This document shows positions 1-64,000 of a stretch of DNA of 64,000 nt, one piece after another. The DNA lies in the NCBI RefSeq assembly GCF_009749405.1, contig NZ_WBIQ01000002.1, forward strand, positions 248,001 through 312,000, in the 5' to 3' direction. Each line of letters starts with the position of its first letter. The first letter of the stretch is position 1. Made by a program: the position numbers and the translations under genes. Under the pieces are notes generated by a model. It was given only the letters and a program-made list of their open reading frames with translations, was not told the DNA's origin and ran no database searches. Origin of the DNA: Agromyces lapidis (GTDB taxonomy: Bacteria; Actinomycetota; Actinomycetes; Actinomycetales; Microbacteriaceae).

Positions 1-71
1 GTGGCGATGAGGCCGATGAGGACGATGTACCACCGTCGACCGGCCGCCCGCAGCAGTTCGCCGAGTTCCAC
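1..71 (-). CDS. N-terminus of a Wzz-like chain-length determinant (cut by window edge)
   Basis: Read leftward from a GTG at 71, the frame gives VELGELLRAAGRRWY followed by a hydrophobic start of a membrane helix, and it is still open at position 1. It closely parallels the N-terminus of the divergent gene at 158 (WDLVARLGRRWY, then a helix). This short cytosolic helix, Arg-Arg-Trp-Tyr and first membrane segment is typical of Wzz/capsular polysaccharide chain-length proteins. A G-rich stretch just before the GTG could serve as ribosome binding site. Only 23 codons are visible, so the family call rests on the paralogue next door. Confidence 0.5.
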   Translation of the reverse strand, partial: MELGELLRAAGRRWYIVLIGLIA

Positions 72-157
72 ACCACCCCCACGATTTCGTGTCGATGTAC
101 TGTTGAGTATATGAGGTGCCCTCATGTCGAGTGGAGCCCCGTCTCCGGGGGGCGACG

Positions 158-811
158 ATGACGGTGTGGGACCTCGTCGCGCGGCTCGGGCGGCGCTGGT
201 ACGTCCTCGTCGCCGGGGTGCTCCTGACGGGCCTGGCGCTGGTCGTCGTGCTCTCGGTGACGCCGACCTACTTCGCGCACGTGCATGTCGTCTTCGTTCC
301 GCCGGCCTCGAGCGAGCAGAACATCCTCGTCAGGCCCACGGATTCGCTCGTGAATCTCGCCGGGGTCGTCGCGCGGTCGGTCCAGTCCGGGGGCAGCGCC
401 CAGCCCGTCTCGGCCGAGGTGACGCTGCTCGGGGAGGGCGAGACCGAGGGCTTCCTCGTCAGGCAGCCCAACCGCGGCGGGCAGTGGCAGTACGAGTTCG
501 TCGAGCCGGTGATCGACGTTCAGGCCGTCGGGGCGACGCCGGACGAGGCGATGGCGAGCCTCGACCGGGCGCTCGCCGAGATCGACGCCGCGACCACCGA
601 GCTGCAGGACGCGCAGGGCGTGCCGGAGTCGGCGCGGGTCGTCACCACCCTGAATCCGTCGACGCCCCAGCTCGAGAGCCAGTCGGGGAGCCGGGTGAGA
701 GCGGTCACCGCGACCGTGCTGATCGGGGTCATCCTCACGCTCTCGGCCGCGGGACTCGGCGGGGCGGTGCCCCGCCGGCTCGGGGCGAAGTCGTCAGCCC
801 GGGGAGCCTGA
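158..811 (+). CDS. Wzz-like polysaccharide chain-length / capsule membrane protein
   Basis: The 217-residue protein has a short cytosolic N-terminus with GRRWY, a membrane helix at about residues 15-37, an extracytoplasmic domain of about 150 residues and a second helix near 180-200. That two-helix layout is the one of Wzz/YveK-type co-polymerases, which help set exopolysaccharide chain length. No kinase domain is attached. The ATG at 158 follows GGGGGGCGACG and matches the paralogue start at 71. An upstream ATG at 116 would add 14 unlikely residues. The 3' end overlaps the convergent glycosyltransferase gene by 18 bases. Family assignment comes from topology and context, not from a diagnostic catalytic motif. 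Confidence 0.65.
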   Translation: MTVWDLVARLGRRWYVLVAGVLLTGLALVVVLSVTPTYFAHVHVVFVPPASSEQNILVRPTDSLVNLAGVVARSVQSGGSAQPVSAEVTLLGEGETEGFLVRQPNRGGQWQYEFVEPVIDVQAVGATPDEAMASLDRALAEIDAATTELQDAQGVPESARVVTTLNPSTPQLESQSGSRVRAVTATVLIGVILTLSAAGLGGAVPRRLGAKSSARGA

Positions 812-1972
812 GTTCGCGGTGATGAGCGCCGCGAAGTCGTTCGCGCGCTCGGCCCAGCTCTGCGTACGCGCATAGGCGGTGCGCCGGGCGGCCGCCTCCG
901 GGTCGGGCGGCGCCTCGAGGGCTTCGACGGTCAGCTCGCCGAACGCGGCGGGGTCGGCTGCGATCCGCACGAGTCCGTCGGGGATCACGCGCGAGGCGGG
1001 CAGGTCGCTCACCACGGCGGGTCGTCCGGCCGCGAGGTACTCGAGGGTCTTCAGCGGATGGCTCGCCCGATTGAAGGCGCTGTCGGCGTACGGGGTCAGA
1101 CCGACGGAGATCCGCCGCAGATAGGACGGGAGGCGTTCGAACGGTTGCGGTCCGACCCACTGCACGTTCGGCCGTGCGAAGAGGGCCCCGACCCGCTCGA
1201 GGTCGAACGTGAGCTGCCGCGGACCGACGACGAGGAGCGACGCCCCCGCGTCGGCGACGGCCTCGAGCATCGCCAGGTCGATCCGATCGGAGAGATGTCC
1301 GACGAATCCCGCGATCGGCTCGGGGAGGACGACATCGGTGGCCGCCTCCGCCGTGTCGACCGCCGCGAACAGCTCGGTGTCGCAGCCGTTGCCGATCACC
1401 TCGACGGGCCGCCCCGGCGCCTCCCAGCGATTCGCGATGACGTCGGAGACGGCGACGACGACGTCGGCGAGTTCGAGCTGGCGCGCCTCCCGCCGGCGCA
1501 GCCACGATTCGGAGATGCGGAGGATCCCCGCCCCGGCCGTCCAGTCGTCGGTTCCGTAGAGGATGCGGAGATCGGCGGGGCACGCGCCGAACACGTCGTC
1601 GAGGGATGCCACGACGAAGGCGCGCGGGCGGGCGCCGAGCCGCGCGACGGCGTGGGCGATCGCGCGCCGCGTCGCCCATTCGCCGGCCTCCCGCAGGCCC
1701 GGCCGCGAGATCCCCGGAAGCGTGACGGGCGTCAGCCGGGCGAGGCCGGGGGCGAGTCGCCGCAGGCGCGGCCCGCCGCCCTCGCGCCGGAGCCCCGGCT
1801 TGCGCAGCGGCGTGAGCATCGACATCGGCGGGTCGACGAACAGCACGGGCATGAGGCGCGAGAGATGGATCGCGAGGTGCTTCTCCGACAGCCACGTGTC
1901 GTCCCAGGAGGTGCCGGAGGCGATGACGACCAGCCCGTCCCACGACTGGTCGTCGAGCCCGTCGCCGCTCAT
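794..1972 (-). CDS. GT-B glycosyltransferase (GT4-like)
   Basis: The 392-residue protein begins MSGDGLDDQSWDGLVVIASG and has the two-domain layout of GT-B enzymes: an N-terminal acceptor half, then a nucleotide-sugar half with AGFVGHLSDRIDL, VGPQPFERLPSYLRRISVGL and HPLKTLEYLAAGRPAVVSDL. The glutamate in the last motif is the usual donor-binding position. Such enzymes add a hexose to a growing polysaccharide or teichuronic chain. The start is fixed by an ATGA overlap with the upstream GT2 gene, so the two are probably translated together. Sugar specificity cannot be read from the sequence. Confidence 0.8.
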   Translation of the reverse strand: MSGDGLDDQSWDGLVVIASGTSWDDTWLSEKHLAIHLSRLMPVLFVDPPMSMLTPLRKPGLRREGGGPRLRRLAPGLARLTPVTLPGISRPGLREAGEWATRRAIAHAVARLGARPRAFVVASLDDVFGACPADLRILYGTDDWTAGAGILRISESWLRRREARQLELADVVVAVSDVIANRWEAPGRPVEVIGNGCDTELFAAVDTAEAATDVVLPEPIAGFVGHLSDRIDLAMLEAVADAGASLLVVGPRQLTFDLERVGALFARPNVQWVGPQPFERLPSYLRRISVGLTPYADSAFNRASHPLKTLEYLAAGRPAVVSDLPASRVIPDGLVRIAADPAAFGELTVEALEAPPDPEAAARRTAYARTQSWAERANDFAALITANSGSPG

Positions 1973-2820
1973 GCCGTCCGACTCGTGTCGTCGCGGAGCC
2001 ACTTCTCGCCCCCCGTACGGCGAACGCGTCGCTCGGCCGCGCGGGCCTCCACCGTCATCAGGAGGAACGCGGGCATCCGCAGCGCCATGCTCGGCTCGTG
2101 GGCGACGATCGCGAGCAGATCGCGCGGATGGGTTGCCGAGGAGGCGGGGGAGCGCCCGTCGCGCCGGAGCTCCCGCATACCCTGGATCGCCCGGATGCGG
2201 CGGCGGCGCAGGGCGCGCCAGGTGCGGGCGGGCCGGACGCGCGACTCGGCGCCGCCCGTGATGCTGCGCTCCGCCGGGGTGAACGCATCGGAGAAGGCGG
2301 CGTCGTCGGAGAGGTACCGCGGCAGTCGGGAGATGCGCGCGAACCCCGCCTCCGACACCGCGATCACCCCGCGTCCGAACAGCCCGGAGCGAACCTGCGG
2401 CAGGCGCTCCCAGATGTCGTAGTACCAGCGGGCCGGCGCGGAGACGCCGGTCCGGTCGAGGTGGAGCCGCGGCGAGGTCGCGAGCACCTCGCCGCGCCCG
2501 AGCGTCTCGACGAGCGCCCGGAGCCCGGCCGTGTCGATCGCGACGTCGGCGTCGACGAACACGATCGGGAAGGCATCGGCGCGGGCCGCCCCCACCTCGA
2601 GCGCGGCCGCCTTCGAGGCCTCGGGGATGCTGACGACCTCGACGCCGGGGAACGTCGCGGCGACCGCCGCGGTGTCGTCGGAGCATCCGTTGCAGACGAC
2701 GATCACCGCGAACTCGTCGTAATGCGCCTCGGCGAGCAGCGGTCGCAGCAGCCGGGGGAGCGACACCTCTTCGTCGTGTGCGGGGATCACCACGCTGCAC
2801 GATCGCTCACGCGGAACCAT
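1969..2820 (-). CDS. GT2 family glycosyltransferase
   Basis: The 283-residue protein opens with SVVIPAHDEE, followed by VIVVCNGCSDDT and FPIVFVDADVAID, which are the nucleotide-binding strand and the DxD metal site of GT-A family 2 enzymes. It then has ARWYYDIWERLPQ and a region where the acceptor loop is expected. No membrane segment is obvious, so it should act on the cytosolic face on a lipid-linked sugar. It is the first gene of a two-gene minus-strand unit and is divergent from the GT4 gene at 2922 across about 100 bases. Donor and acceptor are unknown. Confidence 0.8.
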   Translation of the reverse strand: MVPRERSCSVVIPAHDEEVSLPRLLRPLLAEAHYDEFAVIVVCNGCSDDTAAVAATFPGVEVVSIPEASKAAALEVGAARADAFPIVFVDADVAIDTAGLRALVETLGRGEVLATSPRLHLDRTGVSAPARWYYDIWERLPQVRSGLFGRGVIAVSEAGFARISRLPRYLSDDAAFSDAFTPAERSITGGAESRVRPARTWRALRRRRIRAIQGMRELRRDGRSPASSATHPRDLLAIVAHEPSMALRMPAFLLMTVEARAAERRVRRTGGEKWLRDDTSRTA

Positions 2821-2921
2821 GTGGGGACTCCTCCCGCAAACGGTGGGGTACAGAGTACACTAACGACCGCGTCCGGGGCAGTGGTTCCGGCCTTCGGCCG
2901 CCGGGCTGGAGGGCGGAGGCC

Positions 2922-4103
2922 ATGACCGTCTCGGGGACGAGCGCAGCACCGCTCCGGGTGCTCTACAGCTTCCCCCATGCGATCGGCGCCCCCGGCATCG
3001 GCACCACTGCGCTGCAGCAGGTCGTGGCGCTCCGCCGTGCCGGCGCCGTCGTGGTCGTCGTGTGCGCCTCGGTGGCGCCGGGCGTCGCGCTCGAAGACAC
3101 GATCACGACGCTCGTCATCGCGGGACGTCGGATCCCGCACAGGGCATTCGGGCGCATCGACGACGCCCTCGCCTTCCATGATCGGCGCGTCGCCCGGATG
3201 TTGCGGGGCGGGGGCTTCGACGTGGTGCACACGTGGCCGAGCGGGGCGCTCCGCACCTTGCTGGCGGCGCAGTCCACCGGCGTCCTCGGCACCCGCGAGT
3301 CGCCGAACACGCACACCGCGCACGCGTACGCCGTCGCGCGGGACGAGGCCCTCCGGGTCGGATCGCCTTCGGTACGCGGCCAGTCGCATCATCCGAACCC
3401 CCGTCGCCTCGCCCGGGAGGAGGCGGAGTTCCGTGCGGCACGGCTCATCCTCGTGCCGTCCGAGCGGGTGTCCGAGACCTTCGTCGAAGCCGGTGTCGAC
3501 GAGGCGAAGCTCGCGCGCCATCGGTACGGCTTCGACCCGGCCGTGTTCCATCCGATCGGCCGTACGGATGACGGATCGCGGCCGTTCACCGCGGTGTTCG
3601 CCGGTTCGGCGGAGCCGAGGAAGGGGCTGCACTACGCGCTCGAGGCCTGGCGGCGATCCGGCATCGGCGCCGACGGGCGGTTCCGCATCCTCGGCCGGTT
3701 CGCCCCGGGCTACCGCGAGCGGCTCGGGTCGCTGCTCGAGCAGCCGGGGGTGGAGGTCGCCGGCTTCAGCGACGACCTCGCGGGCGAGTTCCGCGCCGCG
3801 GACGTGCTGGTGCTCCCCTCCGTCGAGGAGGGGAGCGCGCTCGTCGGCTACGAGGCGCAGGCGTGCGGCTGCGTCCCGCTGCTCTCGCGATCGGCGGGCG
3901 GGCAGTTCCGCCCCGGCCTCGACGGCTTCCTCCACGAGGACCGCGATGCGGAGACGCTCGCCGAGCAGCTTCGGCTCCTGCACGGGGACCCGGGCACACT
4001 GCGACGGATGCGCGAGAGCTGCCTCGACGGCGCGGCCGCATTGACCTGGGATGCCGCGGGGGTGCGCATGCTCGAGATCTTCTCGGCAGCGCTCGGTCGC
4101 TGA
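2922..4103 (+). CDS. GT4 family glycosyltransferase
   Basis: The ATG at 2922 follows GGAGGC closely, which decides the start over an in-frame ATG at 2778. The 393-residue product has an N-terminal Rossmann half (VLYSFPHAIGAPGIGTTALQQ) and a GT4 donor half with VFAGSAEPRKGLHYALEAW and EEGSALVGYEAQACGCVPL, the E-x7-E motif that binds nucleotide-sugar phosphates in this family. It is a retaining cytosolic transferase by family. Its place among other transferases argues for extending a polysaccharide repeat unit. Confidence 0.82.
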   Translation: MTVSGTSAAPLRVLYSFPHAIGAPGIGTTALQQVVALRRAGAVVVVVCASVAPGVALEDTITTLVIAGRRIPHRAFGRIDDALAFHDRRVARMLRGGGFDVVHTWPSGALRTLLAAQSTGVLGTRESPNTHTAHAYAVARDEALRVGSPSVRGQSHHPNPRRLAREEAEFRAARLILVPSERVSETFVEAGVDEAKLARHRYGFDPAVFHPIGRTDDGSRPFTAVFAGSAEPRKGLHYALEAWRRSGIGADGRFRILGRFAPGYRERLGSLLEQPGVEVAGFSDDLAGEFRAADVLVLPSVEEGSALVGYEAQACGCVPLLSRSAGGQFRPGLDGFLHEDRDAETLAEQLRLLHGDPGTLRRMRESCLDGAAALTWDAAGVRMLEIFSAALGR

Positions 4104-4106
4104 GCG

Positions 4107-5312
4107 TCAGGCGTTCGGGCCGTCGTCCGCCGCCGCGGCGGTGCCGCGACGCGACTCGCGCTGTCGCCGTGCCCACGCGGTACCGCCGAGCAGGCGGTAC
4201 GCGGCCGCACGGCCGGAGTTGGCGAGCGTGAGTACGGCACCGACCGCAAGAGCTCGCGGCCGGGCGGCGAGCAGCACGACGTCGCGCTGCTCGACCCCGC
4301 GATCGGCGTAGTCGCGCTTGTACTCGGCGTCGCCGTGGCCGAAGTCGATGGTCCGCACCTCGGGGTCGCGGCAGAGCTCGTCGAACAGGGCGTGCAGCAC
4401 GACGGTGCCGACCCGCTCCTTGGCGTACGCGCGGTCGAACGCCGTCGTGTCGACCGAGTACGTGCCCGCGTAGACGTTGCCCCACCAGAATGCGACGGGT
4501 CGGTCGTGAAGGTAGAGCATCCGGACCCTCGCCCAGCCCCGGTCGACGGCGAGCGCAGTGCGGGCCTCGGCGAGCGGCGTCCGCCGGACGCCGACGCCCA
4601 TCGCGCGCTGGTACGACGCCGCGGCGACCGTCTCGACGTCGGCCCAGAGCAGCTCGACGTCGCCCTCCTCGAGCCGTTCGAGGCGGACCTCGTCGTCGTA
4701 GCGGCGACGGAGCCGGCGCTCCTTGTAGCGGGCGTCCTTCGGCGTGCCCTCCGAACGACGGCGCAGGAGCTCATCGGGGTCGGCCGGAAGCTCGGCGAGC
4801 CAGCGGGTCGCCCGCGGCAGCGCGTGAACTCGGGTGAAAGGGGTCGAGACGGCGCGTGCCGCCGCATCGGCGGGCCCGTCGCAGCTCAGCTTCTGGAGGA
4901 GCACGGCGTCCGCGGCGCCGCTGGCGAGCGTGCCTCGGAGCGCCCGCACGACCGTCTCGTGATCGGCGGCGGATCGGGCCCCGAGAATCCCGTCGAACGA
5001 GACGACGATCGTGCGGAGCCCGAGGTCGGCGATGGTCCGGCTGCCGGCGCTGACGCGGAACCGGTGGCGCTCGAGGCGGGCGACGACCATGAGGGGCGGG
5101 TCGGGTTCGCGCTCGATGATCAGCACATGCGGCGTGGTGCCTGGGACTCGGGCGGCGAGGAGGAGCCAGTCGAGATCGGCATCGAGGTTCTCGGCGTGCA
5201 GTGTTTCCCAGATCGGGCGGAGCGACTCGACCCCCTCGGGCGTGGTCGCGGACCGCAGGCGGGTGGCGGCGGCCTGCGGCGACGTCGGGCGTGAGGCTGT
5301 CGGCCGCACCAT
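4107..5312 (-). CDS. GNAT-fold acyltransferase, FemAB/CelD-like
   Basis: The 401-residue protein carries the signature of the acetyltransf_6 / CelD-BcsL group in its C-terminal half: a basic stretch KDARYKERRLRRRYDDE, then LLWADVETVAAASYQRAMG, LYLHDRPVAFWWGNVYAGTY and TIDFGHGDAEYKRDYADRG. These proteins are linked to polysaccharide decoration or to transfer from aminoacyl or acyl donors. The ATG at 5312 was preferred because upstream codons are low-complexity Arg/Pro. The gene ends four bases from the convergent GT4 gene. Substrate is unknown. Confidence 0.72.
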   Translation of the reverse strand: MVRPTASRPTSPQAAATRLRSATTPEGVESLRPIWETLHAENLDADLDWLLLAARVPGTTPHVLIIEREPDPPLMVVARLERHRFRVSAGSRTIADLGLRTIVVSFDGILGARSAADHETVVRALRGTLASGAADAVLLQKLSCDGPADAAARAVSTPFTRVHALPRATRWLAELPADPDELLRRRSEGTPKDARYKERRLRRRYDDEVRLERLEEGDVELLWADVETVAAASYQRAMGVGVRRTPLAEARTALAVDRGWARVRMLYLHDRPVAFWWGNVYAGTYSVDTTAFDRAYAKERVGTVVLHALFDELCRDPEVRTIDFGHGDAEYKRDYADRGVEQRDVVLLAARPRALAVGAVLTLANSGRAAAYRLLGGTAWARRQRESRRGTAAAADDGPNA

Positions 5313-5392
5313 GAGCCCGACTATACTTGCCCTGCCTTTCCGCGGCGAGCGGCCCCGGCGCGCGATCCGCGGCATCCGATGCATCAGGGGGC

Positions 5393-6331
5393 ATGATGGC
5401 GCGCAGCGCACGGATCGGGGTCGTGGCCGTCACCTGGAACTGCGCCGACGACATCCCGGGGCTCGTCGAGTCGCTCGTCGCGTCGCGCGTCGCGGACGCG
5501 GTGATCGACGTCGTTGTCGTCGACAACGATTCGAGCGACGACACGCTCGATCGGGTGCGTGCCGGAGCCCCGTCGTTCGCGATCGTGCAGCTCGGACGCG
5601 ACGCCGGCTACGCGGCGGGTGCCAACGCCGGCATGGCCGCCCTCGGTGAGTGCGACGCATACCTCATCCTGAATCCCGACATCCGGTTCCGGCCGGATGC
5701 GATCGAGGCGCTCTGGACCCAGATGCGCGACTCGGGTGCGGGCATTACGGTCCCGCTGCTCACGGACGGTGACGGCCGGGTGAGGCACTCACTGCGACGT
5801 GAGCCGACGATCGCGCGGGCGTGGGGCGAGGCACTGCTCGGCGGCGCACGGGCGTCTCGCGTCGCGGCCCTCGGAGAGGTGGTCTCGGATGCATCGGCCT
5901 ACACCGGCGCCAGCCGCGCGGATTGGGCGACCGGGGCGATCATGCTCATCTCGGAGGAATGCCGAGCGGCCGTCGGCCCGTGGGACGAGTCGTACTTCTT
6001 CTACTCGGAGGAGACGGACTTCGCACTCCGCGCGCGGGATCTCGGGTACGCGTTGGTGCTCGCGCCGGATGCCGTCGCGATGCACGACGAGGGCGAGTCT
6101 CACGAGTCGCCCTCGTTGTATGCCCGCTTGAGCATCAACCGCGTGAAACTGTACCGCTCCCGGCATGGAGGTCTCGCGACCACGTTCTTCTCGTGGGGCG
6201 TCGGGGCCGGGCTGGCGCTCCGCGCCCGGCGGCCGACCCACCGGGCGGCGCTGCGCGCCCTGCTCGGAGTCGAGGGCATCGCCGAGGAGCCGGCGCCGCC
6301 GTCCTCGATCGGCGAGCGCGCCGCTGAGTGA
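5393..6331 (+). CDS. GT2 family glycosyltransferase (rhamnosyltransferase-like)
   Basis: The 312-residue protein has VAVTWNCADDIPGLVESL, VVVDNDSSDDTLDRV, the glycine-rich GRDAGYAAGANAGMAAL and YLILNPDIRFRPDA, the standard donor-binding and DxD region of WbbL-type GT2 enzymes. SYFFYSEETDFALRARDLGY is the typical ED acid/base region. The C-terminus (to 312) is short and lacks a membrane anchor. Two adjacent ATGs exist at 5393 and 5396, and the first follows a CAGGGGG stretch. A strong inverted repeat sits immediately after the stop. Confidence 0.83.
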   Translation: MMARSARIGVVAVTWNCADDIPGLVESLVASRVADAVIDVVVVDNDSSDDTLDRVRAGAPSFAIVQLGRDAGYAAGANAGMAALGECDAYLILNPDIRFRPDAIEALWTQMRDSGAGITVPLLTDGDGRVRHSLRREPTIARAWGEALLGGARASRVAALGEVVSDASAYTGASRADWATGAIMLISEECRAAVGPWDESYFFYSEETDFALRARDLGYALVLAPDAVAMHDEGESHESPSLYARLSINRVKLYRSRHGGLATTFFSWGVGAGLALRARRPTHRAALRALLGVEGIAEEPAPPSSIGERAAE

Positions 6332-6368
6332 CGGGAGGCCGCCCGCCGGCACGGCGGACGGCCTCCCG
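6332..6368. terminator. Perfect 10-bp stem-loop between convergent genes
   Basis: CGGGAGGCCG at 6332-6341 pairs exactly with CGGCCTCCCG at 6359-6368 around a 17-base loop. It follows the GT2 stop at 6331 and precedes the stop of the convergent beta-helix gene at 6384, so it can end both transcripts. There is no U-tract, as is common in high-GC actinobacteria. Confidence 0.65.
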
Positions 6369-6383
6369 GAGTCGGCTGGGGAC

Positions 6384-7943
6384 TCAGCCTCGGATGGTGC
6401 CACCCGCGGTGACACCGTCGGAGGTGTACGCGTTACCCGACCAGGCGGTACCTCCACCGACGTGCGCGTGGGTGCCGTAGTAGCCGACCTTCGACGAGAA
6501 CTTCGTCCAGAAGAGGTTGTTCCGGATGGTCGTGCCGTCACCGCCGCCGTACAGCGTGTAGTTGCCGCCGGCGAGCAGGTTGTGCTCGGCCACGAGCCCG
6601 GGCGAGGAGGCCGGCAGGCCGAGCGCGGCGGTCATACCGCTCGAGCCCGCATTCGTGATCCACATCTCGACCGTGTTGTCGGCGATCCTCGCGGGACCGC
6701 TGATGCGGTCCCCGGGGTAGTGGAGCGCGTCGTAGTGCACGCCGTCGGTGCGGACCACGAAGTCGTGGATCCAGTTGCCGATGACCCGGGCGCCCTCGCC
6801 GTACAGGCTGATGCCGTCGCCGGCGATCCAGCTCACGTCGTTGCGGCTGAACTCGACGTCGTCGCCGACCAGCTTCACGCCGCTCGCCGGGGACTTCCAC
6901 CAGTCGGTCCCGGAGGTGCCGCGGATGATGTTGTCGACGATCTTCGCGCGGTCGCCGGTCACGTGGATCGCGGCCTGGTCCCAGGACACGTCGGTCGCAC
7001 CTGCGATGAGGTTGCCCTGGATCGTGACGTCGTCGGCCTCGATGCGCAGCCCGGCGGGGATCACCTTCCCGGTGATGACGGTACCCGCCTTCGTGATCGT
7101 CATCGGCCCGGTGTACGCGTCGCGGGGGGTGAACCCGGCCGCGGCGGGGCCGGTGTTCGACGAGCCGGCGAATGCCGAGGAGCCGCCGGTCGGCGGCGTC
7201 GGCGTGGGCGTCGGCGTGGGCGTCGGCGTGGGCGTCGGCGTCGGCGTGGGCGTGGGAGTCGGCGTGGGGGTGGGGGTGGGGGTCGGCGTCGGCGTCGGCT
7301 TGACGGCCTGGTCGGGCCGGAAGACCACGTCGACCAAGTACGTGCTCGAGCGCCAGTTCTTCGTGGGGAATGAACCCGCACCGCCGTAGGCGTAGACGCC
7401 GCCCGCTCCCGCGCCGACGGTGGTGAGGGAGGCCGAGGTCGTCGTCGTCGTCACGTCGAGCTTCGTCGCATACCGGCCGTTGGGTGCGTGGTAGGACGCG
7501 ACGTACTGCCGGCCGGCGGTCACCGTGACGGGCTTGTCGAAGTACACGGTCTGCCAGCCGGTCACCCCCTCGTTGGTGAAGGTCGCCTTGGCGAGCCGCT
7601 TGCCCGACGCGCTCCAGAGGCTGCCGACATGGGTGCCGGTGTTGGTGCTCGTCTTCCAGTAACGCACGCCGAGCACGGCGCCGTCCCGGCTCGCCCGGAA
7701 GGTCGTGCCGAGCTCGACGGACGCGCGGTCGGCATCGATGGACACTCCGCGGGGCGATGCCGTGCCGTAGAGGCTCTCGGCGGTCGTCAGGGTGCCGGCG
7801 GACGGCAGTCCGGCGACGGAGTCGACGGTCGGCGCAGCGGCGATCGCGGCGGTCGCGGATCCGCCGACGGCGATGCCGAACGCCAGGATGAGGGCGGCGG
7901 TCGCCGAGGTGCGAGGTCGATGAATCGAAGAGGGATGGGGCAA
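6384..7943 (-). CDS. Exported DUF4082 plus parallel beta-helix protein
   Basis: The 519-residue protein starts at TTG 7943, with AGGAG at 7953-7957 nine bases upstream. A signal peptide (residues about 14-36) is followed by a DUF4082-type domain (about 55-205; GVRYWKTSTNTGTHVGSLW). A (Thr-Pro)n linker comes next, then a right-handed beta-helix of short turns rich in N, D and G (AIHVTGDRAKIVDNIIRGTS, ADNTVEMWITNAGSSG). Beta-helix domains of this sort occur in polysaccharide lyases and hydrolases and in adhesins. No catalytic set is recognisable by eye. It lies inside the polysaccharide locus, so it may bind or trim the exported glycan. Confidence 0.75.
   Translation of the reverse strand: MPHPSSIHRPRTSATAALILAFGIAVGGSATAAIAAAPTVDSVAGLPSAGTLTTAESLYGTASPRGVSIDADRASVELGTTFRASRDGAVLGVRYWKTSTNTGTHVGSLWSASGKRLAKATFTNEGVTGWQTVYFDKPVTVTAGRQYVASYHAPNGRYATKLDVTTTTTSASLTTVGAGAGGVYAYGGAGSFPTKNWRSSTYLVDVVFRPDQAVKPTPTPTPTPTPTPTPTPTPTPTPTPTPTPTPTPTPPTGGSSAFAGSSNTGPAAAGFTPRDAYTGPMTITKAGTVITGKVIPAGLRIEADDVTIQGNLIAGATDVSWDQAAIHVTGDRAKIVDNIIRGTSGTDWWKSPASGVKLVGDDVEFSRNDVSWIAGDGISLYGEGARVIGNWIHDFVVRTDGVHYDALHYPGDRISGPARIADNTVEMWITNAGSSGMTAALGLPASSPGLVAEHNLLAGGNYTLYGGGDGTTIRNNLFWTKFSSKVGYYGTHAHVGGGTAWSGNAYTSDGVTAGGTIRG
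7197..7299 (-). repeat. Hexamer/12-mer repeat encoding the Thr-Pro linker
   Basis: About 100 bases consist of GGCGTC and GGCGTG units (12-mer GGCGTGGGCGTC in places, GGGGGT variants near 7270). On the minus strand these encode alternating Pro and Thr. The exact 12-mers could slip during replication, changing linker length by whole Thr-Pro pairs without frameshift. Confidence 0.85.
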
Positions 7944-8077
7944 AACGTGGTTCTCCTGTGCAATGCATGGACGATGGTCTGTCCGGAAGCAGCTCGTACC
8001 GGTAGGGCGGAAGGGCCGAGCCGCCAGACCACCCTTTCAGGGGGGTCGGACGACCGCAACATGAATTGAGGATTCTT

Positions 8078-9358
8078 TCAGTTTTGCGGTGAGTTCGCGG
8101 CGGTGCGCTGCTGCCGCTGCTCGCGCGCGCCCCACCAGAGGTGGGCGAGCGCGGGATGCATCGCCGGCGCACCCGCTCTCCGGTGGCGTCGGCTCTCGGC
8201 CTCGGCCTCGGTCTCGACGGGCGCGATGAACTCCTCAGGCGGTTCCCGAAGCCCGAAGTGCGCGCCGAGCGCTGCGACCACACGGTCCGCCGCCCGGCCG
8301 TCGCCGTAGGGATTGACCGCGCGAGCCATCTCGAAGTATCGGTCGGGCTCGTCGAGGAGTTCGCTCGCGGTGTCCACGATCCGATCCTCGTCGGTGCCGA
8401 CGAGGGCGACCGTGCCGGCTTCGACCGCCTCGGGGCGCTCGGTGGTCTCGCGGAGCACGAGCACCGGCTTGCCGAGGCTCGGCGCCTCCTCCTGGACGCC
8501 GCCGCTGTCGGTGAGCACGATCGTCGACGCAGCGACCGCGTGCGCCATGTCGACGTAGTCGAGCGGGGCGGTCACGACCACGTTGTCCAGCCCCTCGAGC
8601 GGGGGCAGCAGCGACTCCCGCACGATCGGGTTGAGGTGGGCGGGCAGCAGCACCTTCGCCTGGGGGTACCGCCGTGCGAGGCGGGCGACGGCGCGCCCGA
8701 TCCGCTCCATCGGAGCCCCCCAGTTCTCCCTGCGGTGGCTCGTGACGAGGATGAGTCGTTCCGCGCCCCCGATCCGGTCGAGCGCCGGCTCGGTCGTCGG
8801 CAGGTGCATCCCGTGCACCTGGAGCAGTGCGTCGATGACGGTGTTGCCCGTCACGTGGATGCTCGCCGGATCCACGCCCTCGTGCTCGAGATTGCGGCGG
8901 GCGTTGGAGGTCGGCGCGAGGTGCAGGGAGGCGAGCACCGTCGCGAGCCGCCGGTTGATCTCCTCGGGGTAGGGGTCGTAGCGGTGCGAGGTGCGGAGTC
9001 CCGCCTCGAGATGCGCGACGGGCACCTGCGCGTAGAAGGCGGCGAGCGCGGCCGCGAACACCGTCGTGGTGTCGCCCTGGACGAGCATCATGTCGGGCTT
9101 GTGCTTGGCGAGCAGAGGTTCGATCCCCTCGATCGTGCCGGCGGTGATCCCGGTGAGGTTCGGTCGATCGCGCAGCAGGTCGAGGTCGTGATCGGGTCTG
9201 ATGCCGAAGATCTCGTTGACCTGGTCGAGCATGAGCCGATGCTGGGCGGTGACCGCGACCACGGTCTCGAAGCAGTGCGTCCGTCGGAGCGCGGTCACGA
9301 CCGGGGCGAGCTTGATCGCCTCGGGGCGTGTGCCGTAGACGACGAGGATGCGGGGCAT
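8078..9358 (-). CDS. wecB: UDP-N-acetylglucosamine 2-epimerase (non-hydrolysing)
   Basis: The enzyme converts UDP-GlcNAc to UDP-ManNAc in the cytosol. The 426-residue protein opens with RILVVYGTRPEAIKLAPV, then TAQHRLMLDQVNEIFGI, VQGDTTTVFAAALAAFY, HLEAGLRTSHRYDPYPEEINR and LTDSGGVQEEAPSLGKPVL, the conserved blocks of WecB/MnaA. The start at 9358 sits after GGAGGACCC, in preference to an ATG eight codons upstream. The C-terminal 50 residues are a charged Glu/Arg/Gln-rich tail longer than usual. It follows wecC by 14 bases and should be cotranscribed with it. Confidence 0.93.
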   Translation of the reverse strand: MPRILVVYGTRPEAIKLAPVVTALRRTHCFETVVAVTAQHRLMLDQVNEIFGIRPDHDLDLLRDRPNLTGITAGTIEGIEPLLAKHKPDMMLVQGDTTTVFAAALAAFYAQVPVAHLEAGLRTSHRYDPYPEEINRRLATVLASLHLAPTSNARRNLEHEGVDPASIHVTGNTVIDALLQVHGMHLPTTEPALDRIGGAERLILVTSHRRENWGAPMERIGRAVARLARRYPQAKVLLPAHLNPIVRESLLPPLEGLDNVVVTAPLDYVDMAHAVAASTIVLTDSGGVQEEAPSLGKPVLVLRETTERPEAVEAGTVALVGTDEDRIVDTASELLDEPDRYFEMARAVNPYGDGRAADRVVAALGAHFGLREPPEEFIAPVETEAEAESRRHRRAGAPAMHPALAHLWWGAREQRQQRTAANSPQN

Positions 9359-9372
9359 GGGTCCTCCGTTCG

Positions 9373-10629
9373 TCACCGCCACGCGCCCCGGGTGTCGAAC
9401 ACCACCCGGCCTTCCAGACGCGATCGCGGAATGGATGTGAATTGGGAATGGTCGACGAGGAGCACCACGATGTCGGCCTCATCGATGGCCTCGCCGACGG
9501 GCTGCATGCGCACGTTCGGCCGCCCCGAGAGGGCGGCCGGCAGCTCTCGGGCGAACGGTTCCGAGACGCGGATGTCGAGTTCGGGGGCGAGGTCGGCGAG
9601 CGTCTCCACGACGTCGACCGCGGGCGACTCGCGGAGGTCGTCGATGTCGGCCTTGAACGCGAGGCCCAGGCAGGCGACGGTCGGCTGCCGGAAGCGCGCG
9701 GCGCGCTCGAGCACCATCTCGGCGACGTGCCGCGGCTTGGAGTCGTTCACCTCGCGTGCCGTGCGGATGAGGCGCGAGAGCTCCGGTGCCATGCCCACGA
9801 TGAACCAGGGGTCCACCGCGATGCAGTGGCCGCCGACACCCGGGCCGGGGTTCAAGATCTGCACGCGCGGGTGGCGGTTCGCCAGGCGGATGACCTCCCA
9901 TACGTCGAGCTTGGCCTGCTCGCAGATGAGCGAGAGCTCGTTGGCGAAGGCGATGTTCACGTCGCGGCTGGCGTTCTCGACGAGCTTCGCCATCTCGGCG
10001 CTCGCGGCGTCGGTGGTGAAGATCTCGCCCTGGGTGAAGACGCGGTAGAGCGCGGCCGCCCGCGCCGCGCAGCGTGGCGTCACGCCGCCGATCACGCGGT
10101 CGTTCGTGATCATCTCGATCATGATCCGGCCCGGCAGCACCCGCTCGGGGCAGTGCGCGACGTGCACGTCGGGCACGCCCTCGTCCTCGTGGGGCATGGC
10201 GAGGTCGGGGCGGAGGCCCTTGATCCAGCGGCTGACCTGCTCGGTCGTGCCCGGCGGCGATGTCGACTCGAGCACGACGAGCTCGCCGCCGCGGAGCTTC
10301 GGCGCGATCGAGGCCGCCGCCGCGCGCACGAAGGAGAGGTCGGCGGTCCGGTCGCCGTTGAAGGGCGTGGGCACGGCGATCACGTAGGCGTCGGCCTCGG
10401 GCACCGTCGTCGTCGCGGTGAGCCGCCCCATGCCGACCGCGCCGCTCACGCCGATCGCGAGATCGGGCTCGACGAACGGGATGCGTCCGGCCGCGACGGC
10501 TTCGACGGTCGCGTCGTCGACGTCCACGCCGATGACGTCGACCCCCCTGGTCGCGAGGGCGACCGCGGTCGGGAGCCCGATGTAGCCGAGCCCGAGGATC
10601 GCGACGGTGCCGCTGAAGGGTTCATCCAT
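9373..10629 (-). CDS. wecC: UDP-N-acetyl-D-mannosaminuronate dehydrogenase
   Basis: The 418-residue protein has an N-terminal NAD Rossmann motif (VAILGLGYIGLPTAVALA), the helical dimer core with AEMAKLVENASRDVNIAFAN, and GVGGHCIAVDPWF, whose Cys269 is the catalytic thiol of the UDP-sugar dehydrogenase family. A C-terminal domain contains LGLAFKADIDDLRESPAVDV. Next to wecB the expected reaction is oxidation of UDP-ManNAc to UDP-ManNAcA. The family also includes UDP-glucose dehydrogenases, but context favours ManNAcA. The start overlaps the end of the upstream wecG-like gene by 8 bases. Confidence 0.92.
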   Translation of the reverse strand: MDEPFSGTVAILGLGYIGLPTAVALATRGVDVIGVDVDDATVEAVAAGRIPFVEPDLAIGVSGAVGMGRLTATTTVPEADAYVIAVPTPFNGDRTADLSFVRAAAASIAPKLRGGELVVLESTSPPGTTEQVSRWIKGLRPDLAMPHEDEGVPDVHVAHCPERVLPGRIMIEMITNDRVIGGVTPRCAARAAALYRVFTQGEIFTTDAASAEMAKLVENASRDVNIAFANELSLICEQAKLDVWEVIRLANRHPRVQILNPGPGVGGHCIAVDPWFIVGMAPELSRLIRTAREVNDSKPRHVAEMVLERAARFRQPTVACLGLAFKADIDDLRESPAVDVVETLADLAPELDIRVSEPFARELPAALSGRPNVRMQPVGEAIDEADIVVLLVDHSQFTSIPRSRLEGRVVFDTRGAWR

Positions 10630-11452
10630 CGGAGTCTCCGGAGTCTCGTGCGCCGGCCGGGTGGGCGGGGTGGGCCGCCGGGCGGTAGGGCGGGGTCGCG
10701 TGCAGCCGTTCCCGCACGGTGAGGACGATGAAGGCCGTGTTGGTCGACAGGTATCGTCCGGCGAGCCGCCGGGGCTCCTGCAGCAGCCGGTAGAGCCACT
10801 CGAAGCCGAGCCGCTGCCACCGGTCGGGCGCTCGCCGGGTCACCCCGGCGAGCACGTCGAACGAGCCGCCGACGCCGTGCAGGATCGGCACGTCGAGCTC
10901 GTCGCCGAAGTGTGCGAGGAACTTCTCCTTCTTCGGGGAGGTGATCCCGAGGAACAGCATGTCGGCGCCGCTCTCGGCGATCTCGTGGGCGAGGTCGCCC
11001 GCCGAGGCATCCGGGAAGTAGCCGTCGTGCGCGCCCGCGATGCGGACGCCGGGGAACCGGGCGCGCACCTCCTCGAGCATCCGATCGAGCACCTCCGCTC
11101 GGGCGCCGAGGAAGTAGACGGCTCGGTGGTCCGCATCGGCCACCGCGAGCAGGCGCTCGAACAAGTCGCAGCCCGCCACCCGCTCCGGAAGCGGATGGCC
11201 GAGGAAACGGCTCGCCCAGACGACCGACTGGCCGTCGGCGAGCAGGACGTCGGGCTCGAGCAGGGAGTCGCGCAGTTCGTCGTCGGCGCGCATGTGCACG
11301 ATCTTGGCGGCGTTGACGACGCCGACGAGCAGCCGGCGATGCGCGCTGATCGCCTCGCGCGCCCTCGCCAGGACGTCGTCCATCGTCAGCGGGTCGAACT
11401 CGAGGCCGAAGAGGGGTTGGCGGCGGGGGGAGTCGAGGTTGGTCGTCGTCAT
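10622..11452 (-). CDS. WecG/TagA/CpsF family glycosyltransferase
   Basis: The 276-residue protein shows GT26 features: VGVVNAAKIVHMRADDE, LLADGQSVVWASRFLG, YFLGARAEVLDRMLEEV, LFLGITSPKKEKFLAHF and GVGGSFDVLAG followed by APDRWQRLGFEWLYRLLQEP. Family members transfer ManNAc or ManNAcA to undecaprenyl-PP-GlcNAc, which fits the adjacent wecC and wecB. The ATG at 11452 forms an ATGA overlap with the upstream gene and follows GAGGAGG. The C-terminal 25 residues are Ala/Pro/His-rich and probably disordered. Confidence 0.88.
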   Translation of the reverse strand: MTTTNLDSPRRQPLFGLEFDPLTMDDVLARAREAISAHRRLLVGVVNAAKIVHMRADDELRDSLLEPDVLLADGQSVVWASRFLGHPLPERVAGCDLFERLLAVADADHRAVYFLGARAEVLDRMLEEVRARFPGVRIAGAHDGYFPDASAGDLAHEIAESGADMLFLGITSPKKEKFLAHFGDELDVPILHGVGGSFDVLAGVTRRAPDRWQRLGFEWLYRLLQEPRRLAGRYLSTNTAFIVLTVRERLHATPPYRPAAHPAHPAGARDSGDSDG

Positions 11453-12609
11453 CGGATCCGCCCCTCCTCGAGAATCGGATGCCACGCGTAGAGCGCCCAG
11501 CCGAGCTCGTAGGGCCGGCACTCGTGATCGATGCGCTCAGGGGGGAAGGCCGCGTCGAGGCCGGGCAGGTGCCAGCCGGGCCGCAGCGCGGTCGTCGCCG
11601 CCGAGATCGTGCGCACGGCCTTCCGCGGCTCCCTCCGGCCGAGCTTGCGCCAGACGAGCGAGTGCGACTCTGCGACGAGCTCGCCCGCGCCGGGTCGGTC
11701 GAGCCAGCCCATGCCGCGCTCGATCGGGGCGAGGTGCTCGACGCCGCCCGCGCGCGCGAGGTCGAAGAGCGCCATGGGCGCCATCGCGTGCTGGTGGACG
11801 CTGTACACGGGGTAGCGCTCGACCACCTCCCCGGTCCGCGCGTCGTAGTGCCACCACCACTCGCCCGACCCGCCCTGCAGTCCGATGATCCTGCGTGCGG
11901 TGCGCTCGGCCCGCTCGAGGGCGTCGGCGTCGCCGGTCAGCGAGGCGAGTCGTGCGAACGCCTGGAGCGGGTAGACCTGGTCGGCGAAGCTGCCGACGTG
12001 CGCGCGGAGCCGCCCGCCGCGTCCCGCGGGGACGGTGTGCGGATAGCATCCGTGCTCGCCCTGCGCCTCGGCGAGGCGTCGGGCGGACGACTCGGCGAGG
12101 CGGGCGGCGTCGGCGTCGGCCGGGTCCAGGCGGAGGGCGGCGACGGCGGCGGTGAGCATCCACGCGAGGTCGACCGTCGGGGTCGCGTCGGCGGCGTCGG
12201 CGGCGTCGGCGAGGCGGGCGAGCGGCGCGGGCTCGATCCGGCCGAGCGCTTCCGCGGTCGCCCATACCGACAGGGCGACGGCGCCGAGGTCGCCGCCCGC
12301 CATGACCGGACCGCGGAGCCGGAGCAGCAGCGCTTCGAGCGAGCCGCCGTCGAGCGCGGACTCACGGGCTGCGGCCGGGGCGACGGAGAGTCCGAGCACC
12401 GCGATCGCCGTGTAGCGCAGGCTCGTCCCCTCCGCGCGGAGCGCCGATCCGGCGCGATCCGGTACGAGGCGGACGGTGTGCGCGAAGGTCTCGGAGCGGG
12501 GGTCGTAGGCGAGGCGAAGCCCGGCCGGAGCGAGGCGGAGGATCCGCTCGGCGGTGCGCCGGGTCGTCGGCGAGAGTCGGGACTCAGTGCTCTGCTGCGA
12601 CTCGCTCAT
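11449..12609 (-). CDS. Unrecognised protein with all-helical toroid-like repeats, first gene of the wecGCB unit
   Basis: I do not recognise a named family for this 386-residue protein. It is helix-rich and Ala-rich. It carries motifs seen in (alpha/alpha) toroid enzymes such as six-hairpin glycosidases: EAQGEHGCYPHTVPAG, VGSFADQVYPLQAFARLA, IIGLQGGSGEWWWHYDARTG and YPVYSVHQHAMAPMALFDLA. It has no signal peptide or membrane helix, so it should be cytosolic. It overlaps the wecG-like gene by ATGA, which argues for a role with that enzyme, perhaps in processing or modifying a lipid-linked glycan. That role is inference. The 231 bases upstream (12610-12840) hold no gene I can support. Confidence 0.6.
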   Translation of the reverse strand: MSESQQSTESRLSPTTRRTAERILRLAPAGLRLAYDPRSETFAHTVRLVPDRAGSALRAEGTSLRYTAIAVLGLSVAPAAARESALDGGSLEALLLRLRGPVMAGGDLGAVALSVWATAEALGRIEPAPLARLADAADAADATPTVDLAWMLTAAVAALRLDPADADAARLAESSARRLAEAQGEHGCYPHTVPAGRGGRLRAHVGSFADQVYPLQAFARLASLTGDADALERAERTARRIIGLQGGSGEWWWHYDARTGEVVERYPVYSVHQHAMAPMALFDLARAGGVEHLAPIERGMGWLDRPGAGELVAESHSLVWRKLGRREPRKAVRTISAATTALRPGWHLPGLDAAFPPERIDHECRPYELGWALYAWHPILEEGRIR

Positions 12610-12840
12610 GGGGGATCCGACCGGCGGGAGTGCCGACGCCTCGGCACGCGTTTCGGGGACGCTGGGTATCGATCGAAGTCGGGCTCACGGGTGCTGCCTC
12701 TCCGTACGCGATGGAGTCGGGTGGGGGCGTGGGCTCGGGTCGCTCACCGGTGGGTACCGAGGGTGAAGAAAACTCACGTATTCCCTGTCGTCACGGTAGC
12801 CCCTCGTGCCCCCGGTCCTCGCGCCCCAAGTCGGGGGGCA

Positions 12841-13848
12841 CTAGCGGACGACCGAGGGGGAGGAGGCGTGCCTGAGGTACTCCGACGCCTCGGAGCGGCC
12901 GTCGGCGGCGATCCGCCAGACGTCGCCGTCGCCCACCTCGGCGCCGGGCATGCCGTAGAGCAGCGTCTCCTCGTCGAGCCACTCGACCTGGTCGTCGACG
13001 CTCCGCTGTTCGGGCAGGATCGTCACCTCGCCGCTGTCGAGGTCGAGCACTGCGATCCGCCAGTCGGGGACCGTCGATTCGGAGACGTCCCGCTTGAAGG
13101 CGATGCGGCTGCCGTCGGGCGACAGGGACGGGCACTCGGCGTCCGCCTCGATCGAGGTGAGCGTCCGCGCCGCCACGTCGCCCTTCACGAGCCACGTCCG
13201 GCCCCCCGAGGCCGCCGTCGCGTAGAAGGTCGCCCCGTCCTCGGCGAAGGTGACGCCCCAGAGGTTCCGGTCGACCGCGTCGAGACGGCTGCCGTCGACG
13301 GTCAGCGCGAAGTCCTCGAGGTTCTCGCGGGCGTCGCCGTCGACGGGGCCGACGACGGTCTGGGTCGAGAACCCGGTCGTGGCGTAGGAGTGCCCGGTCA
13401 CGAACGCCGTCGTCGCGACCAGCTCGCCGTCGGGAGAGAGGCGCGCCCGGCTCGGAATGCCGGCGAGCGGCCAGCTTCGCACGGCCTGCCAGTCGGCGGT
13501 GTACAGCGTGGCACCGAACGTCGTGACGACGCCGCGATCGGTGTGGAGGCAGATGGCGGCCGCGTCGCTCGCGTCGATGCGGTCGCACGCGATCGGCAGG
13601 ATCGTGCGCGCCCCTGCGGGGTCGTCGAGGGCCACGAGGGCGGCGTTGCCGTATCCCTGGCCGGCCGCGGTGTTGCGGAACACCAGGCGCGGCTCGTCCG
13701 CGGCCGGCGCGTCGGTGGTCGTCACCGCCTCGCTGGGAGACGAGGCGCGGGCGAGCTGCGCGAAGTAGGCGGTGAGTCCGTACGCGAGGGCGCCGGCGAA
13801 CAGCGCGATCGCGACCAGCGCGATGGTGAGTCGTCGTCGGCCGGTCAC
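12841..13848 (-). CDS. Membrane-anchored TolB-like beta-propeller protein
   Basis: The GTG at 13848 overlaps the stop of the upstream MFS gene (GTGA). The 335-residue product has a short basic N-terminus, one membrane helix (about residues 7-28) and an extracytoplasmic domain of propeller blades such as SRARLSPDGELVATTAF, CPSLSPDGSRIAFKRD and WRIAVLDLDSGEVTIL. These WD40/TolB-like repeats usually bind partner proteins. No enzymatic motif is visible. Coupling to an MFS protein and to the sugar transferase operon suggests a function at the cell surface in polymer assembly or export. Confidence 0.68.
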   Translation of the reverse strand: MTGRRRLTIALVAIALFAGALAYGLTAYFAQLARASSPSEAVTTTDAPAADEPRLVFRNTAAGQGYGNAALVALDDPAGARTILPIACDRIDASDAAAICLHTDRGVVTTFGATLYTADWQAVRSWPLAGIPSRARLSPDGELVATTAFVTGHSYATTGFSTQTVVGPVDGDARENLEDFALTVDGSRLDAVDRNLWGVTFAEDGATFYATAASGGRTWLVKGDVAARTLTSIEADAECPSLSPDGSRIAFKRDVSESTVPDWRIAVLDLDSGEVTILPEQRSVDDQVEWLDEETLLYGMPGAEVGDGDVWRIAADGRSEASEYLRHASSPSVVR

Positions 13849-15095
13849 GACGTCGTCCCCGCCTTCCGGCGCAGCAGCACCGCGATGACGGGGATGGCCA
13901 CGGCCAGGCCGCACGCCATCACGAGCACGGCGGTGGTCGGGCCGAGCAGGTACCAGAGCACGCCGAATCCGGTCGAGGCGATGAGGCGTGCGAGCGCGAC
14001 GACGGTCTGGGCGGCTGCGATCCCGGTGGCGCGCGCCTCGGGCGGGGTGACCATGGCGGCGATGGCCGCGAGGATGCCGTCGGTCGAGGCGTAGAAGACC
14101 CCCAGGAGGACGAGGCAGAGCAGCGTCGACGCGAGGCCGAACGAGGGGGCCGCGGCCGCGAGGTACGCCGCGAGCAGGGCGACGTAGCCGAGCACGAACA
14201 CCCGCGTGCGGCCGAACCGGTCGGCGAGCCGGCCGATGGGCACCGCGAGCGCCAGGAACACCACGTTGGTGCCGACGTAGAGGAGTGGGAAGAACTCGGC
14301 GGCGAAGCCGTCGCGCGCCTGCAGCAGCAGGTAGAGGAAGCCGTCGCCGATGGTGAGCAGGCCGAGCACGCCGGTGACGACGAGGAGCCGCCGGAGTTCG
14401 GGAGCGAGCAGCGACCGCCAGCGGAACGGAGTGCGCGGTGCTTGCGTCCGCGCGGCGCGGTCGGCACGCGGGCGCAGGTTCGGCACGGCGAGTCCGAGCA
14501 GGACCACGCCCATGACGGCGAACGCGAGGGACACGACGAAGACCGTGCTGAAGCCGTCGGGGATGAGGAAGAGGATGAGGAAGGCGATCAGCGGGCCGGC
14601 GGCGGCGCCGACGGTGTCGAGCATGCGATGGACGCCGAACGACCGCCCCAGGTCCGACGGATCGGACGCCGCCGAGATGAGGGCGTCGCGAGGGCCGGTG
14701 CGGATCCCCTTGCCGATCCGGTCGGCCGTGATCACCGCGAGCAGCGCGCCGAACCCGGTCGCGAAGACGAGGGCGATGCGGGCGAGCGCCGAGCATCCGT
14801 AGCCGATGAAGGCGATCCACTTCGGCTGGTCGCTCCGATCGGCCGCCCAGCCGCCGGTGATCCTGACGAGCGCGCTGACGCCCTGATACAGCCCGTCGAG
14901 GAACCCGAACGCGATCATGCCGAGACCGAGCACGCTCGTCACGTAGAGCGGCAGGACGGCCGCGGTCGACTCGGAGGAGACGTCGGTGAGGAGGCTGACC
15001 ACACCGAGCACGACCACGGTGGCGGAGACCCGCGCGCCCGAACCGCCGCGGGTCCCGTCCCCGGTGGCCGGGGTGTTCGAGAACGAGATGTACAT
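13845..15095 (-). CDS. MFS transporter of the polysaccharide locus
   Basis: The 416-residue protein has about twelve hydrophobic segments and the MFS loop motif after helix 2 (GGWAADRSDQPKW), repeated in the second half as GRLADRFGRTR. Early SLLTDVSSESTAAVLPLYV resembles the YfcJ/TetA-like drug and sugar efflux branches. Its place between the sugar-transferase operon and a surface propeller suggests export of a small glycan-related solute, but substrate cannot be deduced. The ATG at 15095 lies 9 bases after the upstream stop. Confidence 0.78.
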   Translation of the reverse strand: MYISFSNTPATGDGTRGGSGARVSATVVVLGVVSLLTDVSSESTAAVLPLYVTSVLGLGMIAFGFLDGLYQGVSALVRITGGWAADRSDQPKWIAFIGYGCSALARIALVFATGFGALLAVITADRIGKGIRTGPRDALISAASDPSDLGRSFGVHRMLDTVGAAAGPLIAFLILFLIPDGFSTVFVVSLAFAVMGVVLLGLAVPNLRPRADRAARTQAPRTPFRWRSLLAPELRRLLVVTGVLGLLTIGDGFLYLLLQARDGFAAEFFPLLYVGTNVVFLALAVPIGRLADRFGRTRVFVLGYVALLAAYLAAAAPSFGLASTLLCLVLLGVFYASTDGILAAIAAMVTPPEARATGIAAAQTVVALARLIASTGFGVLWYLLGPTTAVLVMACGLAVAIPVIAVLLRRKAGTTS

Positions 15096-15104
15096 GGGCG
15101 CCGC

Positions 15105-15767
15105 TCACCCGCCGCCCGAGGTGAGCGTGCCGAAGAGCTCGTAGCTCGAGCCGCTCCCGTCCGGGGTGATCACGAGCGTGACCTGGTCGTCGCCGCGGGT
15201 GAAGGCGACGGCGGTGGAGCCGGAGGCGGTCTCCGCGGGCAGCTCGACCATCCCGTAGGCGGCGAGGGCCGTGCGGTAGTGGACGAGCAGCTCGTCCACT
15301 CCGCTCGTGGAGCTCCCCGTGAGCGAGGCCTGCACCCGGCCGTCGTCGGTGCTGAGCGAGCTGTGCTCCACCGTCGACGCCGGTGGGGGCTCGAGGCCTT
15401 CGGGGAACCCGTCGACCACCTCGCCGTCCGCCGCGGCGTCCCGCGGGGCGGGCCCGGGGACGAGCGTCGGTGCGGCGGTCACCGGCGGCAGCGTGTACCC
15501 GGCGGGCGCTTCGGATCCGTCCTGATCGCCGTCCGACGCGTCGCCCTCGGGGTCGGCCGCCTCCGCGGTGGAATCACCCGCGGGCGTCTCGCCGTCGACC
15601 GCAGCTCCTCCGTCCTGCGGCTCCGCACCGGGATCCGCCGTCCCGGATGCGGCGGTCCCGCCGGTGTCGGATGCGGTGCCCGCCTGCCACACCGCGAGGC
15701 CGACGCCGCCCGCGGCGAAGAGCACGGCGACGAGTACGGCGACGACGATCGCGGTCGAACGTTTCAT
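15105..15767 (-). CDS. Membrane-anchored extracytoplasmic protein of unknown function
   Basis: The 220-residue protein has a basic start (MKRSTAIVV), one helix at about residues 6-28 and a long Gly/Ala/Asp/Glu/Pro linker to about residue 125. A compact C-terminal domain follows (VEHSSLSTDDGRVQASLTG, VDELLVHYRTALAAYGM, VTLVITPDGSGSSYELFGTL). I recognise no family. The acidic low-complexity linker suggests it reaches through the wall. It is 21 bases downstream of the sugar transferase gene and 9 bases before the MFS gene, so it belongs to that operon. Confidence 0.65.
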   Translation of the reverse strand: MKRSTAIVVAVLVAVLFAAGGVGLAVWQAGTASDTGGTAASGTADPGAEPQDGGAAVDGETPAGDSTAEAADPEGDASDGDQDGSEAPAGYTLPPVTAAPTLVPGPAPRDAAADGEVVDGFPEGLEPPPASTVEHSSLSTDDGRVQASLTGSSTSGVDELLVHYRTALAAYGMVELPAETASGSTAVAFTRGDDQVTLVITPDGSGSSYELFGTLTSGGG

Positions 15768-15788
15768 GAGCGGCAGCCTTCCGGTCTC

Positions 15789-17345
15789 TCAGTACGCGCC
15801 CTTCGGACGGACGAACACCTTCACCGTCCTCCACACGATCACCAGGTCGCCCATCAGCGACCAGTTCTCGACGTAGTAGAGGTCGAGTCGCACGCTCTCC
15901 TCCCAGCAGAGGTCGGAGCGGCCGTTGATCTGCCAGAGCCCGGTGAGGCCGGGCTTGATCAGGAGTCTCCGCGAGACCGGGCCCTCGTACCCCGCCGCCT
16001 CGGTCTCGAGGGGCGGGCGGGGGCCGACGACGCTCATGTCGCCGACGAGCACGTTCCAGAACTGCGGCAGCTCGTCGAGCGAGTACTTGCGCAGGAAAGC
16101 GCCGACTCTCGTCACCCGGGGGTCGTCCCGGATCTTGAAGAGGGCGCCGGCGCCCTCGTCGAGCGCGCGGAGCTCTGCCAGCCGCTGTTCGGCGTCCGGC
16201 ACCATGGTCCGGAACTTCAGCATCCGGAAAGTCCGGCCGTCACGGCCGCACCTCGTCTGCCGGAAGAGGATCGGCCCGGGGCCGTCGAGGCGGATCAGGA
16301 GGGCGACCGCGAGGTAGACGGGGATGAGCAGCACCAGCGCGACCGAGGCGAACGCGACGTCGAAGCTGCGCTTCAGCGAGTGCCGCCACCCGTCGAAACG
16401 CGGAATCTCGACGTGGAGGAGGGGGAGCCCCTCGACGGGGCGGAAGTGGAGCCGCGGTCCGGCGACGTCGGCGAGCCGCGATGAGAGCACGAGTTCGGCG
16501 CCGGTCCCTTCGAGATCCCAGCCGAGCTGCCGCAGCCGGGCGCCGTCCTCGCTCAGGCGTCCGCTCACGATCACCGCGTCGGCGCGGAGGACTGAGACCG
16601 CCTCGGCCACGCCGTCGAGGTTCGCGAGCCGGGGGATCGCCGCGAGTTCGGGGGAGTCGGCGGAGCGATCGACGTCGGTGGGCGACGGAGGCTGCTCGAC
16701 CGCACCGTCGTCGACGGCCACCCCGACGACGCGGAATCCCGCGGCGGGGCTCCGCCCGATCTGCGCGACGGCCCACGAGACGTCGGCCGGCCCGCCGACG
16801 ACGACCGCGCGGGAGAGGTAGCGTCCGGCCAGGCGCTCGGCCATGAGCCACTTGCGCCAGAGCCACCGGGAGAGGATGAGCAGGACGCCGCCGAGCGGCA
16901 CGGCCACGATGAGATACCAGCGGGCGTCGCGGGCGTCGGCGAGCTGGAGTGCGATGGCGATGAGGGCGAACGCGGTCGCGGTCGCGTTCAGCGTGCGACG
17001 GTACTCGCTCGCGCCCACCCCGATCACGTGGCTCGCCCTGGTGTGGAAGTTCGCCAGGGCGAGCAGCCAGGTCACGGTGATCAGCACGGGGATGACGACC
17101 GTGGACGGCGTCGGCCGCGTCGCGACCGCGGTGTCGCCGAGCATCGCCATGCGGACGCTCGCGGCGGCGAGCGTCGCGCCGGCGACGATGAGCGTGTCGG
17201 TGATGCGGAGCCGGGCGCGGTAGTGGCGGTGCCAGTCGGTGGCGAGTTCTGCCGTGTCGGTCTGCTCCGACGGATGCCGGCGCCGCTCCGCATGGGGGCG
17301 GACGAGCCCGCCGATCCGGCGGGCCGAACCGGGCATCGTGCTCAT
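15789..17345 (-). CDS. Polyprenyl glycosyl-phosphotransferase (exopolysaccharide initiating sugar transferase)
   Basis: The 518-residue protein has four or five membrane helices in the first 160 residues, a CoA-binding-like middle domain, a further helix near 330-350 and the bacterial sugar transferase domain. The last shows SFDVAFASVALVLLIPVYL, GRDGRTFRMLKFRTMVPDAE, KPGLTGLWQINGRSD and LYYVENWSLMGDL. Enzymes of this WbaP/CpsE type move a sugar-1-phosphate from UDP-sugar to undecaprenyl phosphate, the first committed step of repeat-unit assembly. The ATG at 17345 was chosen because upstream codons are Pro/Arg low-complexity. It heads the operon running down to 12841. Confidence 0.88.
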   Translation of the reverse strand: MSTMPGSARRIGGLVRPHAERRRHPSEQTDTAELATDWHRHYRARLRITDTLIVAGATLAAASVRMAMLGDTAVATRPTPSTVVIPVLITVTWLLALANFHTRASHVIGVGASEYRRTLNATATAFALIAIALQLADARDARWYLIVAVPLGGVLLILSRWLWRKWLMAERLAGRYLSRAVVVGGPADVSWAVAQIGRSPAAGFRVVGVAVDDGAVEQPPSPTDVDRSADSPELAAIPRLANLDGVAEAVSVLRADAVIVSGRLSEDGARLRQLGWDLEGTGAELVLSSRLADVAGPRLHFRPVEGLPLLHVEIPRFDGWRHSLKRSFDVAFASVALVLLIPVYLAVALLIRLDGPGPILFRQTRCGRDGRTFRMLKFRTMVPDAEQRLAELRALDEGAGALFKIRDDPRVTRVGAFLRKYSLDELPQFWNVLVGDMSVVGPRPPLETEAAGYEGPVSRRLLIKPGLTGLWQINGRSDLCWEESVRLDLYYVENWSLMGDLVIVWRTVKVFVRPKGAY

Positions 17346-17665
17346 GGCCGTGGCTGTGGCGGTCGGGTGAGCGGGCTGCGGGGCTGGTGGGGGCGGGGCG
17401 TGGCGTCGGCCATCGGGGAGTCCATCGCTTTCGGGCAAAGGGGGCGTCGCCGCATCCGGGCGGCGCCGTTCGCGCCCCAAGGCGCCGGGGTGTGCCGGTG
17501 GGACGGCCGAGCGTGCGTCGCCCTGCGACCGTTGCCGGTCGGGCGAATGCGGTGTCGAGGTTGGCGAGTACTCGAATATGAAGATAGCTCAGAAACAGAT
17601 CTTTCGGCTCACCCAAAACGGGGGTGCCCGGCCGGTGTCCGGCTGAGCAGATCGTCGATCCCGGG
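17346..17665. promoter_or_regulatory. 320-bp intergenic region before the sugar transferase operon
   Basis: No gene is supported here. It should hold the minus-strand promoter of the sugar transferase operon. Visible elements are a 10-bp palindrome CGAGTACTCG at 17565-17574, an AT-richer patch at 17575-17605 and a small stem CACCC/GGGTG at 17610-17626 that could end transcription from the EamA gene. No -35/-10 pair is clear enough to name. Confidence 0.35.
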
Positions 17666-18658
17666 TCACGCCCCGGCGGAGCTCGTGCTCGCTGCCGCAG
17701 GTCGTCCTAGGGGTTGATCCGCGCGCCCGCTGCGCCCCGCGGTGCCCGTCGCGAGCACCACGATGCCGGTCGCGAGCACGGCGAGGCCGAGCACGGCGCC
17801 GGTGGGGAGGTGCTCGCCGAGCACGAGTACGCCGAGCAGTCCCGCGGTCAGCGGCTCGGCGAGGGTCAGCGTCGAGACGGTCGCGGGGGCGAGGCCCGTG
17901 AGGCCGAATCCGAAGAGGAGGTAGGCGATCGTCACCGTCACGAGTCCGAGCCAGAGTGCCATCGCGAGGCCCGCGGGCTGCGCGAGCCACGAGGCATCCG
18001 TGGCGATGAGCAGGGGGAGTGCGAAGACCGCACCCGTGCCGAAGAGCGCGCCCATGCTGCCGGTGGCGCTCCAGCCGCGATCGATGAGCGCCTTCGCGGC
18101 GAGGGTGTAGACCGCGTACGAGGCGCCGGCGCCGAGCGAGGCGACGAGTCCGAGCGGGTCTGCCGAGCCGGCGGCCCCGCCGCCGGGTGCGCTCGCCGCG
18201 GCGATGACCGCGACGCCCACGGTGGCGATCGCGGTGGCGACGGCCCATCGGTGGCCCGGGTAGCAGCGCCGGAGCAGCCAGTCGAACGCACCGGTGATGA
18301 CCGGCGCCGAGCCGAGGGCGACGACGGTGCCGATGGCGACGCCGTTCGCCTCGGTCCCGGCGAAGAACGCCGGTTGGTAGGCGAGCACGCCGGCGGCGCC
18401 CGCCGCGACGAGGAGCAGCTCGGCGAGCGGATGACGCGTGGTCGCGTGGGTGCCGGTCGGCGACGCGACGGGTGTCCCGTCCGCGCCGCGTCGCCGACCG
18501 AGTCGAAGGGCGAGCGCGAGTGCGCCGAGCACTCCGCCGCCGATGACGAGCCGCGCCGCGCCGAGCGAGGCCGGGTCGGCCTCGGGGCCGAGCGCCTGCG
18601 CCGTGCCGGTGGTGCCGAAGCACACCGAGGCGAGGAGCACGGCGATGACGAAGCGCAT
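17666..18658 (-). CDS. EamA/DMT family transporter
   Basis: The 330-residue protein consists of ten hydrophobic segments in two homologous halves, each with an EamA signature: FGTTGTAQALGPEADPASLG at the start, and LVTVTIAYLLFGFGLTGLAP with TVSTLTLAEPLTAGLLGVLV near the end of the second half. Family members are exporters of metabolites or amino acids in the cytoplasmic membrane. The C-terminal 35 residues are a cytosolic Ser/Ala-rich tail. It diverges from the small protein gene at 18746 across an 87-bp regulatory region. Confidence 0.85.
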   Translation of the reverse strand: MRFVIAVLLASVCFGTTGTAQALGPEADPASLGAARLVIGGGVLGALALALRLGRRRGADGTPVASPTGTHATTRHPLAELLLVAAGAAGVLAYQPAFFAGTEANGVAIGTVVALGSAPVITGAFDWLLRRCYPGHRWAVATAIATVGVAVIAAASAPGGGAAGSADPLGLVASLGAGASYAVYTLAAKALIDRGWSATGSMGALFGTGAVFALPLLIATDASWLAQPAGLAMALWLGLVTVTIAYLLFGFGLTGLAPATVSTLTLAEPLTAGLLGVLVLGEHLPTGAVLGLAVLATGIVVLATGTAGRSGRADQPLGRPAAASTSSAGA

Positions 18659-18663
18659 GCGGA

Positions 18664-18676
18664 ATTGTTACACAAT
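18664..18676. promoter_or_regulatory. Palindrome ATTGT-TAC-ACAAT at the EamA gene start
   Basis: ATTGT at 18664-18668 and ACAAT at 18672-18676 form a perfect inverted repeat with a 3-bp centre, five bases upstream of the EamA start codon. On the minus strand it contains TAACAAT, a possible -10 for a leaderless transcript. It could be an operator for that gene. Confidence 0.4.
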
Positions 18677-18709
18677 GGCGCCTGGTCCACGAGTCCTTGC
18701 GGACGAATA

Positions 18710-18738
18710 TTGATTAGTGTACTAATCATCAGTACACT
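18710..18738 (+). promoter_or_regulatory. Leaderless promoter with embedded inverted-repeat operator
   Basis: TTGATT (18710-18715) and TACACT (18733-18738) are separated by exactly 17 bases and the ATG follows the -10 by seven bases, so the transcript should be leaderless. Over it lies a perfect inverted repeat, AGTGTACT (18716-18723) and AGTACACT (18731-18738), filling the spacer and the -10. That is the position for a repressor. Confidence 0.6.
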
Positions 18739-18745
18739 TAACGCC

Positions 18746-18982
18746 ATGAGCAGCGCGATGAACCCGTACAAGGGCCGCCCCGGCTTCTGGAACCGTCTGA
18801 GCGCTGCGATCTACCCGATCACCGGGCCGGCCGAGGTCGGCATCGGCATCGGTGTCACCGAGGCGCCGTACGAGCCGCCGGCGAACCCGATGTGCCCGAT
18901 CTGCGCCGCACCGATGGCCGAGCACGACATCAAGCGCGGCGACGCCTCGACGCCCACGTACTTCACCTGCCCTCGCCCGTAG
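18746..18982 (+). CDS. Small Cys-containing conserved-type hypothetical protein
   Basis: The 78-residue protein has PYKGRPGFWNRLSAAIYPIT, GPAEVGIGIG and an end with NPMCPICAAPMAEHD, then FTCPRP. The CPIC pair, a His and a further Cys look like a small zinc-ribbon or treble-clef remnant with three cysteines. No catalytic function can be named. A promoter with operator lies directly upstream and there is no Shine-Dalgarno sequence, consistent with a leaderless mRNA. The well-formed promoter makes it a real gene. Confidence 0.65.
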   Translation: MSSAMNPYKGRPGFWNRLSAAIYPITGPAEVGIGIGVTEAPYEPPANPMCPICAAPMAEHDIKRGDASTPTYFTCPRP

Positions 18983-19142
18983 CGCGAGCACTCTCGGCAC
19001 GGCGGCCGCGGCCGGCGCGTGCGACGTTCCGCCGCGGTGCCGGTAGGCTCACGGATGTCGCGCACGCGGCGGTGAGGGGGCCGCCCGGTCACGCGGCATC
19101 CCGGCCCGACCCGACGGGCCCGCCTGAACCGAGAGGACCCCT

Positions 19143-20183
19143 GTGCGCGCCGTGCTCTTCACCGAATTCGGTGCCCGGCCCGAACTCGCCGAAGTCCCCG
19201 AGCCCGTCTGCCCGCCGCGCGGCGCCGTGATCCGCGTGCGCGCCACCGGCGTCTGCCGCAGCGACTGGCACGCCTGGATGGGCCACGACGAGGGCGTCAG
19301 CCTGCCGCACGTGCCCGGCCACGAGTTCGCGGGCGAGATCGCGGCCCTCGGCTCGGAGGTGTCGGCCGACAGCGGCTGGAACGTCGGCGACCGGGTCACC
19401 GCCCCCTTCATCTGCGCCTGCGGGCGATGCGGCGAGTGCCTGTCGGGCAACGAGCAGGTCTGCGACCACCAGTCGCAGCCGGGCTTCACGCACTGGGGCT
19501 CGTTCGCCGAGCTCGTCGCGATCGACGAGGCCGAGCTCAACCTCATCCGGCTGCCCGACTCGCTCGGCTTCGTCGAGGCCGCGTCGCTCGGCTGCCGCTT
19601 CGCGACCGCGTACCGCGCGATCGTCTCGCGCAGCAGGCTCGCCCCCGGCGAGCGCATCGCCGTGCACGGCTGCGGCGGCGTCGGGCTCTCGGCGATCATG
19701 ATCGCCGTCGCCGCCGGGGTCGAGGTCTACGGCGTGGATGTCTCGGACGCCGCGCTCGCCGCGGCCGCCAAGCTCGGCGCGGTGCCGGTGCAGGGCGGCG
19801 ACGGCGCCGCCGAGCGCATCATCGAGGCCTCCGGCGGCGGGGTGGATGTCTCGGTCGACGCCTTCGGCTCGAGCCAGACCTCGTTCGCCTCGGTGCGGAG
19901 CCTGAAGAAGCGCGGCCGCCACGTGCAGATCGGCCTCATGGTCGGCGACTCGGCCCTCTCGGCGATGCCGATGGACGCGGTCATCGCCGGCGAGCTCGAG
20001 ATCCTCGGCAGCCACGGCATGTCCGCGCACGAGTACCCGTCGATGCTCGGGGCCGTCGCCTCGGGTGACTTCCGCCCGATCGAGCTCGTCGGCCGGCGCA
20101 TCGCGCTCGACGAGGTGCCCGATGCGCTCATCGCGATGGGCACCGGCTCGGGCGGTTCGGGCATGACGGTCGTCGAGCTGTAG
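19143..20183 (+). CDS. Zinc-dependent alcohol dehydrogenase
   Basis: The 346-residue medium-chain dehydrogenase starts at GTG 19143. Catalytic zinc ligands appear in GVCRSDWHAWMGH and HVPGHEFAGEI, and the structural zinc site is CACGRCGECLSGNEQVC. A Rossmann fold follows with VHGCGGVGLSAIMIAVAAG, and a conserved substrate-loop segment reads EILGSHGMSAHEYPSML. It oxidises an alcohol or reduces an aldehyde with NAD(P) in the cytosol. The substrate is not evident. It stands alone between unrelated genes. Confidence 0.9.
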   Translation: MRAVLFTEFGARPELAEVPEPVCPPRGAVIRVRATGVCRSDWHAWMGHDEGVSLPHVPGHEFAGEIAALGSEVSADSGWNVGDRVTAPFICACGRCGECLSGNEQVCDHQSQPGFTHWGSFAELVAIDEAELNLIRLPDSLGFVEAASLGCRFATAYRAIVSRSRLAPGERIAVHGCGGVGLSAIMIAVAAGVEVYGVDVSDAALAAAAKLGAVPVQGGDGAAERIIEASGGGVDVSVDAFGSSQTSFASVRSLKKRGRHVQIGLMVGDSALSAMPMDAVIAGELEILGSHGMSAHEYPSMLGAVASGDFRPIELVGRRIALDEVPDALIAMGTGSGGSGMTVVEL

Positions 20184-20257
20184 GGGGCCTTTCACGGGCG
20201 ACGTCCCTCTCGGAGCCGGTGCGCCCTACGATGGGCTGGACCCGACAGGAGCAACGC

Positions 20258-20968
20258 ATGAGCGACCCCCGAACGGCCCCGGCCGGCTGGTACCCCGAAC
20301 CGAGCGGCGCCGAAGGCCAGCGCTGGTGGGACGGCACGCAGTGGACCGAGTACGCGACGCCGCTCGCGGCGCCGCCGGTCGTGCCGCAACCGGTGCCACC
20401 GCAGCCGGCGTACGGGCAGTACGCGCCGCAGCCGGCGCCGCAGCCTCTGCCGTACGGTCAGGTGGCGGTGTCGTCGGTCGACGCGACGACGCCGACCTCG
20501 ACGGTCTGGATCTGGCTCATCGTCGCGCTGCCGGCGCTCGGCTTCGTGCCGTTCCTCCTCATCGACTGGCAGCGGGTGCTCGAACTGGGCATGGACGCGC
20601 AATACTCGTCGTCTCCGGCGGCGCAGCTCGCCGTGTACTCCGACCCCTGGTACGTCGTGAGTTCACTGGCGGGCTGGGTGATCGCCGCCCTCATCGTGCT
20701 GTTCGCGTACTTCGACCGACGCGAACTGCTCAGGCGCGGGTTCGAGCGGCCGTTCCACTGGGCGTGGGCGTTCTTCGCGCTGTTCACCTCCCTCGTCTAC
20801 GTGATCGGCCGCAGCATCGTCGTGAAGCGTCGTTCGGGGCGCGGCATGGCGCCGATGTGGGTCGCGATCGCGGTCACGGTCGTGATCATGGTCGCGGGCA
20901 TCGCGTGGTTCGCGATCTTCATGACGATGGTGTTCGAGACGGCCTACGAGCAGGCGACCCTGTACTGA
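20258..20968 (+). CDS. DUF2510 membrane protein
   Basis: The ATG at 20258 follows ACAGGAGCAACGC. The 236-residue product begins with a DUF2510 module (PAGWYPEPSGAEGQRWWDG, then TQWTEYA), a short Trp-rich domain common in actinobacterial membrane proteins. A Pro/Gln linker comes next, then four hydrophobic helices between about residues 80 and 230. A loop GRSIVVKRRSGRGMAP sits before the last helix. Its function is unknown. DUF2510 proteins are often associated with envelope or secretion functions. Confidence 0.8.
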   Translation: MSDPRTAPAGWYPEPSGAEGQRWWDGTQWTEYATPLAAPPVVPQPVPPQPAYGQYAPQPAPQPLPYGQVAVSSVDATTPTSTVWIWLIVALPALGFVPFLLIDWQRVLELGMDAQYSSSPAAQLAVYSDPWYVVSSLAGWVIAALIVLFAYFDRRELLRRGFERPFHWAWAFFALFTSLVYVIGRSIVVKRRSGRGMAPMWVAIAVTVVIMVAGIAWFAIFMTMVFETAYEQATLY

Positions 20969-21016
20969 CCCTTCGCGACGCGGTACCGTGACGCCATACC
21001 GTTGGGAGGTCGGCTC

Positions 21017-21217
21017 ATGGATCTCGGCATCATCCCGATGATCGCCGTGGCGGTCGGCATCGTGGCCGCCGCCATCTGGCTCGCGATCCGCGCGCGACGC
21101 ACCCGCTCGCTGCCGGGCGACCCCCAGGCGGCCTACCACGGCGATCATACGAACGCCGAGGCGGCCGCCCGGGCGTACGGCGTCGACTCGGCGCGCGACG
21201 GCGGCGGCGCGTTCTGA
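21017..21217 (+). CDS. Small single-pass membrane protein
   Basis: A GGGAGG site at 21004-21009 sits eight bases before the ATG at 21017. The 66-residue product has one N-terminal helix (about residues 3-24, MDLGIIPMIAVAVGIVAAAI), a basic RARRTRS stop-transfer and a hydrophilic tail with NAEAAARAYGVDSARDGG. No family is recognised. It may be cotranscribed with the DUF2510 gene 49 bases upstream. Confidence 0.6.
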   Translation: MDLGIIPMIAVAVGIVAAAIWLAIRARRTRSLPGDPQAAYHGDHTNAEAAARAYGVDSARDGGGAF

Positions 21218-21230
21218 GCTGAGGCGCGAC

Positions 21231-21268
21231 GCGGCGCCCGCACCGGTCGACCCGGGTGCGAGCGCCGC
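21231..21268. terminator. Bidirectional stem-loop between convergent genes
   Basis: GCGGCGC (21231-21237) pairs with GCGCCGC (21262-21268), and CGCACC (21239-21244) with GGTGCG (21255-21260), giving a 13-bp stem with single unpaired bases and a 10-base loop. It lies between the + strand small protein (stop 21217) and the - strand MFS gene (stop 21281). Confidence 0.65.
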
Positions 21269-21280
21269 GCACGGTGCAGA

Positions 21281-22720
21281 TCAGGCGTCGACCGTCGCCC
21301 GGGCCGCCGCGTCGTCGGCAGCCGAGGCCGTCGAGCGGGCCCCGCGCAGCAGGGCGGCGGCGGCGAGGAGCCCGATGAGGGCGACGACGCCGGCCCCGAG
21401 GAACGCCGCCGAGAACCCGCTCGTCAGCGCCGTGGCATCCGTACCGCCCGCCGTCACCGCGGCGCCGACCGCGGTGAGCACCGCGAGCCCGACCGCGGAG
21501 CCGATCTGGTAGCTCGTGTTCACGAGGCCCGAGGCGACGCCGGTCTCCTCGGGGCGAGCGGCGCCGATGGCGGTGCCGAGCGAGGGTACGAAGGCGAGCG
21601 CCATGCCGAGCGCGGCGACGAGTGACGCCGGCAGCACGTCGGCGACGTAGCTGCCGTCGGGGCGCACGAGCGCCAGCCAGCCGAGTCCTGCGGCGAGCAG
21701 GGCGAAGCCCGCCACGATCAGCGGCTTCGCACCGAAGCGCGCCTGGAGACGCGGGGCGAGTGCGACCATTCCGATCACGATGAGGGCCGTCATCGGCAGG
21801 AGCGCGGCGCCCGAGGCGAACGCGCCGGCGCCGAGCACCTGCTGCAGGTAGAGGTTCAGGAAGAACCACATCGGCACCCACGCCGCACCGAGCAGCAGCT
21901 GCGCGAGGTTCGCCGCACCGAGCTGCGGGGCGCGGAAGATGCCGAGCCGCAGCAGCGGCTGGCGGCTCTTGGCCTGGATCACGAAGAACGCGACGAGGAG
22001 GGCGGCGCCGACGGCCAGTGCGGTGATCGTCTCGAGCGAGCCCCACCCGACCTCGGGTGCGCGTACGACTCCGTAGACCACGGCCGCGAGACCGGCGGTC
22101 GCGGTGATCGCGCCGGCGAGGTCGACGGATCCCCGTCCGCCGCGGACGGCGGGCAGTGCGAACGGCGTGAGTACGAGCACGAGGGCTGCGATCGGCACGG
22201 TCACGTAGAACACCCACGGCCAGCTCGCGTACTCGGTGAGCACGCCGCCGAGGAACACGCCCGCGGTGCCGCCGATCGGCGCTGCCGCACCGTAGACGGC
22301 GAAGGCGCGGGGGAGCTCGGGGGTGCCGCCGAAGAGCACCATCAGCAGCGTGAGCGCGGCGGGGGCGATGAGCGCCGCCCCGGCGCCCTGCACGGCGCGG
22401 CCGGCGATCTCGAGCCCGACGTTCGTGGCGGCGCCGGCGAGCACCGAGCCGAGCGCCAGGGTCACCCAGCCGGCGATGAACACGCGGCGGGCGCCGAACA
22501 CGTCGGAGAGCCGGCCGCCGAGCAGCAGCAGTCCGCCGAAGGCGACGACGTAGGCGTTGAACACCCAGGAGAGCGATTCGGGCGTGAAGCCGAGCTCGGC
22601 CTGGATATCGGGCAGGGCGACGCCGATGATCGACGTGTCCATGATGACGACGAACTGGGCCGCCGCGATGAGTGCGAGGCCGAGCCACCGGCGTGGCGCC
22701 GGTGCGGTGGAGGTGGACAT
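21281..22720 (-). CDS. DHA2-type MFS multidrug exporter
   Basis: The 479-residue protein has about fourteen hydrophobic segments. It carries DHA2 signatures: FVVIMDTSIIGVALPDIQAE in helix 1, the GGRLSDVFGARR loop and AFVPSLGTAIGAARPEETG, followed by GVASGLVNTSYQIGSAVGLA (the antiporter-type motif C region). It should expel drugs or metabolites with a proton gradient. AGAAGGAACC precedes the ATG at 22720. Its promoter carries a CsoR-like operator, so its inducer may be a metal, a reactive sulfur species or an aldehyde rather than a drug. Confidence 0.87.
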   Translation of the reverse strand: MSTSTAPAPRRWLGLALIAAAQFVVIMDTSIIGVALPDIQAELGFTPESLSWVFNAYVVAFGGLLLLGGRLSDVFGARRVFIAGWVTLALGSVLAGAATNVGLEIAGRAVQGAGAALIAPAALTLLMVLFGGTPELPRAFAVYGAAAPIGGTAGVFLGGVLTEYASWPWVFYVTVPIAALVLVLTPFALPAVRGGRGSVDLAGAITATAGLAAVVYGVVRAPEVGWGSLETITALAVGAALLVAFFVIQAKSRQPLLRLGIFRAPQLGAANLAQLLLGAAWVPMWFFLNLYLQQVLGAGAFASGAALLPMTALIVIGMVALAPRLQARFGAKPLIVAGFALLAAGLGWLALVRPDGSYVADVLPASLVAALGMALAFVPSLGTAIGAARPEETGVASGLVNTSYQIGSAVGLAVLTAVGAAVTAGGTDATALTSGFSAAFLGAGVVALIGLLAAAALLRGARSTASAADDAAARATVDA

Positions 22721-22745
22721 GGTCTGGTTCCTTCTCTCGATCTGA

Positions 22746-22792
22746 ATACCCCTAGGGGGTATAGATATACCGAGGAATTCGGGCGGAGTCAA
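22746..22792 (-). promoter_or_regulatory. MFS promoter with a CsoR-family-like operator
   Basis: On the minus strand TTGACT (22787-22792) and TATATC (22764-22769) are spaced by 17 bases. Directly downstream lies ATACCCC-TAG-GGGGTAT (22746-22762), a near-perfect palindrome with the TACCCC/GGGGTA core known for operators of the CsoR/RcnR/FrmR group. A bound repressor there would block initiation. No csoR-like gene is in the window. Confidence 0.6.
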
Positions 22793-22826
22793 GCGCGAGC
22801 GGCCCCGCTCGCGGCAGAATCGAGCT

Positions 22827-23846
22827 ATGGACCCGGTGGCGGCGCTCGAGGAGATCGCCTTCCTGCTCGAGCGCGATCGCGCCTCGGCGTACAAGTCGAA
22901 GGCGTTCCGCCGGGCCGCCGACGCGATCCGCGACCTCGCGCCCGACGACCTCGCCGCACGCGCCGTCGACGGCCGGCTGCGGCGCACGGCCGGTATCGGC
23001 GACTCGACCTTCGCGGTGATCGAGCAGGCCCTCGCCAGCGCGGTGCCCGAGCGCCTCGGCGCCCTGCGTGTCGAGGTCGGGCTGTCTGCCGAAGGTTCGG
23101 TCGCGGGCCTGCGCGCCGAGCTCCGCGGCGACCTGCACAGCCACACCGAATGGTCCGACGGCACGACGAGCCTCGCCGTGATGGCGAAGGCCGCCGAGGC
23201 GCAGGGGCTCGAGTACCTCGCAGTCACCGACCACTCGCCGAGCCTGAGGGTCGCGAACGGCCTCAGCGCCGAACGGCTCGCCGAGCAGCAGGAGCTCATC
23301 GAGGTCGTGCAGCAGGGCCTGCCGAAGCTGCGGCTGCTCGCGGGCATCGAGGTCGACATCCTGCAGGACGGCGCGCTCGACCAGACCCCCGAGATGCTCG
23401 ATCGGCTCGACGTCGTCGTCGGCAGCGTGCACTCGAAACTCCGCATGGAGCGCGCCGAGATGACCAGGCGGATGCTCCGTGCCATCGCCGACCCGCAGCT
23501 GAACGTGCTGGGTCACTGCACCGGACGGCTCGTCGAGGGCGCCCGCGGCACGAGGCCGCAGTCGACCTTCGATGCCGAGGCGGTGTTCGCCGCCTGCGCC
23601 GAGCACGCGGTCGCCGTCGAGATCAACTCGCGCCCCGAGCGGCAGGACCCGCCCGACGAGCTCATCGCGCTCGCGCTCGACGCCGGCTGCCTCTTCTCGA
23701 TCGACAGCGATGCGCACGCACCGGGCCATCTGTCGTTCCTCGAGCTCGGCGCCGCACGCGCCGAGGCGAACGGGGTGCCGGCAGAGCGCATCGTCACGAC
23801 GTGGCCGGTCGAGCGTCTGCTCGCGTGGGCGAGCGGGCGGGGTTGA
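22827..23846 (+). CDS. HhH-PHP domain protein (PolX C-terminal type)
   Basis: The 339-residue protein pairs an N-terminal helix-hairpin-helix segment (residues about 1-75; ERDRASAYKSKAFRRAADAI, RRTAGIGDSTFAVIEQAL) with a PHP phosphoesterase domain. The PHP domain shows GDLHSHTEWSDGTTSLA, YLAVTDHSPSLRV, LLAGIEVDIL, VVVGSVHSKL, LGHCTGRL and FSIDSDAHAPGHL, the usual metal-binding set of His, Asp and Glu. This is the layout of the PHP part of bacterial DNA polymerase X without the polymerase nucleotidyltransferase domain. It may act as a 3'-phosphatase or nuclease on DNA ends. That role is inferred from the family. Confidence 0.82.
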   Translation: MDPVAALEEIAFLLERDRASAYKSKAFRRAADAIRDLAPDDLAARAVDGRLRRTAGIGDSTFAVIEQALASAVPERLGALRVEVGLSAEGSVAGLRAELRGDLHSHTEWSDGTTSLAVMAKAAEAQGLEYLAVTDHSPSLRVANGLSAERLAEQQELIEVVQQGLPKLRLLAGIEVDILQDGALDQTPEMLDRLDVVVGSVHSKLRMERAEMTRRMLRAIADPQLNVLGHCTGRLVEGARGTRPQSTFDAEAVFAACAEHAVAVEINSRPERQDPPDELIALALDAGCLFSIDSDAHAPGHLSFLELGAARAEANGVPAERIVTTWPVERLLAWASGRG

Positions 23847-23917
23847 GCTCGGTCCGCGCCACGCGGAGTTCGCCTCTGCTCTTGTCGGTGCCGTCGCGGG
23901 CCTGCAGGATCGTGGGC

Positions 23918-24823
23918 ATGGGACGCCGACGGGATGGGGCGGGGCGAACGTCGCCGAGCGAGACGCGCGCCGCACAGCTCGCGCTCGTACGCGAACAGGC
24001 GGGGCGTCGGCGGCTCGTCGACGTCGCGCGGCAATACGACACCGACGCCTTCGTCGCGCCGGCGCCGATCGGGCTGCGCCTCGCGAACACGCTCGATCGG
24101 CTCGCCCTCGACGCAGCATCCGGTTTCGAGCCGCTCCTGCTCTCGCCGCTTGCGCCGCTCGGCGCGAGCTCGGTCATGGCGCCCGGTTCGCAGGACCGAG
24201 TCGTCTCGACGACTCGCACGACCGAGGTGGTCGCCGACCCGACGAACGTCCTCGCCCTCGAGTGCGCGCGGCGGCTCGGGAGCGGGTCCGAGCTCGGGAG
24301 CGCCGGCGAGCTGCGGCTCGCGACGGTGCAGCAGACCGTGCGGGCGCAGCCGCTTCCCGTCGGGGGGCGATCGTCCCTCTCGCGGCACTTCAAGATGTTC
24401 GCGCTCGCCGAGGCGGGTCGCGGCCGGCCCGACGACGGCTTCGAGGTCGACGCGGTCGCGCGCCAGCTCGCCGTCCACGATCGACTGCTCGACGCCTGCG
24501 CAGCCGAACTGCCGGTGGAGGCCGGAAGGCGACGTGCGATCGTTCGGACGGCGCCCGGCGCTGAGGCCCTCGGTGCGCGGGTGCGCGATCGCATCACGGA
24601 GGCCATGCCGCACGTCGACGTCGTCTCCGAGGCGATGGATTCGCCCTACTACGACGGTCTCCGAGTGGGCTTCGGCGCGTTCGACGCGAGCGGCGGCTTC
24701 GTCGAGATCGCCGACCTCGGGCGGTTCGACTGGGTCGCCAGGCTCCGCAGCGATCACCGGCTGCGTTTCGTCGCGAGCGGGTTCGGGCTCCAGCTCGTAC
24801 CGCTGCTGTTCGCGGCCCCCTGA
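23918..24823 (+). CDS. Unrecognised 301-residue protein
   Basis: I do not recognise this protein. Visible segments are LVDVARQYDTDAFVAPAPIG, LANTLDRLALDAASGFEPLL, VSTTRTTEVVADPTNVLALE and SLSRHFKMFALAEAGRGRPD, with a C-terminal RFVASGFGLQLVPLLF. It has no signal peptide or membrane helix. The core, with an Arg-rich strand and the pattern TTRTTEVVADPTN, hints at a cytosolic alpha/beta fold, possibly related to aminoacyl-tRNA-synthetase-like paralogues, but this is only an impression. The ATG at 23918 lies 71 bases after the PHP gene, so cotranscription is possible. Confidence 0.55.
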   Translation: MGRRRDGAGRTSPSETRAAQLALVREQAGRRRLVDVARQYDTDAFVAPAPIGLRLANTLDRLALDAASGFEPLLLSPLAPLGASSVMAPGSQDRVVSTTRTTEVVADPTNVLALECARRLGSGSELGSAGELRLATVQQTVRAQPLPVGGRSSLSRHFKMFALAEAGRGRPDDGFEVDAVARQLAVHDRLLDACAAELPVEAGRRRAIVRTAPGAEALGARVRDRITEAMPHVDVVSEAMDSPYYDGLRVGFGAFDASGGFVEIADLGRFDWVARLRSDHRLRFVASGFGLQLVPLLFAAP

Positions 24824-24853
24824 ATGTCGTCCGTACCCGTCTGCGCCACCAAA

Positions 24854-24904
24854 TGTTCACGTTGCCATGTTTACGTTGACATTCGCTTGCTCCCGCCCAT
24901 AGCC
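24854..24904 (+). promoter_or_regulatory. Tandem LacI-type operators over the GH5 promoter
   Basis: Two 14-bp sites abut exactly: TGTTCACGTTGCCA (24854-24867) and TGTTTACGTTGACA (24868-24881). Both have the central CG of LacI/GalR operators. The second contains TTGACA as -35, followed 17 bases later by ATAGCC (24899-24904) as a weak -10. Repressor binding would occlude the -35. Confidence 0.6.
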
Positions 24905-24982
24905 TGACCATTCAGGAGCCGGATCGGCGTCCGCGCACGCCAGCGTCGGCGCTGTCCACGGCAGAACAGAGAGGTTCGCAGA

Positions 24983-26908
24983 ATGCATCGTCGTCTCCTC
25001 AGGGCAGCGGTCGGTCTCACGACCGCCGTCGTCGCGATATCGGTCGCGAGTCCCGTGTACGCAGCGTCACCCGACGACCCGATCCCCGTGCTCACCGGCC
25101 CAGAGCTCGCCGCGTCGTGGACGGCGCCGCTCAGCACGGTCGGCCGCTACATCGTCGACGCCGACGGAGACCGGTTCAAGCTGAAGTCCGCCAACTGGGA
25201 CGGTGCACAGGGGCACTGGAGCGGCAGCGGCGACAAGAACGATCCCGCCAACCACAACAGCGGCATGAGCTACGACATCCCGATGGGACTCGACCGGGTG
25301 CCGATGGCGACCCTCATGAGCGACTTCCACGGCCTCGGCATCAACAGCATCCGCCTGTCGTTCTCGAACGAGATGCTCGGCATGACGGCACCGGTGCCCG
25401 ATGTCGCGGTGGCCGCGAACCCCCAGCTCGAGGGCAAGACGCCGCTGCAGGTCTTCGACGCGGTCGTCGAGGCGCTCACCGCCGACGGCTTCGCCGTGAT
25501 CCTCAACAACCACACGACCACCTCGCACTGGTGCTGCGGCACCAACGACGGCAACGAGCGGTGGAACAGCAGCCAGACCACCGAGAAGTGGATCAGCGAC
25601 TGGGTCATGCTCACCACGCGTTACCAGGACAACGCGCGTGTGGTCGGCATGGACCTCCGCAACGAGGTGCGGCGCGACATCCTGAACGACGCGAACTGGG
25701 GCTGGGGCAACGACTACGACCTGTACCAGGCCTACCAGCGAGCCGGCATCGCCATCCAGCAGGCGGACCCCGACGTGCTCGTCATCATGGAGGGCATCAA
25801 CTGGCAGGGCATCCCGACCGACCTGACCCCCCACGAGCGGCCGCACCTGAAGCCCGTCGCAAACCTCTCGAACGCGCTGCCGTATCCCGACAAGCTCGTC
25901 TACGCCGCGCACATCTACGGCTTCACCGGCCCGAACCACACCGGCGCGACCGGCCTCGGCGAGACCACCGACCCGCGCTACCGAGACATGACCGCGGCAG
26001 AGCTCGAGGCCTCGGTGACCGAGGCGGCGCTCTTCGTCAACACGGCGAACCAGCACTACACCGCACCCGTGTGGTTCAGCGAGTTCGGCACCACCGGCGC
26101 CGGCCAGACGAACGACAAGGAGAAGGCGTGGTGGGCGAACTTCACCGACATCCTGATCGAGAACGACAGCGACTTCGCAGCCTGGCCGCTCGTCGCCCAC
26201 GCCAGGGATGACGGCTCCTTCGTCGACACCTTCTCGCTGCTGGCCTACAAGACCGACGGCACGAAGCTGAGCATCGCCGACGACTGGCGCTACCCGCAGT
26301 GGAAGAAGCTCATCAATGCCTCGGGCAAGACCGGCCCCGTGGCCTCCGTGCCGCGCTGGAACATGCTCGGCAGCGGCAGCTTCGTCGACAGCCAGTCGTC
26401 GTTGCGCATGCTGCAGGCGGGCGACTGGTCGCCCGGCCAGTGGAAGGGCACCTGCCCCGACAGCCAGCGCCTGCAGGGCATCGCCCGCAGCACCAACCGC
26501 GCGCTCTGCACCGACATCGGAGGCATCGCCACCTCGAACCCGCGCGTGCAGAGCGGCGAGGGCAACATCACGAGCGACTGGGCCTCGGGCTACAGCAAGC
26601 TGCAGTGCAACCCCGGCGAGGTCGCCGTCGGCTACAGCCTGGGCACCGGTGGCAGCACCAAGGCTGCGATGTGGAACCTCGTCTGCGCGACGAGCACCAC
26701 GGCGCTGCCGGCGAGCCAGGGCCGCAAGGTCTGGTTCGACAACGGCGACAACCGCCCCGCCGGCGGCGGCTCCGTCGCGAGCGACTGGGCCCCCGGGTAC
26801 TACAAGGGCCAGTGCAACGACACCGAGTACATCGCCGGCGTCGCGTTCACCTACCGATGGAACCACGGCGGCGTGCCCGACGCGCTGCTCTGCAAGCCGC
26901 TGAGCTGA
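24983..26908 (+). CDS. Secreted glycoside hydrolase family 5 enzyme
   Basis: The 641-residue protein has a signal peptide ending near residue 28 (VASPVYAAS). A GH5 barrel follows to about residue 440. The acid/base Glu228 lies in GMDLRNEVRRD and the nucleophile Glu367 in WFSEFGTTGAG; HTTTSHWCCGTNDGNERW and LVYAAHIYGFTGPNHTG are other substrate-cleft loops. A C-terminal domain (about 450-641) contains paired Cys-rich repeats (GTCPDSQRLQGIARS, LQCNPGEVAVGYSLG), probably a glycan-binding module. It should cleave an extracellular beta-glucan or mannan. Tandem LacI-type sites link it to the galactosidase regulon. Confidence 0.85.
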   Translation: MHRRLLRAAVGLTTAVVAISVASPVYAASPDDPIPVLTGPELAASWTAPLSTVGRYIVDADGDRFKLKSANWDGAQGHWSGSGDKNDPANHNSGMSYDIPMGLDRVPMATLMSDFHGLGINSIRLSFSNEMLGMTAPVPDVAVAANPQLEGKTPLQVFDAVVEALTADGFAVILNNHTTTSHWCCGTNDGNERWNSSQTTEKWISDWVMLTTRYQDNARVVGMDLRNEVRRDILNDANWGWGNDYDLYQAYQRAGIAIQQADPDVLVIMEGINWQGIPTDLTPHERPHLKPVANLSNALPYPDKLVYAAHIYGFTGPNHTGATGLGETTDPRYRDMTAAELEASVTEAALFVNTANQHYTAPVWFSEFGTTGAGQTNDKEKAWWANFTDILIENDSDFAAWPLVAHARDDGSFVDTFSLLAYKTDGTKLSIADDWRYPQWKKLINASGKTGPVASVPRWNMLGSGSFVDSQSSLRMLQAGDWSPGQWKGTCPDSQRLQGIARSTNRALCTDIGGIATSNPRVQSGEGNITSDWASGYSKLQCNPGEVAVGYSLGTGGSTKAAMWNLVCATSTTALPASQGRKVWFDNGDNRPAGGGSVASDWAPGYYKGQCNDTEYIAGVAFTYRWNHGGVPDALLCKPLS

Positions 26909-26920
26909 TCGGCGGATGAC

Positions 26921-26957
26921 GAAGGGGCCGGGTCGCAGTCGCGACCCGGCCCCCTTC
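26921..26957. terminator. Strong bidirectional terminator
   Basis: GGGGCCGGGTCGC (26924-26936) pairs perfectly with GCGACCCGGCCCC (26941-26953) around the loop AGTC. Flanking GAA and TTC extend the stem past one bulged C. It separates the GH5 gene from the convergent phosphoesterase gene. Confidence 0.85.
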
Positions 26958-26969
26958 CGTCGTGCGGCG

Positions 26970-28088
26970 TCAGCCGAGCGGTGCGAGCCGCACCTCGTGC
27001 AGCACGCGGCCGCCGAGGTCGCGCATCGTGAGCACCAGCTCGTCGGCGCTCGCCTCGCCGTCGATCCACGCGGCCGCCTCGTCGGAGGCCGTGTCGGCAT
27101 CGGGCCCGCCGCTGATGAGCTGGGCGTAGGGGAACTCCTCGGTCGCCGGCAGCCACGTCTGGTAGTGCGTGTGACCGGACACGACGATCTGGGCGCCCCA
27201 GCCGACGAGGGCGTCGTGCCACGCGTCGCGGCTCCTGCGGCTGAACCAGTCGTAGCCGTCGGCGTCGTAGTCGACGACGGCCTCGTCGGTCCAGCGCAGC
27301 GGGATGTGGCAGAAGACGACGCGGTACGGGGCATCCGCGATCTCGGGCCGTGCCGTGACCTCGCGCAGCCACTCGGCCTGCTCGGCGCGCAGGGGCTCGA
27401 ACGCCACGCGTCCCTCGAACGTCGGGTGGTCGTCGGGCTTGTCCTCGCCGGTGTGCAGCACGATGCACGCGACCGGCCCGATGCGGAAGGCCGTGAACGG
27501 CCGCCCCTCGGGCGTGGCCACGAAGTCCTCGAGCTGGTACGCCCAGGTGCCGCGCACGTCGTGGTTGCCGACGACGACCGCGAGCGGCCTGCCCGCACTC
27601 ACGTCGAGGCCGGCGGGGTTCAGCACCGTCGTGGGGAACTCCGCCGGGTCCGTCCAGTCGTTGCAGAGGTCGCCGTTCCACACGAGCACGTCGACCTCGG
27701 GCGTGGCCTCGTGCAGCCCCCGCAGGGTGTCGTCGCGCTGGTGGGTGTCGTTCCAGACGGCGAAGCGAGCGGTGTCGGATGCCGCGTCGAACGTGCGCAC
27801 CGGCTTCCACTCGCTCTCGTGCCGCTCCTTCGGCGCCTCGACCGCCTCGGTGACCGAGCGCACCCTGAGCGAGGTGCCGGCGGACCATCCGCTCGCGCGG
27901 ACGCGAAGCACGCGGTCGCCCTGCGGCACCATGCCGAACGCATCGCCCGTCACGGTGCCGCTCGTGCCGTCGGCGGCCTCCCACTCGATCCAGCCGCGGC
28001 TCAGGCGGCTGACGCCCCAGACGACCTCGAAGCCGTCGGCGCGCGGCGCCATCACGACCGGGGGGCTCGTCACGAGCGCCGCGGTCAT
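26970..28088 (-). CDS. Metallophosphoesterase
   Basis: The 372-residue protein has an N-terminal beta-sandwich-like part (to about 110) and a calcineurin-like domain with all five motifs: FAVWNDTHQRDDT, VLVWNGDLCND, VVGNHDVRG, VFCHIPLRW and VVSGHTHYQTW. These bind two metal ions and hydrolyse phosphomono- or diesters. There is no signal peptide. The ATG overlaps the stop of the DUF5054 gene (ATGA), making it the last gene of a three-gene unit with that glycosidase-like protein and a GH13 enzyme. Its substrate may be a phosphorylated sugar or glycan, which is inference. Confidence 0.85.
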   Translation of the reverse strand: MTAALVTSPPVVMAPRADGFEVVWGVSRLSRGWIEWEAADGTSGTVTGDAFGMVPQGDRVLRVRASGWSAGTSLRVRSVTEAVEAPKERHESEWKPVRTFDAASDTARFAVWNDTHQRDDTLRGLHEATPEVDVLVWNGDLCNDWTDPAEFPTTVLNPAGLDVSAGRPLAVVVGNHDVRGTWAYQLEDFVATPEGRPFTAFRIGPVACIVLHTGEDKPDDHPTFEGRVAFEPLRAEQAEWLREVTARPEIADAPYRVVFCHIPLRWTDEAVVDYDADGYDWFSRRSRDAWHDALVGWGAQIVVSGHTHYQTWLPATEEFPYAQLISGGPDADTASDEAAAWIDGEASADELVLTMRDLGGRVLHEVRLAPLG

Positions 28089-30169
28089 CGTGCCGCTCCG
28101 AGCTCGAGCACGAAGCGGAACCGCAGGTCGTCGTCGAACCACATGGTGAAGTTCGTGCCCCACATGTTGTTGTGCAGGTTCACGTGCATGCCGTCGTTCG
28201 GGTCGGGCACCGTGTTGTCGAAGCGGTAGAGCGCGGGACGGCCGACCGCGACGAGCGCCGCGTCGACGGGGCGCAGCGAGAAGGCCTTCGCGGCCGTGTG
28301 CGTCACCTCGGCGACGGCGTGCAGGCTGCGGTTGCCGTTGCGCACGACGGACTGCGGGTCGACGGGGGTCTCGATCTTCGTGAGGCGCCAGTCGCCGGGT
28401 TCGACGCGCGGGCGGAACCCGAGCCAGCTCGCCTCGGGCAGACGCGAGGCGTCCTTGCCGCGGAGATCGAGCGTGACCTCGATCGGTCCGGGTTCTGCGG
28501 GGAACCGGTACCCGAGCCGGATGTCGCGCGCCCCGCCCCAGGCCTCGCACGCGGCCTCGGGCAGCGCGAGCTTCAGGGTCACGACCGTGTCGGTGCCGTC
28601 GTCGCGGCGCTCGGCCGAGACGACGCTCGGCGCGAACGTCGTCGCCGGCAGCGTGTCGGCGATCGCGAGGCCCGGCTTGGCCTGGTCGGGCACGGCCCAC
28701 ATGGCGTTCTCGTCCATGTTGCGGCAGTACTCCTCGAGCCAGCGCGCCTCGTCGCGCTCGTCGAACGTCTCGTAGCGGTACGCGGCGAGCGGATGCTCCG
28801 GCCCCGCCCAGTCGGTTCCGTCGGCGTCGACGAGAGAGACGAGGGAACCGTCGGCACCGATCCGCACCCGGTAGGCGCCGGCCGTGAGCTCGGCCTCGAG
28901 GTCGACCTCGGCGCCGGCGGTCGCCGGCGCGTCGTCGTCGGCGGGGCGGGTCGCGGCGATCGCCGCCTCCGCCTCGGCGCGACGCTCGGGCGAGAGCGCC
29001 GCGAGCGCGCGGTCGAGGTGGGCGCGTTGCTCGGCCCATGAGCGCTCGAACGCCGAGTAGCCGAGGCCCTGCGGGCTCGGGTGCTCGGTGTATGCCCAGG
29101 CGTAGACGTCGAATTCGGCGGGGTTCTGCGACGGGTCGACGACATCGGCTGCGCGCGCCCGCTGGAAGTCGGCCTTCTCGTAGTTCACGTAGTCGGGCAG
29201 ATAGGTCTTCAGGTCTTCGCCCCAGGTGTGCTCGGGCACGAGCAGCAGGCCGTCGCTGAAGGCGTCGCACTCCTCGGTGCCGGGCACGAGCGTGCCCGAA
29301 GACAGCCACTCGGTGCGCAGCCGCAGCAGCGCCCGCAGCCGGGCCGTCTGCACGGGGTCGCTCGCGACGCCGTGGATCCAGGAGTCGCCGATCTCCTGCT
29401 CGACCACCGGAAGGTTCGCGCGGGCGGCGACCGCCTCGCGGCTGAAGGCGTCGAGCGTCGAGGCGATCACGCGCGCGCCGGGGTAGGCGGCCTGCAGCTC
29501 GGCGAACAGCGCCTCGACCTCTTCGACGGGCGGGGGCCCGAAGTTGTCGCCGGTGTGCGCGAGGTGGAGGGCATCGGTGCCGCCGGGCACCACGGCGACG
29601 CCGAGCTCGGTCGCGCCGTAGCTCTGGGCGTAGTTCACGACGACCTCGCTGCCGTCGGGCGCGCGCCAGACGAAGAACTCGGGCACCTCGGGCACCGCGG
29701 ACGCCCCGTTGACGCCGAGGTGCAGGAAGTCGAGGCCGCCCCGGGCGAGGAAGGGCACGAGGCCGATGGTGTGGCCCGGGACATCCGTCATCTTCGCGGC
29801 CTTCGTGCTGTGGCCGAACCGGGCGTCGAGCTTGCGCCCGATCGCGATGCCGTGCTCGACGAGACCGGCGTCCATGAGCTCGGTGTGCGTCGTCATCGGC
29901 AGGCCGTGCCAGGTCACGTGGCCGGCGCGGATCGCGCGCTCGAGGGCCGCGCGCTCGTCGTCGTCGCCGAGGCGGAGCGCCTCGTGGATCATCCAGGACC
30001 CGGTGGTCCAGATGAAGCGGGCCTCGGCGCCGCGGCGTTCGAGCTCCTCGGCCAGCGCGATCGCACGGGGGAGGTACTCGTGCACGTAGCGGTCGGTCAC
30101 GTTCGCGGCGGTGTCGGTGAAGCCGAGGTCGAGGTGCGTCTTGAAGACGACGTGGACGGTGGTGATCAT
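28085..30169 (-). CDS. DUF5054 protein with GH38-like N-terminal barrel
   Basis: The 694-residue protein opens with TTVHVVFKTHLDLGFTDTAA, a His/Asp pair placed as in GH38 alpha-mannosidases, followed by WTTGSWMIHEALRLG, MTDVPGHTIGLVPFLARGGL, HLGVNGASAVPEVPEFF and VPEHTWGEDLKTYLPDYVN. The C-terminal 300 residues look like the beta-sandwich of GH38 enzymes (YRYETFDERDEARWLEEYCR). This matches what I know as DUF5054 proteins, probable glycosidases with no characterised member known to me. It lacks a signal peptide and is coupled by ATGA to both neighbours. Confidence 0.75.
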   Translation of the reverse strand: MITTVHVVFKTHLDLGFTDTAANVTDRYVHEYLPRAIALAEELERRGAEARFIWTTGSWMIHEALRLGDDDERAALERAIRAGHVTWHGLPMTTHTELMDAGLVEHGIAIGRKLDARFGHSTKAAKMTDVPGHTIGLVPFLARGGLDFLHLGVNGASAVPEVPEFFVWRAPDGSEVVVNYAQSYGATELGVAVVPGGTDALHLAHTGDNFGPPPVEEVEALFAELQAAYPGARVIASTLDAFSREAVAARANLPVVEQEIGDSWIHGVASDPVQTARLRALLRLRTEWLSSGTLVPGTEECDAFSDGLLLVPEHTWGEDLKTYLPDYVNYEKADFQRARAADVVDPSQNPAEFDVYAWAYTEHPSPQGLGYSAFERSWAEQRAHLDRALAALSPERRAEAEAAIAATRPADDDAPATAGAEVDLEAELTAGAYRVRIGADGSLVSLVDADGTDWAGPEHPLAAYRYETFDERDEARWLEEYCRNMDENAMWAVPDQAKPGLAIADTLPATTFAPSVVSAERRDDGTDTVVTLKLALPEAACEAWGGARDIRLGYRFPAEPGPIEVTLDLRGKDASRLPEASWLGFRPRVEPGDWRLTKIETPVDPQSVVRNGNRSLHAVAEVTHTAAKAFSLRPVDAALVAVGRPALYRFDNTVPDPNDGMHVNLHNNMWGTNFTMWFDDDLRFRFVLELGAAR

Positions 30170-31836
30170 GCGTGCATCCAAACGGCGGTGTCGGGCAGGA
30201 GGGTGTCGGTCTGGGTGGGAGAGCTTGCGAGCAGCACCTCGCCCGCGGGGAGCGGGGCCGGTTCGCTGCCCATGTTGATGAGCACGGTCGTGTTGCCGTT
30301 CCGGAAGGCGAGGACGTGCGACGGGTGGCCGGGCAGCCACTCGAGATCTCCCGCGCCGAGCGTACGCGAACGGCGCAGCGCGACCGCATCCTGGTAGAGG
30401 GTGAGGGTCGAGTCTGCGGCGTTCTGCTGGCGGTCGCGTGCCAGCCGCCCCCAGATCGCGGGCTGCGGCAGCCACGACGCCGCGCTCGGGCCGAAACCGT
30501 ACGAGGGGGCATCGGACGCCCAGGGCAGGGGCACGCGGCATCCGTCGCGGCCGTATTGTTCGCCCTCGGTCCGTGCGAACGTCGGATCCTGGCGGGCCTC
30601 GTCGGGAATGTCCGCGACCTCGGGCAGGCCGAGCTCCTCGCCCTGGTAGATGTAGGCGGCGCCCGGAAGGGACAGCGTGAGCAGCGCGAGCGCCCGAGCA
30701 CGGGGGAGGGTGTCGTCGTACGGCGGGATGCCGATCGAGCTCGGCCCGAGGCCGTTGGGGCGCACCGCGCGCGGGAGTGAGAGGCGAGTGGCCTGCCGCA
30801 CGATGTCGTGGTTGGATGCGACCCAGCTGGAGGGGGCGCCGACCGCCGAGAAGGCCGAGAGGGTGTCGTCGATGATGCCGCGGAGCTTGGGGGCGTCCCA
30901 GTCGTCGAAGAGGTCGTTGAACGCCTTGTGCAGCTCATCGGGGCGCACCCACAGGGCGCGGCGGGTGAGGGGCTTGATCCAGGACTCGGCGACGAGCACG
31001 CGGTCGCCGTCGTAGCCGTCGACGATCGACCGCCAGTCGCGGTAGATCTCGTGCACGCCGGGCTGGCCGGTGTACGGTGCGAGGTCCTCGTCGATCGCGT
31101 AGTCGCGGTCGGGCAGTCCCTCGGCCTTGACCAGGCTGCTCGCGACGTCGATGCGGAACCCGTCGATGCCGCGGTCGAGCCAGAAACGCAGGATGCGCCG
31201 GAACTCCTCGCGCACCTCCTCGTTCGTCCAGTCGAAGTCGGGCTGCGAGCTGTCGAAGAGGTGCAGGTACCACTCGCCAGGCGTGCCGTCGGCCTCGATC
31301 ACGCGAGTCCACGCGGGTCCGCCGAAGTGCGACGGCCAGTTGTTCGGCGGTTCGGTGCCGTCGACGCCGCGGCCCTCGCGGAAGAGGTATCGGGCGCGCT
31401 CGGGGCTGCCGGGTGCTGCGGCGAGCGCCGCCTGGAACCACGGATGCTCCGAGCTGGAGTGATTGGGCACGATGTCGGCGATCACGCGCATGCCGCGGGC
31501 GTGCGCCTCGCGCAGCAGCTCGTCGAAGTCGGCGAGCGTGCCGAACAGCGGGTCGACGTCGCGGTAGTCGGCCACGTCGTAGCCACCGTCGCGCTGCGGC
31601 GAGGTGAAGAAGGGGGAGAGCCAGACCGCATCGATCCCGAGCTCCTGCAGCGCGTCGAGGCGCGAGGTGATGCCGGGCAGGTCGCCGATGCCGTCGCCGT
31701 CGGCGTCGGCGAACGAGCGCGGGTACACCTGGTAGATCACGGCGGAGCGCCACCACTCGTCGTGCCGGCGCGGTCTCGCGGAGGTCGGGGCGGGAAGTTC
31801 CCCGGAATCCTGCGCCGTTTCGACGGTCGTGGTCAT
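30166..31836 (-). CDS. GH13 alpha-glucosidase / oligo-1,6-glucosidase type
   Basis: The 556-residue cytosolic enzyme has the GH13 regions: WWRSAVIYQVYPRSFADADG, DAVWLSPFFTSPQ, IADIVPNHSSSEHPWF, GFRIDVASSL with nucleophile Asp230, VLVAESW with acid/base Glu284 and ASNHD with Asp344. The layout YQVYPRSFxDxDGDGIGDLxG is that of alpha-glucosidases acting on short oligosaccharides. AAGGAG seven bases before ATG 31836 decides the start. The promoter region shared with the ABC importer carries LacI-type sites. Confidence 0.9.
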   Translation of the reverse strand: MTTTVETAQDSGELPAPTSARPRRHDEWWRSAVIYQVYPRSFADADGDGIGDLPGITSRLDALQELGIDAVWLSPFFTSPQRDGGYDVADYRDVDPLFGTLADFDELLREAHARGMRVIADIVPNHSSSEHPWFQAALAAAPGSPERARYLFREGRGVDGTEPPNNWPSHFGGPAWTRVIEADGTPGEWYLHLFDSSQPDFDWTNEEVREEFRRILRFWLDRGIDGFRIDVASSLVKAEGLPDRDYAIDEDLAPYTGQPGVHEIYRDWRSIVDGYDGDRVLVAESWIKPLTRRALWVRPDELHKAFNDLFDDWDAPKLRGIIDDTLSAFSAVGAPSSWVASNHDIVRQATRLSLPRAVRPNGLGPSSIGIPPYDDTLPRARALALLTLSLPGAAYIYQGEELGLPEVADIPDEARQDPTFARTEGEQYGRDGCRVPLPWASDAPSYGFGPSAASWLPQPAIWGRLARDRQQNAADSTLTLYQDAVALRRSRTLGAGDLEWLPGHPSHVLAFRNGNTTVLINMGSEPAPLPAGEVLLASSPTQTDTLLPDTAVWMHA

Positions 31837-31872
31837 GCGTGACTCCTTTGTGACATTCGGATCATCCGATTC

Positions 31873-31921
31873 TGTTTGCGCAAACATCATCCTCGCCTAT
31901 ACTGCGATGGGAACGCAAACA
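31873..31921. promoter_or_regulatory. Divergent promoter region with two LacI-type operators
   Basis: TGTTTGCGCAAACA (31873-31886) is a perfect 14-bp palindrome with the CG centre of LacI/GalR operators. A second, half-degenerate site TGGGAACGCAAACA lies at 31908-31921. Between them TATACT (31898-31903) is a likely -10 for the rightward importer operon, its -35 position falling inside the first palindrome. The sites lie between GH13 (leftward) and the importer, so both may be controlled. Confidence 0.75.
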
Positions 31922-31944
31922 TTCACGAAGGAGTGCGGACGCGA

Positions 31945-31992
31945 ATGACGAAGACGTCGCCGACCCGAGGCGCGAGAGAAGGCCGCAGATGA
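31945..31992 (+). CDS. Possible 15-codon leader ORF overlapping the permease start
   Basis: AAGGAG (31928-31933) precedes an ATG at 31945 that opens a 15-codon frame, MTKTSPTRGAREGRR. Its TGA overlaps the permease ATG as ATGA. It could be a translated leader that couples ribosomes to the permease, or chance. It is too short for sequence evidence of selection. Confidence 0.25.
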   Translation: MTKTSPTRGAREGRR

Positions 31993-32972
31993 CCGTGGCG
32001 CATGTCCACCCCCAGCAGCCCGCCGGAGTCTCGACCGAGACCTATGCCACGGTCGCCGTGGGGCGCACCGCATCGACCGGAGCCGCCGGCGGCCGCCGCA
32101 GGCGCGTGCGTCGCGACTGGTCGGGCTGGTGGTTCGTCGGGCCCTTCATGCTCGTCTTCGGGCTCGTCTTCGTCGCGCCGCTGGTGTACGCGATGTACCT
32201 CTCGTTCTTCCGCGAGACGCTCATGGGCGGCAACTCCTTCGTCGGGCTCGAGAACTACGCGCAGGCGCTGGTCGACCCGAAGTTCTGGGAGGCGATGGGC
32301 CGCGTCTCGATCTTCCTGCTCGTGCAGGTGCCGATCATGCTCGGGCTCGCGCTCTTCGCCGCCCTCGCGCTCGACAGCGCGCGGCTGCGCTGGGTGCCGT
32401 TCTACCGGCTCTCGATCTTCCTGCCGTACGCCGTTCCCGGCGTCGTCGCGGTCATGATCTGGGGCTACATGTACGGCTCGCAGTTCGGACTCGTCGCCGA
32501 CCTCAACCGGTTCTTCGGCGTGGAGCTGCCCTCACCGCTGTCCGAGAACCTGATCCTGCTGTCGATCGGCAACATCGTCACGTGGGAGTTCGTCGGCTAC
32601 AACATGCTGATCTTCTTCTCCGCGCTGAAGGCCGTGCCGCAAGAGCTGTACGAGGCGGCTGAGATCGACGGCGCCGGCACCTTCCGCACCATCTTCTCGA
32701 TCAAGCTCCCGTCGATTCGCGGCGCGCTCGTCATCGCCACGATCTTCTCGGTCATCGGCAGCTTCCAGCTGTTCAACGAGCCGTCGATCCTGCAGACCAT
32801 CGCCCCGAACTCGATCACGACCTACTTCACGCCGAACCTCTACGCCTTCAACCTGTCGTTCGCCGGCTCGCAGTTCAACTACGCCGCCGCGATCGCGATC
32901 GTCTCGGGAGTCATCACCATGGTGGTCGCCTACCTCGTCCAGCTCGCCGGCGAGAAGAAGGAAAAGGCATGA
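31989..32972 (+). CDS. Sugar ABC transporter permease (MalF-type)
   Basis: The 327-residue inner-membrane protein has six main helices after a basic 45-residue N-terminus. Near residues 220-240 it shows the EAA loop contacting the ATPase: ELYEAAEIDGAGTFRTIFSI followed by KLPSIRGALV. It is the first of two permeases of a carbohydrate importer and overlaps the second by ATGA. No ATP-binding gene is in the cluster, so a shared MsiK-type ATPase elsewhere probably energises it, as is usual in actinobacteria. Confidence 0.92.
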   Translation: MTVAHVHPQQPAGVSTETYATVAVGRTASTGAAGGRRRRVRRDWSGWWFVGPFMLVFGLVFVAPLVYAMYLSFFRETLMGGNSFVGLENYAQALVDPKFWEAMGRVSIFLLVQVPIMLGLALFAALALDSARLRWVPFYRLSIFLPYAVPGVVAVMIWGYMYGSQFGLVADLNRFFGVELPSPLSENLILLSIGNIVTWEFVGYNMLIFFSALKAVPQELYEAAEIDGAGTFRTIFSIKLPSIRGALVIATIFSVIGSFQLFNEPSILQTIAPNSITTYFTPNLYAFNLSFAGSQFNYAAAIAIVSGVITMVVAYLVQLAGEKKEKA

Positions 32973-33913
32973 GCGCCGTCGACACGGGAGCCCGGTCCGG
33001 CCACGCACCGAGCCGGCTGGCGAGCGGCAAGGTCGCGCCCACGCCGCCCAAGCGGGCGAAGGCGACGCCGCGTCACAAGCGCGCCTCCATCACCCTCGGC
33101 ATCCTCATGACGCTGATGCTGCTCTACTGCCTCGTGCCGCTGTGGTGGCTCGTCGTGAACTCGACCAAGGCGATGGACTCGCTCTACAACTCCTTCGCCT
33201 TCTGGTTCAGCGGCGAGTTCTCGCTCTTCCAGAACATCGTCGACACGTTCACCTACCAAGACGGCATCTTCCTGCGCTGGCTCGGCAACACCCTCGTCTA
33301 CGTGGTCATCGGCGCCGGTGGCGCGACGCTCCTCGCGACGCTGGCCGGGTACGGTCTCGCGAAGTACAACTTCCCCGGCCGCAAGTGGGTCTTCGCGATC
33401 ATCCTCGGGGCGATGGCCATTCCCGGCTCGGCGCTCGCGGTGCCGCAGTTCCTGCTCTTCAGCGGGCTCGGGCTCACGAACACGCCGTGGTCGGTGATCA
33501 TCCCCTCGATGGTGAGCGCCTTCGGCCTCTACCTCGTGTGGGTCTACGCCCGCGAGGCGATCCCCGACGAACTGCTCGAGGCCGCACGTCTCGACGGTGC
33601 CGGCGAGATCCGCATCTTCTTCGTGATCGCGCTGCGCCAGCTGGCGCCGGCATTGATCACCGTGCTGATGTTCACGGTCGTCGCGACCTGGAACAACTAC
33701 TTCCTGCCCCTGATCATGCTGAGCGACTCCGCCTGGTACCCGCTCCCGGTCGGGTTGGCCCAGTGGTCGGCGCAGTCGAGCGCGATCGGCGGGCAGGCGA
33801 TCCCGAACCTCGTCATCACGGGTTCACTGCTCACCGTCATCCCGATCTCGGCGGCATTCCTCTACCTGCAGCGCTACTGGCAGTCGGGACTGACCGCCGG
33901 GAGCGTCAAGTAG
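32969..33913 (+). CDS. Sugar ABC transporter permease (MalG-type)
   Basis: The 314-residue partner permease has a basic N-terminus (KVAPTPPKRAKATPRHKRAS), six helices and an EAA loop at DELLEAARLDGAGEIRIFFV. The second half has LITVLMFTVVATWNNYFLPL, typical of MalG proteins. It follows the MalF-type gene by ATGA overlap and precedes the binding-protein gene by 51 bases. Together they form the membrane channel of the importer. Confidence 0.92.
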   Translation: MSAVDTGARSGHAPSRLASGKVAPTPPKRAKATPRHKRASITLGILMTLMLLYCLVPLWWLVVNSTKAMDSLYNSFAFWFSGEFSLFQNIVDTFTYQDGIFLRWLGNTLVYVVIGAGGATLLATLAGYGLAKYNFPGRKWVFAIILGAMAIPGSALAVPQFLLFSGLGLTNTPWSVIIPSMVSAFGLYLVWVYAREAIPDELLEAARLDGAGEIRIFFVIALRQLAPALITVLMFTVVATWNNYFLPLIMLSDSAWYPLPVGLAQWSAQSSAIGGQAIPNLVITGSLLTVIPISAAFLYLQRYWQSGLTAGSVK

Positions 33914-33964
33914 TCCGGCTCGTCCGGCGAAACCCCCAACACCCAGCGAAGGGAAAACACAGCA

Positions 33965-35296
33965 ATGGAACGAAACACCACCCGCCGATGGGCGCGTCTC
34001 GGTGCCGCAGTCGGCACCGGTGCGCTGCTCGTCGGAGTGCTCGCGGGCTGCAGTGGCGCAGCACCGGGCGCCGACAGCGGTTCGACCGACACCGACGCGG
34101 CGCTCGAGGAAGACGTCACGCTCACCTGGTGGACCTGGAGCGACGCCACCCAGGACCAGGCCGACGCCATCTCCAAGGTGTACCCGAACGTCACGTTCGA
34201 CGTCGTGAAGCTCGAGAACCCCGACGCCGTCGTCACGAAGCTGCAGAACGCGATCAAGGCGGGCAAGGGCGCGCCCGACATCGTGCCCGTCGAGTACCAG
34301 ACGCTGCCGCAGCTCACCCTCGGCGACGCGCTCGCCGACCTGACCCCGTACGGCCTCGGCGAGTACGAAGAGGCCTTCACGGCGTCGACCTGGAACTCGG
34401 TCAACGTGCAGGACCAGCTCGTCGCGCTGCCTGGCGACTCCGGCCCGATGGTCATGATCTACAACAAGGCCCTGTACGAGAAGGCCGGCATCACCGAGGC
34501 GCCCACGACGTGGGACGAGTTCGCGGTGGCCTCTGCCGCGATCCACGCCGCCGACCCCGAGGCCTACATCGCGAACAGCGGTGACGCGGGCTTCTTCACC
34601 AGCATGATCTGGGCGTCGGGCGGTCAGCCGTTCAAGACCGACGGCGAGAACGTCACGATCGACCTGCAGGACGAGGGCACCAAGAAGTTCGCGGACTTCT
34701 GGAGCGAGCGCCTCGACGCCGGCGAGCTCTCGGGCCTCGCGACCTGGTCGGACGAGTGGACCAAGGCCCTCACCCAGGACAAGCTCGGCACCCTGCTGAT
34801 GGGCTCCTGGATGATCAGCGGCGGCATGGAGGACTACGGCCCCGTGGGTCGCTTCAAGGTCGCGCCGATGCCGACGTGGGACGGCGAGCCGGCTTCGGCC
34901 GAGAACGGCGGCAGCGGCATCGCCGTCACCTCGCAGAGCGAGAACAAGGCGGCCGCGGCCGGCATCCTCAAGTACCTCGCCGAGGGCGAGGGCCGCGCGC
35001 TGCTGAACGCGAACGGCTTCCCGTCGACGGTCGCCGACCTCGAGAACCCCGAGTGGCTCGACTACGAGTTCCCCGGGTACAGCAACCAGCCCGCCAACCA
35101 GATCGGTGCGGCGTCGGCCGAGTCGGTCATCCCCGGTTGGCAGTACCTGCCCTACCAGGGCTACGCCAACAACGTGTTCTCCGACTCGGTCGGCAAGGCG
35201 CTCGGCTCGGGCGGCGACCTGAACGAGGCACTCCTCGAGTGGCAGGACACCCTGGTCCAGTTCGGCAACGAGCAGGGCTTCTCGGTCAACAAGTAG
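33965..35296 (+). CDS. Sugar ABC transporter substrate-binding lipoprotein
   Basis: The 443-residue protein has a lipoprotein signal (LLVGVLAGCSGAAPG; lipobox LAGC, with the Cys as the lipidated residue) and a family 1 solute-binding fold. Visible segments are LTWWTWSDATQDQADAISK, IVPVEYQTLPQLTLGDALAD and YNKALYEKAGITEAPTTWDE. It is anchored outside the membrane and delivers an oligosaccharide to the two permeases. GAAGGGAAAACACAGCA precedes the ATG. The galactosidases downstream suggest a galactoside substrate. Confidence 0.92.
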   Translation: MERNTTRRWARLGAAVGTGALLVGVLAGCSGAAPGADSGSTDTDAALEEDVTLTWWTWSDATQDQADAISKVYPNVTFDVVKLENPDAVVTKLQNAIKAGKGAPDIVPVEYQTLPQLTLGDALADLTPYGLGEYEEAFTASTWNSVNVQDQLVALPGDSGPMVMIYNKALYEKAGITEAPTTWDEFAVASAAIHAADPEAYIANSGDAGFFTSMIWASGGQPFKTDGENVTIDLQDEGTKKFADFWSERLDAGELSGLATWSDEWTKALTQDKLGTLLMGSWMISGGMEDYGPVGRFKVAPMPTWDGEPASAENGGSGIAVTSQSENKAAAAGILKYLAEGEGRALLNANGFPSTVADLENPEWLDYEFPGYSNQPANQIGAASAESVIPGWQYLPYQGYANNVFSDSVGKALGSGGDLNEALLEWQDTLVQFGNEQGFSVNK

Positions 35297-35312
35297 CACC
35301 CGACGCACCACT

Positions 35313-35349
35313 CCGCGGGGCAGTCGCCGTCACGGCGGCCGCCCCGCGG
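35313..35349 (+). terminator. Stem-loop between binding-protein gene and beta-galactosidase gene
   Basis: CCGCGGGGC (35313-35321) pairs with GCCCCGCGG (35341-35349), and the 19-base loop can fold further (GTCGCCGT with the GGCGGC side). A short T-containing run, TCCGTTTCTC, follows. It may attenuate read-through so that the binding protein is made in excess over the enzyme. Confidence 0.6.
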
Positions 35350-35375
35350 TCCGTTTCTCGACCCAGGATCAGCGA

Positions 35376-37151
35376 ATGCCCACCTTCTCCATCGGTGACA
35401 CCGACTTCCTCCTCGACGGCTCGCCGTACCGCGTGCTCTCCGGCGCGCTGCACTACTTCCGGGTGCACCCCGACCAGTGGAGCGATCGCATCCGCAAGGC
35501 CAAGCTCATGGGCCTCAACACCATCGAGACGTACGTGCCGTGGAACGAGCACTCCCCGACGCGCGGCGAGTTCCGCACCGCGGGCGGGCTCGACCTGGCG
35601 CGGTTCCTCGACCTGGTCCACGCCGAGGGCATGCACGCGATCGTGCGCCCCGGCCCCTACATCTGCGCCGAGTGGCACGACGGCGGCCTGCCCTCCTGGC
35701 TGATCGCCGACGAGGCCGTCGTGCTCCGCTCGAACGACGCGGCCTACCTCGACGCCATCGCCGAGTACCTCGACGCGGTCTACGCCATCGTGCGGCCCCG
35801 CCAGGTCCAGCACGACGGCCCGGTGATCCTCGTGCAGGTCGAGAACGAGTACGGCGCCTACGGCGCCGACCCCGAGTACCTCCGCCGCCTCACCGAGCTC
35901 ACGCGGGCGCACGGCATCGACGTGCCGCTGACCACGGTCGACCAGCCCCTCGAGCAGATGCTCGAGCGCGGCGGCCTCGACGAACTGCACCGCACCGGCT
36001 CATTCGGCTCGCGGGTGGGGGAGCGGCTCGCCACCCTGCGCCGCCATCAGCCGACCGGTCCGCTCATGTGCTCCGAGTTCTGGTGCGGATGGTTCGACAG
36101 CTGGGGCGAGATCCACCACACGACCTCGGCCGAGGACTCCGCCCGCGAGCTCGACGAGCTGCTCGCGGCCGGGGCATCCGTCAACGTCTACATGTTCCAC
36201 GGCGGCACGAACTTCGCCTTCACGGGCGGTGCGAACGACAAGGGCACCTATCGCCCGATCGCGACCTCGTACGATTACGACGCGCCGCTCGCCGAAGACG
36301 GCACGCCGACCGAGAAGTACTGGCGATTCCGCGAGGTCATCGCGAAGTACGCGCCCGTTCCCGACGAGGTGCCGGCAGCGCGCATGGATGCCCCGGAGTT
36401 CGACGTGCTCCTCGACCGCAGCGCGTCGCTGTGGTCCCTCCCGATCGTCGCCTCGCAGCGCTTCGACCGCTTGCCCGTCGCCGCGGAGTTCGGATCGACG
36501 CGGGGCTTCGCGTGCTACTCGACCCGCATCGAGCACGGGGGGCTCCTCGCCTTCGGCGAGGTGCGCGACCGGGCGCAGGTGTACCTCGACGGGGCGCTGG
36601 TCGGCACGCTCGACCGCGAACTCCACGAGCGCGTGCTCCCGCTGCCCGACGACGCCAGGGGCGAGCTCACCGTGCTCGTCGAGAACCTCGGCGGCGTGAA
36701 CTACGGGCCCCGCCTCGGCGAGGCCAAGGGCCTCATCGCACCCGCGACGCTCGACGGCGTGCCGCTCGTCGAGTGGTCGGCCGGGTCGGTGCTGCTCGAC
36801 GACCTCGCACCGATCCGTGCGGTGCTCGCCGGGGCGCAGCCCACCGAGCCCGCCTCGCCCGGCACCGAAGCGGCGCCCCTCTCGGGGCCGGTGTTCGCGA
36901 GCGGCACGTTCACGCTCGACGAGGCCGCCGATCTGCAGTTGCAGCTGCCCGGCTGGACCAAGGGCGTCGTGTGGGTGAACGGCGTGAACCTCGGTCGCTA
37001 CTGGAGCCGCGGCCCGCAGCGCACGCTCTACGTGCCGGCGCCCGTCGTGCGCGCCGGGGCGAATGAGCTCGTGATCTTCGAGACCGTCGGTGCGGCGTCG
37101 TCGGCGGTGCGCTTCGTCGCGCGCCCCGAACTCGGCCAGACCGAGGCGTGA
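35376..37151 (+). CDS. GH35 beta-galactosidase
   Basis: The 591-residue enzyme lacks a signal peptide. It has the GH35 start (YRVLSGALHYFRVHPDQWSD), GLNTIETYVPWNEHSP, IVRPGPYICAEWHDGGLPSW, acid/base Glu158 in VENEYG and nucleophile Glu234 in CSEFWCGWFD. C-terminal jelly-roll domains contain WTKGVVWVNGVNLGRYWSRG, typical of the family. It hydrolyses terminal beta-galactosides in the cytosol after uptake by the upstream importer. Length is close to other bacterial GH35 enzymes. Confidence 0.93.
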   Translation: MPTFSIGDTDFLLDGSPYRVLSGALHYFRVHPDQWSDRIRKAKLMGLNTIETYVPWNEHSPTRGEFRTAGGLDLARFLDLVHAEGMHAIVRPGPYICAEWHDGGLPSWLIADEAVVLRSNDAAYLDAIAEYLDAVYAIVRPRQVQHDGPVILVQVENEYGAYGADPEYLRRLTELTRAHGIDVPLTTVDQPLEQMLERGGLDELHRTGSFGSRVGERLATLRRHQPTGPLMCSEFWCGWFDSWGEIHHTTSAEDSARELDELLAAGASVNVYMFHGGTNFAFTGGANDKGTYRPIATSYDYDAPLAEDGTPTEKYWRFREVIAKYAPVPDEVPAARMDAPEFDVLLDRSASLWSLPIVASQRFDRLPVAAEFGSTRGFACYSTRIEHGGLLAFGEVRDRAQVYLDGALVGTLDRELHERVLPLPDDARGELTVLVENLGGVNYGPRLGEAKGLIAPATLDGVPLVEWSAGSVLLDDLAPIRAVLAGAQPTEPASPGTEAAPLSGPVFASGTFTLDEAADLQLQLPGWTKGVVWVNGVNLGRYWSRGPQRTLYVPAPVVRAGANELVIFETVGAASSAVRFVARPELGQTEA

Positions 37152-37168
37152 CCGTGCTCACTCGGCGT

Positions 37169-37201
37169 CGGCCGCGGCGGCGCCCGGCGCCGCCTCGGCC
37201 G
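37169..37201. terminator. Bidirectional terminator between GH35 and lacI genes
   Basis: GGCGGCGCC (37176-37184) and GGCGCCGCC (37186-37194) form a perfect inverted repeat, framed by CGGCC (37169-37173) and GGCCG (37197-37201). It lies between the convergent stops at 37151 and 37205. Confidence 0.7.
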
Positions 37202-37204
37202 GCG

Positions 37205-38257
37205 TCAGGCCGTGGGCACGGGGCCGGTGCTGTCGCGCACGACGAGACGCGTCGTGATCAGGATCTTCTGCTTCGTGTTGGCCTCGCCGTCGATGAGCGA
37301 GAGCAGCAGCGACGTCGCGTGACGCCCGACCTGGTCGAAGTTCTGGTGCACGGTGGTCAGCGCGGGCCAGTAGACCTCGGCCTCTTCGGTGTCGTCGAAG
37401 CCGACGACGCTGATGTCGCCGGGCACGCTCCAGCCGCGCTCGTGGATCGCGTGCATCACGCCGAGCGCCATCTGGTCGTTGCTGGCGAACACGGCGGTCG
37501 GGGGGTTGTCCGCCGCGAAGAGCTCGCGCGCGAGCGCGAGACCCGAGGCGGCGCTCCAGTCGCCGACGAGCACGGGCCGCGTCGGCAGGCCCGCGTCGGC
37601 CATCGTCTGCCGGTAGGCGTCGGCACGACGGCGCGACGAGAACGAGTCGGCCGGGCCCGAGATGTGCACGATGTCGCGGTGCCCGAGATCGAGCAGGTGC
37701 TCCAGGGCGATCCGTGCGCCCTGCTCCTGGTCGGTGTCGACGATCGTGTAGGGCAGGTTCGCGTCGGAGTCGACGATCACGAGGGGGAGCCCGGCGGTGA
37801 TGCCCAGCTCGTCGAGCGAGCCGACCTCGGAGGACATCACGAGGATGATGCCGTCGACGGCCTGCTCCTCGAGGCGGCCGAAGGCGCCGGCGACGTCGAG
37901 CTGCGTCGGGTCGATGACCGGCAGCAGCGTGGTCGTGTAGCCCGCGGCCTCGGATGCCTCGGCGACGGCGTTCAGCGTGCGCTCGTTGCCGAGCGTGGCG
38001 AGGTTGAAGGTGACGAAGCCGATGCTCCGGAACCTGCCCGACTTCAGGTTGCGCGCGGCGCTGTTGGGGCGGTACCCGAGGGCCTGCATCGAGGCCTGCA
38101 CCCGCTCGCGCGTCGACTGGCGCACGTTGCTCTGGCCGTTCGCGACCCGCGAGACCGTCTGCGCCGAGACACCGGCATGCACGGCGACGTCGTTGATCGA
38201 CGCGCGCGCCCTGGGTTGCGATGCGTGGCCGGACAGACTGTTCGATACATGCGTCAT
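37205..38257 (-). CDS. LacI family transcriptional regulator
   Basis: The 350-residue protein has an N-terminal helix-turn-helix and hinge (SINDVAVHAGVSAQTVSRVA, NGQSNVRQSTRERV, ALGYRPNSAARNLKSG) and a periplasmic-binding-like sensor domain (residues about 75-340; FASNDQMALGVMHAI, VVGFDDTEEAEVYWPALTTV). It should bind palindromes with a central CG and release them when a sugar ligand is present. One such site overlaps its own start codon, and related sites lie before the importer and the GH5 gene. It is therefore the likely local regulator of the cluster. Confidence 0.9.
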   Translation of the reverse strand: MTHVSNSLSGHASQPRARASINDVAVHAGVSAQTVSRVANGQSNVRQSTRERVQASMQALGYRPNSAARNLKSGRFRSIGFVTFNLATLGNERTLNAVAEASEAAGYTTTLLPVIDPTQLDVAGAFGRLEEQAVDGIILVMSSEVGSLDELGITAGLPLVIVDSDANLPYTIVDTDQEQGARIALEHLLDLGHRDIVHISGPADSFSSRRRADAYRQTMADAGLPTRPVLVGDWSAASGLALARELFAADNPPTAVFASNDQMALGVMHAIHERGWSVPGDISVVGFDDTEEAEVYWPALTTVHQNFDQVGRHATSLLLSLIDGEANTKQKILITTRLVVRDSTGPVPTA

Positions 38258-38270
38258 GGTGACGTAAACA
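38257..38270. promoter_or_regulatory. LacI-type operator between lacI and the alpha-galactosidase gene
   Basis: TGGTGACGTAAACA has the CG centre and right half (GTAAACA) of the palindrome at 31873. It touches the lacI start codon and lies 33 bases before the GH36 start, so it could give autoregulation and control of the galactosidase gene. Confidence 0.55.
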
Positions 38271-38303
38271 CTACTCCGAAGCCCTGCTTGAAAGGAATCT
38301 TGA

Positions 38304-40517
38304 ATGACTGAAACCCCCGACTTCGGCGTCGTGTTGCGCGCGGGCGGCGTCGCCCTCGTGCTCGACCTCAGCGACGGCGGCCTGCCCGCCGTGGTGCACT
38401 GGGGAGCCGACTACGGCGCGCTCGACGGCCGGGGGTACGCCGCGCTCCTCCGGAGCGGGGTGCTTCCGGTCGCCGCGAGCGAGGTCGACCTGCCGGTGCG
38501 CATCGCGATCCTCCCCGAGCACGCGCGCGGCTGGATGGGGCGCCCAGGGCTCAGCGGCTCGAGGGCCGGTGCCGCCTGGTCGCCGCTCTGGCGAGTCACG
38601 GGGGCGACGCTCGACGGCGCGGTGCTCGACGTGGCATCCGCTCGCACCGTCGTGAACCACGGCGCCGGAACGCTCGTCGTCACCGCGGTCGACGACGACG
38701 CCCGGCTCGCGGTGACGCTGACGATCGAGCTCAGCGAGGCCGGCATCGTGCGGGCGCGCGCCGAGCTCGAGAACCTCGGCGACGAGGCCTACCAGATCGA
38801 CGAGCTCCTGCTCTGCCTGCCGACGCCGGCCATCGCGAGCGAGGTGCTCGACTTCGCCGGCCGCTGGGGCGGCGAACGCGCACCGCAGCGCCGCGCCATG
38901 GCGATCGGCGCCCATCGGCGCGAGGGGCGTCGCGGCCGCACGGGACTCGATGCGCCGATGATCCTCTCGGTGGGCACGCCGGGCTTCGGGTTCGGCAACG
39001 GCGAGGTCTGGGGCATCCACACCGCCTGGTCGGGCAACCACGTGCACCAGGTCGAGCGCGTGCTGAGCGGCGAGCAGCTGCTCGGCGGCGGCGAGCTGCT
39101 GCTTCCGGGCGAGGTGAGCCTCGCGCGGGGCGAGCGCTACGAGAGCCCGTGGGTGTACGGCATCTACGGCGTCGGGCTCGACGACTCGGCGAGACGGATG
39201 CACCGACACCTCCGTGCACGTCCGCAGCACCCGCGTTCGGCCCGGCCCGTCACCCTCAACGTGTGGGAGGCGGTCTACTTCGACCACGACCTCGACACCC
39301 TCCTCGAGCTCGCCGACCGGGCGGCCGAGCTCGGCATCGAACGCTTCGTGCTCGACGACGGATGGTTCGGCGCCCGCCGCAACGACCGGGCGGGGCTCGG
39401 CGACTGGACGGTCTCGAGCGAGGTCTGGCCGAACGGGCTGCACCCGCTCGTCGACCGCGTGCGCGGGCTCGGCATGGAGTTCGGCCTCTGGTTCGAACCC
39501 GAGATGGTGAACATCGACTCCGAGCTCGCCCGCACCCACCCCGAGTGGATCATGGCGACCGGCGGCCGGCTGCCGGTCGAGTCGCGGCACCAGCAGGTGC
39601 TGAACCTCGGCATCCCCGAGGCCTACGCCTACGTCCGCGATGCCATGTGCGCCATCCTCGACGAGTACGACATCGCGTACATCAAGTGGGACCACAACCG
39701 CGACCTCGTCGACGCCGGCACGCAGCCGTTCGGACGGGCGGGCGTGCACGAGCAGACGCTCGCCTTCTACCGGCTCGTCGACGAGCTGAAGGCGCGCTAC
39801 CCCGAGCTCGAGATCGAGTCGTGCTCGTCGGGCGGCGGGCGCGTCGACCTCGGCGCCCTCGACCGCACCGACCGCATCTGGGTCTCCGACAACAACGACC
39901 CGATCGACCGGCAGCAGGCGAACCGGTGGACGACCCAGCTCGTGCCGCCGGAGCTGATGGGAACCCACATCGCCTCGGGTGCCTCGCACATCACCAATCG
40001 GCTCCACGCGCTCTCCTTCCGGGCGATCACCGCGCTGTTCGGGCACCTCGGGGTGGAGTGGGACCTGCGCACCTCCGACCCGGTCGAGCTCGCCGAGCTC
40101 GGCGACTGGATCCGGCTGCACAAGGCGAACCGCGAGCTGCTGCACGGCGGCGAGCTCGTGCGCCTCGACCACCCCGACCGCACCGTCTCGGTCAACGGCG
40201 TCGTCGCGGCAGACGGCTCGGCCGCCCTCTTCGCGTACGTGTCGCTCGCCCGCGCGTCGGTGGCGAGCCCCGGCCGCATCCGCCTGCCAGGGCTCCTGCC
40301 GGGCGCCGTCTACCGGATGGAGCCGGCGCTCATCGGCGGCGTGCCGCACGGCGCCGACCCGGCCCCGTGGTGGGAGGAGGGCCCGCTCGAGCTGAGCGGC
40401 GCGGCGCTCGCCTCGGTCGGCGTCGTCATGCCGGCCCTGCGCCCCGAGCAGGCGGTGCTGCTGCGCGTCGACCGCGTCGACGACGACGGGCGGGACTCGC
40501 ACGGTTCCGCCACATGA
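38304..40517 (+). CDS. GH36 alpha-galactosidase
   Basis: The 737-residue cytosolic enzyme has an N-terminal beta-supersandwich and a catalytic barrel with ERFVLDDGWFGARRNDRAGL, GLWFEPEMVNIDSELARTHP, nucleophile Asp463 in IKWDHNRDL, CSSGGGRVDLG and acid/base Asp529 in VSDNNDPIDRQQ. A C-terminal beta domain follows. It removes alpha-1,6-galactose from melibiose, raffinose-type sugars or galactomannan fragments. AAAGGAATCTTGA precedes the ATG. Its stop overlaps the start of the EamA transporter gene. Confidence 0.95.
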   Translation: MTETPDFGVVLRAGGVALVLDLSDGGLPAVVHWGADYGALDGRGYAALLRSGVLPVAASEVDLPVRIAILPEHARGWMGRPGLSGSRAGAAWSPLWRVTGATLDGAVLDVASARTVVNHGAGTLVVTAVDDDARLAVTLTIELSEAGIVRARAELENLGDEAYQIDELLLCLPTPAIASEVLDFAGRWGGERAPQRRAMAIGAHRREGRRGRTGLDAPMILSVGTPGFGFGNGEVWGIHTAWSGNHVHQVERVLSGEQLLGGGELLLPGEVSLARGERYESPWVYGIYGVGLDDSARRMHRHLRARPQHPRSARPVTLNVWEAVYFDHDLDTLLELADRAAELGIERFVLDDGWFGARRNDRAGLGDWTVSSEVWPNGLHPLVDRVRGLGMEFGLWFEPEMVNIDSELARTHPEWIMATGGRLPVESRHQQVLNLGIPEAYAYVRDAMCAILDEYDIAYIKWDHNRDLVDAGTQPFGRAGVHEQTLAFYRLVDELKARYPELEIESCSSGGGRVDLGALDRTDRIWVSDNNDPIDRQQANRWTTQLVPPELMGTHIASGASHITNRLHALSFRAITALFGHLGVEWDLRTSDPVELAELGDWIRLHKANRELLHGGELVRLDHPDRTVSVNGVVAADGSAALFAYVSLARASVASPGRIRLPGLLPGAVYRMEPALIGGVPHGADPAPWWEEGPLELSGAALASVGVVMPALRPEQAVLLRVDRVDDDGRDSHGSAT

Positions 40518-41389
40518 GCGGAGGCATCGTGCTCGCCGTGCTCGGCGCGGCGCTGCTGCACGGCAGCTGGAACGCGATCGCCAAGGCGATTCCGGCCCGG
40601 CTCGTCTCCTCGGCGCTCATCGGTGTGGTCTACCTGCTGGTGGGGGCGATCGGATGCCTCGTCTTCCCGCTCCCGCCGCAGGAGGTCTGGCCGTACCTCC
40701 TGATCTCCGCCGCCGTGCAGACCGCGTACCTCGTGCTGTTGACCGCGGCCTACGCGAAGACCGAGTTCGGTCGCACCTATCCCCTCACCCGCGGCATCGC
40801 CGTGCTCGGCATCGCGCTGATCTCGACGGTCTTCCTCGGCGAGCGGATGACGCCGGCCCAGATCGGCGGCGTGGCGGTCGTCGCCATCGCGCTCTTCGCG
40901 CTGTCGTGGTCGCCGAAGGGTCGGGGCGGGAGCGGGAACGGGAGCGGGAGCGGGGGCGGCGCGGCCGGCACGCTCATGGCGGTCGCGGTCGGCATCACGA
41001 TCACCGCGTACTCGGTGATCGACGGGATGGGCGTGCGGATCTCGGGGGAGCCGTTCGGCTACGCGTCGTGGCTGTTCCTCCTGCAGGGCATCTCGATCCC
41101 GCTCGTCTGCCTCGTGCTCTCGCGCGACAAGGTCGAGATGCTCCGCGGGATGCGACGGCACGCGCCGATGGGCGCGCTCGGCGGCATCCTCTCGCTCGTG
41201 GCGTACACGATCGTGGTGTGGGCGCAGTCGCTCGCGCCGCTCGCGGTCGTCTCGGCGCTGCGCGAGACCGGGGTGCTCGCGGCCGGGGCGATCGGCTACC
41301 TCGTGTTCCGCGAGCCGTTCAGCCGGTGGCGGATGACGGCGACGGCGTGCGCGGTCGCCGGCATCGTCGCGATCCGGCTCGGGGGATGA
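40514..41389 (+). CDS. EamA/DMT family transporter
   Basis: The 291-residue membrane protein starts in an ATGA overlap with the alpha-galactosidase gene. It has about ten helices in two halves separated by a Gly/Ser loop (GGSGNGSGSGGGAAG). EamA features are HGSWNAIAKAIPARLVSSAL at the N-terminus, YPLTRGIAVLGIALISTVFL in the first half and SALRETGVLAAGAIGYLVF in the second. Coupling to a glycosidase suggests handling of a sugar or sugar-derived metabolite. The direction and substrate are not known. Confidence 0.82.
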   Translation: MSGGIVLAVLGAALLHGSWNAIAKAIPARLVSSALIGVVYLLVGAIGCLVFPLPPQEVWPYLLISAAVQTAYLVLLTAAYAKTEFGRTYPLTRGIAVLGIALISTVFLGERMTPAQIGGVAVVAIALFALSWSPKGRGGSGNGSGSGGGAAGTLMAVAVGITITAYSVIDGMGVRISGEPFGYASWLFLLQGISIPLVCLVLSRDKVEMLRGMRRHAPMGALGGILSLVAYTIVVWAQSLAPLAVVSALRETGVLAAGAIGYLVFREPFSRWRMTATACAVAGIVAIRLGG

Positions 41390-41491
41390 CGGCGGGCCGG
41401 CGACGGTCTCGCCGGCATCGCCGCACCCCGCCGGATCATCGGTCAGGATTCGAGAAGCAGCCCGACGGGGCCCCGAAATAGCGTGAACGAC

Positions 41492-42124
41492 ATGAACACG
41501 ATCACCGCATCCACCGCCATCGACTCCATCGTCATCGAGGCCGCCGACCCGGCCGCGGCCGAGCGCTTCTACGCCGAGGCCTTCGGCCTCGGCGCCCGCA
41601 TCCGCGTGCGTGCGACGGACTCGCCGTCCACCGGGTTCCGCGGATACGTGGCCTCGCTCGTCGTCTCGCAGCCCGCAGCCGTGCGTCGTCTCGTCGCCGC
41701 GGCGGTCGCCGCCGGCGCCACCGTCGTGAAGCCCGTCGCGAAGTCGATGTGGGGCGTCGGCGGCGTCGTGCAGGCGCCCGACGGCAGCGTCTGGAAGATC
41801 GCGACCTCCGCGAAGAAGGACACCGCGCCCGACACCGGCGAGATCGAGCGGATCGTGCTGCTGCTCGGCGGCGACGACATCCTCGCGAGCAAGCGCTTCT
41901 ACGTCGAGCAGGGCTTCCGCGTCGGCAAGAGCTTCGGCCGCAGCTACGTCGAGTTCGAGAACCAGGGCGGAGCGATCCAGCTCGGCCTCTACCGCCGTGG
42001 CCCGCTCGCGAAGGACGCCGGGGTCCCCGAGGAAGGTTCGGGCTCGCACCGCCTCGTCCTCGTCGGGGGCGACTCGACCACGACCGACCCCGACGGGTTC
42101 GAGTGGGAGCCCGCCGGGCGTTGA
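41492..42124 (+). CDS. VOC/glyoxalase family protein
   Basis: The 210-residue protein holds two VOC modules: SIVIEAADPAAAERFYAEAF up to about residue 100, then RIVLLLGGDDILASKRFYVE with FVEFENQ-like strand SYVEFENQGGAIQLGLYRRG. Such proteins bind a metal ion between paired motifs and act as glyoxalase, dioxygenase or antibiotic-binding proteins. The second half (SGSHRLVLVGGDSTTTDPDG) lacks an obvious full set of metal ligands. A GTG at 41483 in the same frame is an alternative start. It is a single-gene unit. Confidence 0.75.
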   Translation: MNTITASTAIDSIVIEAADPAAAERFYAEAFGLGARIRVRATDSPSTGFRGYVASLVVSQPAAVRRLVAAAVAAGATVVKPVAKSMWGVGGVVQAPDGSVWKIATSAKKDTAPDTGEIERIVLLLGGDDILASKRFYVEQGFRVGKSFGRSYVEFENQGGAIQLGLYRRGPLAKDAGVPEEGSGSHRLVLVGGDSTTTDPDGFEWEPAGR

Positions 42125-42138
42125 GCCCCCGACCGCTT

Positions 42139-42173
42139 CGACGCTCGGTGCCGCCTCGCGGCGCCGAGCGTCG
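42139..42173. terminator. Long bidirectional terminator hairpin
   Basis: CGACGCTCGG (42139-42148) pairs with CCGAGCGTCG (42164-42173). Inside it GCCGC pairs with GCGGC around CTC, so the stem is about 16 bp. TT follows on the + side. It separates the convergent VOC and DUF3467 genes. Confidence 0.85.
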
Positions 42174-42217
42174 TTCCATGCCGGCCGGGCGGATCGGTGG
42201 CGGCTGCGGCGCTGCCT

Positions 42218-42553
42218 CTACCCCGCCGAGTGCCCGCCGTCGAACAGGGGCCGCTCGGGCGGCTTGCGCCCGGTCTCCTGCTCCCACGCCTCGAGCTGCT
42301 GGGTGAGCGCCTTGGCGAGTTCGAACACCTGCTCGGGTGGAATGCGGATCCGGCTCACGATCTGGCCCGGCACGGCGACCTCGCGCGTCCCGTCGGCGGC
42401 TTCGACGGTGGCGGGCGGCTGCGTCAGCGCGACGTAGTCCATGACGAAGACGTTCGGCGTGTGCCAGACCCGCGCGAAGTCGGCGAACACGCCCTGTGCC
42501 CGGGCGGCCGGCAGTTCGATCTGGAATCTGCGCGGGAGGTGCTCGTCGTTCAT
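42218..42553 (-). CDS. DUF3467 family protein
   Basis: The 111-residue protein matches the DUF3467 pattern: QIELPAARAQGVFADFARVW, HTPNVFVMDYVALTQPP, PGQIVSRIRIPPEQVFELAK and LTQQLEAWEQETG. It is a small soluble protein of unknown function, found widely in bacteria and archaea and shorter than most enzymes. GAAGGAGCACC precedes the ATG. It stands alone; the 3' side faces the terminator. Confidence 0.8.
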   Translation of the reverse strand: MNDEHLPRRFQIELPAARAQGVFADFARVWHTPNVFVMDYVALTQPPATVEAADGTREVAVPGQIVSRIRIPPEQVFELAKALTQQLEAWEQETGRKPPERPLFDGGHSAG

Positions 42554-42663
42554 GGTGCTCCTTCGCGATCACTCTGCGACATGACGCCGCACGTCGTCGC
42601 ATTCTCGCCGAGCTCCGGTGGCGCGACAAGCGGGCGAGCGCGTGGCGCTGGCAAGGTGGTGGG

Positions 42664-42756
42664 GTGGATGCCACGGACGAGCCCCAGGAGATCGAACTCT
42701 CCGGCGGCAACATGGAGCCCGCGGATCGCGGGGGCGCGCACCCGATCGTGAACTGA
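42664..42756 (+). pseudogene. Possible N-terminal scrap of a phosphotransferase
   Basis: A GTG at 42664 opens a 30-residue frame containing DEPQEIELSGGNM and ending at TGA 42756. The ELSGGN segment resembles the N-terminus of actinobacterial aminoglycoside-phosphotransferase-like proteins, which continue with a VVRVGDTVRR-type strand. Here the frame stops after 17 more unrelated residues. It may be a decayed gene end or chance. The rest of 42554-42876 shows no gene I can support. Confidence 0.2.
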
Positions 42757-42876
42757 GCCGAACGCATCCGGGTCGCGCGTCGCCGCGCGAATCCCGGGAA
42801 GGGCGCGTGAACGTCGCTATCGTGGAGGCGACCCGCAGGCGAGCCGACCGACGGGCGGCGCCCCTCGAGGAGGACC

Positions 42877-42912
42877 ATGTCCCGCGAACTCTCCGACGGT
42901 GTCGGCTCGTGA
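42877..42912 (+). CDS. Possible 11-codon leader ORF coupled to the cardiolipin synthase gene
   Basis: GAGGAGG lies a few bases before an ATG at 42877 that opens MSRELSDGVGS. Its TGA (42910-42912) overlaps the GTG of the synthase gene as GTGA. The synthase GTG has no ribosome binding site of its own, so ribosomes could reach it through this mini-ORF. Confidence 0.35.
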   Translation: MSRELSDGVGS

Positions 42913-44381
42913 ACATCGATCCCGCGGTCGTCACGACCATCGCGCTCGTCGTCGCCGACTGGACCATCCGCATCGTCGCGCTCATCGTCATCCCGCGCGA
43001 CCGCAAGCCGACCGCCGCGATGGCGTGGCTGCTCGCCGTCTTCCTCATCCCGTTCGTCGGCGTCGCCCTCTACCTCCTCATCGGCAACGTGCGCCTGCCG
43101 AAGCGGCGCATCGAGCGCCAGCGCGAGATCGACGCCGAGATCGCCGCGCGCACCGTCGACCTCGCGCCGGTCGACGGGCGTGACGAGTGGCCGGCCGCGT
43201 TCCGCTCGATCACCGAGCAGAGCCGCGTGCTCACCGAACTGCCGGCCGTCGGGGGCAACAACGCCGAGCTCATCGGCGACTACCAGGCCTCGATCGATCG
43301 CATGGCCGCCGAGATCGACACCGCCAGGCACTTCGTGAACATCGAGTTCTACATCGTGGCCTTCGACGAGACGACGCGCGGGTTCTTCGCCGCGATGGAG
43401 CGCGCGGTGGCGCGCGGCGTCGCGGTGCGACTGCTCGCCGACCACGTGGCATCCCGCCGGGTGACCGTGGCCGACGCGACCGCCGCCGAGCTCGACCGCA
43501 TCGGGCTCGAGTGGCACTATATGCTGCCGGTGCGCCCGTTGAAGGGCCAGTTCCAGCGGCCCGACCTGCGCAACCACCGCAAGCTCGTCGTCGTCGACGG
43601 GCGCGTCGCGTTCACTGGATCGCAGAACCTCATCTCGCGCGACTACGACTCGCCGAAGAACCAGAAGCGCGGGCTCATGTGGCAGGAGCTCGTCACCCGC
43701 GTCACCGGTCCCGTCGTGGCATCCGTGAACGCCGTCTTCTGCTCGGACTGGTACATGGAGACGGGGGAGTCGCTCATCGAGACCGCCCACGTGCCGGCCG
43801 CCGAGGTCGAAGCCGACGGCGGCCCGGGCGCCCTCGTCTGCCAGATCGTGCCGAGCGGTCCGTCGTTCGCGCAGGAGAACAACCTGCGGCTCTTCCTCTC
43901 GCTCGTGAACTCGGCGCAGGAGCGCGTGATCATCACGAGCCCCTACTTCGTGCCCGACGAGGCGATGATGTACGCCATCACCTCCGCCCGCTACCGCGGC
44001 CTCGAGGTGCAGCTCTTCGTCTCGGAGATCGGCGACCAGGGGTCGGTGTGGCATGCGCAGCGCTCGTACTACGCGCCGCTGCTCGAGGCCGGCGTGCGCA
44101 TCTTCCAGTACCCCGGCCCCTACATCCTGCACTCGAAGCACCTCTCGATCGACGACGAGGTCGCGGTCATCGGCTCGAGCAACATGGACATCCGCTCGTT
44201 CAACTTGAACTTCGAGATCTCGATGCTCGTGCACGGCGCCTCGTTCGTGCGCGACATGCGCGAGGTCGAGCAGGGGTACCGCTCGATCAGCCGCGAACTC
44301 ACCCTCGAGGAGTGGCGGCAGGAGCCCGCGACCGCGACGTTCCTCGACGGGGTGGCGCGGCTGACGTCGGCGCTGCAGTAG
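42909..44381 (+). CDS. cls: Cardiolipin synthase (two-HKD type)
   Basis: The 490-residue enzyme condenses phosphatidylglycerol at the membrane. Two N-terminal helices (about 5-25 and 35-58, with PRDRKPTAAMAWLLAVFLIP) precede two phospholipase-D domains with HRKLVVVDGRVAFTGSQN (His223) and HSKHLSIDDEVAVIGSSN (His408). YFVPDEAMMYAITSARYRGL and the end TFLDGVARLTSAL are typical of the family. The GTG start follows from the protein N-terminus; the only strong ribosome binding site upstream belongs to an 11-codon ORF overlapping it. Confidence 0.92.
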   Translation: MNIDPAVVTTIALVVADWTIRIVALIVIPRDRKPTAAMAWLLAVFLIPFVGVALYLLIGNVRLPKRRIERQREIDAEIAARTVDLAPVDGRDEWPAAFRSITEQSRVLTELPAVGGNNAELIGDYQASIDRMAAEIDTARHFVNIEFYIVAFDETTRGFFAAMERAVARGVAVRLLADHVASRRVTVADATAAELDRIGLEWHYMLPVRPLKGQFQRPDLRNHRKLVVVDGRVAFTGSQNLISRDYDSPKNQKRGLMWQELVTRVTGPVVASVNAVFCSDWYMETGESLIETAHVPAAEVEADGGPGALVCQIVPSGPSFAQENNLRLFLSLVNSAQERVIITSPYFVPDEAMMYAITSARYRGLEVQLFVSEIGDQGSVWHAQRSYYAPLLEAGVRIFQYPGPYILHSKHLSIDDEVAVIGSSNMDIRSFNLNFEISMLVHGASFVRDMREVEQGYRSISRELTLEEWRQEPATATFLDGVARLTSALQ

Positions 44382-44442
44382 GGCGGATGCCGCGGGGCGC
44401 GGGCCGCTCGCGACGACCCGCGATGCGTGGCAGGCTCGGTGC

Positions 44443-45504
44443 ATGGATCGCAGGGACCTGCCGCAGATCGGACCGCTCGAGGTCGAGCCCGAAGCGATCG
44501 AGGCGCACGGCGAACCGCTGGACGGGCTGCTTGCGCGGCTCGGGGCGGTCGTGCCCGACGCGCAGCTGTCGACCGGTGCGTCCGGTGGAGCAGCCGTGGC
44601 TCGCGGCGAGACGCCGCCGATGCCGGGCGAGGGGTGGAGGGTGCTCCACACCGACCGCGCGGTCGTCCTCGGCGCGCCGATCGATGACGCCCGACGGTTC
44701 TGGCGTCTCGCCAGCCTGCAGCAGCCCTCATCGCAGCGGCCCTCATCGCAGCAGCCGAACGCCCGGTTCGACCTGCACCCCGACCGCCATCCGCTTCGGC
44801 CGAGTCGCGCTGAACGGGGCCGGGGCCTCGTGCTGCGCTGGCCCGGCGTGACGACCTCGGCGCCTGACGTCGACTCGCTCTGGATCGACATCGTGAACGA
44901 GGGTGACGCGCCATGGGTTCCGAACGGCGACGGGTTCCACGTCGCAGCCGCGGTCGTTCGACCGGATCGCGACCGTGGCGTGTACTTCGGATTCGTCGCC
45001 GGTCATGACGGCGCGTTCCCCCTCGATCCGGGCGAGTACGGGCGGGTGCGCGCGCACTTCGACCAGAGCTCGCTCGACGGACTCGAGCCCGGCGAGGTGG
45101 AGGTGCACGCCTGGCTCATCGACCTCTCCATACGCACGAGCGAGCCGCTCCTGGTGCGCGTCGAGCCCGAGACGATCGAGCGCCGCCGCAATGCGGTACT
45201 CGATGCGCGCCCTGGGCCCTCGCGGGATGCCGCCGAGCAGACGCGCACGCGGATCGCCCTGCTGCGTACACTCGTCGGCGCGCGCGAGATGCTCCCCGAG
45301 CTCATCGACGCGCTCGACGGGCCGGGCGACCGCGAGCAGGGAATCGCGCGCATCGCCGAGGTGCTGGGCTGCACGCCCGACGAGGCTCGCGGCGTCGCCG
45401 CAATGCCGCTCGCGCGTTTCGGGCGCGCACAGCGCGAGTCGATGTCGGCAGAGCTGCGGGAACTCGAGCAGGTGCTCGGAAAGCTCGAGGAACGGGACCG
45501 GTGA
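44443..45504 (+). CDS. Unrecognised protein with a GyrA-tower-like C-terminus
   Basis: The 353-residue protein has no named family I recognise. Residues about 60-260 form beta-rich segments (WRVLHTDRAVVLGAPIDDAR, VDSLWIDIVNEGDAPW, GVYFGFVAGHDGAFPLDPGE). The last 75 residues (LLRTLVGAREMLPELIDALD, IARIAEVLGCTPDEARGVAA, MPLARFGRAQRESMSAELRE) follow the helix pattern of the coiled-coil tower of DNA gyrase/topoisomerase IV subunit A. No catalytic Tyr region or DNA-gate domain is present. A Ser/Gln/Pro repeat sits near residues 91-105. Its job is unknown. Confidence 0.6.
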   Translation: MDRRDLPQIGPLEVEPEAIEAHGEPLDGLLARLGAVVPDAQLSTGASGGAAVARGETPPMPGEGWRVLHTDRAVVLGAPIDDARRFWRLASLQQPSSQRPSSQQPNARFDLHPDRHPLRPSRAERGRGLVLRWPGVTTSAPDVDSLWIDIVNEGDAPWVPNGDGFHVAAAVVRPDRDRGVYFGFVAGHDGAFPLDPGEYGRVRAHFDQSSLDGLEPGEVEVHAWLIDLSIRTSEPLLVRVEPETIERRRNAVLDARPGPSRDAAEQTRTRIALLRTLVGAREMLPELIDALDGPGDREQGIARIAEVLGCTPDEARGVAAMPLARFGRAQRESMSAELRELEQVLGKLEERDR

Positions 45505-45611
45505 GTCGGCCGGTCGCTCATCGGCGCCGAAGCGACCGCTGATCGCGGGGAGTTCGACGCCTGCAGGGCGGCGGAGCTGCGAGCGTCGAGCTCGGTGTCG
45601 CGGGCGCCAGG

Positions 45612-46352
45612 TCAGTGCATGTTGTCGTTGCCGGTGACATGGGTGGCGTAGCCCGCGCACCCCGCATCCTCCCAGCGATAGGCGGCCCCTGCGCCGGTGT
45701 CGCCCCACATCGCGAGCTCCCACGCGGCGGTGCCGTCGTCATCGACGCCGAAGCCGTGTTCGGTCATGCACGCGTCGACCTCTGCCTGGTAGACCGCGGC
45801 GGCCTCCTCCCAGGTGAGTGCTTCGGGGTCGGGCTCGGGCAGGGGCGCTGACAGCGGGGTCCCTGCTGCGCGTGCGACGGCGACCGCGTGATCGCCGACC
45901 CCGAGGCATCCACGTCGCTCCCACTCGGAAGCGGGGACCGACCAGCCGTCGCGCTGCTCGCCGTAGTAGGCGTTCAACCAGATGACCGACTGTTCGAAGC
46001 TCAGCCCCCTGGGCTGCTTGTTCTGGTTCAGCCATGGCGCGGCGGGCAGGTACTCGACGCCCTGCCCGCTCATGCACTCGGCGATGACCTGCTCGCGGCC
46101 CATGTACTCCGAGCGCTCCTCGGTCGACTCGAGCTCAGAGCTGAACGGCTCGACGACCACGACATCGTCGTCGGTCGATGCGCTCGCCGCGGCGGCGTCG
46201 AGCCCGCCCGACACACCCGCCGACTGGACCTCGCCGAACGGCGGTTCGAACGGCGCGACTCCGTACGCACCGGCGACGGTGAGCCCGGCGGCGGCGGCGC
46301 ACACGACGAGGCCGCCGATCGCGAGGGGGGCCAAGAGTCGTCTGAGGTTCAT
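45612..46352 (-). CDS. Exported or membrane-anchored protein of a PadR-controlled operon
   Basis: The 246-residue protein has one N-terminal helix (about 6-30, LLAPLAIGGLVVCAAAAGLT) and an extracytoplasmic domain with four or five Cys and many Trp and Tyr (AECMSGQGVEYLPAAPWLNQ, LSFEQSVIWLNAYYGEQRDG, YQAEVDACMTEHGFGVDDDG). I recognise no family. The even spacing of Cys suggests disulfides. Its ATG overlaps the stop of the upstream membrane protein gene (ATGA). It is the last gene of the three-gene unit. Confidence 0.65.
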   Translation of the reverse strand: MNLRRLLAPLAIGGLVVCAAAAGLTVAGAYGVAPFEPPFGEVQSAGVSGGLDAAAASASTDDDVVVVEPFSSELESTEERSEYMGREQVIAECMSGQGVEYLPAAPWLNQNKQPRGLSFEQSVIWLNAYYGEQRDGWSVPASEWERRGCLGVGDHAVAVARAAGTPLSAPLPEPDPEALTWEEAAAVYQAEVDACMTEHGFGVDDDGTAAWELAMWGDTGAGAAYRWEDAGCAGYATHVTGNDNMH

Positions 46353-47110
46353 CGCGACCCCTCGTCGGGCTCGGGGGCAGCGGGCGTCGGTGCCGCCCAC
46401 CACGCGCTCATCGAGAGGAAGAAGAGCACCGCCGCGCCCGTCGCCACCCGGTTCAAGAGCACCATCTGCGCGGTCGACGACGCGAAGAACTCGGTGAACG
46501 TCACGCTCGTGTCGACGAGCGCGTACGTGCCGAAACGGATGAGCAGATAGGCCGCGACCGCGAGCACGAGCCCCGCGAAGCCGCGATGTCGCGCGACCAT
46601 GAGCAGCCACGAACCGACGAGGGCGAGCACGAGGCCCACCGCCGTGAGCTCGGCCACGTCGGCCGCGCCGTGCCAGTCGCCGAGCAGCACGCTGCGCGCA
46701 ACCCGCCAGACGACGAACACACCCCATGCCACGAGCGCGATCGCGGCGAGGTGCGCGAGCGCCGGCATCGCGAGCGGGAACGTGCCCCGCGGGGCACCGA
46801 GCGCGCCGCCGCGCAGACGAGCGCCGCGCCAGGCGAGGTCGGCGGGGATGCCGCGGATCGCCCGGCCGAGGATCGATGCGGTCGCGCCCGCCCCCGAGTG
46901 CGCGCGCTCCTCGAAGAGGTCGGAGGCGAGCTCGGCCCGACGACCGGCGGCGACCTCGTCGGGCAGGTCGGCGGTGTACCAGCGGCACCAGCCGATCACG
47001 GCGGCGTCGATGCGCCCGGCCGCGGGGTGCAGCGGGCGAGCGGATGCCTCGAGCCCGAGTGCTCGGTCGGCTTCGAGCGCTCCCTCGGGCTCGAGCCTGG
47101 CGTCGCTCAT
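46349..47110 (-). CDS. Multi-pass membrane protein of a PadR-controlled operon
   Basis: The 253-residue protein has a soluble N-terminal part with WCRWYTADLPDEVAAGRRAE and LASDLFEERAHSGAGA, resembling the cytosolic helix bundle found next to PadR regulators in actinobacteria. Four membrane helices follow between about residues 120 and 240. The pattern is common in PadR-membrane protein pairs, where the membrane protein may be controlled by, or may sense for, the regulator. Function is unknown. Both ends overlap neighbours by ATGA. Confidence 0.72.
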   Translation of the reverse strand: MSDARLEPEGALEADRALGLEASARPLHPAAGRIDAAVIGWCRWYTADLPDEVAAGRRAELASDLFEERAHSGAGATASILGRAIRGIPADLAWRGARLRGGALGAPRGTFPLAMPALAHLAAIALVAWGVFVVWRVARSVLLGDWHGAADVAELTAVGLVLALVGSWLLMVARHRGFAGLVLAVAAYLLIRFGTYALVDTSVTFTEFFASSTAQMVLLNRVATGAAVLFFLSMSAWWAAPTPAAPEPDEGSR

Positions 47111-47460
47111 GCGAACGCCGACCGGGGGCTGGGTGCAGGCGCGGTGCGCTGCTCGGTCTCGGTGCGACACGCGGCCACGCCGGCGCCGGTCACCCGGTAG
47201 AGCCGCCGTCGTGGGCGGCCTTCTGCCGCGGCGATCGCGGGATCCTCCCACTCGGATTCGACCAGGCCGCGCTCGGCGAGGCGACCGAGCGCCTTGTAGA
47301 GCGTGCCGTGGGCGGTGAGTGCCGAGGCTCCGGAACGGTCGGCGATGCGCTTCGCGAGAGCGAATCCGTAGAAGTCGCCGCCGTCGGCCTGAAGTTCGAT
47401 ACCCGCGCCGAGGATGTCGACCTCGAGGTCGACCAGTCGGCCTTCTCGTCTGCGTGGCAT
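47107..47460 (-). CDS. PadR family transcriptional regulator
   Basis: The 117-residue protein has the PadR winged helix: DGGDFYGFALAKRIADRSGA, LTAHGTLYKALGRLAERGLV and RPRRRLYRVTGAGVAA. A short C-terminal tail replaces the longer dimerisation helix of many PadR proteins. The ATG at 47460 follows TATACT (47467-47472 on the other strand) by six bases, so the message is probably leaderless. Three 14-bp repeats just upstream are the probable autoregulatory sites. Confidence 0.82.
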   Translation of the reverse strand: MPRRREGRLVDLEVDILGAGIELQADGGDFYGFALAKRIADRSGASALTAHGTLYKALGRLAERGLVESEWEDPAIAAAEGRPRRRLYRVTGAGVAACRTETEQRTAPAPSPRSAFA

Positions 47461-47468
47461 GGAGCCAG

Positions 47469-47527
47469 TATAGGAAGATATCCCCGAGACGTATAGGAAG
47501 ATATCGGACTTCCTATAGGAAGATATC
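47469..47527. promoter_or_regulatory. Three direct repeats, probable PadR operator
   Basis: TATAGGAAGATATC occurs exactly at 47469-47482, 47492-47505 and 47514-47527, with 23- and 22-bp periods (about two helix turns). TTCCTATAGGAA at the third copy is a further palindrome. The first copy overlaps the probable -10 of padR. The array also lies 60 bases before the DUF4232 gene. Confidence 0.8.
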
Positions 47528-47586
47528 TGCCCATATGCTAGCGTCCCCCTCGAGCCGCCTGAACGGGCGGCGCAGAAGGGAACGAC

Positions 47587-48750
47587 ATGAACACCAAGAG
47601 GGTGATGTTCCAAGCGGTCGCCGGCGTGGCGTTGACGGTGATGCTCACCGGGGGATCAGCGCTCGTCGCGGGCGCGCTCGACGTCGGCGGCGCGAAGACG
47701 CCGGCCGCAGCATCCGCGCCTGCCGCGGCATCGCCGGCCGTCGACATCGTGACGGCCGACGCCCGCGCGACCTCCGCCGCAGTGACGGCGGCGAACGCGA
47801 ATCGGGGGCAGGCGGCAGCCCAGGTGCAGCAGAACGACCGCGCCGCACCGGCCGGCCCCGTCCACTGCGAAGACGTGCAGCTCACCATGGACTACGTGGA
47901 GCGCCCCGACCGCTCGACATCGACGACGAACGCCTTCGACCTCGTCTTCACGAACACCGCGTCGCAGCCGTGCTCGTTCGACGGGTGGCCGGGTCTCGTC
48001 GCAGAGGACGCCGAGGGCGCGACCCTGACCTGGGCGCTCGCCTCGGGAACGACGAGCACGCTGGCCGTGGTGCCCCCGAACGGCGGCCGTGCCGTCGCCG
48101 AGGGCACGGCCGAGCTTCCCGCCGCGATCGGGTGCGCCGAGGCGACCTCCGACCGTCTGCGCGCCTACATCTCGTCGGACGGCGCGGGCGGCGGCATCGT
48201 CGACGACGTGCAGCTCCCGGTCTGCATCGACGGAACCTGGACGCTGTCGCTCGGATCGCTGACCGCGCTCCACGGCGCACCCGGTGAGGTGACCACGCCG
48301 ACCGAGCCCGAGCCGCAGCCCGAGCCTGAGCCGCAGCCGGTCAAGTGCCAGGACGAGCAGCTGAGCCTCGAGTTCGTCTCGCGGCCCGATCGCTCGGCCG
48401 ACGGCGCGGAGGCGTTCGAGCTCGTCTTCACGAACGCGAGCGAGACGCCCTGTGCGATGTGGGGATGGCCCGGACTGGTCGTGGAGGCGGCCGACGGAAC
48501 CCGCATCGGCTCGTCGTGGGCGGTCGGGGAGGACGACGAGCCGTTCGTCCTCGCGAACGGCGATGTCGCCACCGTGTTCGCCACCGCCCTCACTCCCAAG
48601 TCGTTGAGCTGCGAGGCGATCACCGCCGACCACGTGCGGGCGTACATCACCTCCGACGGTGCCGGGCCCGGCGTCGTCGCCGCTGCTCCGTTCGAGGTCT
48701 GCGCCGACGGCTCGAGCGTGCTCGAGATCGGGGCGCTCACCCCGGCCTGA
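47587..48750 (+). CDS. Exported protein with two DUF4232-like domains
   Basis: The 387-residue protein has a signal peptide (about residues 8-32) and an Ala-rich linker. Two homologous domains follow, at about 95-225 (CEDVQLTMDYVERPDRSTST, PCSFDGWPGLVAEDAEGA, AYISSDGAGGGIVD) and 255-385 (CQDEQLSLEFVSRPDRSADG, PCAMWGWPGLVVEAADGT, AYITSDGAGPGVV). They are joined by a Pro/Glu/Gln repeat. Each has paired Cys. DUF4232 domains occur in actinobacterial lipoproteins and wall proteins of unknown function. AAGGGAACGAC precedes the ATG, and the PadR array lies upstream. Confidence 0.8.
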   Translation: MNTKRVMFQAVAGVALTVMLTGGSALVAGALDVGGAKTPAAASAPAAASPAVDIVTADARATSAAVTAANANRGQAAAQVQQNDRAAPAGPVHCEDVQLTMDYVERPDRSTSTTNAFDLVFTNTASQPCSFDGWPGLVAEDAEGATLTWALASGTTSTLAVVPPNGGRAVAEGTAELPAAIGCAEATSDRLRAYISSDGAGGGIVDDVQLPVCIDGTWTLSLGSLTALHGAPGEVTTPTEPEPQPEPEPQPVKCQDEQLSLEFVSRPDRSADGAEAFELVFTNASETPCAMWGWPGLVVEAADGTRIGSSWAVGEDDEPFVLANGDVATVFATALTPKSLSCEAITADHVRAYITSDGAGPGVVAAAPFEVCADGSSVLEIGALTPA

Positions 48751-48762
48751 GTGGGGTCGCAC

Positions 48763-48806
48763 TGCAGGAACGGCGTCGCGAGTCCGCTCGCGGCGCCGTT
48801 CCTGCA
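48763..48806 (+). terminator. Strong stem-loop after the DUF4232 gene
   Basis: TGCAGGAACGGCG (48763-48775) pairs perfectly with CGCCGTTCCTGCA (48794-48806). The 18-base loop can fold further through CGCGAG/CTCGCG. It starts 12 bases after the stop. Confidence 0.85.
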
Positions 48807-48869
48807 TCGGAGCCGACGTGAACGTCGCCGCAACCCTCGAACTGGGGCTATCTAACTCTGAGTCTTCCT

Positions 48870-48899
48870 CAGCAGTATCGGCAGTAGCAGCAGTATCGG
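48870..48899. repeat. 12-bp direct repeat before the patatin gene
   Basis: CAGCAGTATCGG occurs at 48870-48881 and 48888-48899, 18 bp apart. It lies in the 169-bp gap before the patatin gene and could be a regulatory pair or a slippage product. Confidence 0.4.
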
Positions 48900-48919
48900 T
48901 CTGAGCGGGGGCGACGACG

Positions 48920-51900
48920 ATGGCTGACACGATCGCGAACGACACCGAAAGCGACCCTGACGCCGGCGACGATGTCGACGTCGGAGGCGATGGCGGCAGC
49001 GGCATCCCGGGCGACATCGCCGACATCACGAAGTGGGTCGGCAAGTGGCGCGCGCACGCCGTCGATCTCCTCCGTCTCGTCACGCTCACCCTCGTCGCAC
49101 TGATCGCGCTCGCCGAGATCGACCGGCTCATCGCGGGCAGCCTCGGCACCGGTGAAGAACTGCGCGGAAGCAGCGCACCGCTCACGGGCGTGATCGGGCC
49201 CCTGTCGTTCTCGGATCGAGCCTCGTGGGAGATCTGGTTCGACAACGCGGCGACGCGAGGCTCGGTGGGCGGATGGATCATCGCCTCGGCGCTGATCGAC
49301 GTCGCCTTCATCTACGCCTACGCCCGGTTCTTCCTGATGCTGATCGATTCGAAGCGCGTCACGGCCGACCGTCGGCCGACGCAGCTGGGCTTCCTCATCG
49401 TGCTGCTCATCGCGGACGGCGCCGAGAACGTGCTGCTCCTCCTCGGCGGCGGATCGCTCGTCCTGGGCATCGGACTCTCCGAAGAGGGGATCCTGCCAGT
49501 CCTGGTCGCGAGTGCGGCACTCGCGAAGTGGGTGGCCCTCGCGCTCCTCCTCGTCGCGCTCGCGCGCGATCCGAAGGTGCGGCACCTGACGTGGGCGGTG
49601 CTGCGCCGGCTCGCCCAGGCGTTCTGGCTGCACCGCCTCTCGGCGGTGCTCGTGGCGACCCTCTTCCTCGTCTCCTGCCTCCCGTTCGACGGCGTGCTCG
49701 ACCAGCTGCCCGACATCCAGCGCCAATGGGTCACCACGGGCGCCTGGGGCCATGGTCTGATCGCCGCCCTCAGCATCGCGATCGCCTCCTTCGCGGCGTT
49801 CGGGCTGGGGCGCGCGCGCACGCGCGCCTTCATCGACGTCAACGTGCGGGAGTTGAAACGGTTCCGTGCACCGGTCACCACGTCCCTCGCATGGTGGGCG
49901 ATCCCGGTGGTCATCTGGCTCGTCGTCGTGCTGTACTCCGTCATCACCGCAGGCGACTGGGCGATCCACTGGCCCGGCGCCGCGGTGTTCCTGGCGATCC
50001 CGATCGCGGTCTTCCTCCTCGCGTTGCTTCCGAAAGGGGCGCCTGAGCCGGAGGCGCGCCCCGACGCGCGAGTGCGGGCGCAATACGCCTGGCTCACGGG
50101 CGATGTGATCGCCGTGCTGCTCTGGGCGATCGCCGGACTCGGGCTCGTGCGCTCCCTCACCGGTCCGGTCTTCCTCGGCCCGGTCGCGGTGGCCGACACC
50201 GCACCCGACTGGGGCATCTGGTCGTGGGCGGTCGGAGCCCTCGCGGTCGGCGTGGCCGTCGCCATCGCGTCGCCGTGGCTGATGCTCCTCCTCACGAGGG
50301 CGCCCAAGTGGGCCGACCCGACCGAGTCGCTTGAGGTGCCCGCCCCGAAGATCTCGCTTCGCGAGCGCCGAACCTCGTCGAGCTGGCACACGTGGCGCTG
50401 GCACCGTCGTCGCCTCTGGGGGATCATGGCCGTCGGAGTCGCACTGCTCTTCGCGCTCCTGATCTGGCCGATCCAGATCGCGACCTTCATCGGTGCCGTC
50501 GCCACCACGGTCATCGCGCTCAGCGCGTGGGGTGCGGTGCTCGGCGCCTTCACGCTCGCCCTGCAGGACTACCTCCCGCCCGAGGTCTTCCTGCGGATGC
50601 GCCTGCGGGCTACGCCGGTGCTCACGCTCGCGATCACGATCCCGCTGGTCGCCGCGACCGTGTTCGCCCAGGTGCACTGGGGCGACCCATCGCTCCACGC
50701 CGTGCGGCAGGCGGGCAGCAGCGTCACGTCGGCATCGGATGGCGGTGGTGGGCGCCCGGGCTCCGATGCGCCGGAGGACACCTCGCGCACGAGCGTCGCG
50801 GATGACCCCGAAGCCTTCGACGACCTCGAGCGCGCCCTCACGGCGCAGGTGCAACGTCTCGGCCTCCAGCACTGCACTCTCGCCGAGTCCTCGGCGATCC
50901 CCGTCGTGATCTTCGTCGCCGAAGGCGGAGGCATCCGCGCCGCCTATTGGACCACTCGCGTGCTCGACGAGCTGCAGCGATCGGGCGGATGCTTCGCGAA
51001 GTCGACGCTGCTCTCGAGCGGAGTCAGCGGCGGTTCAGTCGGGCTGGCCCTCACGCACACCGCTGCCAGTCGAGTCGATGCCAAGGCCGCGCTGCTCGAC
51101 GTGGCTTCGCCCGACACGGTCGCGACCGGCGTGACCGGCCTCTTGGTGGGCGACATGGTGGCCTCGGCGACCGGGGTGCGAGTGCCCTCGCTCGTCGGCG
51201 GCGAGTTCGGCTGGCGCGACCGGGCGGGCCTCATCGAGCTCACCTGGCAGCACGATATCGAGGCGTTGAAGAAGCCGGCGCGCATGTTCGCGGATCCCGT
51301 GGTCGGGCTACCCATCCTCAACTCGACGGATGCCGCGTCGAAATGCCGGGTGCCGGTCACCCGGCTGCCGATCGTCGGCGACGGCGACGGGTGCGCACAG
51401 CCGACCGGTGCGCCGGCGGCGACCATTCCGATGCTCGACGCGTGCGTGCGCTCGCTCGACTGGGCCTCGGCGGCGATGCTGTCGGCGCGCTTTCCCATCA
51501 TCACGCCCGCCGGTCGACTCGGCGACCCCGACGGCGACGACGCGGGTGCCTGCGGGTTCACGACCCGGCAGCTCATCGATGGAGGTTATGCCGAAGGATC
51601 GGGCCTCGGCACCGCCGCCGATCTCGCGCCGCTCATCGCCTCCACCGTGCGCGAGAGGAACGCCACCGGGCAGCGCGACGCGTTCCTCGTGCCGATCCTC
51701 GTCTTCGCCCAGAACTCGGCCGGCTACGACCTCGCCGACGATCTGCGCGGCGTCTCGGCGGAACCGCTGGTGCCCCTGGTCGGCACGGCGGCCGAATCGA
51801 CGCTGACCGCGAAGAGCAGCTGGGTGCAGCGCATCTCGACCGCGTTCTCGCAGGTGTGCCCGTCGCGTGCCGAGGCGGGCGAGACACGGGCAGCGGCCTG

Positions 51901-52126
51901 CGCCGAGGCGCTCGCCTCGGTGCAGGCGGCGCTTCCGGCGCAGTTCGTCGCGGTCGCCCCATCGACGAAGCCGACGGTGGTGCCGCCGCTCGGCTGGGCC
52001 CTGTCGTCGTTCAGCATCGACAGCCTCGAGCGATCACTGCAGGACCAGCTCGACGGTCGCGTCGAGGGTCGGGCCGACCTCAAGGGGCTGCTCGAGTTGA
52101 GCCCGTCGCCGAGCGGCGACGAGTGA
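48920..52126 (+). CDS. Multi-pass membrane protein with a C-terminal patatin-like lipase domain
   Basis: The 1068-residue protein has an acidic Asp/Gly-rich start, then about ten or more hydrophobic helices between residues about 50 and 590 and a polar linker. A patatin domain follows from about 660: the oxyanion loop EGGGIRAAYW (Glu668 onward), the nucleophile elbow SGVSGGSVG with Ser703 and the dyad Asp887 in LIDGGYAEGSG. Patatins hydrolyse acyl esters of lipids. Fusion to a large polytopic region is unlike the soluble or single-helix bacterial patatins. The side of the membrane and the lipid substrate cannot be settled by eye. Confidence 0.82.
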   Translation: MADTIANDTESDPDAGDDVDVGGDGGSGIPGDIADITKWVGKWRAHAVDLLRLVTLTLVALIALAEIDRLIAGSLGTGEELRGSSAPLTGVIGPLSFSDRASWEIWFDNAATRGSVGGWIIASALIDVAFIYAYARFFLMLIDSKRVTADRRPTQLGFLIVLLIADGAENVLLLLGGGSLVLGIGLSEEGILPVLVASAALAKWVALALLLVALARDPKVRHLTWAVLRRLAQAFWLHRLSAVLVATLFLVSCLPFDGVLDQLPDIQRQWVTTGAWGHGLIAALSIAIASFAAFGLGRARTRAFIDVNVRELKRFRAPVTTSLAWWAIPVVIWLVVVLYSVITAGDWAIHWPGAAVFLAIPIAVFLLALLPKGAPEPEARPDARVRAQYAWLTGDVIAVLLWAIAGLGLVRSLTGPVFLGPVAVADTAPDWGIWSWAVGALAVGVAVAIASPWLMLLLTRAPKWADPTESLEVPAPKISLRERRTSSSWHTWRWHRRRLWGIMAVGVALLFALLIWPIQIATFIGAVATTVIALSAWGAVLGAFTLALQDYLPPEVFLRMRLRATPVLTLAITIPLVAATVFAQVHWGDPSLHAVRQAGSSVTSASDGGGGRPGSDAPEDTSRTSVADDPEAFDDLERALTAQVQRLGLQHCTLAESSAIPVVIFVAEGGGIRAAYWTTRVLDELQRSGGCFAKSTLLSSGVSGGSVGLALTHTAASRVDAKAALLDVASPDTVATGVTGLLVGDMVASATGVRVPSLVGGEFGWRDRAGLIELTWQHDIEALKKPARMFADPVVGLPILNSTDAASKCRVPVTRLPIVGDGDGCAQPTGAPAATIPMLDACVRSLDWASAAMLSARFPIITPAGRLGDPDGDDAGACGFTTRQLIDGGYAEGSGLGTAADLAPLIASTVRERNATGQRDAFLVPILVFAQNSAGYDLADDLRGVSAEPLVPLVGTAAESTLTAKSSWVQRISTAFSQVCPSRAEAGETRAAACAEALASVQAALPAQFVAVAPSTKPTVVPPLGWALSSFSIDSLERSLQDQLDGRVEGRADLKGLLELSPSPSGDE

Positions 52127-52183
52127 TCGACCATCGCAGGGCCGGCGTGGGTCGCGAGTGGTCGGCGGCGGAGAGCAGAAGGC

Positions 52184-52199
52184 CCCCGGTCTCCCGGAG
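52184..52199 (-). terminator. GNRA-type hairpin downstream of the tRNA-Phe fragment
   Basis: Read leftward it is CTCCGG-GAGA-CCGGGG, a six-pair stem (one T-G wobble) with a GAGA tetraloop, 8 bases beyond the CCA of the tRNA fragment. It is best seen as the original terminator of the tRNA gene. Confidence 0.55.
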
Positions 52200-52206
52200 G
52201 GTTCGA

Positions 52207-52252
52207 TGGTGGCTCCGACCGGCATCGATCCGGTGACCTTTCGATTTTCAGT
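52207..52252 (-). other. 3' fragment of tRNA-Phe, probable attachment-site scar
   Basis: Read leftward, the 46 bases begin with ACTGAAAATCG (anticodon GAA in a CTGAAAA loop), continue to the T-arm ACCGG-ATCGATG-CCGGT and end with the acceptor strand CGGAGCC and ACCA. The 5' half is absent: upstream bases cannot pair with the anticodon stem, and no D-arm follows. Integrative elements that use tRNA genes leave such 3' copies at one end. tRNA-Phe is called from the anticodon; the T-loop is slightly irregular. Confidence 0.7.
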
Positions 52253-52926
52253 GAGCCTGGGCGGTTTTTGCTCAATTCTTATGGACATGATATCGCGCTG
52301 ATCAGGGATTCTTCTGAATGGTCACAGTTGGTTTCAGTTCGTTTTCCCACACTTAATGGCACATTAATGGCACAGATTTGGCACAAGATCGGGGCGGCGG
52401 GACCACGTCAGCGAACGATCCGAGCCGACCAAGTCGGGGCCGGATGCCTCGTCCGTGTGTCGGGCAGTTTGGGACGCTCACCTCGGTCGCAGGGCCCTGC
52501 GACGATACCGGCTCGGTGGCGCGCAGTTGTTCTTCGAGCTGGGAGGCGCACTCGAATAATCCGACGGTGCGAGCCCTTCGTCACGCCGCTCGACGCGAAT
52601 GTGCGTGGGTGCTCGAGGTGCCGCGCGGCCACGAGGCTGGCGAGCGACGGGATCGAGGCAAGGTTTACCCCGATACCGTGTTGCGGTTGGCGTCCCCGTG
52701 CGTGCGTCTTCATCCGGCGGGGGTAAACGGGCCGCCTCAAGCCTCTTTGCGTGAACTTGAATCGCCAGCGGCAGCCCGCAGCCCGACCGGCAATCGGGCG
52801 TCCCAGCGAATCCGCTTGCTGACGTCCCATAGCGGGCCGGACATCGGGAGCAGATCCGTGAGTCACCACCTCCCATCCGACCGAGTTGGAGACGGTCGCG
52901 CACATGTAGACGAACAGAAAGCTGCC
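52253..52926. other. Junction region without a supportable gene
   Basis: The first 150 bases are clearly richer in A and T than the flanks. Open frames exist on both strands (for example 52408-52935 on the minus strand) but show no recognisable domain, mostly Arg/Ser/Pro composition and no integrase motif. Other structure is a 9-bp inverted pair GTTTACCCC (52663-52671) and GGGGTAAAC (52720-52728). A decayed integrase or transposase cannot be excluded. Confidence 0.5.
52353..52385. repeat. Three tandem 11-bp repeats near the att scar
   Basis: TTAATGGCACA is repeated exactly at 52353-52363 and 52364-52374, followed by the variant GATTTGGCACA at 52375-52385. Short direct repeats about 100 bp from an att core are what arm-type integrase binding sites look like. 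Confidence 0.55.
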
Positions 52927-52962
52927 GTTCACCACGCGTTCATTTAGACGACCTTCTATATG
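52927..52962 (+). promoter_or_regulatory. PHO-box-like repeats and -10 upstream of pstS
   Basis: GTTCACCACGC (52927-52937) and GTTCATTTAGA (52938-52948) are adjacent 11-bp direct repeats beginning GTTCA, the form of PhoP boxes in actinobacteria. TATATG (52957-52962) is a plausible -10. Together they predict induction under phosphate limitation. Confidence 0.6.
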
Positions 52963-53027
52963 TTGTGCCGGGTTCGACCGGCATCACATTCATCGATGAG
53001 GCGAAATCCTCTCCCGGAAGGATCACA

Positions 53028-53993
53028 GTGTCTTACCGTTCTCTCAAGCTCGCGGGGCTCAGCGCCACCATCGCTGTCGCCGCCCTTGTTCTCACCGCGT
53101 GTGGCGGACAGCCCGCCGCCGGCGGCGACTCGGCCGATGGAGGGGTCAGCGGCTCAGTCGTCGCCGACGGCTCATCGACCGTCGCCCCGCTCACGGAGGC
53201 CGCCGCGGACTTCTTCCGCGACGAAGCCCCCGACGTCAACGTCACGGTCGCCACCTCCGGCACCGGCGGCGGGTTCGCAAAGTTCTGCGCCGAGGAGACA
53301 GACATCTCCAACGCCTCACGCCCGATCAAGGACGAAGAGATCACCCTCTGCGAAGAGGCCGGTATCGAGTACACCGAGATCGTCATCGCGAACGACGGCC
53401 TCTCAGTCGTCGTGAACCCCGAGAACGACTTCGCCAAGTGCCTGACCGTCGAACAGCTCAACACCATCTGGGGCCCGGAGGCCGAGGGCACGGTCACGAA
53501 TTGGAACCAGGTCGACCCGTCGTTCCCCGACCTCGAGCTCGCGCTGTTCGGTGCCGGCACCGATTCGGGCACGTTCGACTACTTCACCGACGCGATCAAC
53601 GGCGAAGAGGGCGCGATCCGCACGGACTACAGCCCCTCCGAGGACGACAACATCACCGTGCAGGGTGTCGCGGGTGATGAGGGCGCGATCGGGTTCCTCG
53701 GTCTCTCGTACGTCGAGGAGAACCCCGACTCGATGAAGGCTGTCGAGGTCGACGGCGGTGCAGGCTGCGTCGCTCCGACCGCGGAGACCGTGCAGGACGG
53801 CACCTACTCGCCCCTCGGCCGCGAACTGTTCATCTACGTGAACAACGCCTCGTACGCCGAGAAGCCGCAGGTCAAGTCGTTCGTCGACTTCTACGTCGAG
53901 TCCGAGGCCGAGGTCGCCGAGGCGGCGCTCTTCATCGGTCTGACCGAGGAGCAGAAGACCACGGCTCAGGACGAGCTCGCGACCCTCGGCTGA
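53028..53993 (+). CDS. pstS: Phosphate ABC transporter substrate-binding lipoprotein
   Basis: The GTG at 53028 follows GGAAGGATCACA. The 321-residue product has a lipoprotein signal (ALVLTACGGQ, lipobox LTAC) and a phosphate-binding fold with VVADGSSTVAPLTEAAADFF, VATSGTGGGFAKFCAEETDI, SRPIKDEEI and LFGAGTDSGTFDYFTDAING. The SSTV, SGTGGG and GTDSGTF loops are the anion-coordinating segments. It captures phosphate outside the cell for PstCAB. In an arsenic island, selective phosphate capture would limit arsenate entry. That purpose is inferred. Confidence 0.93.
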   Translation: MSYRSLKLAGLSATIAVAALVLTACGGQPAAGGDSADGGVSGSVVADGSSTVAPLTEAAADFFRDEAPDVNVTVATSGTGGGFAKFCAEETDISNASRPIKDEEITLCEEAGIEYTEIVIANDGLSVVVNPENDFAKCLTVEQLNTIWGPEAEGTVTNWNQVDPSFPDLELALFGAGTDSGTFDYFTDAINGEEGAIRTDYSPSEDDNITVQGVAGDEGAIGFLGLSYVEENPDSMKAVEVDGGAGCVAPTAETVQDGTYSPLGRELFIYVNNASYAEKPQVKSFVDFYVESEAEVAEAALFIGLTEEQKTTAQDELATLG

Positions 53994-54001
53994 CGACGCT
54001 G

Positions 54002-54988
54002 ATGCTGGCCAACACCACGGCCTCGGACACCGAGGCCACCACGACCGCCAGCACGGGCGGCCCGACGACTCCGTCGGGCCGCCCGCCTCGGTCATCGCTC
54101 GCAGGGCGTGCACGGCCAGGCGAGGCAGTCATCAAGCTCGTGCTCCGTCTCGCGGCAGCCGTCGCGGTCCTCACCACCATCGGCATCGTCATCGCCCTGC
54201 TGGTGCCCGCCATCGGATTCTTCCGCGAAGTGCAGGTCTTCGACTTCCTCTTCGGCGATCGATGGGCGCCGCGATTCGCGGATGCATCCTTCGGCGTCAT
54301 CCCGCTTGTCACCGCCACGCTCTGGACTACTGCGATCGCTTTGCTTGTCGCCGTGCCGCTCGGCCTCGGCGCCGCGATCTTCCTCTCCGAGTACGCGCGC
54401 CCGAGGGTACGGAACACGCTGAAGCCGATCCTCGAGTTGCTCGCGGGAATTCCGACCGTCGTCTATGGGCTCTTCGCACTCCAGTTCATCCAGACGACCG
54501 TGTTCCGTGAATGGCTGCGGCTGGACACCGGCGCGTTCAGCGTCCTCGCGGCCGGCCTCGTCATGGGCGTCATGATCATCCCAACCGTGGCGTCCATCTC
54601 TGAGGACGCCATGTCGGCCGTGCCGATGTCGCTTCGTCAGGGCTCGTTCGCGCTCGGCGCGAACCGCATGCAGACCAGCCTGCGCGTCGTGTTTCCCGCT
54701 GCACTCTCCGGCGTTATGGCCGCCGTCGTCCTCGGCATCTCCCGCGCCGTCGGCGAGACGATGATCGTGGCGATCGCTGCCGGCAGCCAGGCTCGCATCG
54801 TCACCGGACCCCTCGAGCAGGGGCAAACCATGACCGGATTCATCGCGAACGCTGCTCTCGGCGACTCCCGGGTCGGCTCGCTCGAGTACGACACGCTCTA
54901 CGCCGTCGGCCTGCTTCTGTTCCTGATCACGCTGATCGTGAACTTCATCAGCATCCGACTCGTCCGCCGATTCCGACAGGCCTACTGA
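54002..54988 (+). CDS. pstC: Phosphate ABC transporter permease
   Basis: The 328-residue membrane protein has a Thr/Pro-rich 45-residue N-terminal tail and six helices. PstC features are FFREVQVFDFLFGDRWAPRF, LGLGAAIFLSEYARPRVRNT, ELLAGIPTVVYGLFALQF and GANRMQTSLRVVFPAALSGV (EAA loop region). It starts eight bases after pstS and ends two bases before pstA, so the genes are one operon. Confidence 0.93.
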   Translation: MLANTTASDTEATTTASTGGPTTPSGRPPRSSLAGRARPGEAVIKLVLRLAAAVAVLTTIGIVIALLVPAIGFFREVQVFDFLFGDRWAPRFADASFGVIPLVTATLWTTAIALLVAVPLGLGAAIFLSEYARPRVRNTLKPILELLAGIPTVVYGLFALQFIQTTVFREWLRLDTGAFSVLAAGLVMGVMIIPTVASISEDAMSAVPMSLRQGSFALGANRMQTSLRVVFPAALSGVMAAVVLGISRAVGETMIVAIAAGSQARIVTGPLEQGQTMTGFIANAALGDSRVGSLEYDTLYAVGLLLFLITLIVNFISIRLVRRFRQAY

Positions 54989-54990
54989 CC

Positions 54991-55902
54991 ATGCGAACAC
55001 TCCAGGACTCCCTCGCCGGTGCGCCGACGATGCCCCTCAAGACCGGCAAGGCACACGGTGAGCGTCGAGCCGGCCCGCTCATCTTCCTGATCGTGCTCTG
55101 GCTCAGCCTTGCGGTCGCGGTGATCTTTCTCCTCACGCTCATCGTGAACCTCCTCCTCGAGGGCGGGAGCCGGTTCGGGATGCCGCTGTTCACCGAGTAC
55201 CCGTCCTCCTCTCCCGACCGTGCCGGTGCACGCCCGGCGATTCTCGGGTCGATCTGGGTGATCGCCACCACGGCGCTGCTCACCATCCCCCTTGGTGTCG
55301 CCGCCGCGCTGCACCTCGAGGAGTTCGCCGACAAGAAGCACTGGTTCAACCGGATCATCGAGCTGAACGTGCAGAACCTCGCCGCGGTTCCCTCGATCGT
55401 CTACGGTCTGCTCGCTCTCGCGTTCCTCGCGCTGATCGGGGTGCGTGACAAGAACATCGTCATCGGCGGCGCGCTTGCCCTGAGCCTGCTCATCCTTCCG
55501 GTGATCATCATCGCCACCCGCGAGGCGATCCGCGCGGTGCCCTCTGAGATCCGCGACGGCTCTCTTGCCCTCGGCGCGACCAAGTGGCAGACCACCTGGC
55601 GACAGGTCCTCCCGGCATCGGTACCGGGTATCGCGACCGGCTCCATCCTCGCCCTCTCGCGCGCGCTTGGCGAGGCGGCACCGCTCCTGCTTCTCGGCGC
55701 GCTCGTGTTCGTCAGCTTCGACCCCAATGGCCTGCTCAGCGGCTTCACGACCCTCCCGATCCAGATCTTCAACTGGACGGGGCGCCCGCAGGAGGGGTTC
55801 CACGAACTCGCCGCCGCGGCGAGCATTCTCCTCCTCGGCCTCCTGCTCCTCATGAACGGGCTCGCCATCTTCATCCGCAACCGATACCAGAAACGGTGGT
55901 AA
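54991..55902 (+). CDS. pstA: Phosphate ABC transporter permease
   Basis: The 303-residue permease has six helices and PstA blocks: [60 protein letters not shown] and [20 protein letters not shown]. With PstC it forms the phosphate channel. It lies between pstC and pstB with very short spacers. Confidence 0.93.
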
Positions 55903-55907
55903 TCCAC

Positions 55908-56762
55908 ATGGCCAGCGCTCCCGACAACGCACCCATGCACCTGCACGCCACGCACCCCGGCCAGGTCCCCGACTACATCGCCCGGCCCATCATGCGCGTC
56001 GAGAACGTGGACGTCTACTACGGTGACTTCCGCGCCGTGACCGAAGTGAACCTCGAATTCGGCCTCCACGAGATCACCGCACTCATCGGCCCGTCCGGAT
56101 GCGGCAAGTCGACCCTTCTACGCTCACTCAACCGCATGAACGACCTCATCGACGGCGCCCGAGTCGACGGTGAGATCCTCTTCCACGGCGAGAACATCTA
56201 CAGCAAGGGCGTCGACCCGATCGAGGTTCGCCGTCGCATCGGAATGGTGTTCCAGAAGCCCAACCCCTTCCCGAAGTCGATCTACGACAACATCGCCTAT
56301 GGGCCCCGGGTCACCGGCATGAAGGTGGAGTCCATGGACGACCTCGTCGAGGAGTCGCTCACCCGCGCGGCGCTCTGGGACGAGGTCAAGGACAAGCTCA
56401 AGCAGTCGGCCATCGGCCTGTCAGGTGGGCAGCAGCAGCGTCTTTGCATCGCCCGAGCGATCTCCGTACGCCCGGACGTGATCTTGATGGATGAGCCGTG
56501 CGCGTCGCTGGACCCCATCGCGACCATGCGCATCGAGGACCTCATGCAGGAGTTGCGGGAGCAGTACACGATCGTGATCGTCACGCACAACATGCAGCAG
56601 GCAGCACGGGTCGCGGACCGCACCGCATTCTTCACCGCTCAGGTGTCGGAGGGGACCGGGGCACGCACTGGAGTGCTCGTCGAGTACGGCACCACGACCC
56701 AGATCTTCGAGGATCCGAACGATCAGCGCACCGAAGACTACATCTCCGGTCGTTTCGGATGA
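55908..56762 (+). CDS. pstB: Phosphate ABC transporter ATP-binding protein
   Basis: The 284-residue ATPase has Walker [10 protein letters not shown], the Q-loop region [20 protein letters not shown], signature LSGGQQQRL, Walker [13 protein letters not shown] and the switch His in [11 protein letters not shown]. About 30 extra N-terminal residues with several His precede the ABC fold. Its stop overlaps the start of the response-regulator-like gene (ATGA). No phoU gene follows, unlike many pst operons. Confidence 0.95.
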
Positions 56763-57535
56763 GCACCGTCAGCCCAGGGCAGGCCACCGCGTCCCTCGCG
56801 AACGATTTCGCGTACGCGCACCCTGGAGCGTCGAAGCACTCGATCGGCGCCCCCCGGTGGCCGGCTCGCGTCCTGTTCATCGAATCCCGATCCTCTCCGG
56901 GCTATCCTGCGGAGTCCTTCGAAACCCACGGATTCGAGATCCAGGGCTACAGCGATGCCATCGGCGCCCTCCTGGCCGTCAGGCTCGAGGAGCCAGCCGC
57001 GATCGTCGCCCCGACCGACATGATCAACGTCGACTTCCTCAGTTTCATCGAAGCGATGACGGTGTGGAGCGAAGTCCCTGTGATCGTCGGCATCGCCAGT
57101 CATGCGGGGGCCACCGACCTTGCCTATGAGGCCATCGATCGGGGTGCGCGATCGATTCTCGCCTTGCCGTGCCGGGCGGACCAGCTCGTCGCGGCTGTCC
57201 GCGCGTGCGGAATCCGATCAGATGTGACCGCGCGCCCGATCGAGATCGGCAGATTGCTCGTCGATCCGCAGGCGTTCAAATGCACGATCAACGGGCGCAC
57301 GGTGCCGCTCACCGCACGCGAGTTCCTGTGCATGCACCACCTGATGCTGGCTTCACCTCGAGTGGTCAGCGTCGAGGAACTCACTCGTGCCCTGACCACC
57401 TATGACGAAGGCAGTATCTCCGCTACCCGCGTCCTCGTGACCCGTGTGCGGAAGAAGTTCGCAGCGGCCTCTCCAGGCTCGGCGAAGGTTCTCGAGACGA
57501 TTCGCGGCATCGGATATCGGATCGCTGCCGAGTAG
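56759..57535 (+). CDS. Atypical OmpR-type response regulator
   Basis: The 258-residue protein has a receiver-like domain (residues about 35-155) and a C-terminal OmpR winged helix ([55 protein letters not shown]). In the receiver the beta-3 strand reads [14 protein letters not shown]: the usual phospho-acceptor Asp is replaced, and the N-terminal acidic pair is absent (VLFIESRS). It should therefore act without phosphorylation. It is translationally coupled to pstB and no kinase gene is nearby, so it may tie pst expression to another signal. It ends four bases before the convergent arsR-arsC fusion. Confidence 0.8.
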
Positions 57536-57538
57536 TCC

Positions 57539-58504
57539 TCACCGGAGATCGAGACTCGCCATCAGCGCTTCGACATGCGTCCGGACTTCATCGCGGATGC
57601 GGCGGACCTCGTCGATCGGCAGGCCGAGCGGGTCCGGGATCTTCCAGTCCATGTATTGGCGCCCTGGATATACCGGGCACGCGTCGCCACAACCCATGGT
57701 GACGATCACGTCAGCGGCCTGCACGACCTCATCGGTCAACGGTTTGGGGAACTCCGCAACGGTCGGGACGCCGATCTCTCCGAGCGCCTCCGCCACCACC
57801 TGATCGATCGCGTCGGCCGGCTTGGAACCGGCGGTCCGGACATGCACACGCTCGCCGGCGAGGGTGCGGAGCAGCCCGGCCGCCATCTGAGAACGGCCCG
57901 AGTTCTGCACGCAGACGAAGAGCACCTCCGGGACGCCGGTCAGATCGAATCCTTGCGCTGACGCAAGGGCACCGAGCCGGTCAGTTGCAAACCTGCTGGT
58001 CAACGACGGAAGATGCCGAGTCGTCTTCGCCCGCGAGTACAGCAACTGGTAGCTCTCAGCGACATACCGCTCAACCGTCTCCCGCGAGAACTGGGCGCTG
58101 AACCGGTAGGCGAGACGATCTGCGATGCGCTGAATGACCGACGGGAGTGCGCTCACGTCGATCTCTCCACCGGCGGGTTCCACCGGTTCATAGATGGGTT
58201 TTCCCGCGAGAAGGCGTCCAAACCGAACCCACGCCTCAGCGGACGGAATCAACTGGGATGCAGACGCCCCGGGCCGTGGCACCAGCAACCCAGACTCTTC
58301 CAGCACCCCGAGGTGCGCGAGGACGGATCCGGCGTCGACTTCAAGCTGCGCCCCCAACTCTGTCGGGCTCCAGGGCCGATCTGGATCGCTTGCGAGGATG
58401 CTCAGCAAGCGGAGTCGAACCGGGTCTGCGAGCGCCGTGATCTGTATGGCGCGGCTCTCTGCTGATGCCGCATCCAGAGGTCCAGGCGAGCCGGGCGCGC
58501 TCAT
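57539..58504 (-). CDS. ArsR-arsenate reductase fusion protein
   Basis: The 321-residue protein has three parts. An ArsR-like winged helix (about 20-90; ITALADPVRLRLLSILASDP, VLAHLGVLEESGLLV) comes first. A three-helix segment (about 115-180; LAYRFSAQFSRETVERYVAE) follows. Last is a low-molecular-weight-phosphatase-type ArsC (about 190-321; [40 protein letters not shown]). The catalytic Cys is in CVQNSGRS and a further Cys pair in MGCGDAC. The winged helix has no Cys pair for metalloid sensing. It starts three bases after arsR and is cotranscribed with it. Confidence 0.85.
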   Translation of the reverse strand: MSAPGSPGPLDAASAESRAIQITALADPVRLRLLSILASDPDRPWSPTELGAQLEVDAGSVLAHLGVLEESGLLVPRPGASASQLIPSAEAWVRFGRLLAGKPIYEPVEPAGGEIDVSALPSVIQRIADRLAYRFSAQFSRETVERYVAESYQLLYSRAKTTRHLPSLTSRFATDRLGALASAQGFDLTGVPEVLFVCVQNSGRSQMAAGLLRTLAGERVHVRTAGSKPADAIDQVVAEALGEIGVPTVAEFPKPLTDEVVQAADVIVTMGCGDACPVYPGRQYMDWKIPDPLGLPIDEVRRIRDEVRTHVEALMASLDLR

Positions 58505-58507
58505 ACG

Positions 58508-58831
58508 TCACCGCAGCAGGTCGTCGATCTCCGTCGCGCGATCCGCGACCACGGAGAACCAGACATGCTTGCCGCGCTGGTCGCGGACGAGAAGACCATC
58601 GTCGACCATGATTCGCAGGTGATGGCTGACCGTCGGTTGCGTGAGCTGCAAGCGATCGGCGAGTTCGCCCCCGGTCGCTTCTGCGTTGGGACTGCTTCGG
58701 ATGAGGCTGAGGAGCTGCAAGCGGGTCGGATCTGCGATCGCACGAAGGGTACGAGCAAGCGATTCTGCAGCTTCCCGGTCGAGCGCCGTGGACGGCTGTC
58801 CCTGCGGGATCCGGAGCGGACGGGCACCCAT
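58508..58831 (-). CDS. arsR: ArsR family repressor
   Basis: The 107-residue protein is a lone winged helix: LARTLRAIADPTRLQLLSLI, ATGGELADRLQLTQPTVSHH, LRIMVDDGLLVRDQRGKHVW. The usual ELCVCDL arsenite site is replaced by a Cys-free stretch and the protein has no cysteine at all. It must sense by other residues or depend on a partner. A degenerate ArsR box overlaps its start codon. It precedes the ArsR-ArsC fusion gene by three bases. Confidence 0.82.
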   Translation of the reverse strand: MGARPLRIPQGQPSTALDREAAESLARTLRAIADPTRLQLLSLIRSSPNAEATGGELADRLQLTQPTVSHHLRIMVDDGLLVRDQRGKHVWFSVVADRATEIDDLLR

Positions 58832-58845
58832 ATGTCGAATTCTAC
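58830..58845. promoter_or_regulatory. Degenerate ArsR-type box at the arsR start
   Basis: ATATGTCGAATTCTAC agrees at 11 of 16 positions with the box at 62670 (ATAGA-N6-TCTAT) and overlaps the arsR start codon. It may be a weaker operator for arsR itself. Confidence 0.4.
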
Positions 58846-58917
58846 CGGAGCGGCCACGCCCCGGCCGTCGGACCCACGCGACGATGCCGCGATCGCGGCC
58901 GTGACCCTGCCCATGTC

Positions 58918-59904
58918 CTAGGACGTCTCGAGGATGATCGCTGCTTGTTCCTCCACCGGCTCGGCGAGCCCGTGCGCGGCGAGGTAGTGCTCGGCGTCGA
59001 GGGCCGCGGCGCATCCGGTGCCTGCGGCCGTGATGGCCTGACGGTAACGCTTGTCGACCAGGTCACCGCACGCGAAGACGCCCTTGAGGTTCGTGTGGGT
59101 CGACGGATGTGCCACCTTCACGTAGCCGTCGTCGTCGAGGTCGACCTGGCCGGCGACGAGCTCGCTGCGCGGGTCGTGCCCGATCGCGATGAACAATCCG
59201 GTCGCGTCGAGCGCGGCATCCTCACCGGTCGTGGTGTCGCGGAGTCGGAGACGCTCGAGGCCGTCGTCGCCTTCGACGGCGATGACTTCCGCGTTCCAGT
59301 AGGGGCGGATCTTCGGGTTGGCGAAGGCGCGTTCCTGCATGATGCGCGAGCCGCGGAGCGAGTCACGGCGATGCACGAGGGTGACGGAGTCGGCGAAGCG
59401 AGTGAGGAACATGGCCTCCTCGAGCGCGGAGTCGCCGCCGCCGACGACGGCGATGTCCTTGCCCTTGAAGAAGAACCCGTCGCAGGTCGCGCACCAGGAG
59501 ACGCCGCGGCCCGTCAGCCGTTCCTCGCCCTCGATGCCGAGCTTGCGGTAGGCCGAGCCCATCGCGAGGACGACGGCGTGGGCGCGGTATTCGACGCCGT
59601 TGATGGTGCGGATGGTCTTGACTGCGCTGGTGAGTTCGACTTCGGTGGCGTCGTCGTAGACGATGCGGGCGCCGAAGCGTTCGGCCTGTTCGCGCATCTG
59701 GTCCATGAGTTCGGGGCCCATGATGCCCGTGGAGAAGCCGGGGTAGTTCTCGACTTCGGTCGTGGTGACCAGGGCGCCGCCGGCTTCGACCGAGCTCGCG
59801 AGCACGACGGGAGACAGGCCGGCGCGGGCGAGGTACACGGCCGCTGTGTATCCAGACGGGCCGGAGCCGATCACGACGACGTTCTCAATGGACTGCTCGC
59901 TCAT
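58918..59904 (-). CDS. trxB: Thioredoxin reductase
   Basis: The 328-residue flavoprotein has the FAD motif [20 protein letters not shown], the redox pair in [10 protein letters not shown], the NADPH motif [20 protein letters not shown] and [11 protein letters not shown], and the closing [20 protein letters not shown]. It reduces thioredoxin with NADPH. In this cluster it should supply electrons to the thioredoxin-linked ArsC proteins. It overlaps the upstream arsC gene by ATGA. No thioredoxin gene is in the window. Confidence 0.95.
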
Positions 59905-60563
59905 GAAACGACCTCCAAGGTCTGCAGCAGGTCTTCGATGTGGGCACGAATCTCCTCGCGGACCCGCCGGACGTCATCGAGCACGAGATGCTCAGGGTCA
60001 TCGAGGTGCCAGTCAAGGTACTGCTTGCCCGGATAGATCGGGCACGCGTCACCGCAACCCATCGTGACCACGACATCTGCGGCCTGCACCACGTCATCGG
60101 TCAGCGGCTTCGGGAACTCTCGGCTCGAGTCGAGCCCAAGTTCGTTGAGCACCACCACCACGGCAGGATTCAGTTCGGCGGCCGGCATCGAACCCGCCGA
60201 TCGCACGTGCACCCGATCACCGGCGATGCTGTGCGTCAGCACAGCTGCCATCTGGGAACGGCCGGAGTTCTGCTCGCAGACGAACAGCACCTCCGGCACA
60301 TCGTGGGCGAGCGCGCCTTTCGCCTGGGCGAGGGCAGTCAAGCGGTCGGTCGCGAATCGTCGGACGTTGTTGGTGAGGTGAGCCTTGACGGTCGCGGTGC
60401 GCAGTAGGGCGGTGTACGACTCGAGCACGTACCGCTCAACCGTTTCGCCGTTGAAGGTGCCGTCGAAGCGCTCGGTCAATTGGAGCGCGAGATCGTGAAG
60501 GTAGCGCTCCGGATAGCTGATACCTGGCATACCCCGCCGACCGGAGGTGTCGAGTCCGGACAT
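59901..60563 (-). CDS. arsC: Arsenate reductase with N-terminal helical domain
   Basis: The 220-residue protein has a three-helix segment (about 18-82; [34 protein letters not shown]) like that in the two fusions, then an ArsC domain with [40 protein letters not shown] and [17 protein letters not shown]. Cys in CEQNSGRS attacks arsenate, and the MGCGDAC cysteines can relay to thioredoxin or mycothiol. It lies between the short arsC and trxB and is coupled to trxB by ATGA. Confidence 0.9.
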
Positions 60564-60565
60564 GG

Positions 60566-60976
60566 CTACGCGGCCGGCGCGATCTCAGCGAGGAGGGCCT
60601 CGACGCGGCCCCGAATGTCATCGCGGACACGGCGCACCGTCTCGATGCTTTTGCCCGCAGGGTCTTCGAGTTCCCAGTCCTCGTACCGCTTGCCGGGAAA
60701 AATGGGGCACGCGTCGCCGCAGCCCATCGTGATCACGACATCCGATTCCTTCACAGCGTCGACGGTCAGGATCTTCGGAGTGTTGCCGGCGATGTCGATG
60801 CCCTCTTCCGCCATCGCCTCGACGGCGACGGGGTTGATCTGGTCCTTCGGCTCCGAGCCCGCGGACAAGACGTCGACACGGCCGCCACCGAGTTCACGGA
60901 GGTAACCGGCGGCCATCTGCGAGCGACCCGCGTTGTGGACGCAGACGAACAGGACCGCGGGCTTTTCAGTAGTCAT
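60566..60976 (-). CDS. arsC: Arsenate reductase, LMW-phosphatase type
   Basis: The 136-residue protein is the bare ArsC domain: [60 protein letters not shown] and DWELEDPAGKSIETVRRVRD. The P-loop CVHNAGRS and the Cys pair in MGCGDAC match thioredoxin- or mycothiol-linked enzymes that reduce arsenate to arsenite. An ArsR-type box lies directly upstream. It is the first gene of the arsC-arsC-trxB unit. Confidence 0.93.
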   Translation of the reverse strand: MTTEKPAVLFVCVHNAGRSQMAAGYLRELGGGRVDVLSAGSEPKDQINPVAVEAMAEEGIDIAGNTPKILTVDAVKESDVVITMGCGDACPIFPGKRYEDWELEDPAGKSIETVRRVRDDIRGRVEALLAEIAPAA

Positions 60977-60986
60977 GCCGCTAATG

Positions 60987-61002
60987 ATAGACGCAAATCT
61001 AT
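60987..61002. promoter_or_regulatory. ArsR-type operator before arsC
   Basis: ATAGA-CGCAAA-TCTAT is an inverted repeat with a 6-bp spacer, 11 bases before the arsC start and reaching the aquaporin stop. It has the same arms and spacing as the site at 62670. Confidence 0.65.
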
Positions 61003-61769
61003 GGTTTGGCTATTCCGAGTCTCCTGTTCGTGCCGTCCAGGTCTGCGTCGGCGACGACCGGTATGCGGCCCGGAAAGAGAATGCTCACGAGAAGGATGCC
61101 CATCAAACCGCCGACGAGCTGCGCGCCGAGGAACGGCGCGACGGACACCGGGGCGATGCCGGCGAACGTGTCGGAGAAGACACGACCGATGGTGACGGCC
61201 GGATTGGCGAACGAGGTGGAGCTGGTGAACCAGTACGCCGCACCGATGTACGCCCCGACCGCTGCCGGGATGATGCGCGTGTTGCCAGCTCGAACGAGCG
61301 CGAAGATCACGAAGACGAGCCCGGCGGTCGCGACGACCTCGGCCAGCAGCGTGGATGGCGTTGCCCGATCGGTCGACGAGATCGCGGTGGGCACGCCGAA
61401 CATGGCGTTCGCCAGGAGAGCGCCGGCGATGGCGCCAACCACCTGCGCGACGATGTACGGTCCGATGTCGCGAGCCGGGAATCCGGGCGTGCCGGTACGT
61501 CGGGCCAGGAACCAGTCCGCCAGCGACACAACCGGGTTGAAGTGCGCACCTGAGAGCGGTGCGAGCACGGCGATCAGCACCGCGAGGCCGAGCGTCGTCG
61601 CGAGGCTGTTCTCGAGGAGCTGGAGGCCGACGTCGTCCGGTGAGAGCTCGGATGCGGCAATGCCTGAGCCGACGACGATTGCGACGAGAAGTCCTGTGCC
61701 GAGGAATTCGGCGACCAGGCGACGTGCGAGTGGGGCGGTATCTGGCCGGGGCGATTCGTCTGTGGTCAT
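60999..61769 (-). CDS. Aquaglyceroporin-family channel, probable arsenite exit route
   Basis: The 256-residue MIP protein has six helices and two half-helix motifs: GAHFNPVVSLADW (NPV in place of the first NPA) and SFANPAVTIGR (NPA). Such channels pass neutral solutes including As(OH)3. An aquaporin replacing an arsenite pump beside arsC is known from the AqpS system of Sinorhizobium. Its ATG shares one base with the stop of the ArsR-ArsC fusion gene. Direction of transport depends only on the gradient made by ArsC. Confidence 0.85.
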   Translation of the reverse strand: MTTDESPRPDTAPLARRLVAEFLGTGLLVAIVVGSGIAASELSPDDVGLQLLENSLATTLGLAVLIAVLAPLSGAHFNPVVSLADWFLARRTGTPGFPARDIGPYIVAQVVGAIAGALLANAMFGVPTAISSTDRATPSTLLAEVVATAGLVFVIFALVRAGNTRIIPAAVGAYIGAAYWFTSSTSFANPAVTIGRVFSDTFAGIAPVSVAPFLGAQLVGGLMGILLVSILFPGRIPVVADADLDGTNRRLGIAKP

Positions 61770-62671
61770 CAGTCCTGTCGATCTTCGAGGGTGGCGAGCA
61801 GTTCGCGGATGCGGCGCTCGATGTCGTCCCGGATATCCCGCACCTCGGCGAGGGGCTTGCCCACCGGGTCGGGGAGGTCCCAGTCGAGGTAGCGGCGGCC
61901 CGGGTAGATCGGGCATGCGTCGCCGCAGCCCATCGTGATGACGACATCAGCTGCGCGGACGACTTCGTCCGTCAACGGTTTCGGGTACTCACCGGCCAAT
62001 GGGACGCCGATCTCGTCAAGTGCGGTGAGGACCGAGCTGCGCACCTCGCTCGCCGGGTCCGAGCCCGCGGTTCGCACGTGCACCCGGTCGCCGGCCAGAT
62101 GTCGGAGGATCGCCGAAGCCATCTGCGAGCGTCCGGCGTTCTGCACGCACACGAACAGCACCTCGGGTACGTTCGTGTTCGGCGAGGCGTCAGCGCGAGC
62201 CAGTGCCTCGAGGCGGTCGGCTGCGAACTGCGCCGTCAGCGAGGGCACCCTCGGACCCGGGACGGGTCGTGCTGCGAGAAGCTCGTAACTCTCGCGGACG
62301 TATCTCTCGACCGTCTCTCTGCCGAAGACGCCTCGGAAGCGTTCGCTGAGGTCCCGGATGACGCGGTCGAGGATCGGATCGACGGCCACCTCGGACGTTG
62401 GCCTGCCGAGCATTTCGGCGATGCGATCGGCATGAGCCGGGGCCAGCGAGTACCAGGTCCGTCGCCCGTCCGGTTCGCGAGTCAGCAGCCCCTCGTCCAT
62501 CAGCGCCTTCACGTGATGGCTGACCGTCGGCTGCCTGAGCTCGAGCTCCTCGGCGAGGCGGCCCACGAGCACGCGACCGTCGGGTGCAGCCAAGATGCTC
62601 CGGAGAATGTGTCCGCGCGTCGGGTCGGCCACGAGCCGGAGCTCTCGAGTGCCTTCGGCCGTCGAATTCAT
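61769..62671 (-). CDS. ArsR-arsenate reductase fusion protein
   Basis: The 300-residue protein combines an ArsR winged helix (about 8-85; LRLVADPTRGHILRSILAAP, ELELRQPTVSHHVKALMDEG), the three-helix segment (about 100-165; LSERFRGVFGRETVERYVRE) and an ArsC domain (about 168-300; [40 protein letters not shown]). The DNA-binding part is better preserved than in the fusion at 57539. A perfect ArsR box overlaps its start codon, so it could repress its own operon while its enzyme half meets arsenate. It is followed by the aquaporin gene with a one-base overlap. Confidence 0.88.
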   Translation of the reverse strand: MNSTAEGTRELRLVADPTRGHILRSILAAPDGRVLVGRLAEELELRQPTVSHHVKALMDEGLLTREPDGRRTWYSLAPAHADRIAEMLGRPTSEVAVDPILDRVIRDLSERFRGVFGRETVERYVRESYELLAARPVPGPRVPSLTAQFAADRLEALARADASPNTNVPEVLFVCVQNAGRSQMASAILRHLAGDRVHVRTAGSDPASEVRSSVLTALDEIGVPLAGEYPKPLTDEVVRAADVVITMGCGDACPIYPGRRYLDWDLPDPVGKPLAEVRDIRDDIERRIRELLATLEDRQD

Positions 62672-62685
62672 AGATGGAAGTCTAT
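62670..62685. promoter_or_regulatory. ArsR-type operator at the divergent promoter
   Basis: ATAGA-TGGAAG-TCTAT, extended by C and G to CATAGA/TCTATG, is a perfect inverted repeat overlapping the fusion gene start. It lies 125 bases before the divergent FAD oxidoreductase gene and may control both. Confidence 0.7.
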
Positions 62686-62810
62686 GTCAGAACGCCGAAG
62701 GCAGGTACCGTACATACCGTGCTTCTCCTTCGTTCAGCGTCTCCGTTCTGTCAGCGACCTGGTCGGACCGCTCTGACTCAAAGCCCGGCTGACTCGAGGG
62801 GCCTCCTCTG

Positions 62811-64000
62811 ATGCACGTCGTAATCATCGGTGGGAGCGACGCGGGTATCTCCGCTGCGCTGCGCGCCCGCGAACTCGACCCGAGCGCCGACGTCACCGTG
62901 GTCGTGGCCGATTCATACCCGAACTTCTCGATCTGCGGCATCCCGTACTACTTCTCCCGCGAGGTCCATCCCTGGCAGTCCCTCGCCCACCGCACACACG
63001 CCGACCTCGAAGCCACTGGGATGCGTTTGCGCCTGAACACGTTCGCGACCGACATTGACGTGGCAGCGCAGCAGCTCGTCGTTCGCGATGAGGACGGGTT
63101 GCATTCCCACATCGCGTACGACGAGCTGATCGTGGGCACCGGCGCCCTCCCTTCGAGCGTCGGCATCACGGGCCTCGAAACGCTCACCTCTCGTGACGGC
63201 GTACACGTCCTGCACTCAATGGGAGACACCTTCGCGCTCGAGCGCTACCTCGACGAACATGATCCACAGACCGCGATCATCGTCGGCGCCGGATACGTCG
63301 GCCTCGAAATGGCCGAAGCCCTCACCGTCCGTGGCCTCCACGTCACCCAGCTGCAACGCGGGGCAGAAGTGCTCAGCACGCTCGACCCCGAACTCGGCGC
63401 CCTCGTGCACGCCGAGCTCACCGAGCGCGGCGTCGAAGTGCTCACCCGCACGACCGTCGCATCGATCGAGAAAACCGCCACCGGACTCGCCGTACACGCC
63501 CTCCACGATGGAACGCCGCTCACCCGAGTCGCCGAAATCGTGCTTCTCGTCGTCGGCGTCCAGCCCAACACCGACCTCCTCGTCCGAGCCGGCGCAACCC
63601 TGGGCGCCGGCCGCGCGATCCGCGTCGATGAATCGATGCGCACCGGACTCCCGCACGTCTTCGCCGCGGGTGACGGCGTCACCACCCACCATCGCCTCCT
63701 TGGCAGCACCTACCTCCCGCTCGGTACCACCGCGCACAAGCAGGGCCGGGTGGCCAGGGAGAACGCGGTCGGCGGCAGGACTCACTTCGCCGGCTCGGTT
63801 GGGACGCAGGTCGTCAAGGTCTTCGACCTCGTCGCCGCCCGCACCGGGCTCAGCGAGCACGAAGCCCGCGCCACCGGATACTCCCCGGCAAGCACCAGCA
63901 CCGTTGCCGACGATCACAAGCGCTACTACCCGGGCGCCCAGCCCATCAACATCCGGATCACCGGCGACACCGGCACCGGCCTCCTTCTCGGCGCACAACT
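62811..64000 (+). CDS. FAD-dependent pyridine-nucleotide disulfide oxidoreductase (cut by window edge)
   Basis: The 396 visible residues have an FAD motif VVIIGGSDAGISAALRA, the active Cys in FSICGIPYYFS, an NAD motif AIIVGAGYVGLEMAEALTVRG and VFAAGDGVTTHHRLLGSTY. This is the CoA-disulfide reductase / NADH oxidase branch with a single redox Cys near residue 44. The C-terminal dimerisation domain runs past the window. Divergent from the ArsR-ArsC operon, it may recycle a low-molecular thiol or act on an organoarsenic or metal substrate. The ribosome binding site before ATG 62811 is weak. Confidence 0.85.
   Translation, partial: MHVVIIGGSDAGISAALRARELDPSADVTVVVADSYPNFSICGIPYYFSREVHPWQSLAHRTHADLEATGMRLRLNTFATDIDVAAQQLVVRDEDGLHSHIAYDELIVGTGALPSSVGITGLETLTSRDGVHVLHSMGDTFALERYLDEHDPQTAIIVGAGYVGLEMAEALTVRGLHVTQLQRGAEVLSTLDPELGALVHAELTERGVEVLTRTTVASIEKTATGLAVHALHDGTPLTRVAEIVLLVVGVQPNTDLLVRAGATLGAGRAIRVDESMRTGLPHVFAAGDGVTTHHRLLGSTYLPLGTTAHKQGRVARENAVGGRTHFAGSVGTQVVKVFDLVAARTGLSEHEARATGYSPASTSTVADDHKRYYPGAQPINIRITGDTGTGLLLGAQ

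Follow-up and report, generated by a model that had tools for sequence, protein, structure and literature searches.

A partial tRNA-Phe gene borders a pst-ars cluster

The window, a 64,000-nucleotide stretch (C6:248001-312000) of a 3.8-Mb draft genome in 15 contigs (G000), contains on its minus strand the 3′ end of a tRNA-Phe gene, running from the A that precedes CTGAAAA through CCA, with pst and ars genes to its right (Table 1). ARAGORN called zero tRNA genes in the window and Rfam returned no family at or above the gathering score there, leaving a scar without a 5′ part. The earlier note had read these 46 bases as a tRNA-Phe 3′ half lacking its 5′ half, and the other copies in the genome (below) bear this out.

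The same note took the hairpin directly 3′ of the CCA for a terminator. A GAGA-loop hairpin is present, but by itself it makes an unconvincing one: its fold (−14.5 kcal/mol, z = 0.28) is no more stable than that of shuffled sequence, 119 of 200 shuffles folding equally well or better, and no T-run follows the loop, so that the terminator role is weakly supported. By eye, a comparable hairpin stands behind most of 30 tRNA-Phe genes and most of 14 relatives' scars, and the one in the window is probably a host-side remnant of the former region downstream of tRNA-Phe.

The pst and ars genes belong to an element of about 30 kb, element A, that continues past the window (C6:300253-330303, window-equivalent 52253-82303). 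From left to right it encodes PstSCAB and a regulator, the ars gene products, redox and resistance-like proteins, a MobF relaxase (133.9 bits against a cut-off of 100; open for 899 aa), Hachiman HamA and HamB with RmrA-like and weakly RmrT-like proteins, a 229-aa protein, a 73-aa protein and a tyrosine integrase. An MFS protein and an SBF-family transporter gave sub-threshold matches to ArsK and ACR3, respectively, and none of the element A proteins scanned matched arsenite oxidase. Judged by family matches, the cargo would serve arsenate reduction, arsenite export, phosphate uptake and Hachiman defence. Elsewhere in the genome a single further PstS relative was found, a match of 31% identity (C6:630024-630704). 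With the pst-ars block (window 52300-60200) as query, 316 records matched, none covering 80%; similar blocks occur on actinobacterial plasmids.

The 73-aa gene immediately precedes the integrase gene and is small and xis-like, with a DNA-binding-protein family match (E = 2.8e-8). Divergent from it lies the gene of the 229-aa protein (C6:328013-328702). Members of the element family share 73-92% identity in this protein, with most of the last 30 residues invariant. At E ≤ 0.001 it matched nothing in Pfam, PHROG, PADLOC or NCBIfam, and the structure predicted for a homologue was of low confidence (mean pLDDT 56.2, pTM 0.44). The gene set of element A comes from a simple codon-score picker, with which genes may be missed, small conjugation genes included; among the 30 of 31 predicted proteins scanned against Pfam, no conjugation apparatus was named, and neither was an FtsK-like transfer protein or a Rep, six proteins being without a Pfam match and a divergent Rep thus possible.

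Table 1. Features of the locus, in window positions unless marked C6 (contig numbering).
Feature	Position	Strand	Basis
Inferred host-side remnant hairpin (GAGA loop), weak as terminator	about 52178-52206	-	directly 3′ of CCA
tRNA-Phe 3′ end, distal attachment-site scar, 46 bases	52207-52252	-	identity to other copies; edge 52252/52253 common to relatives
Conserved attachment-site arm of element A, 124 bases, abutting scar	52253-52376	-	match to scar edge in 25/60 genus genomes
Three TGGCAC direct repeats, 11-bp spacing (52357, 52368, 52379), putative arm-type integrase sites	52355-52390	+	
PstS-family phosphate-binding protein	52965-53993	+	TIGR02136 above cut-off; PF12849
PstC	54002-54988	+	TIGR02138 above cut-off
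PstA	54991-55902	+	TIGR00974 above cut-off
PstB	55896-56762	+	TIGR00972 above cut-off
Winged-helix response-regulator-like regulator	56759-57535	+	PF00486
ArsR-like domain fused to low-molecular-weight-phosphatase/ArsC-like domain	57539-58504	-	PF12840, PF21234, PF01451
ArsR-family regulator	58508-59014 (start uncertain; 58511-58831 scanned)	-	PF01022
Thioredoxin reductase	58918-59904	-	TIGR01292 above cut-off
ArsC-like arsenate reductase	59901-60563	-	PF01451; below NCBIfam cut-offs
ArsC-like arsenate reductase	60566-60976	-	PF01451; below NCBIfam cut-offs
Aquaporin-family channel	60999-61916 (start uncertain; 61002-61769 scanned)	-	PF00230
Second ArsR/ArsC-like fusion	61769-62671	-	PF01451, PF21234, HTH matches
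FAD-dependent pyridine-nucleotide oxidoreductase	62811-64000, on past window end (C6:310811-312196)	+	PF07992
Tyrosine integrase	C6:329040-330269 (window-equivalent 81040-82269)		PF00589; ends 34 bases before middle core

The scar abuts a conserved arm with TGGCAC repeats, which in contig numbering stand at C6:300357, 300368 and 300379. The other end of element A has two TGGCAC in the same orientation (C6:330218 and 330229), inside the 3′ end of the integrase gene. TGGCAC also occurs singly at many other spots of the region, as would be expected of a hexamer; the repeats that flank the core of element A are probably arm sites for its integrase. Relatives show visible conservation of the stretch from the left repeats to the scar but not of the cargo side.

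Three core copies and two tandem elements

We searched the whole 3.8-Mb genome for the 45-mer from CTGAAAA to CCA with at most three mismatches, using the same pattern backwards as control. The 45-mer occurs at exactly three places, all on the minus strand of C6 (300207-300251, 330304-330348 and 368676-368720), and the control pattern at none. The 46 bases of the scar are identical to the middle copy (46/46) and differ from the intact tRNA-Phe (45/46) in the last base, an A in the scar and a G after the intact gene. With a 78-base query, the match extended over 53 bases at the middle copy and 46 at the window copy. The scar cannot reasonably be put down to chance.

Rightward from the scar and on the same strand, the middle copy is about 30 kb and the intact tRNA-Phe about 68 kb away. 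The intact gene (C6:368679-368751, window-equivalent 120679-120751) has tRNA-Asp and tRNA-Glu genes upstream. CCG in place of CCA now follows it (C6:368676-368678), derived from the side of the neighbouring element B; an encoded CCA is also missing from tRNA-Phe in many relatives.

Element B (C6:330349-368675, about 38 kb) is a siphovirus-like prophage. Its matches, PHROG among them, include an integrase, a RecT-like protein, an exonuclease, terminase, portal, protease, major head, tape measure and tail proteins and an endolysin; terminase, portal, protease, major head, tape measure, endolysin and integrase together identify a temperate siphovirus prophage. Element B also has a predicted tRNA-Leu (CAA) gene at C6:345892-345976. 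PF00589 matched five places in the genome, two of them in this region (C6:329592-330113 and 331131-331628). In 1-kb bins, GC is 0.71-0.75 in the host flanks, 0.62-0.72 in element A and 0.57-0.64 in element B.

From the geometry of the scar, the earlier note had placed an island to its right, with an intact tRNA-Phe and possibly an integrase beyond position 64,000. The pst/ars element, its integrase and the middle core all lie rightward, the integrase beside a matching core copy, and the genome search located the intact tRNA-Phe sharing the bases of the scar at the predicted place rather than elsewhere among unrelated flanks. The scar does mark a mobile-element boundary, but the picture of one island gives way to two tandem elements, because the extra core at C6:330304-330348 parts the pst/ars element from the prophage.

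The tRNA-Phe site in relatives

We used the 124-base arm as query against 60 genus genomes, G000 included (E ≤ 0.001). It matched in 29 and to its last base in 25, and in 23 of these 25, again including G000, the arm adjoins a partial tRNA-Phe copy base for base; in the other two (G008 and G043) the copy is degraded. Of 299 family genomes sampled evenly, the arm matched 10, from 6 of 85 genera. Seven of these matches reach the last base, and behind six of the seven, among them those in G080 and G338 of other genera, stands a tRNA-Phe 3′ copy; at a second arm match in G338, the pattern found no tRNA-Phe 3′ copy. The tRNA-Phe itself was matched in 57 of the 60 genus genomes. In 23 of the 59 other genomes a partial copy (query start 31-33) shares strand and contig with the intact gene and lies downstream of it; in four more (G004, G020, G044 and G047) it is on another contig.

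We compared the loci of 19 relatives (20 stretches) out of the 27 with a partial copy, requiring E ≤ 1e-8 and query coverage of 40% or more. The four-gene backbone of integrase, 73-aa, 229-aa and relaxase genes is complete at 13 of the 19 loci. A close integrase, whole or in large part, is present at 15; G037 has shorter pieces and G035 a distant one. The pst/ars and Hachiman genes of element A had no match at the 19 loci, save one 28%-identical ABC ATPase (G025). In a PADLOC scan of 18 larger cargo proteins of relatives (E ≤ 1e-15), six matched (a type I restriction enzyme, DRT4 and AbiU in G016, LmuB in G009, a type II restriction enzyme in G024 and AriAB in G013) and 12 gave none. Two elements without a match to the integrase of element A (G030 and G025) use the same tRNA-Phe core, with TGCCCAC-type repeats near both ends.

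The arm is present in 17 of the 20 elements compared, that of G000 included. By eye, 13 of the 17 carry GTGCCA-type repeats at both ends, three carry GGGCCA-type ones at both ends (G028, G031 and G053), and one, G001, which has a broken integrase, is mixed; within the GTGCCA set, G009 has one proximal repeat altered and G037 a single distal copy. The integrase N-terminus reads GRDSPTR in the three GGGCCA elements and DTPSR in G001 and in the 10 GTGCCA elements where it can be read. Arm repeats and integrase N-terminus may thus have changed together, although this comparison is weak evidence, since a single event would account for it if the three GGGCCA integrases form one clade.

Occupancy of the site varies among relatives. 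In G024, which carries a different element there, the window genes 47587, 46349, 42618, 42218 and 41483 follow beyond the scar in this order at 82-94% identity. The five span window 41483-48750, and the G024 flank matches exclude genes 44443 and 48920; further on lies window gene 21281 (97% identity over 426 of 734 aa). Of the 20 stretches, 9 keep one or more window-flank genes, in the eight besides G024 mostly 19143 or 21281. The remaining 11 have no window-flank gene within about 10 kb: two match an element gene only (G035 and G041) and nine have no match. In G041 the only gene matched is that of the 229-aa protein, a possible remnant. In G005 a relative of gene 19143 lies about 3 kb from the tRNA-Phe and the 10 kb compared held no match to the element proteins used, which makes G005 a candidate for an empty site.

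Between the scar and the conserved flank, the window has a gene for a large predicted membrane protein (48920-52126). It matched in 12 of the 59 other genus genomes, not beside tRNA-Phe where both are on one contig; for the remaining matches the tRNA-Phe is on another contig. The gene is absent from that place in G024; it may be a later local addition. Used as the neighbouring gene with which to seek an empty site with the flank of G000 itself, it led to none in the genus genomes. The comparison with relatives lacking pst/ars genes here, which the earlier note had called for, succeeded in part: relatives carry the scar with other cargo, but the exact left flank with an empty site was not found. 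The outcome that the note held against an island, the same fragment in relatives with neither cargo nor an empty site, is not what we see.

A scan of genome contigs with the integrase of element A gave 27 loci, the 21 closest at 63-98% identity and six distant ones at 27-33%. The 21 come from Agromyces, Leifsonia, Cryobacterium, Leucobacter, Homoserinimonas and unnamed actinobacterial bins. An intact tRNA-Phe lies within about 350 bases downstream of the integrase match at 17 of the 21, and at three there is none in the DNA range examined. Leifsonia poae shows the same tandem layout, having a 96% identical integrase with a core copy in that place and an intact tRNA-Phe almost 10 kb beyond; this suggests exchange between genera.

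Origin of the scar

The anatomy of the locus comprises three cores in the same direction, an integrase and repeats at a core, a conserved edge, a common backbone and differing cargo. We conclude, with a probability of about 95%, that the scar is the displaced 3′ end of the host tRNA-Phe, left by site-specific integration of element A, beside prophage B at the same tRNA. The tyrosine integrase of element A would recombine the chromosomal tRNA-Phe with an attP core, itself a copy of the tRNA 3′ half, restoring an intact tRNA at one end of the element and leaving the scar at the other, and the 73-aa protein would help excision. Element B would have used the same tRNA-Phe and now sits between element A and the intact gene, which accounts for three core copies in one direction. 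Two routes could have produced this one layout, element A arriving first and B then entering the restored tRNA, or A entering the distal core of B. Since a MobF relaxase is present and no conjugation apparatus was detected, element A most likely moves as an integrative and mobilizable element with the apparatus of a helper. Integrase-mediated integration, excision aided by the 73-aa protein and helper mobilization through the relaxase would together make up its cycle.

Three collinear cores could also recombine end to end, and parts of a review (PMC5704250) allow for transfer of composite tandems, so that the whole might be a single composite island of about 68 kb with one entry event and an internal middle core. 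We regard this as very unlikely: each element has an integrase of its own, A also having arm repeats near both ends and B prophage genes and lower GC, and relatives hold elements with the backbone of A between scar and tRNA without the genes of B. Joint arrival of an older tandem of A and B is a further possibility. We give practically no credence to a reading of the scar as a chance repeat, or as a duplicated tRNA gene that has decayed, with no tie to mobility; tRNA pseudogenes exist and the 5′ half is indeed missing, but there are two such copies, one with an integrase beside it, and the recurrence of the layout in relatives, together with a conserved arm whose end coincides with the scar edge in many genomes, speaks strongly against this reading.

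A separate question is whether element A has decayed into an island no longer capable of excision or transfer. Some relatives do have broken or truncated integrases (G001, G012, G037 and G054). We nevertheless hold decay in G000 to be unlikely, as its integrase (409 aa) and relaxase frames are open and both ends keep core and repeats; the integrase also appears to keep what we take to be the tyrosine-recombinase residues.

For the displaced tRNA-Phe 3′ end, a broader picture can be drawn, to which we assign only a slim chance. A MobF element family would repeatedly occupy tRNA-Phe in Agromyces-type bacteria and their relatives, with fixed backbone and arms, exchanged cargo in which defence is often included, and arm repeats and integrase N-terminus changed together; and since the arsenic element and the prophage share a core, prophage excision could take the arsenic element along, to package or transfer it.

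The locus offers a bounded mobile element: comparison places its scar edge to the base, the positions of its integrase and repeats are known, and sister genomes allow backbone and cargo to be told apart at the same site. It also provides a natural series in which to study how integrase residues correspond to the arm repeats they read, and by what routes genes for arsenic resistance and phage defence move within soil actinobacteria.

Relation to known systems

In our literature searches we recognised no paper dealing with this element or with tRNA-Phe elements of Agromyces. The features of a tRNA-targeted integrative element are present: tRNA 3′-end repeats at the borders, an intact tRNA at the end of the array, an integrase by the core and variable occupancy. 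Integrative and mobilizable elements (IMEs) are recognized by a relaxase and/or an oriT, and element A has a MobF family relaxase. Parts of PMC5704250 describe IMEs at such tRNA 3′-end targets and in tandem with prophages. With IMEs that use a single tyrosine integrase and tRNA 3′ ends, element A shares the target, the flanking direct repeats and the restoration of the tRNA at one end, as well as an integrase with a small xis-like gene, a relaxase, no detected conjugation apparatus and a tandem with a prophage. It differs in its pst/ars and Hachiman cargo, which apart from one distant ABC ATPase is unmatched at the 19 relatives' loci.

Actinomycete integrative and conjugative elements (AICEs), for which sections of PMC3218068 give the layout att-tra-rep-int-att and, in Frankia, tandem pairs in one tRNA that excise separately and jointly, resemble element A in the tyrosine integrase with a directionality factor, the tRNA 3′ end and the tandem pairs in one tRNA; in contrast to them, element A has a MobF relaxase, and an FtsK-like transfer protein and a Rep were not seen among its proteins scanned. 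Arsenic islands, as portions of PMC3834237 present them, likewise hold ars and pst genes together, but are defined around the arsenite oxidase aioBA, which no scanned protein of element A matched. The basic phenomenon is already known, tRNA-targeted IMEs, IME-prophage tandems, tandem AICEs and pst-bearing arsenic islands being described in the parts of these papers cited here, and the edges of element A are unusually clear for its kind.
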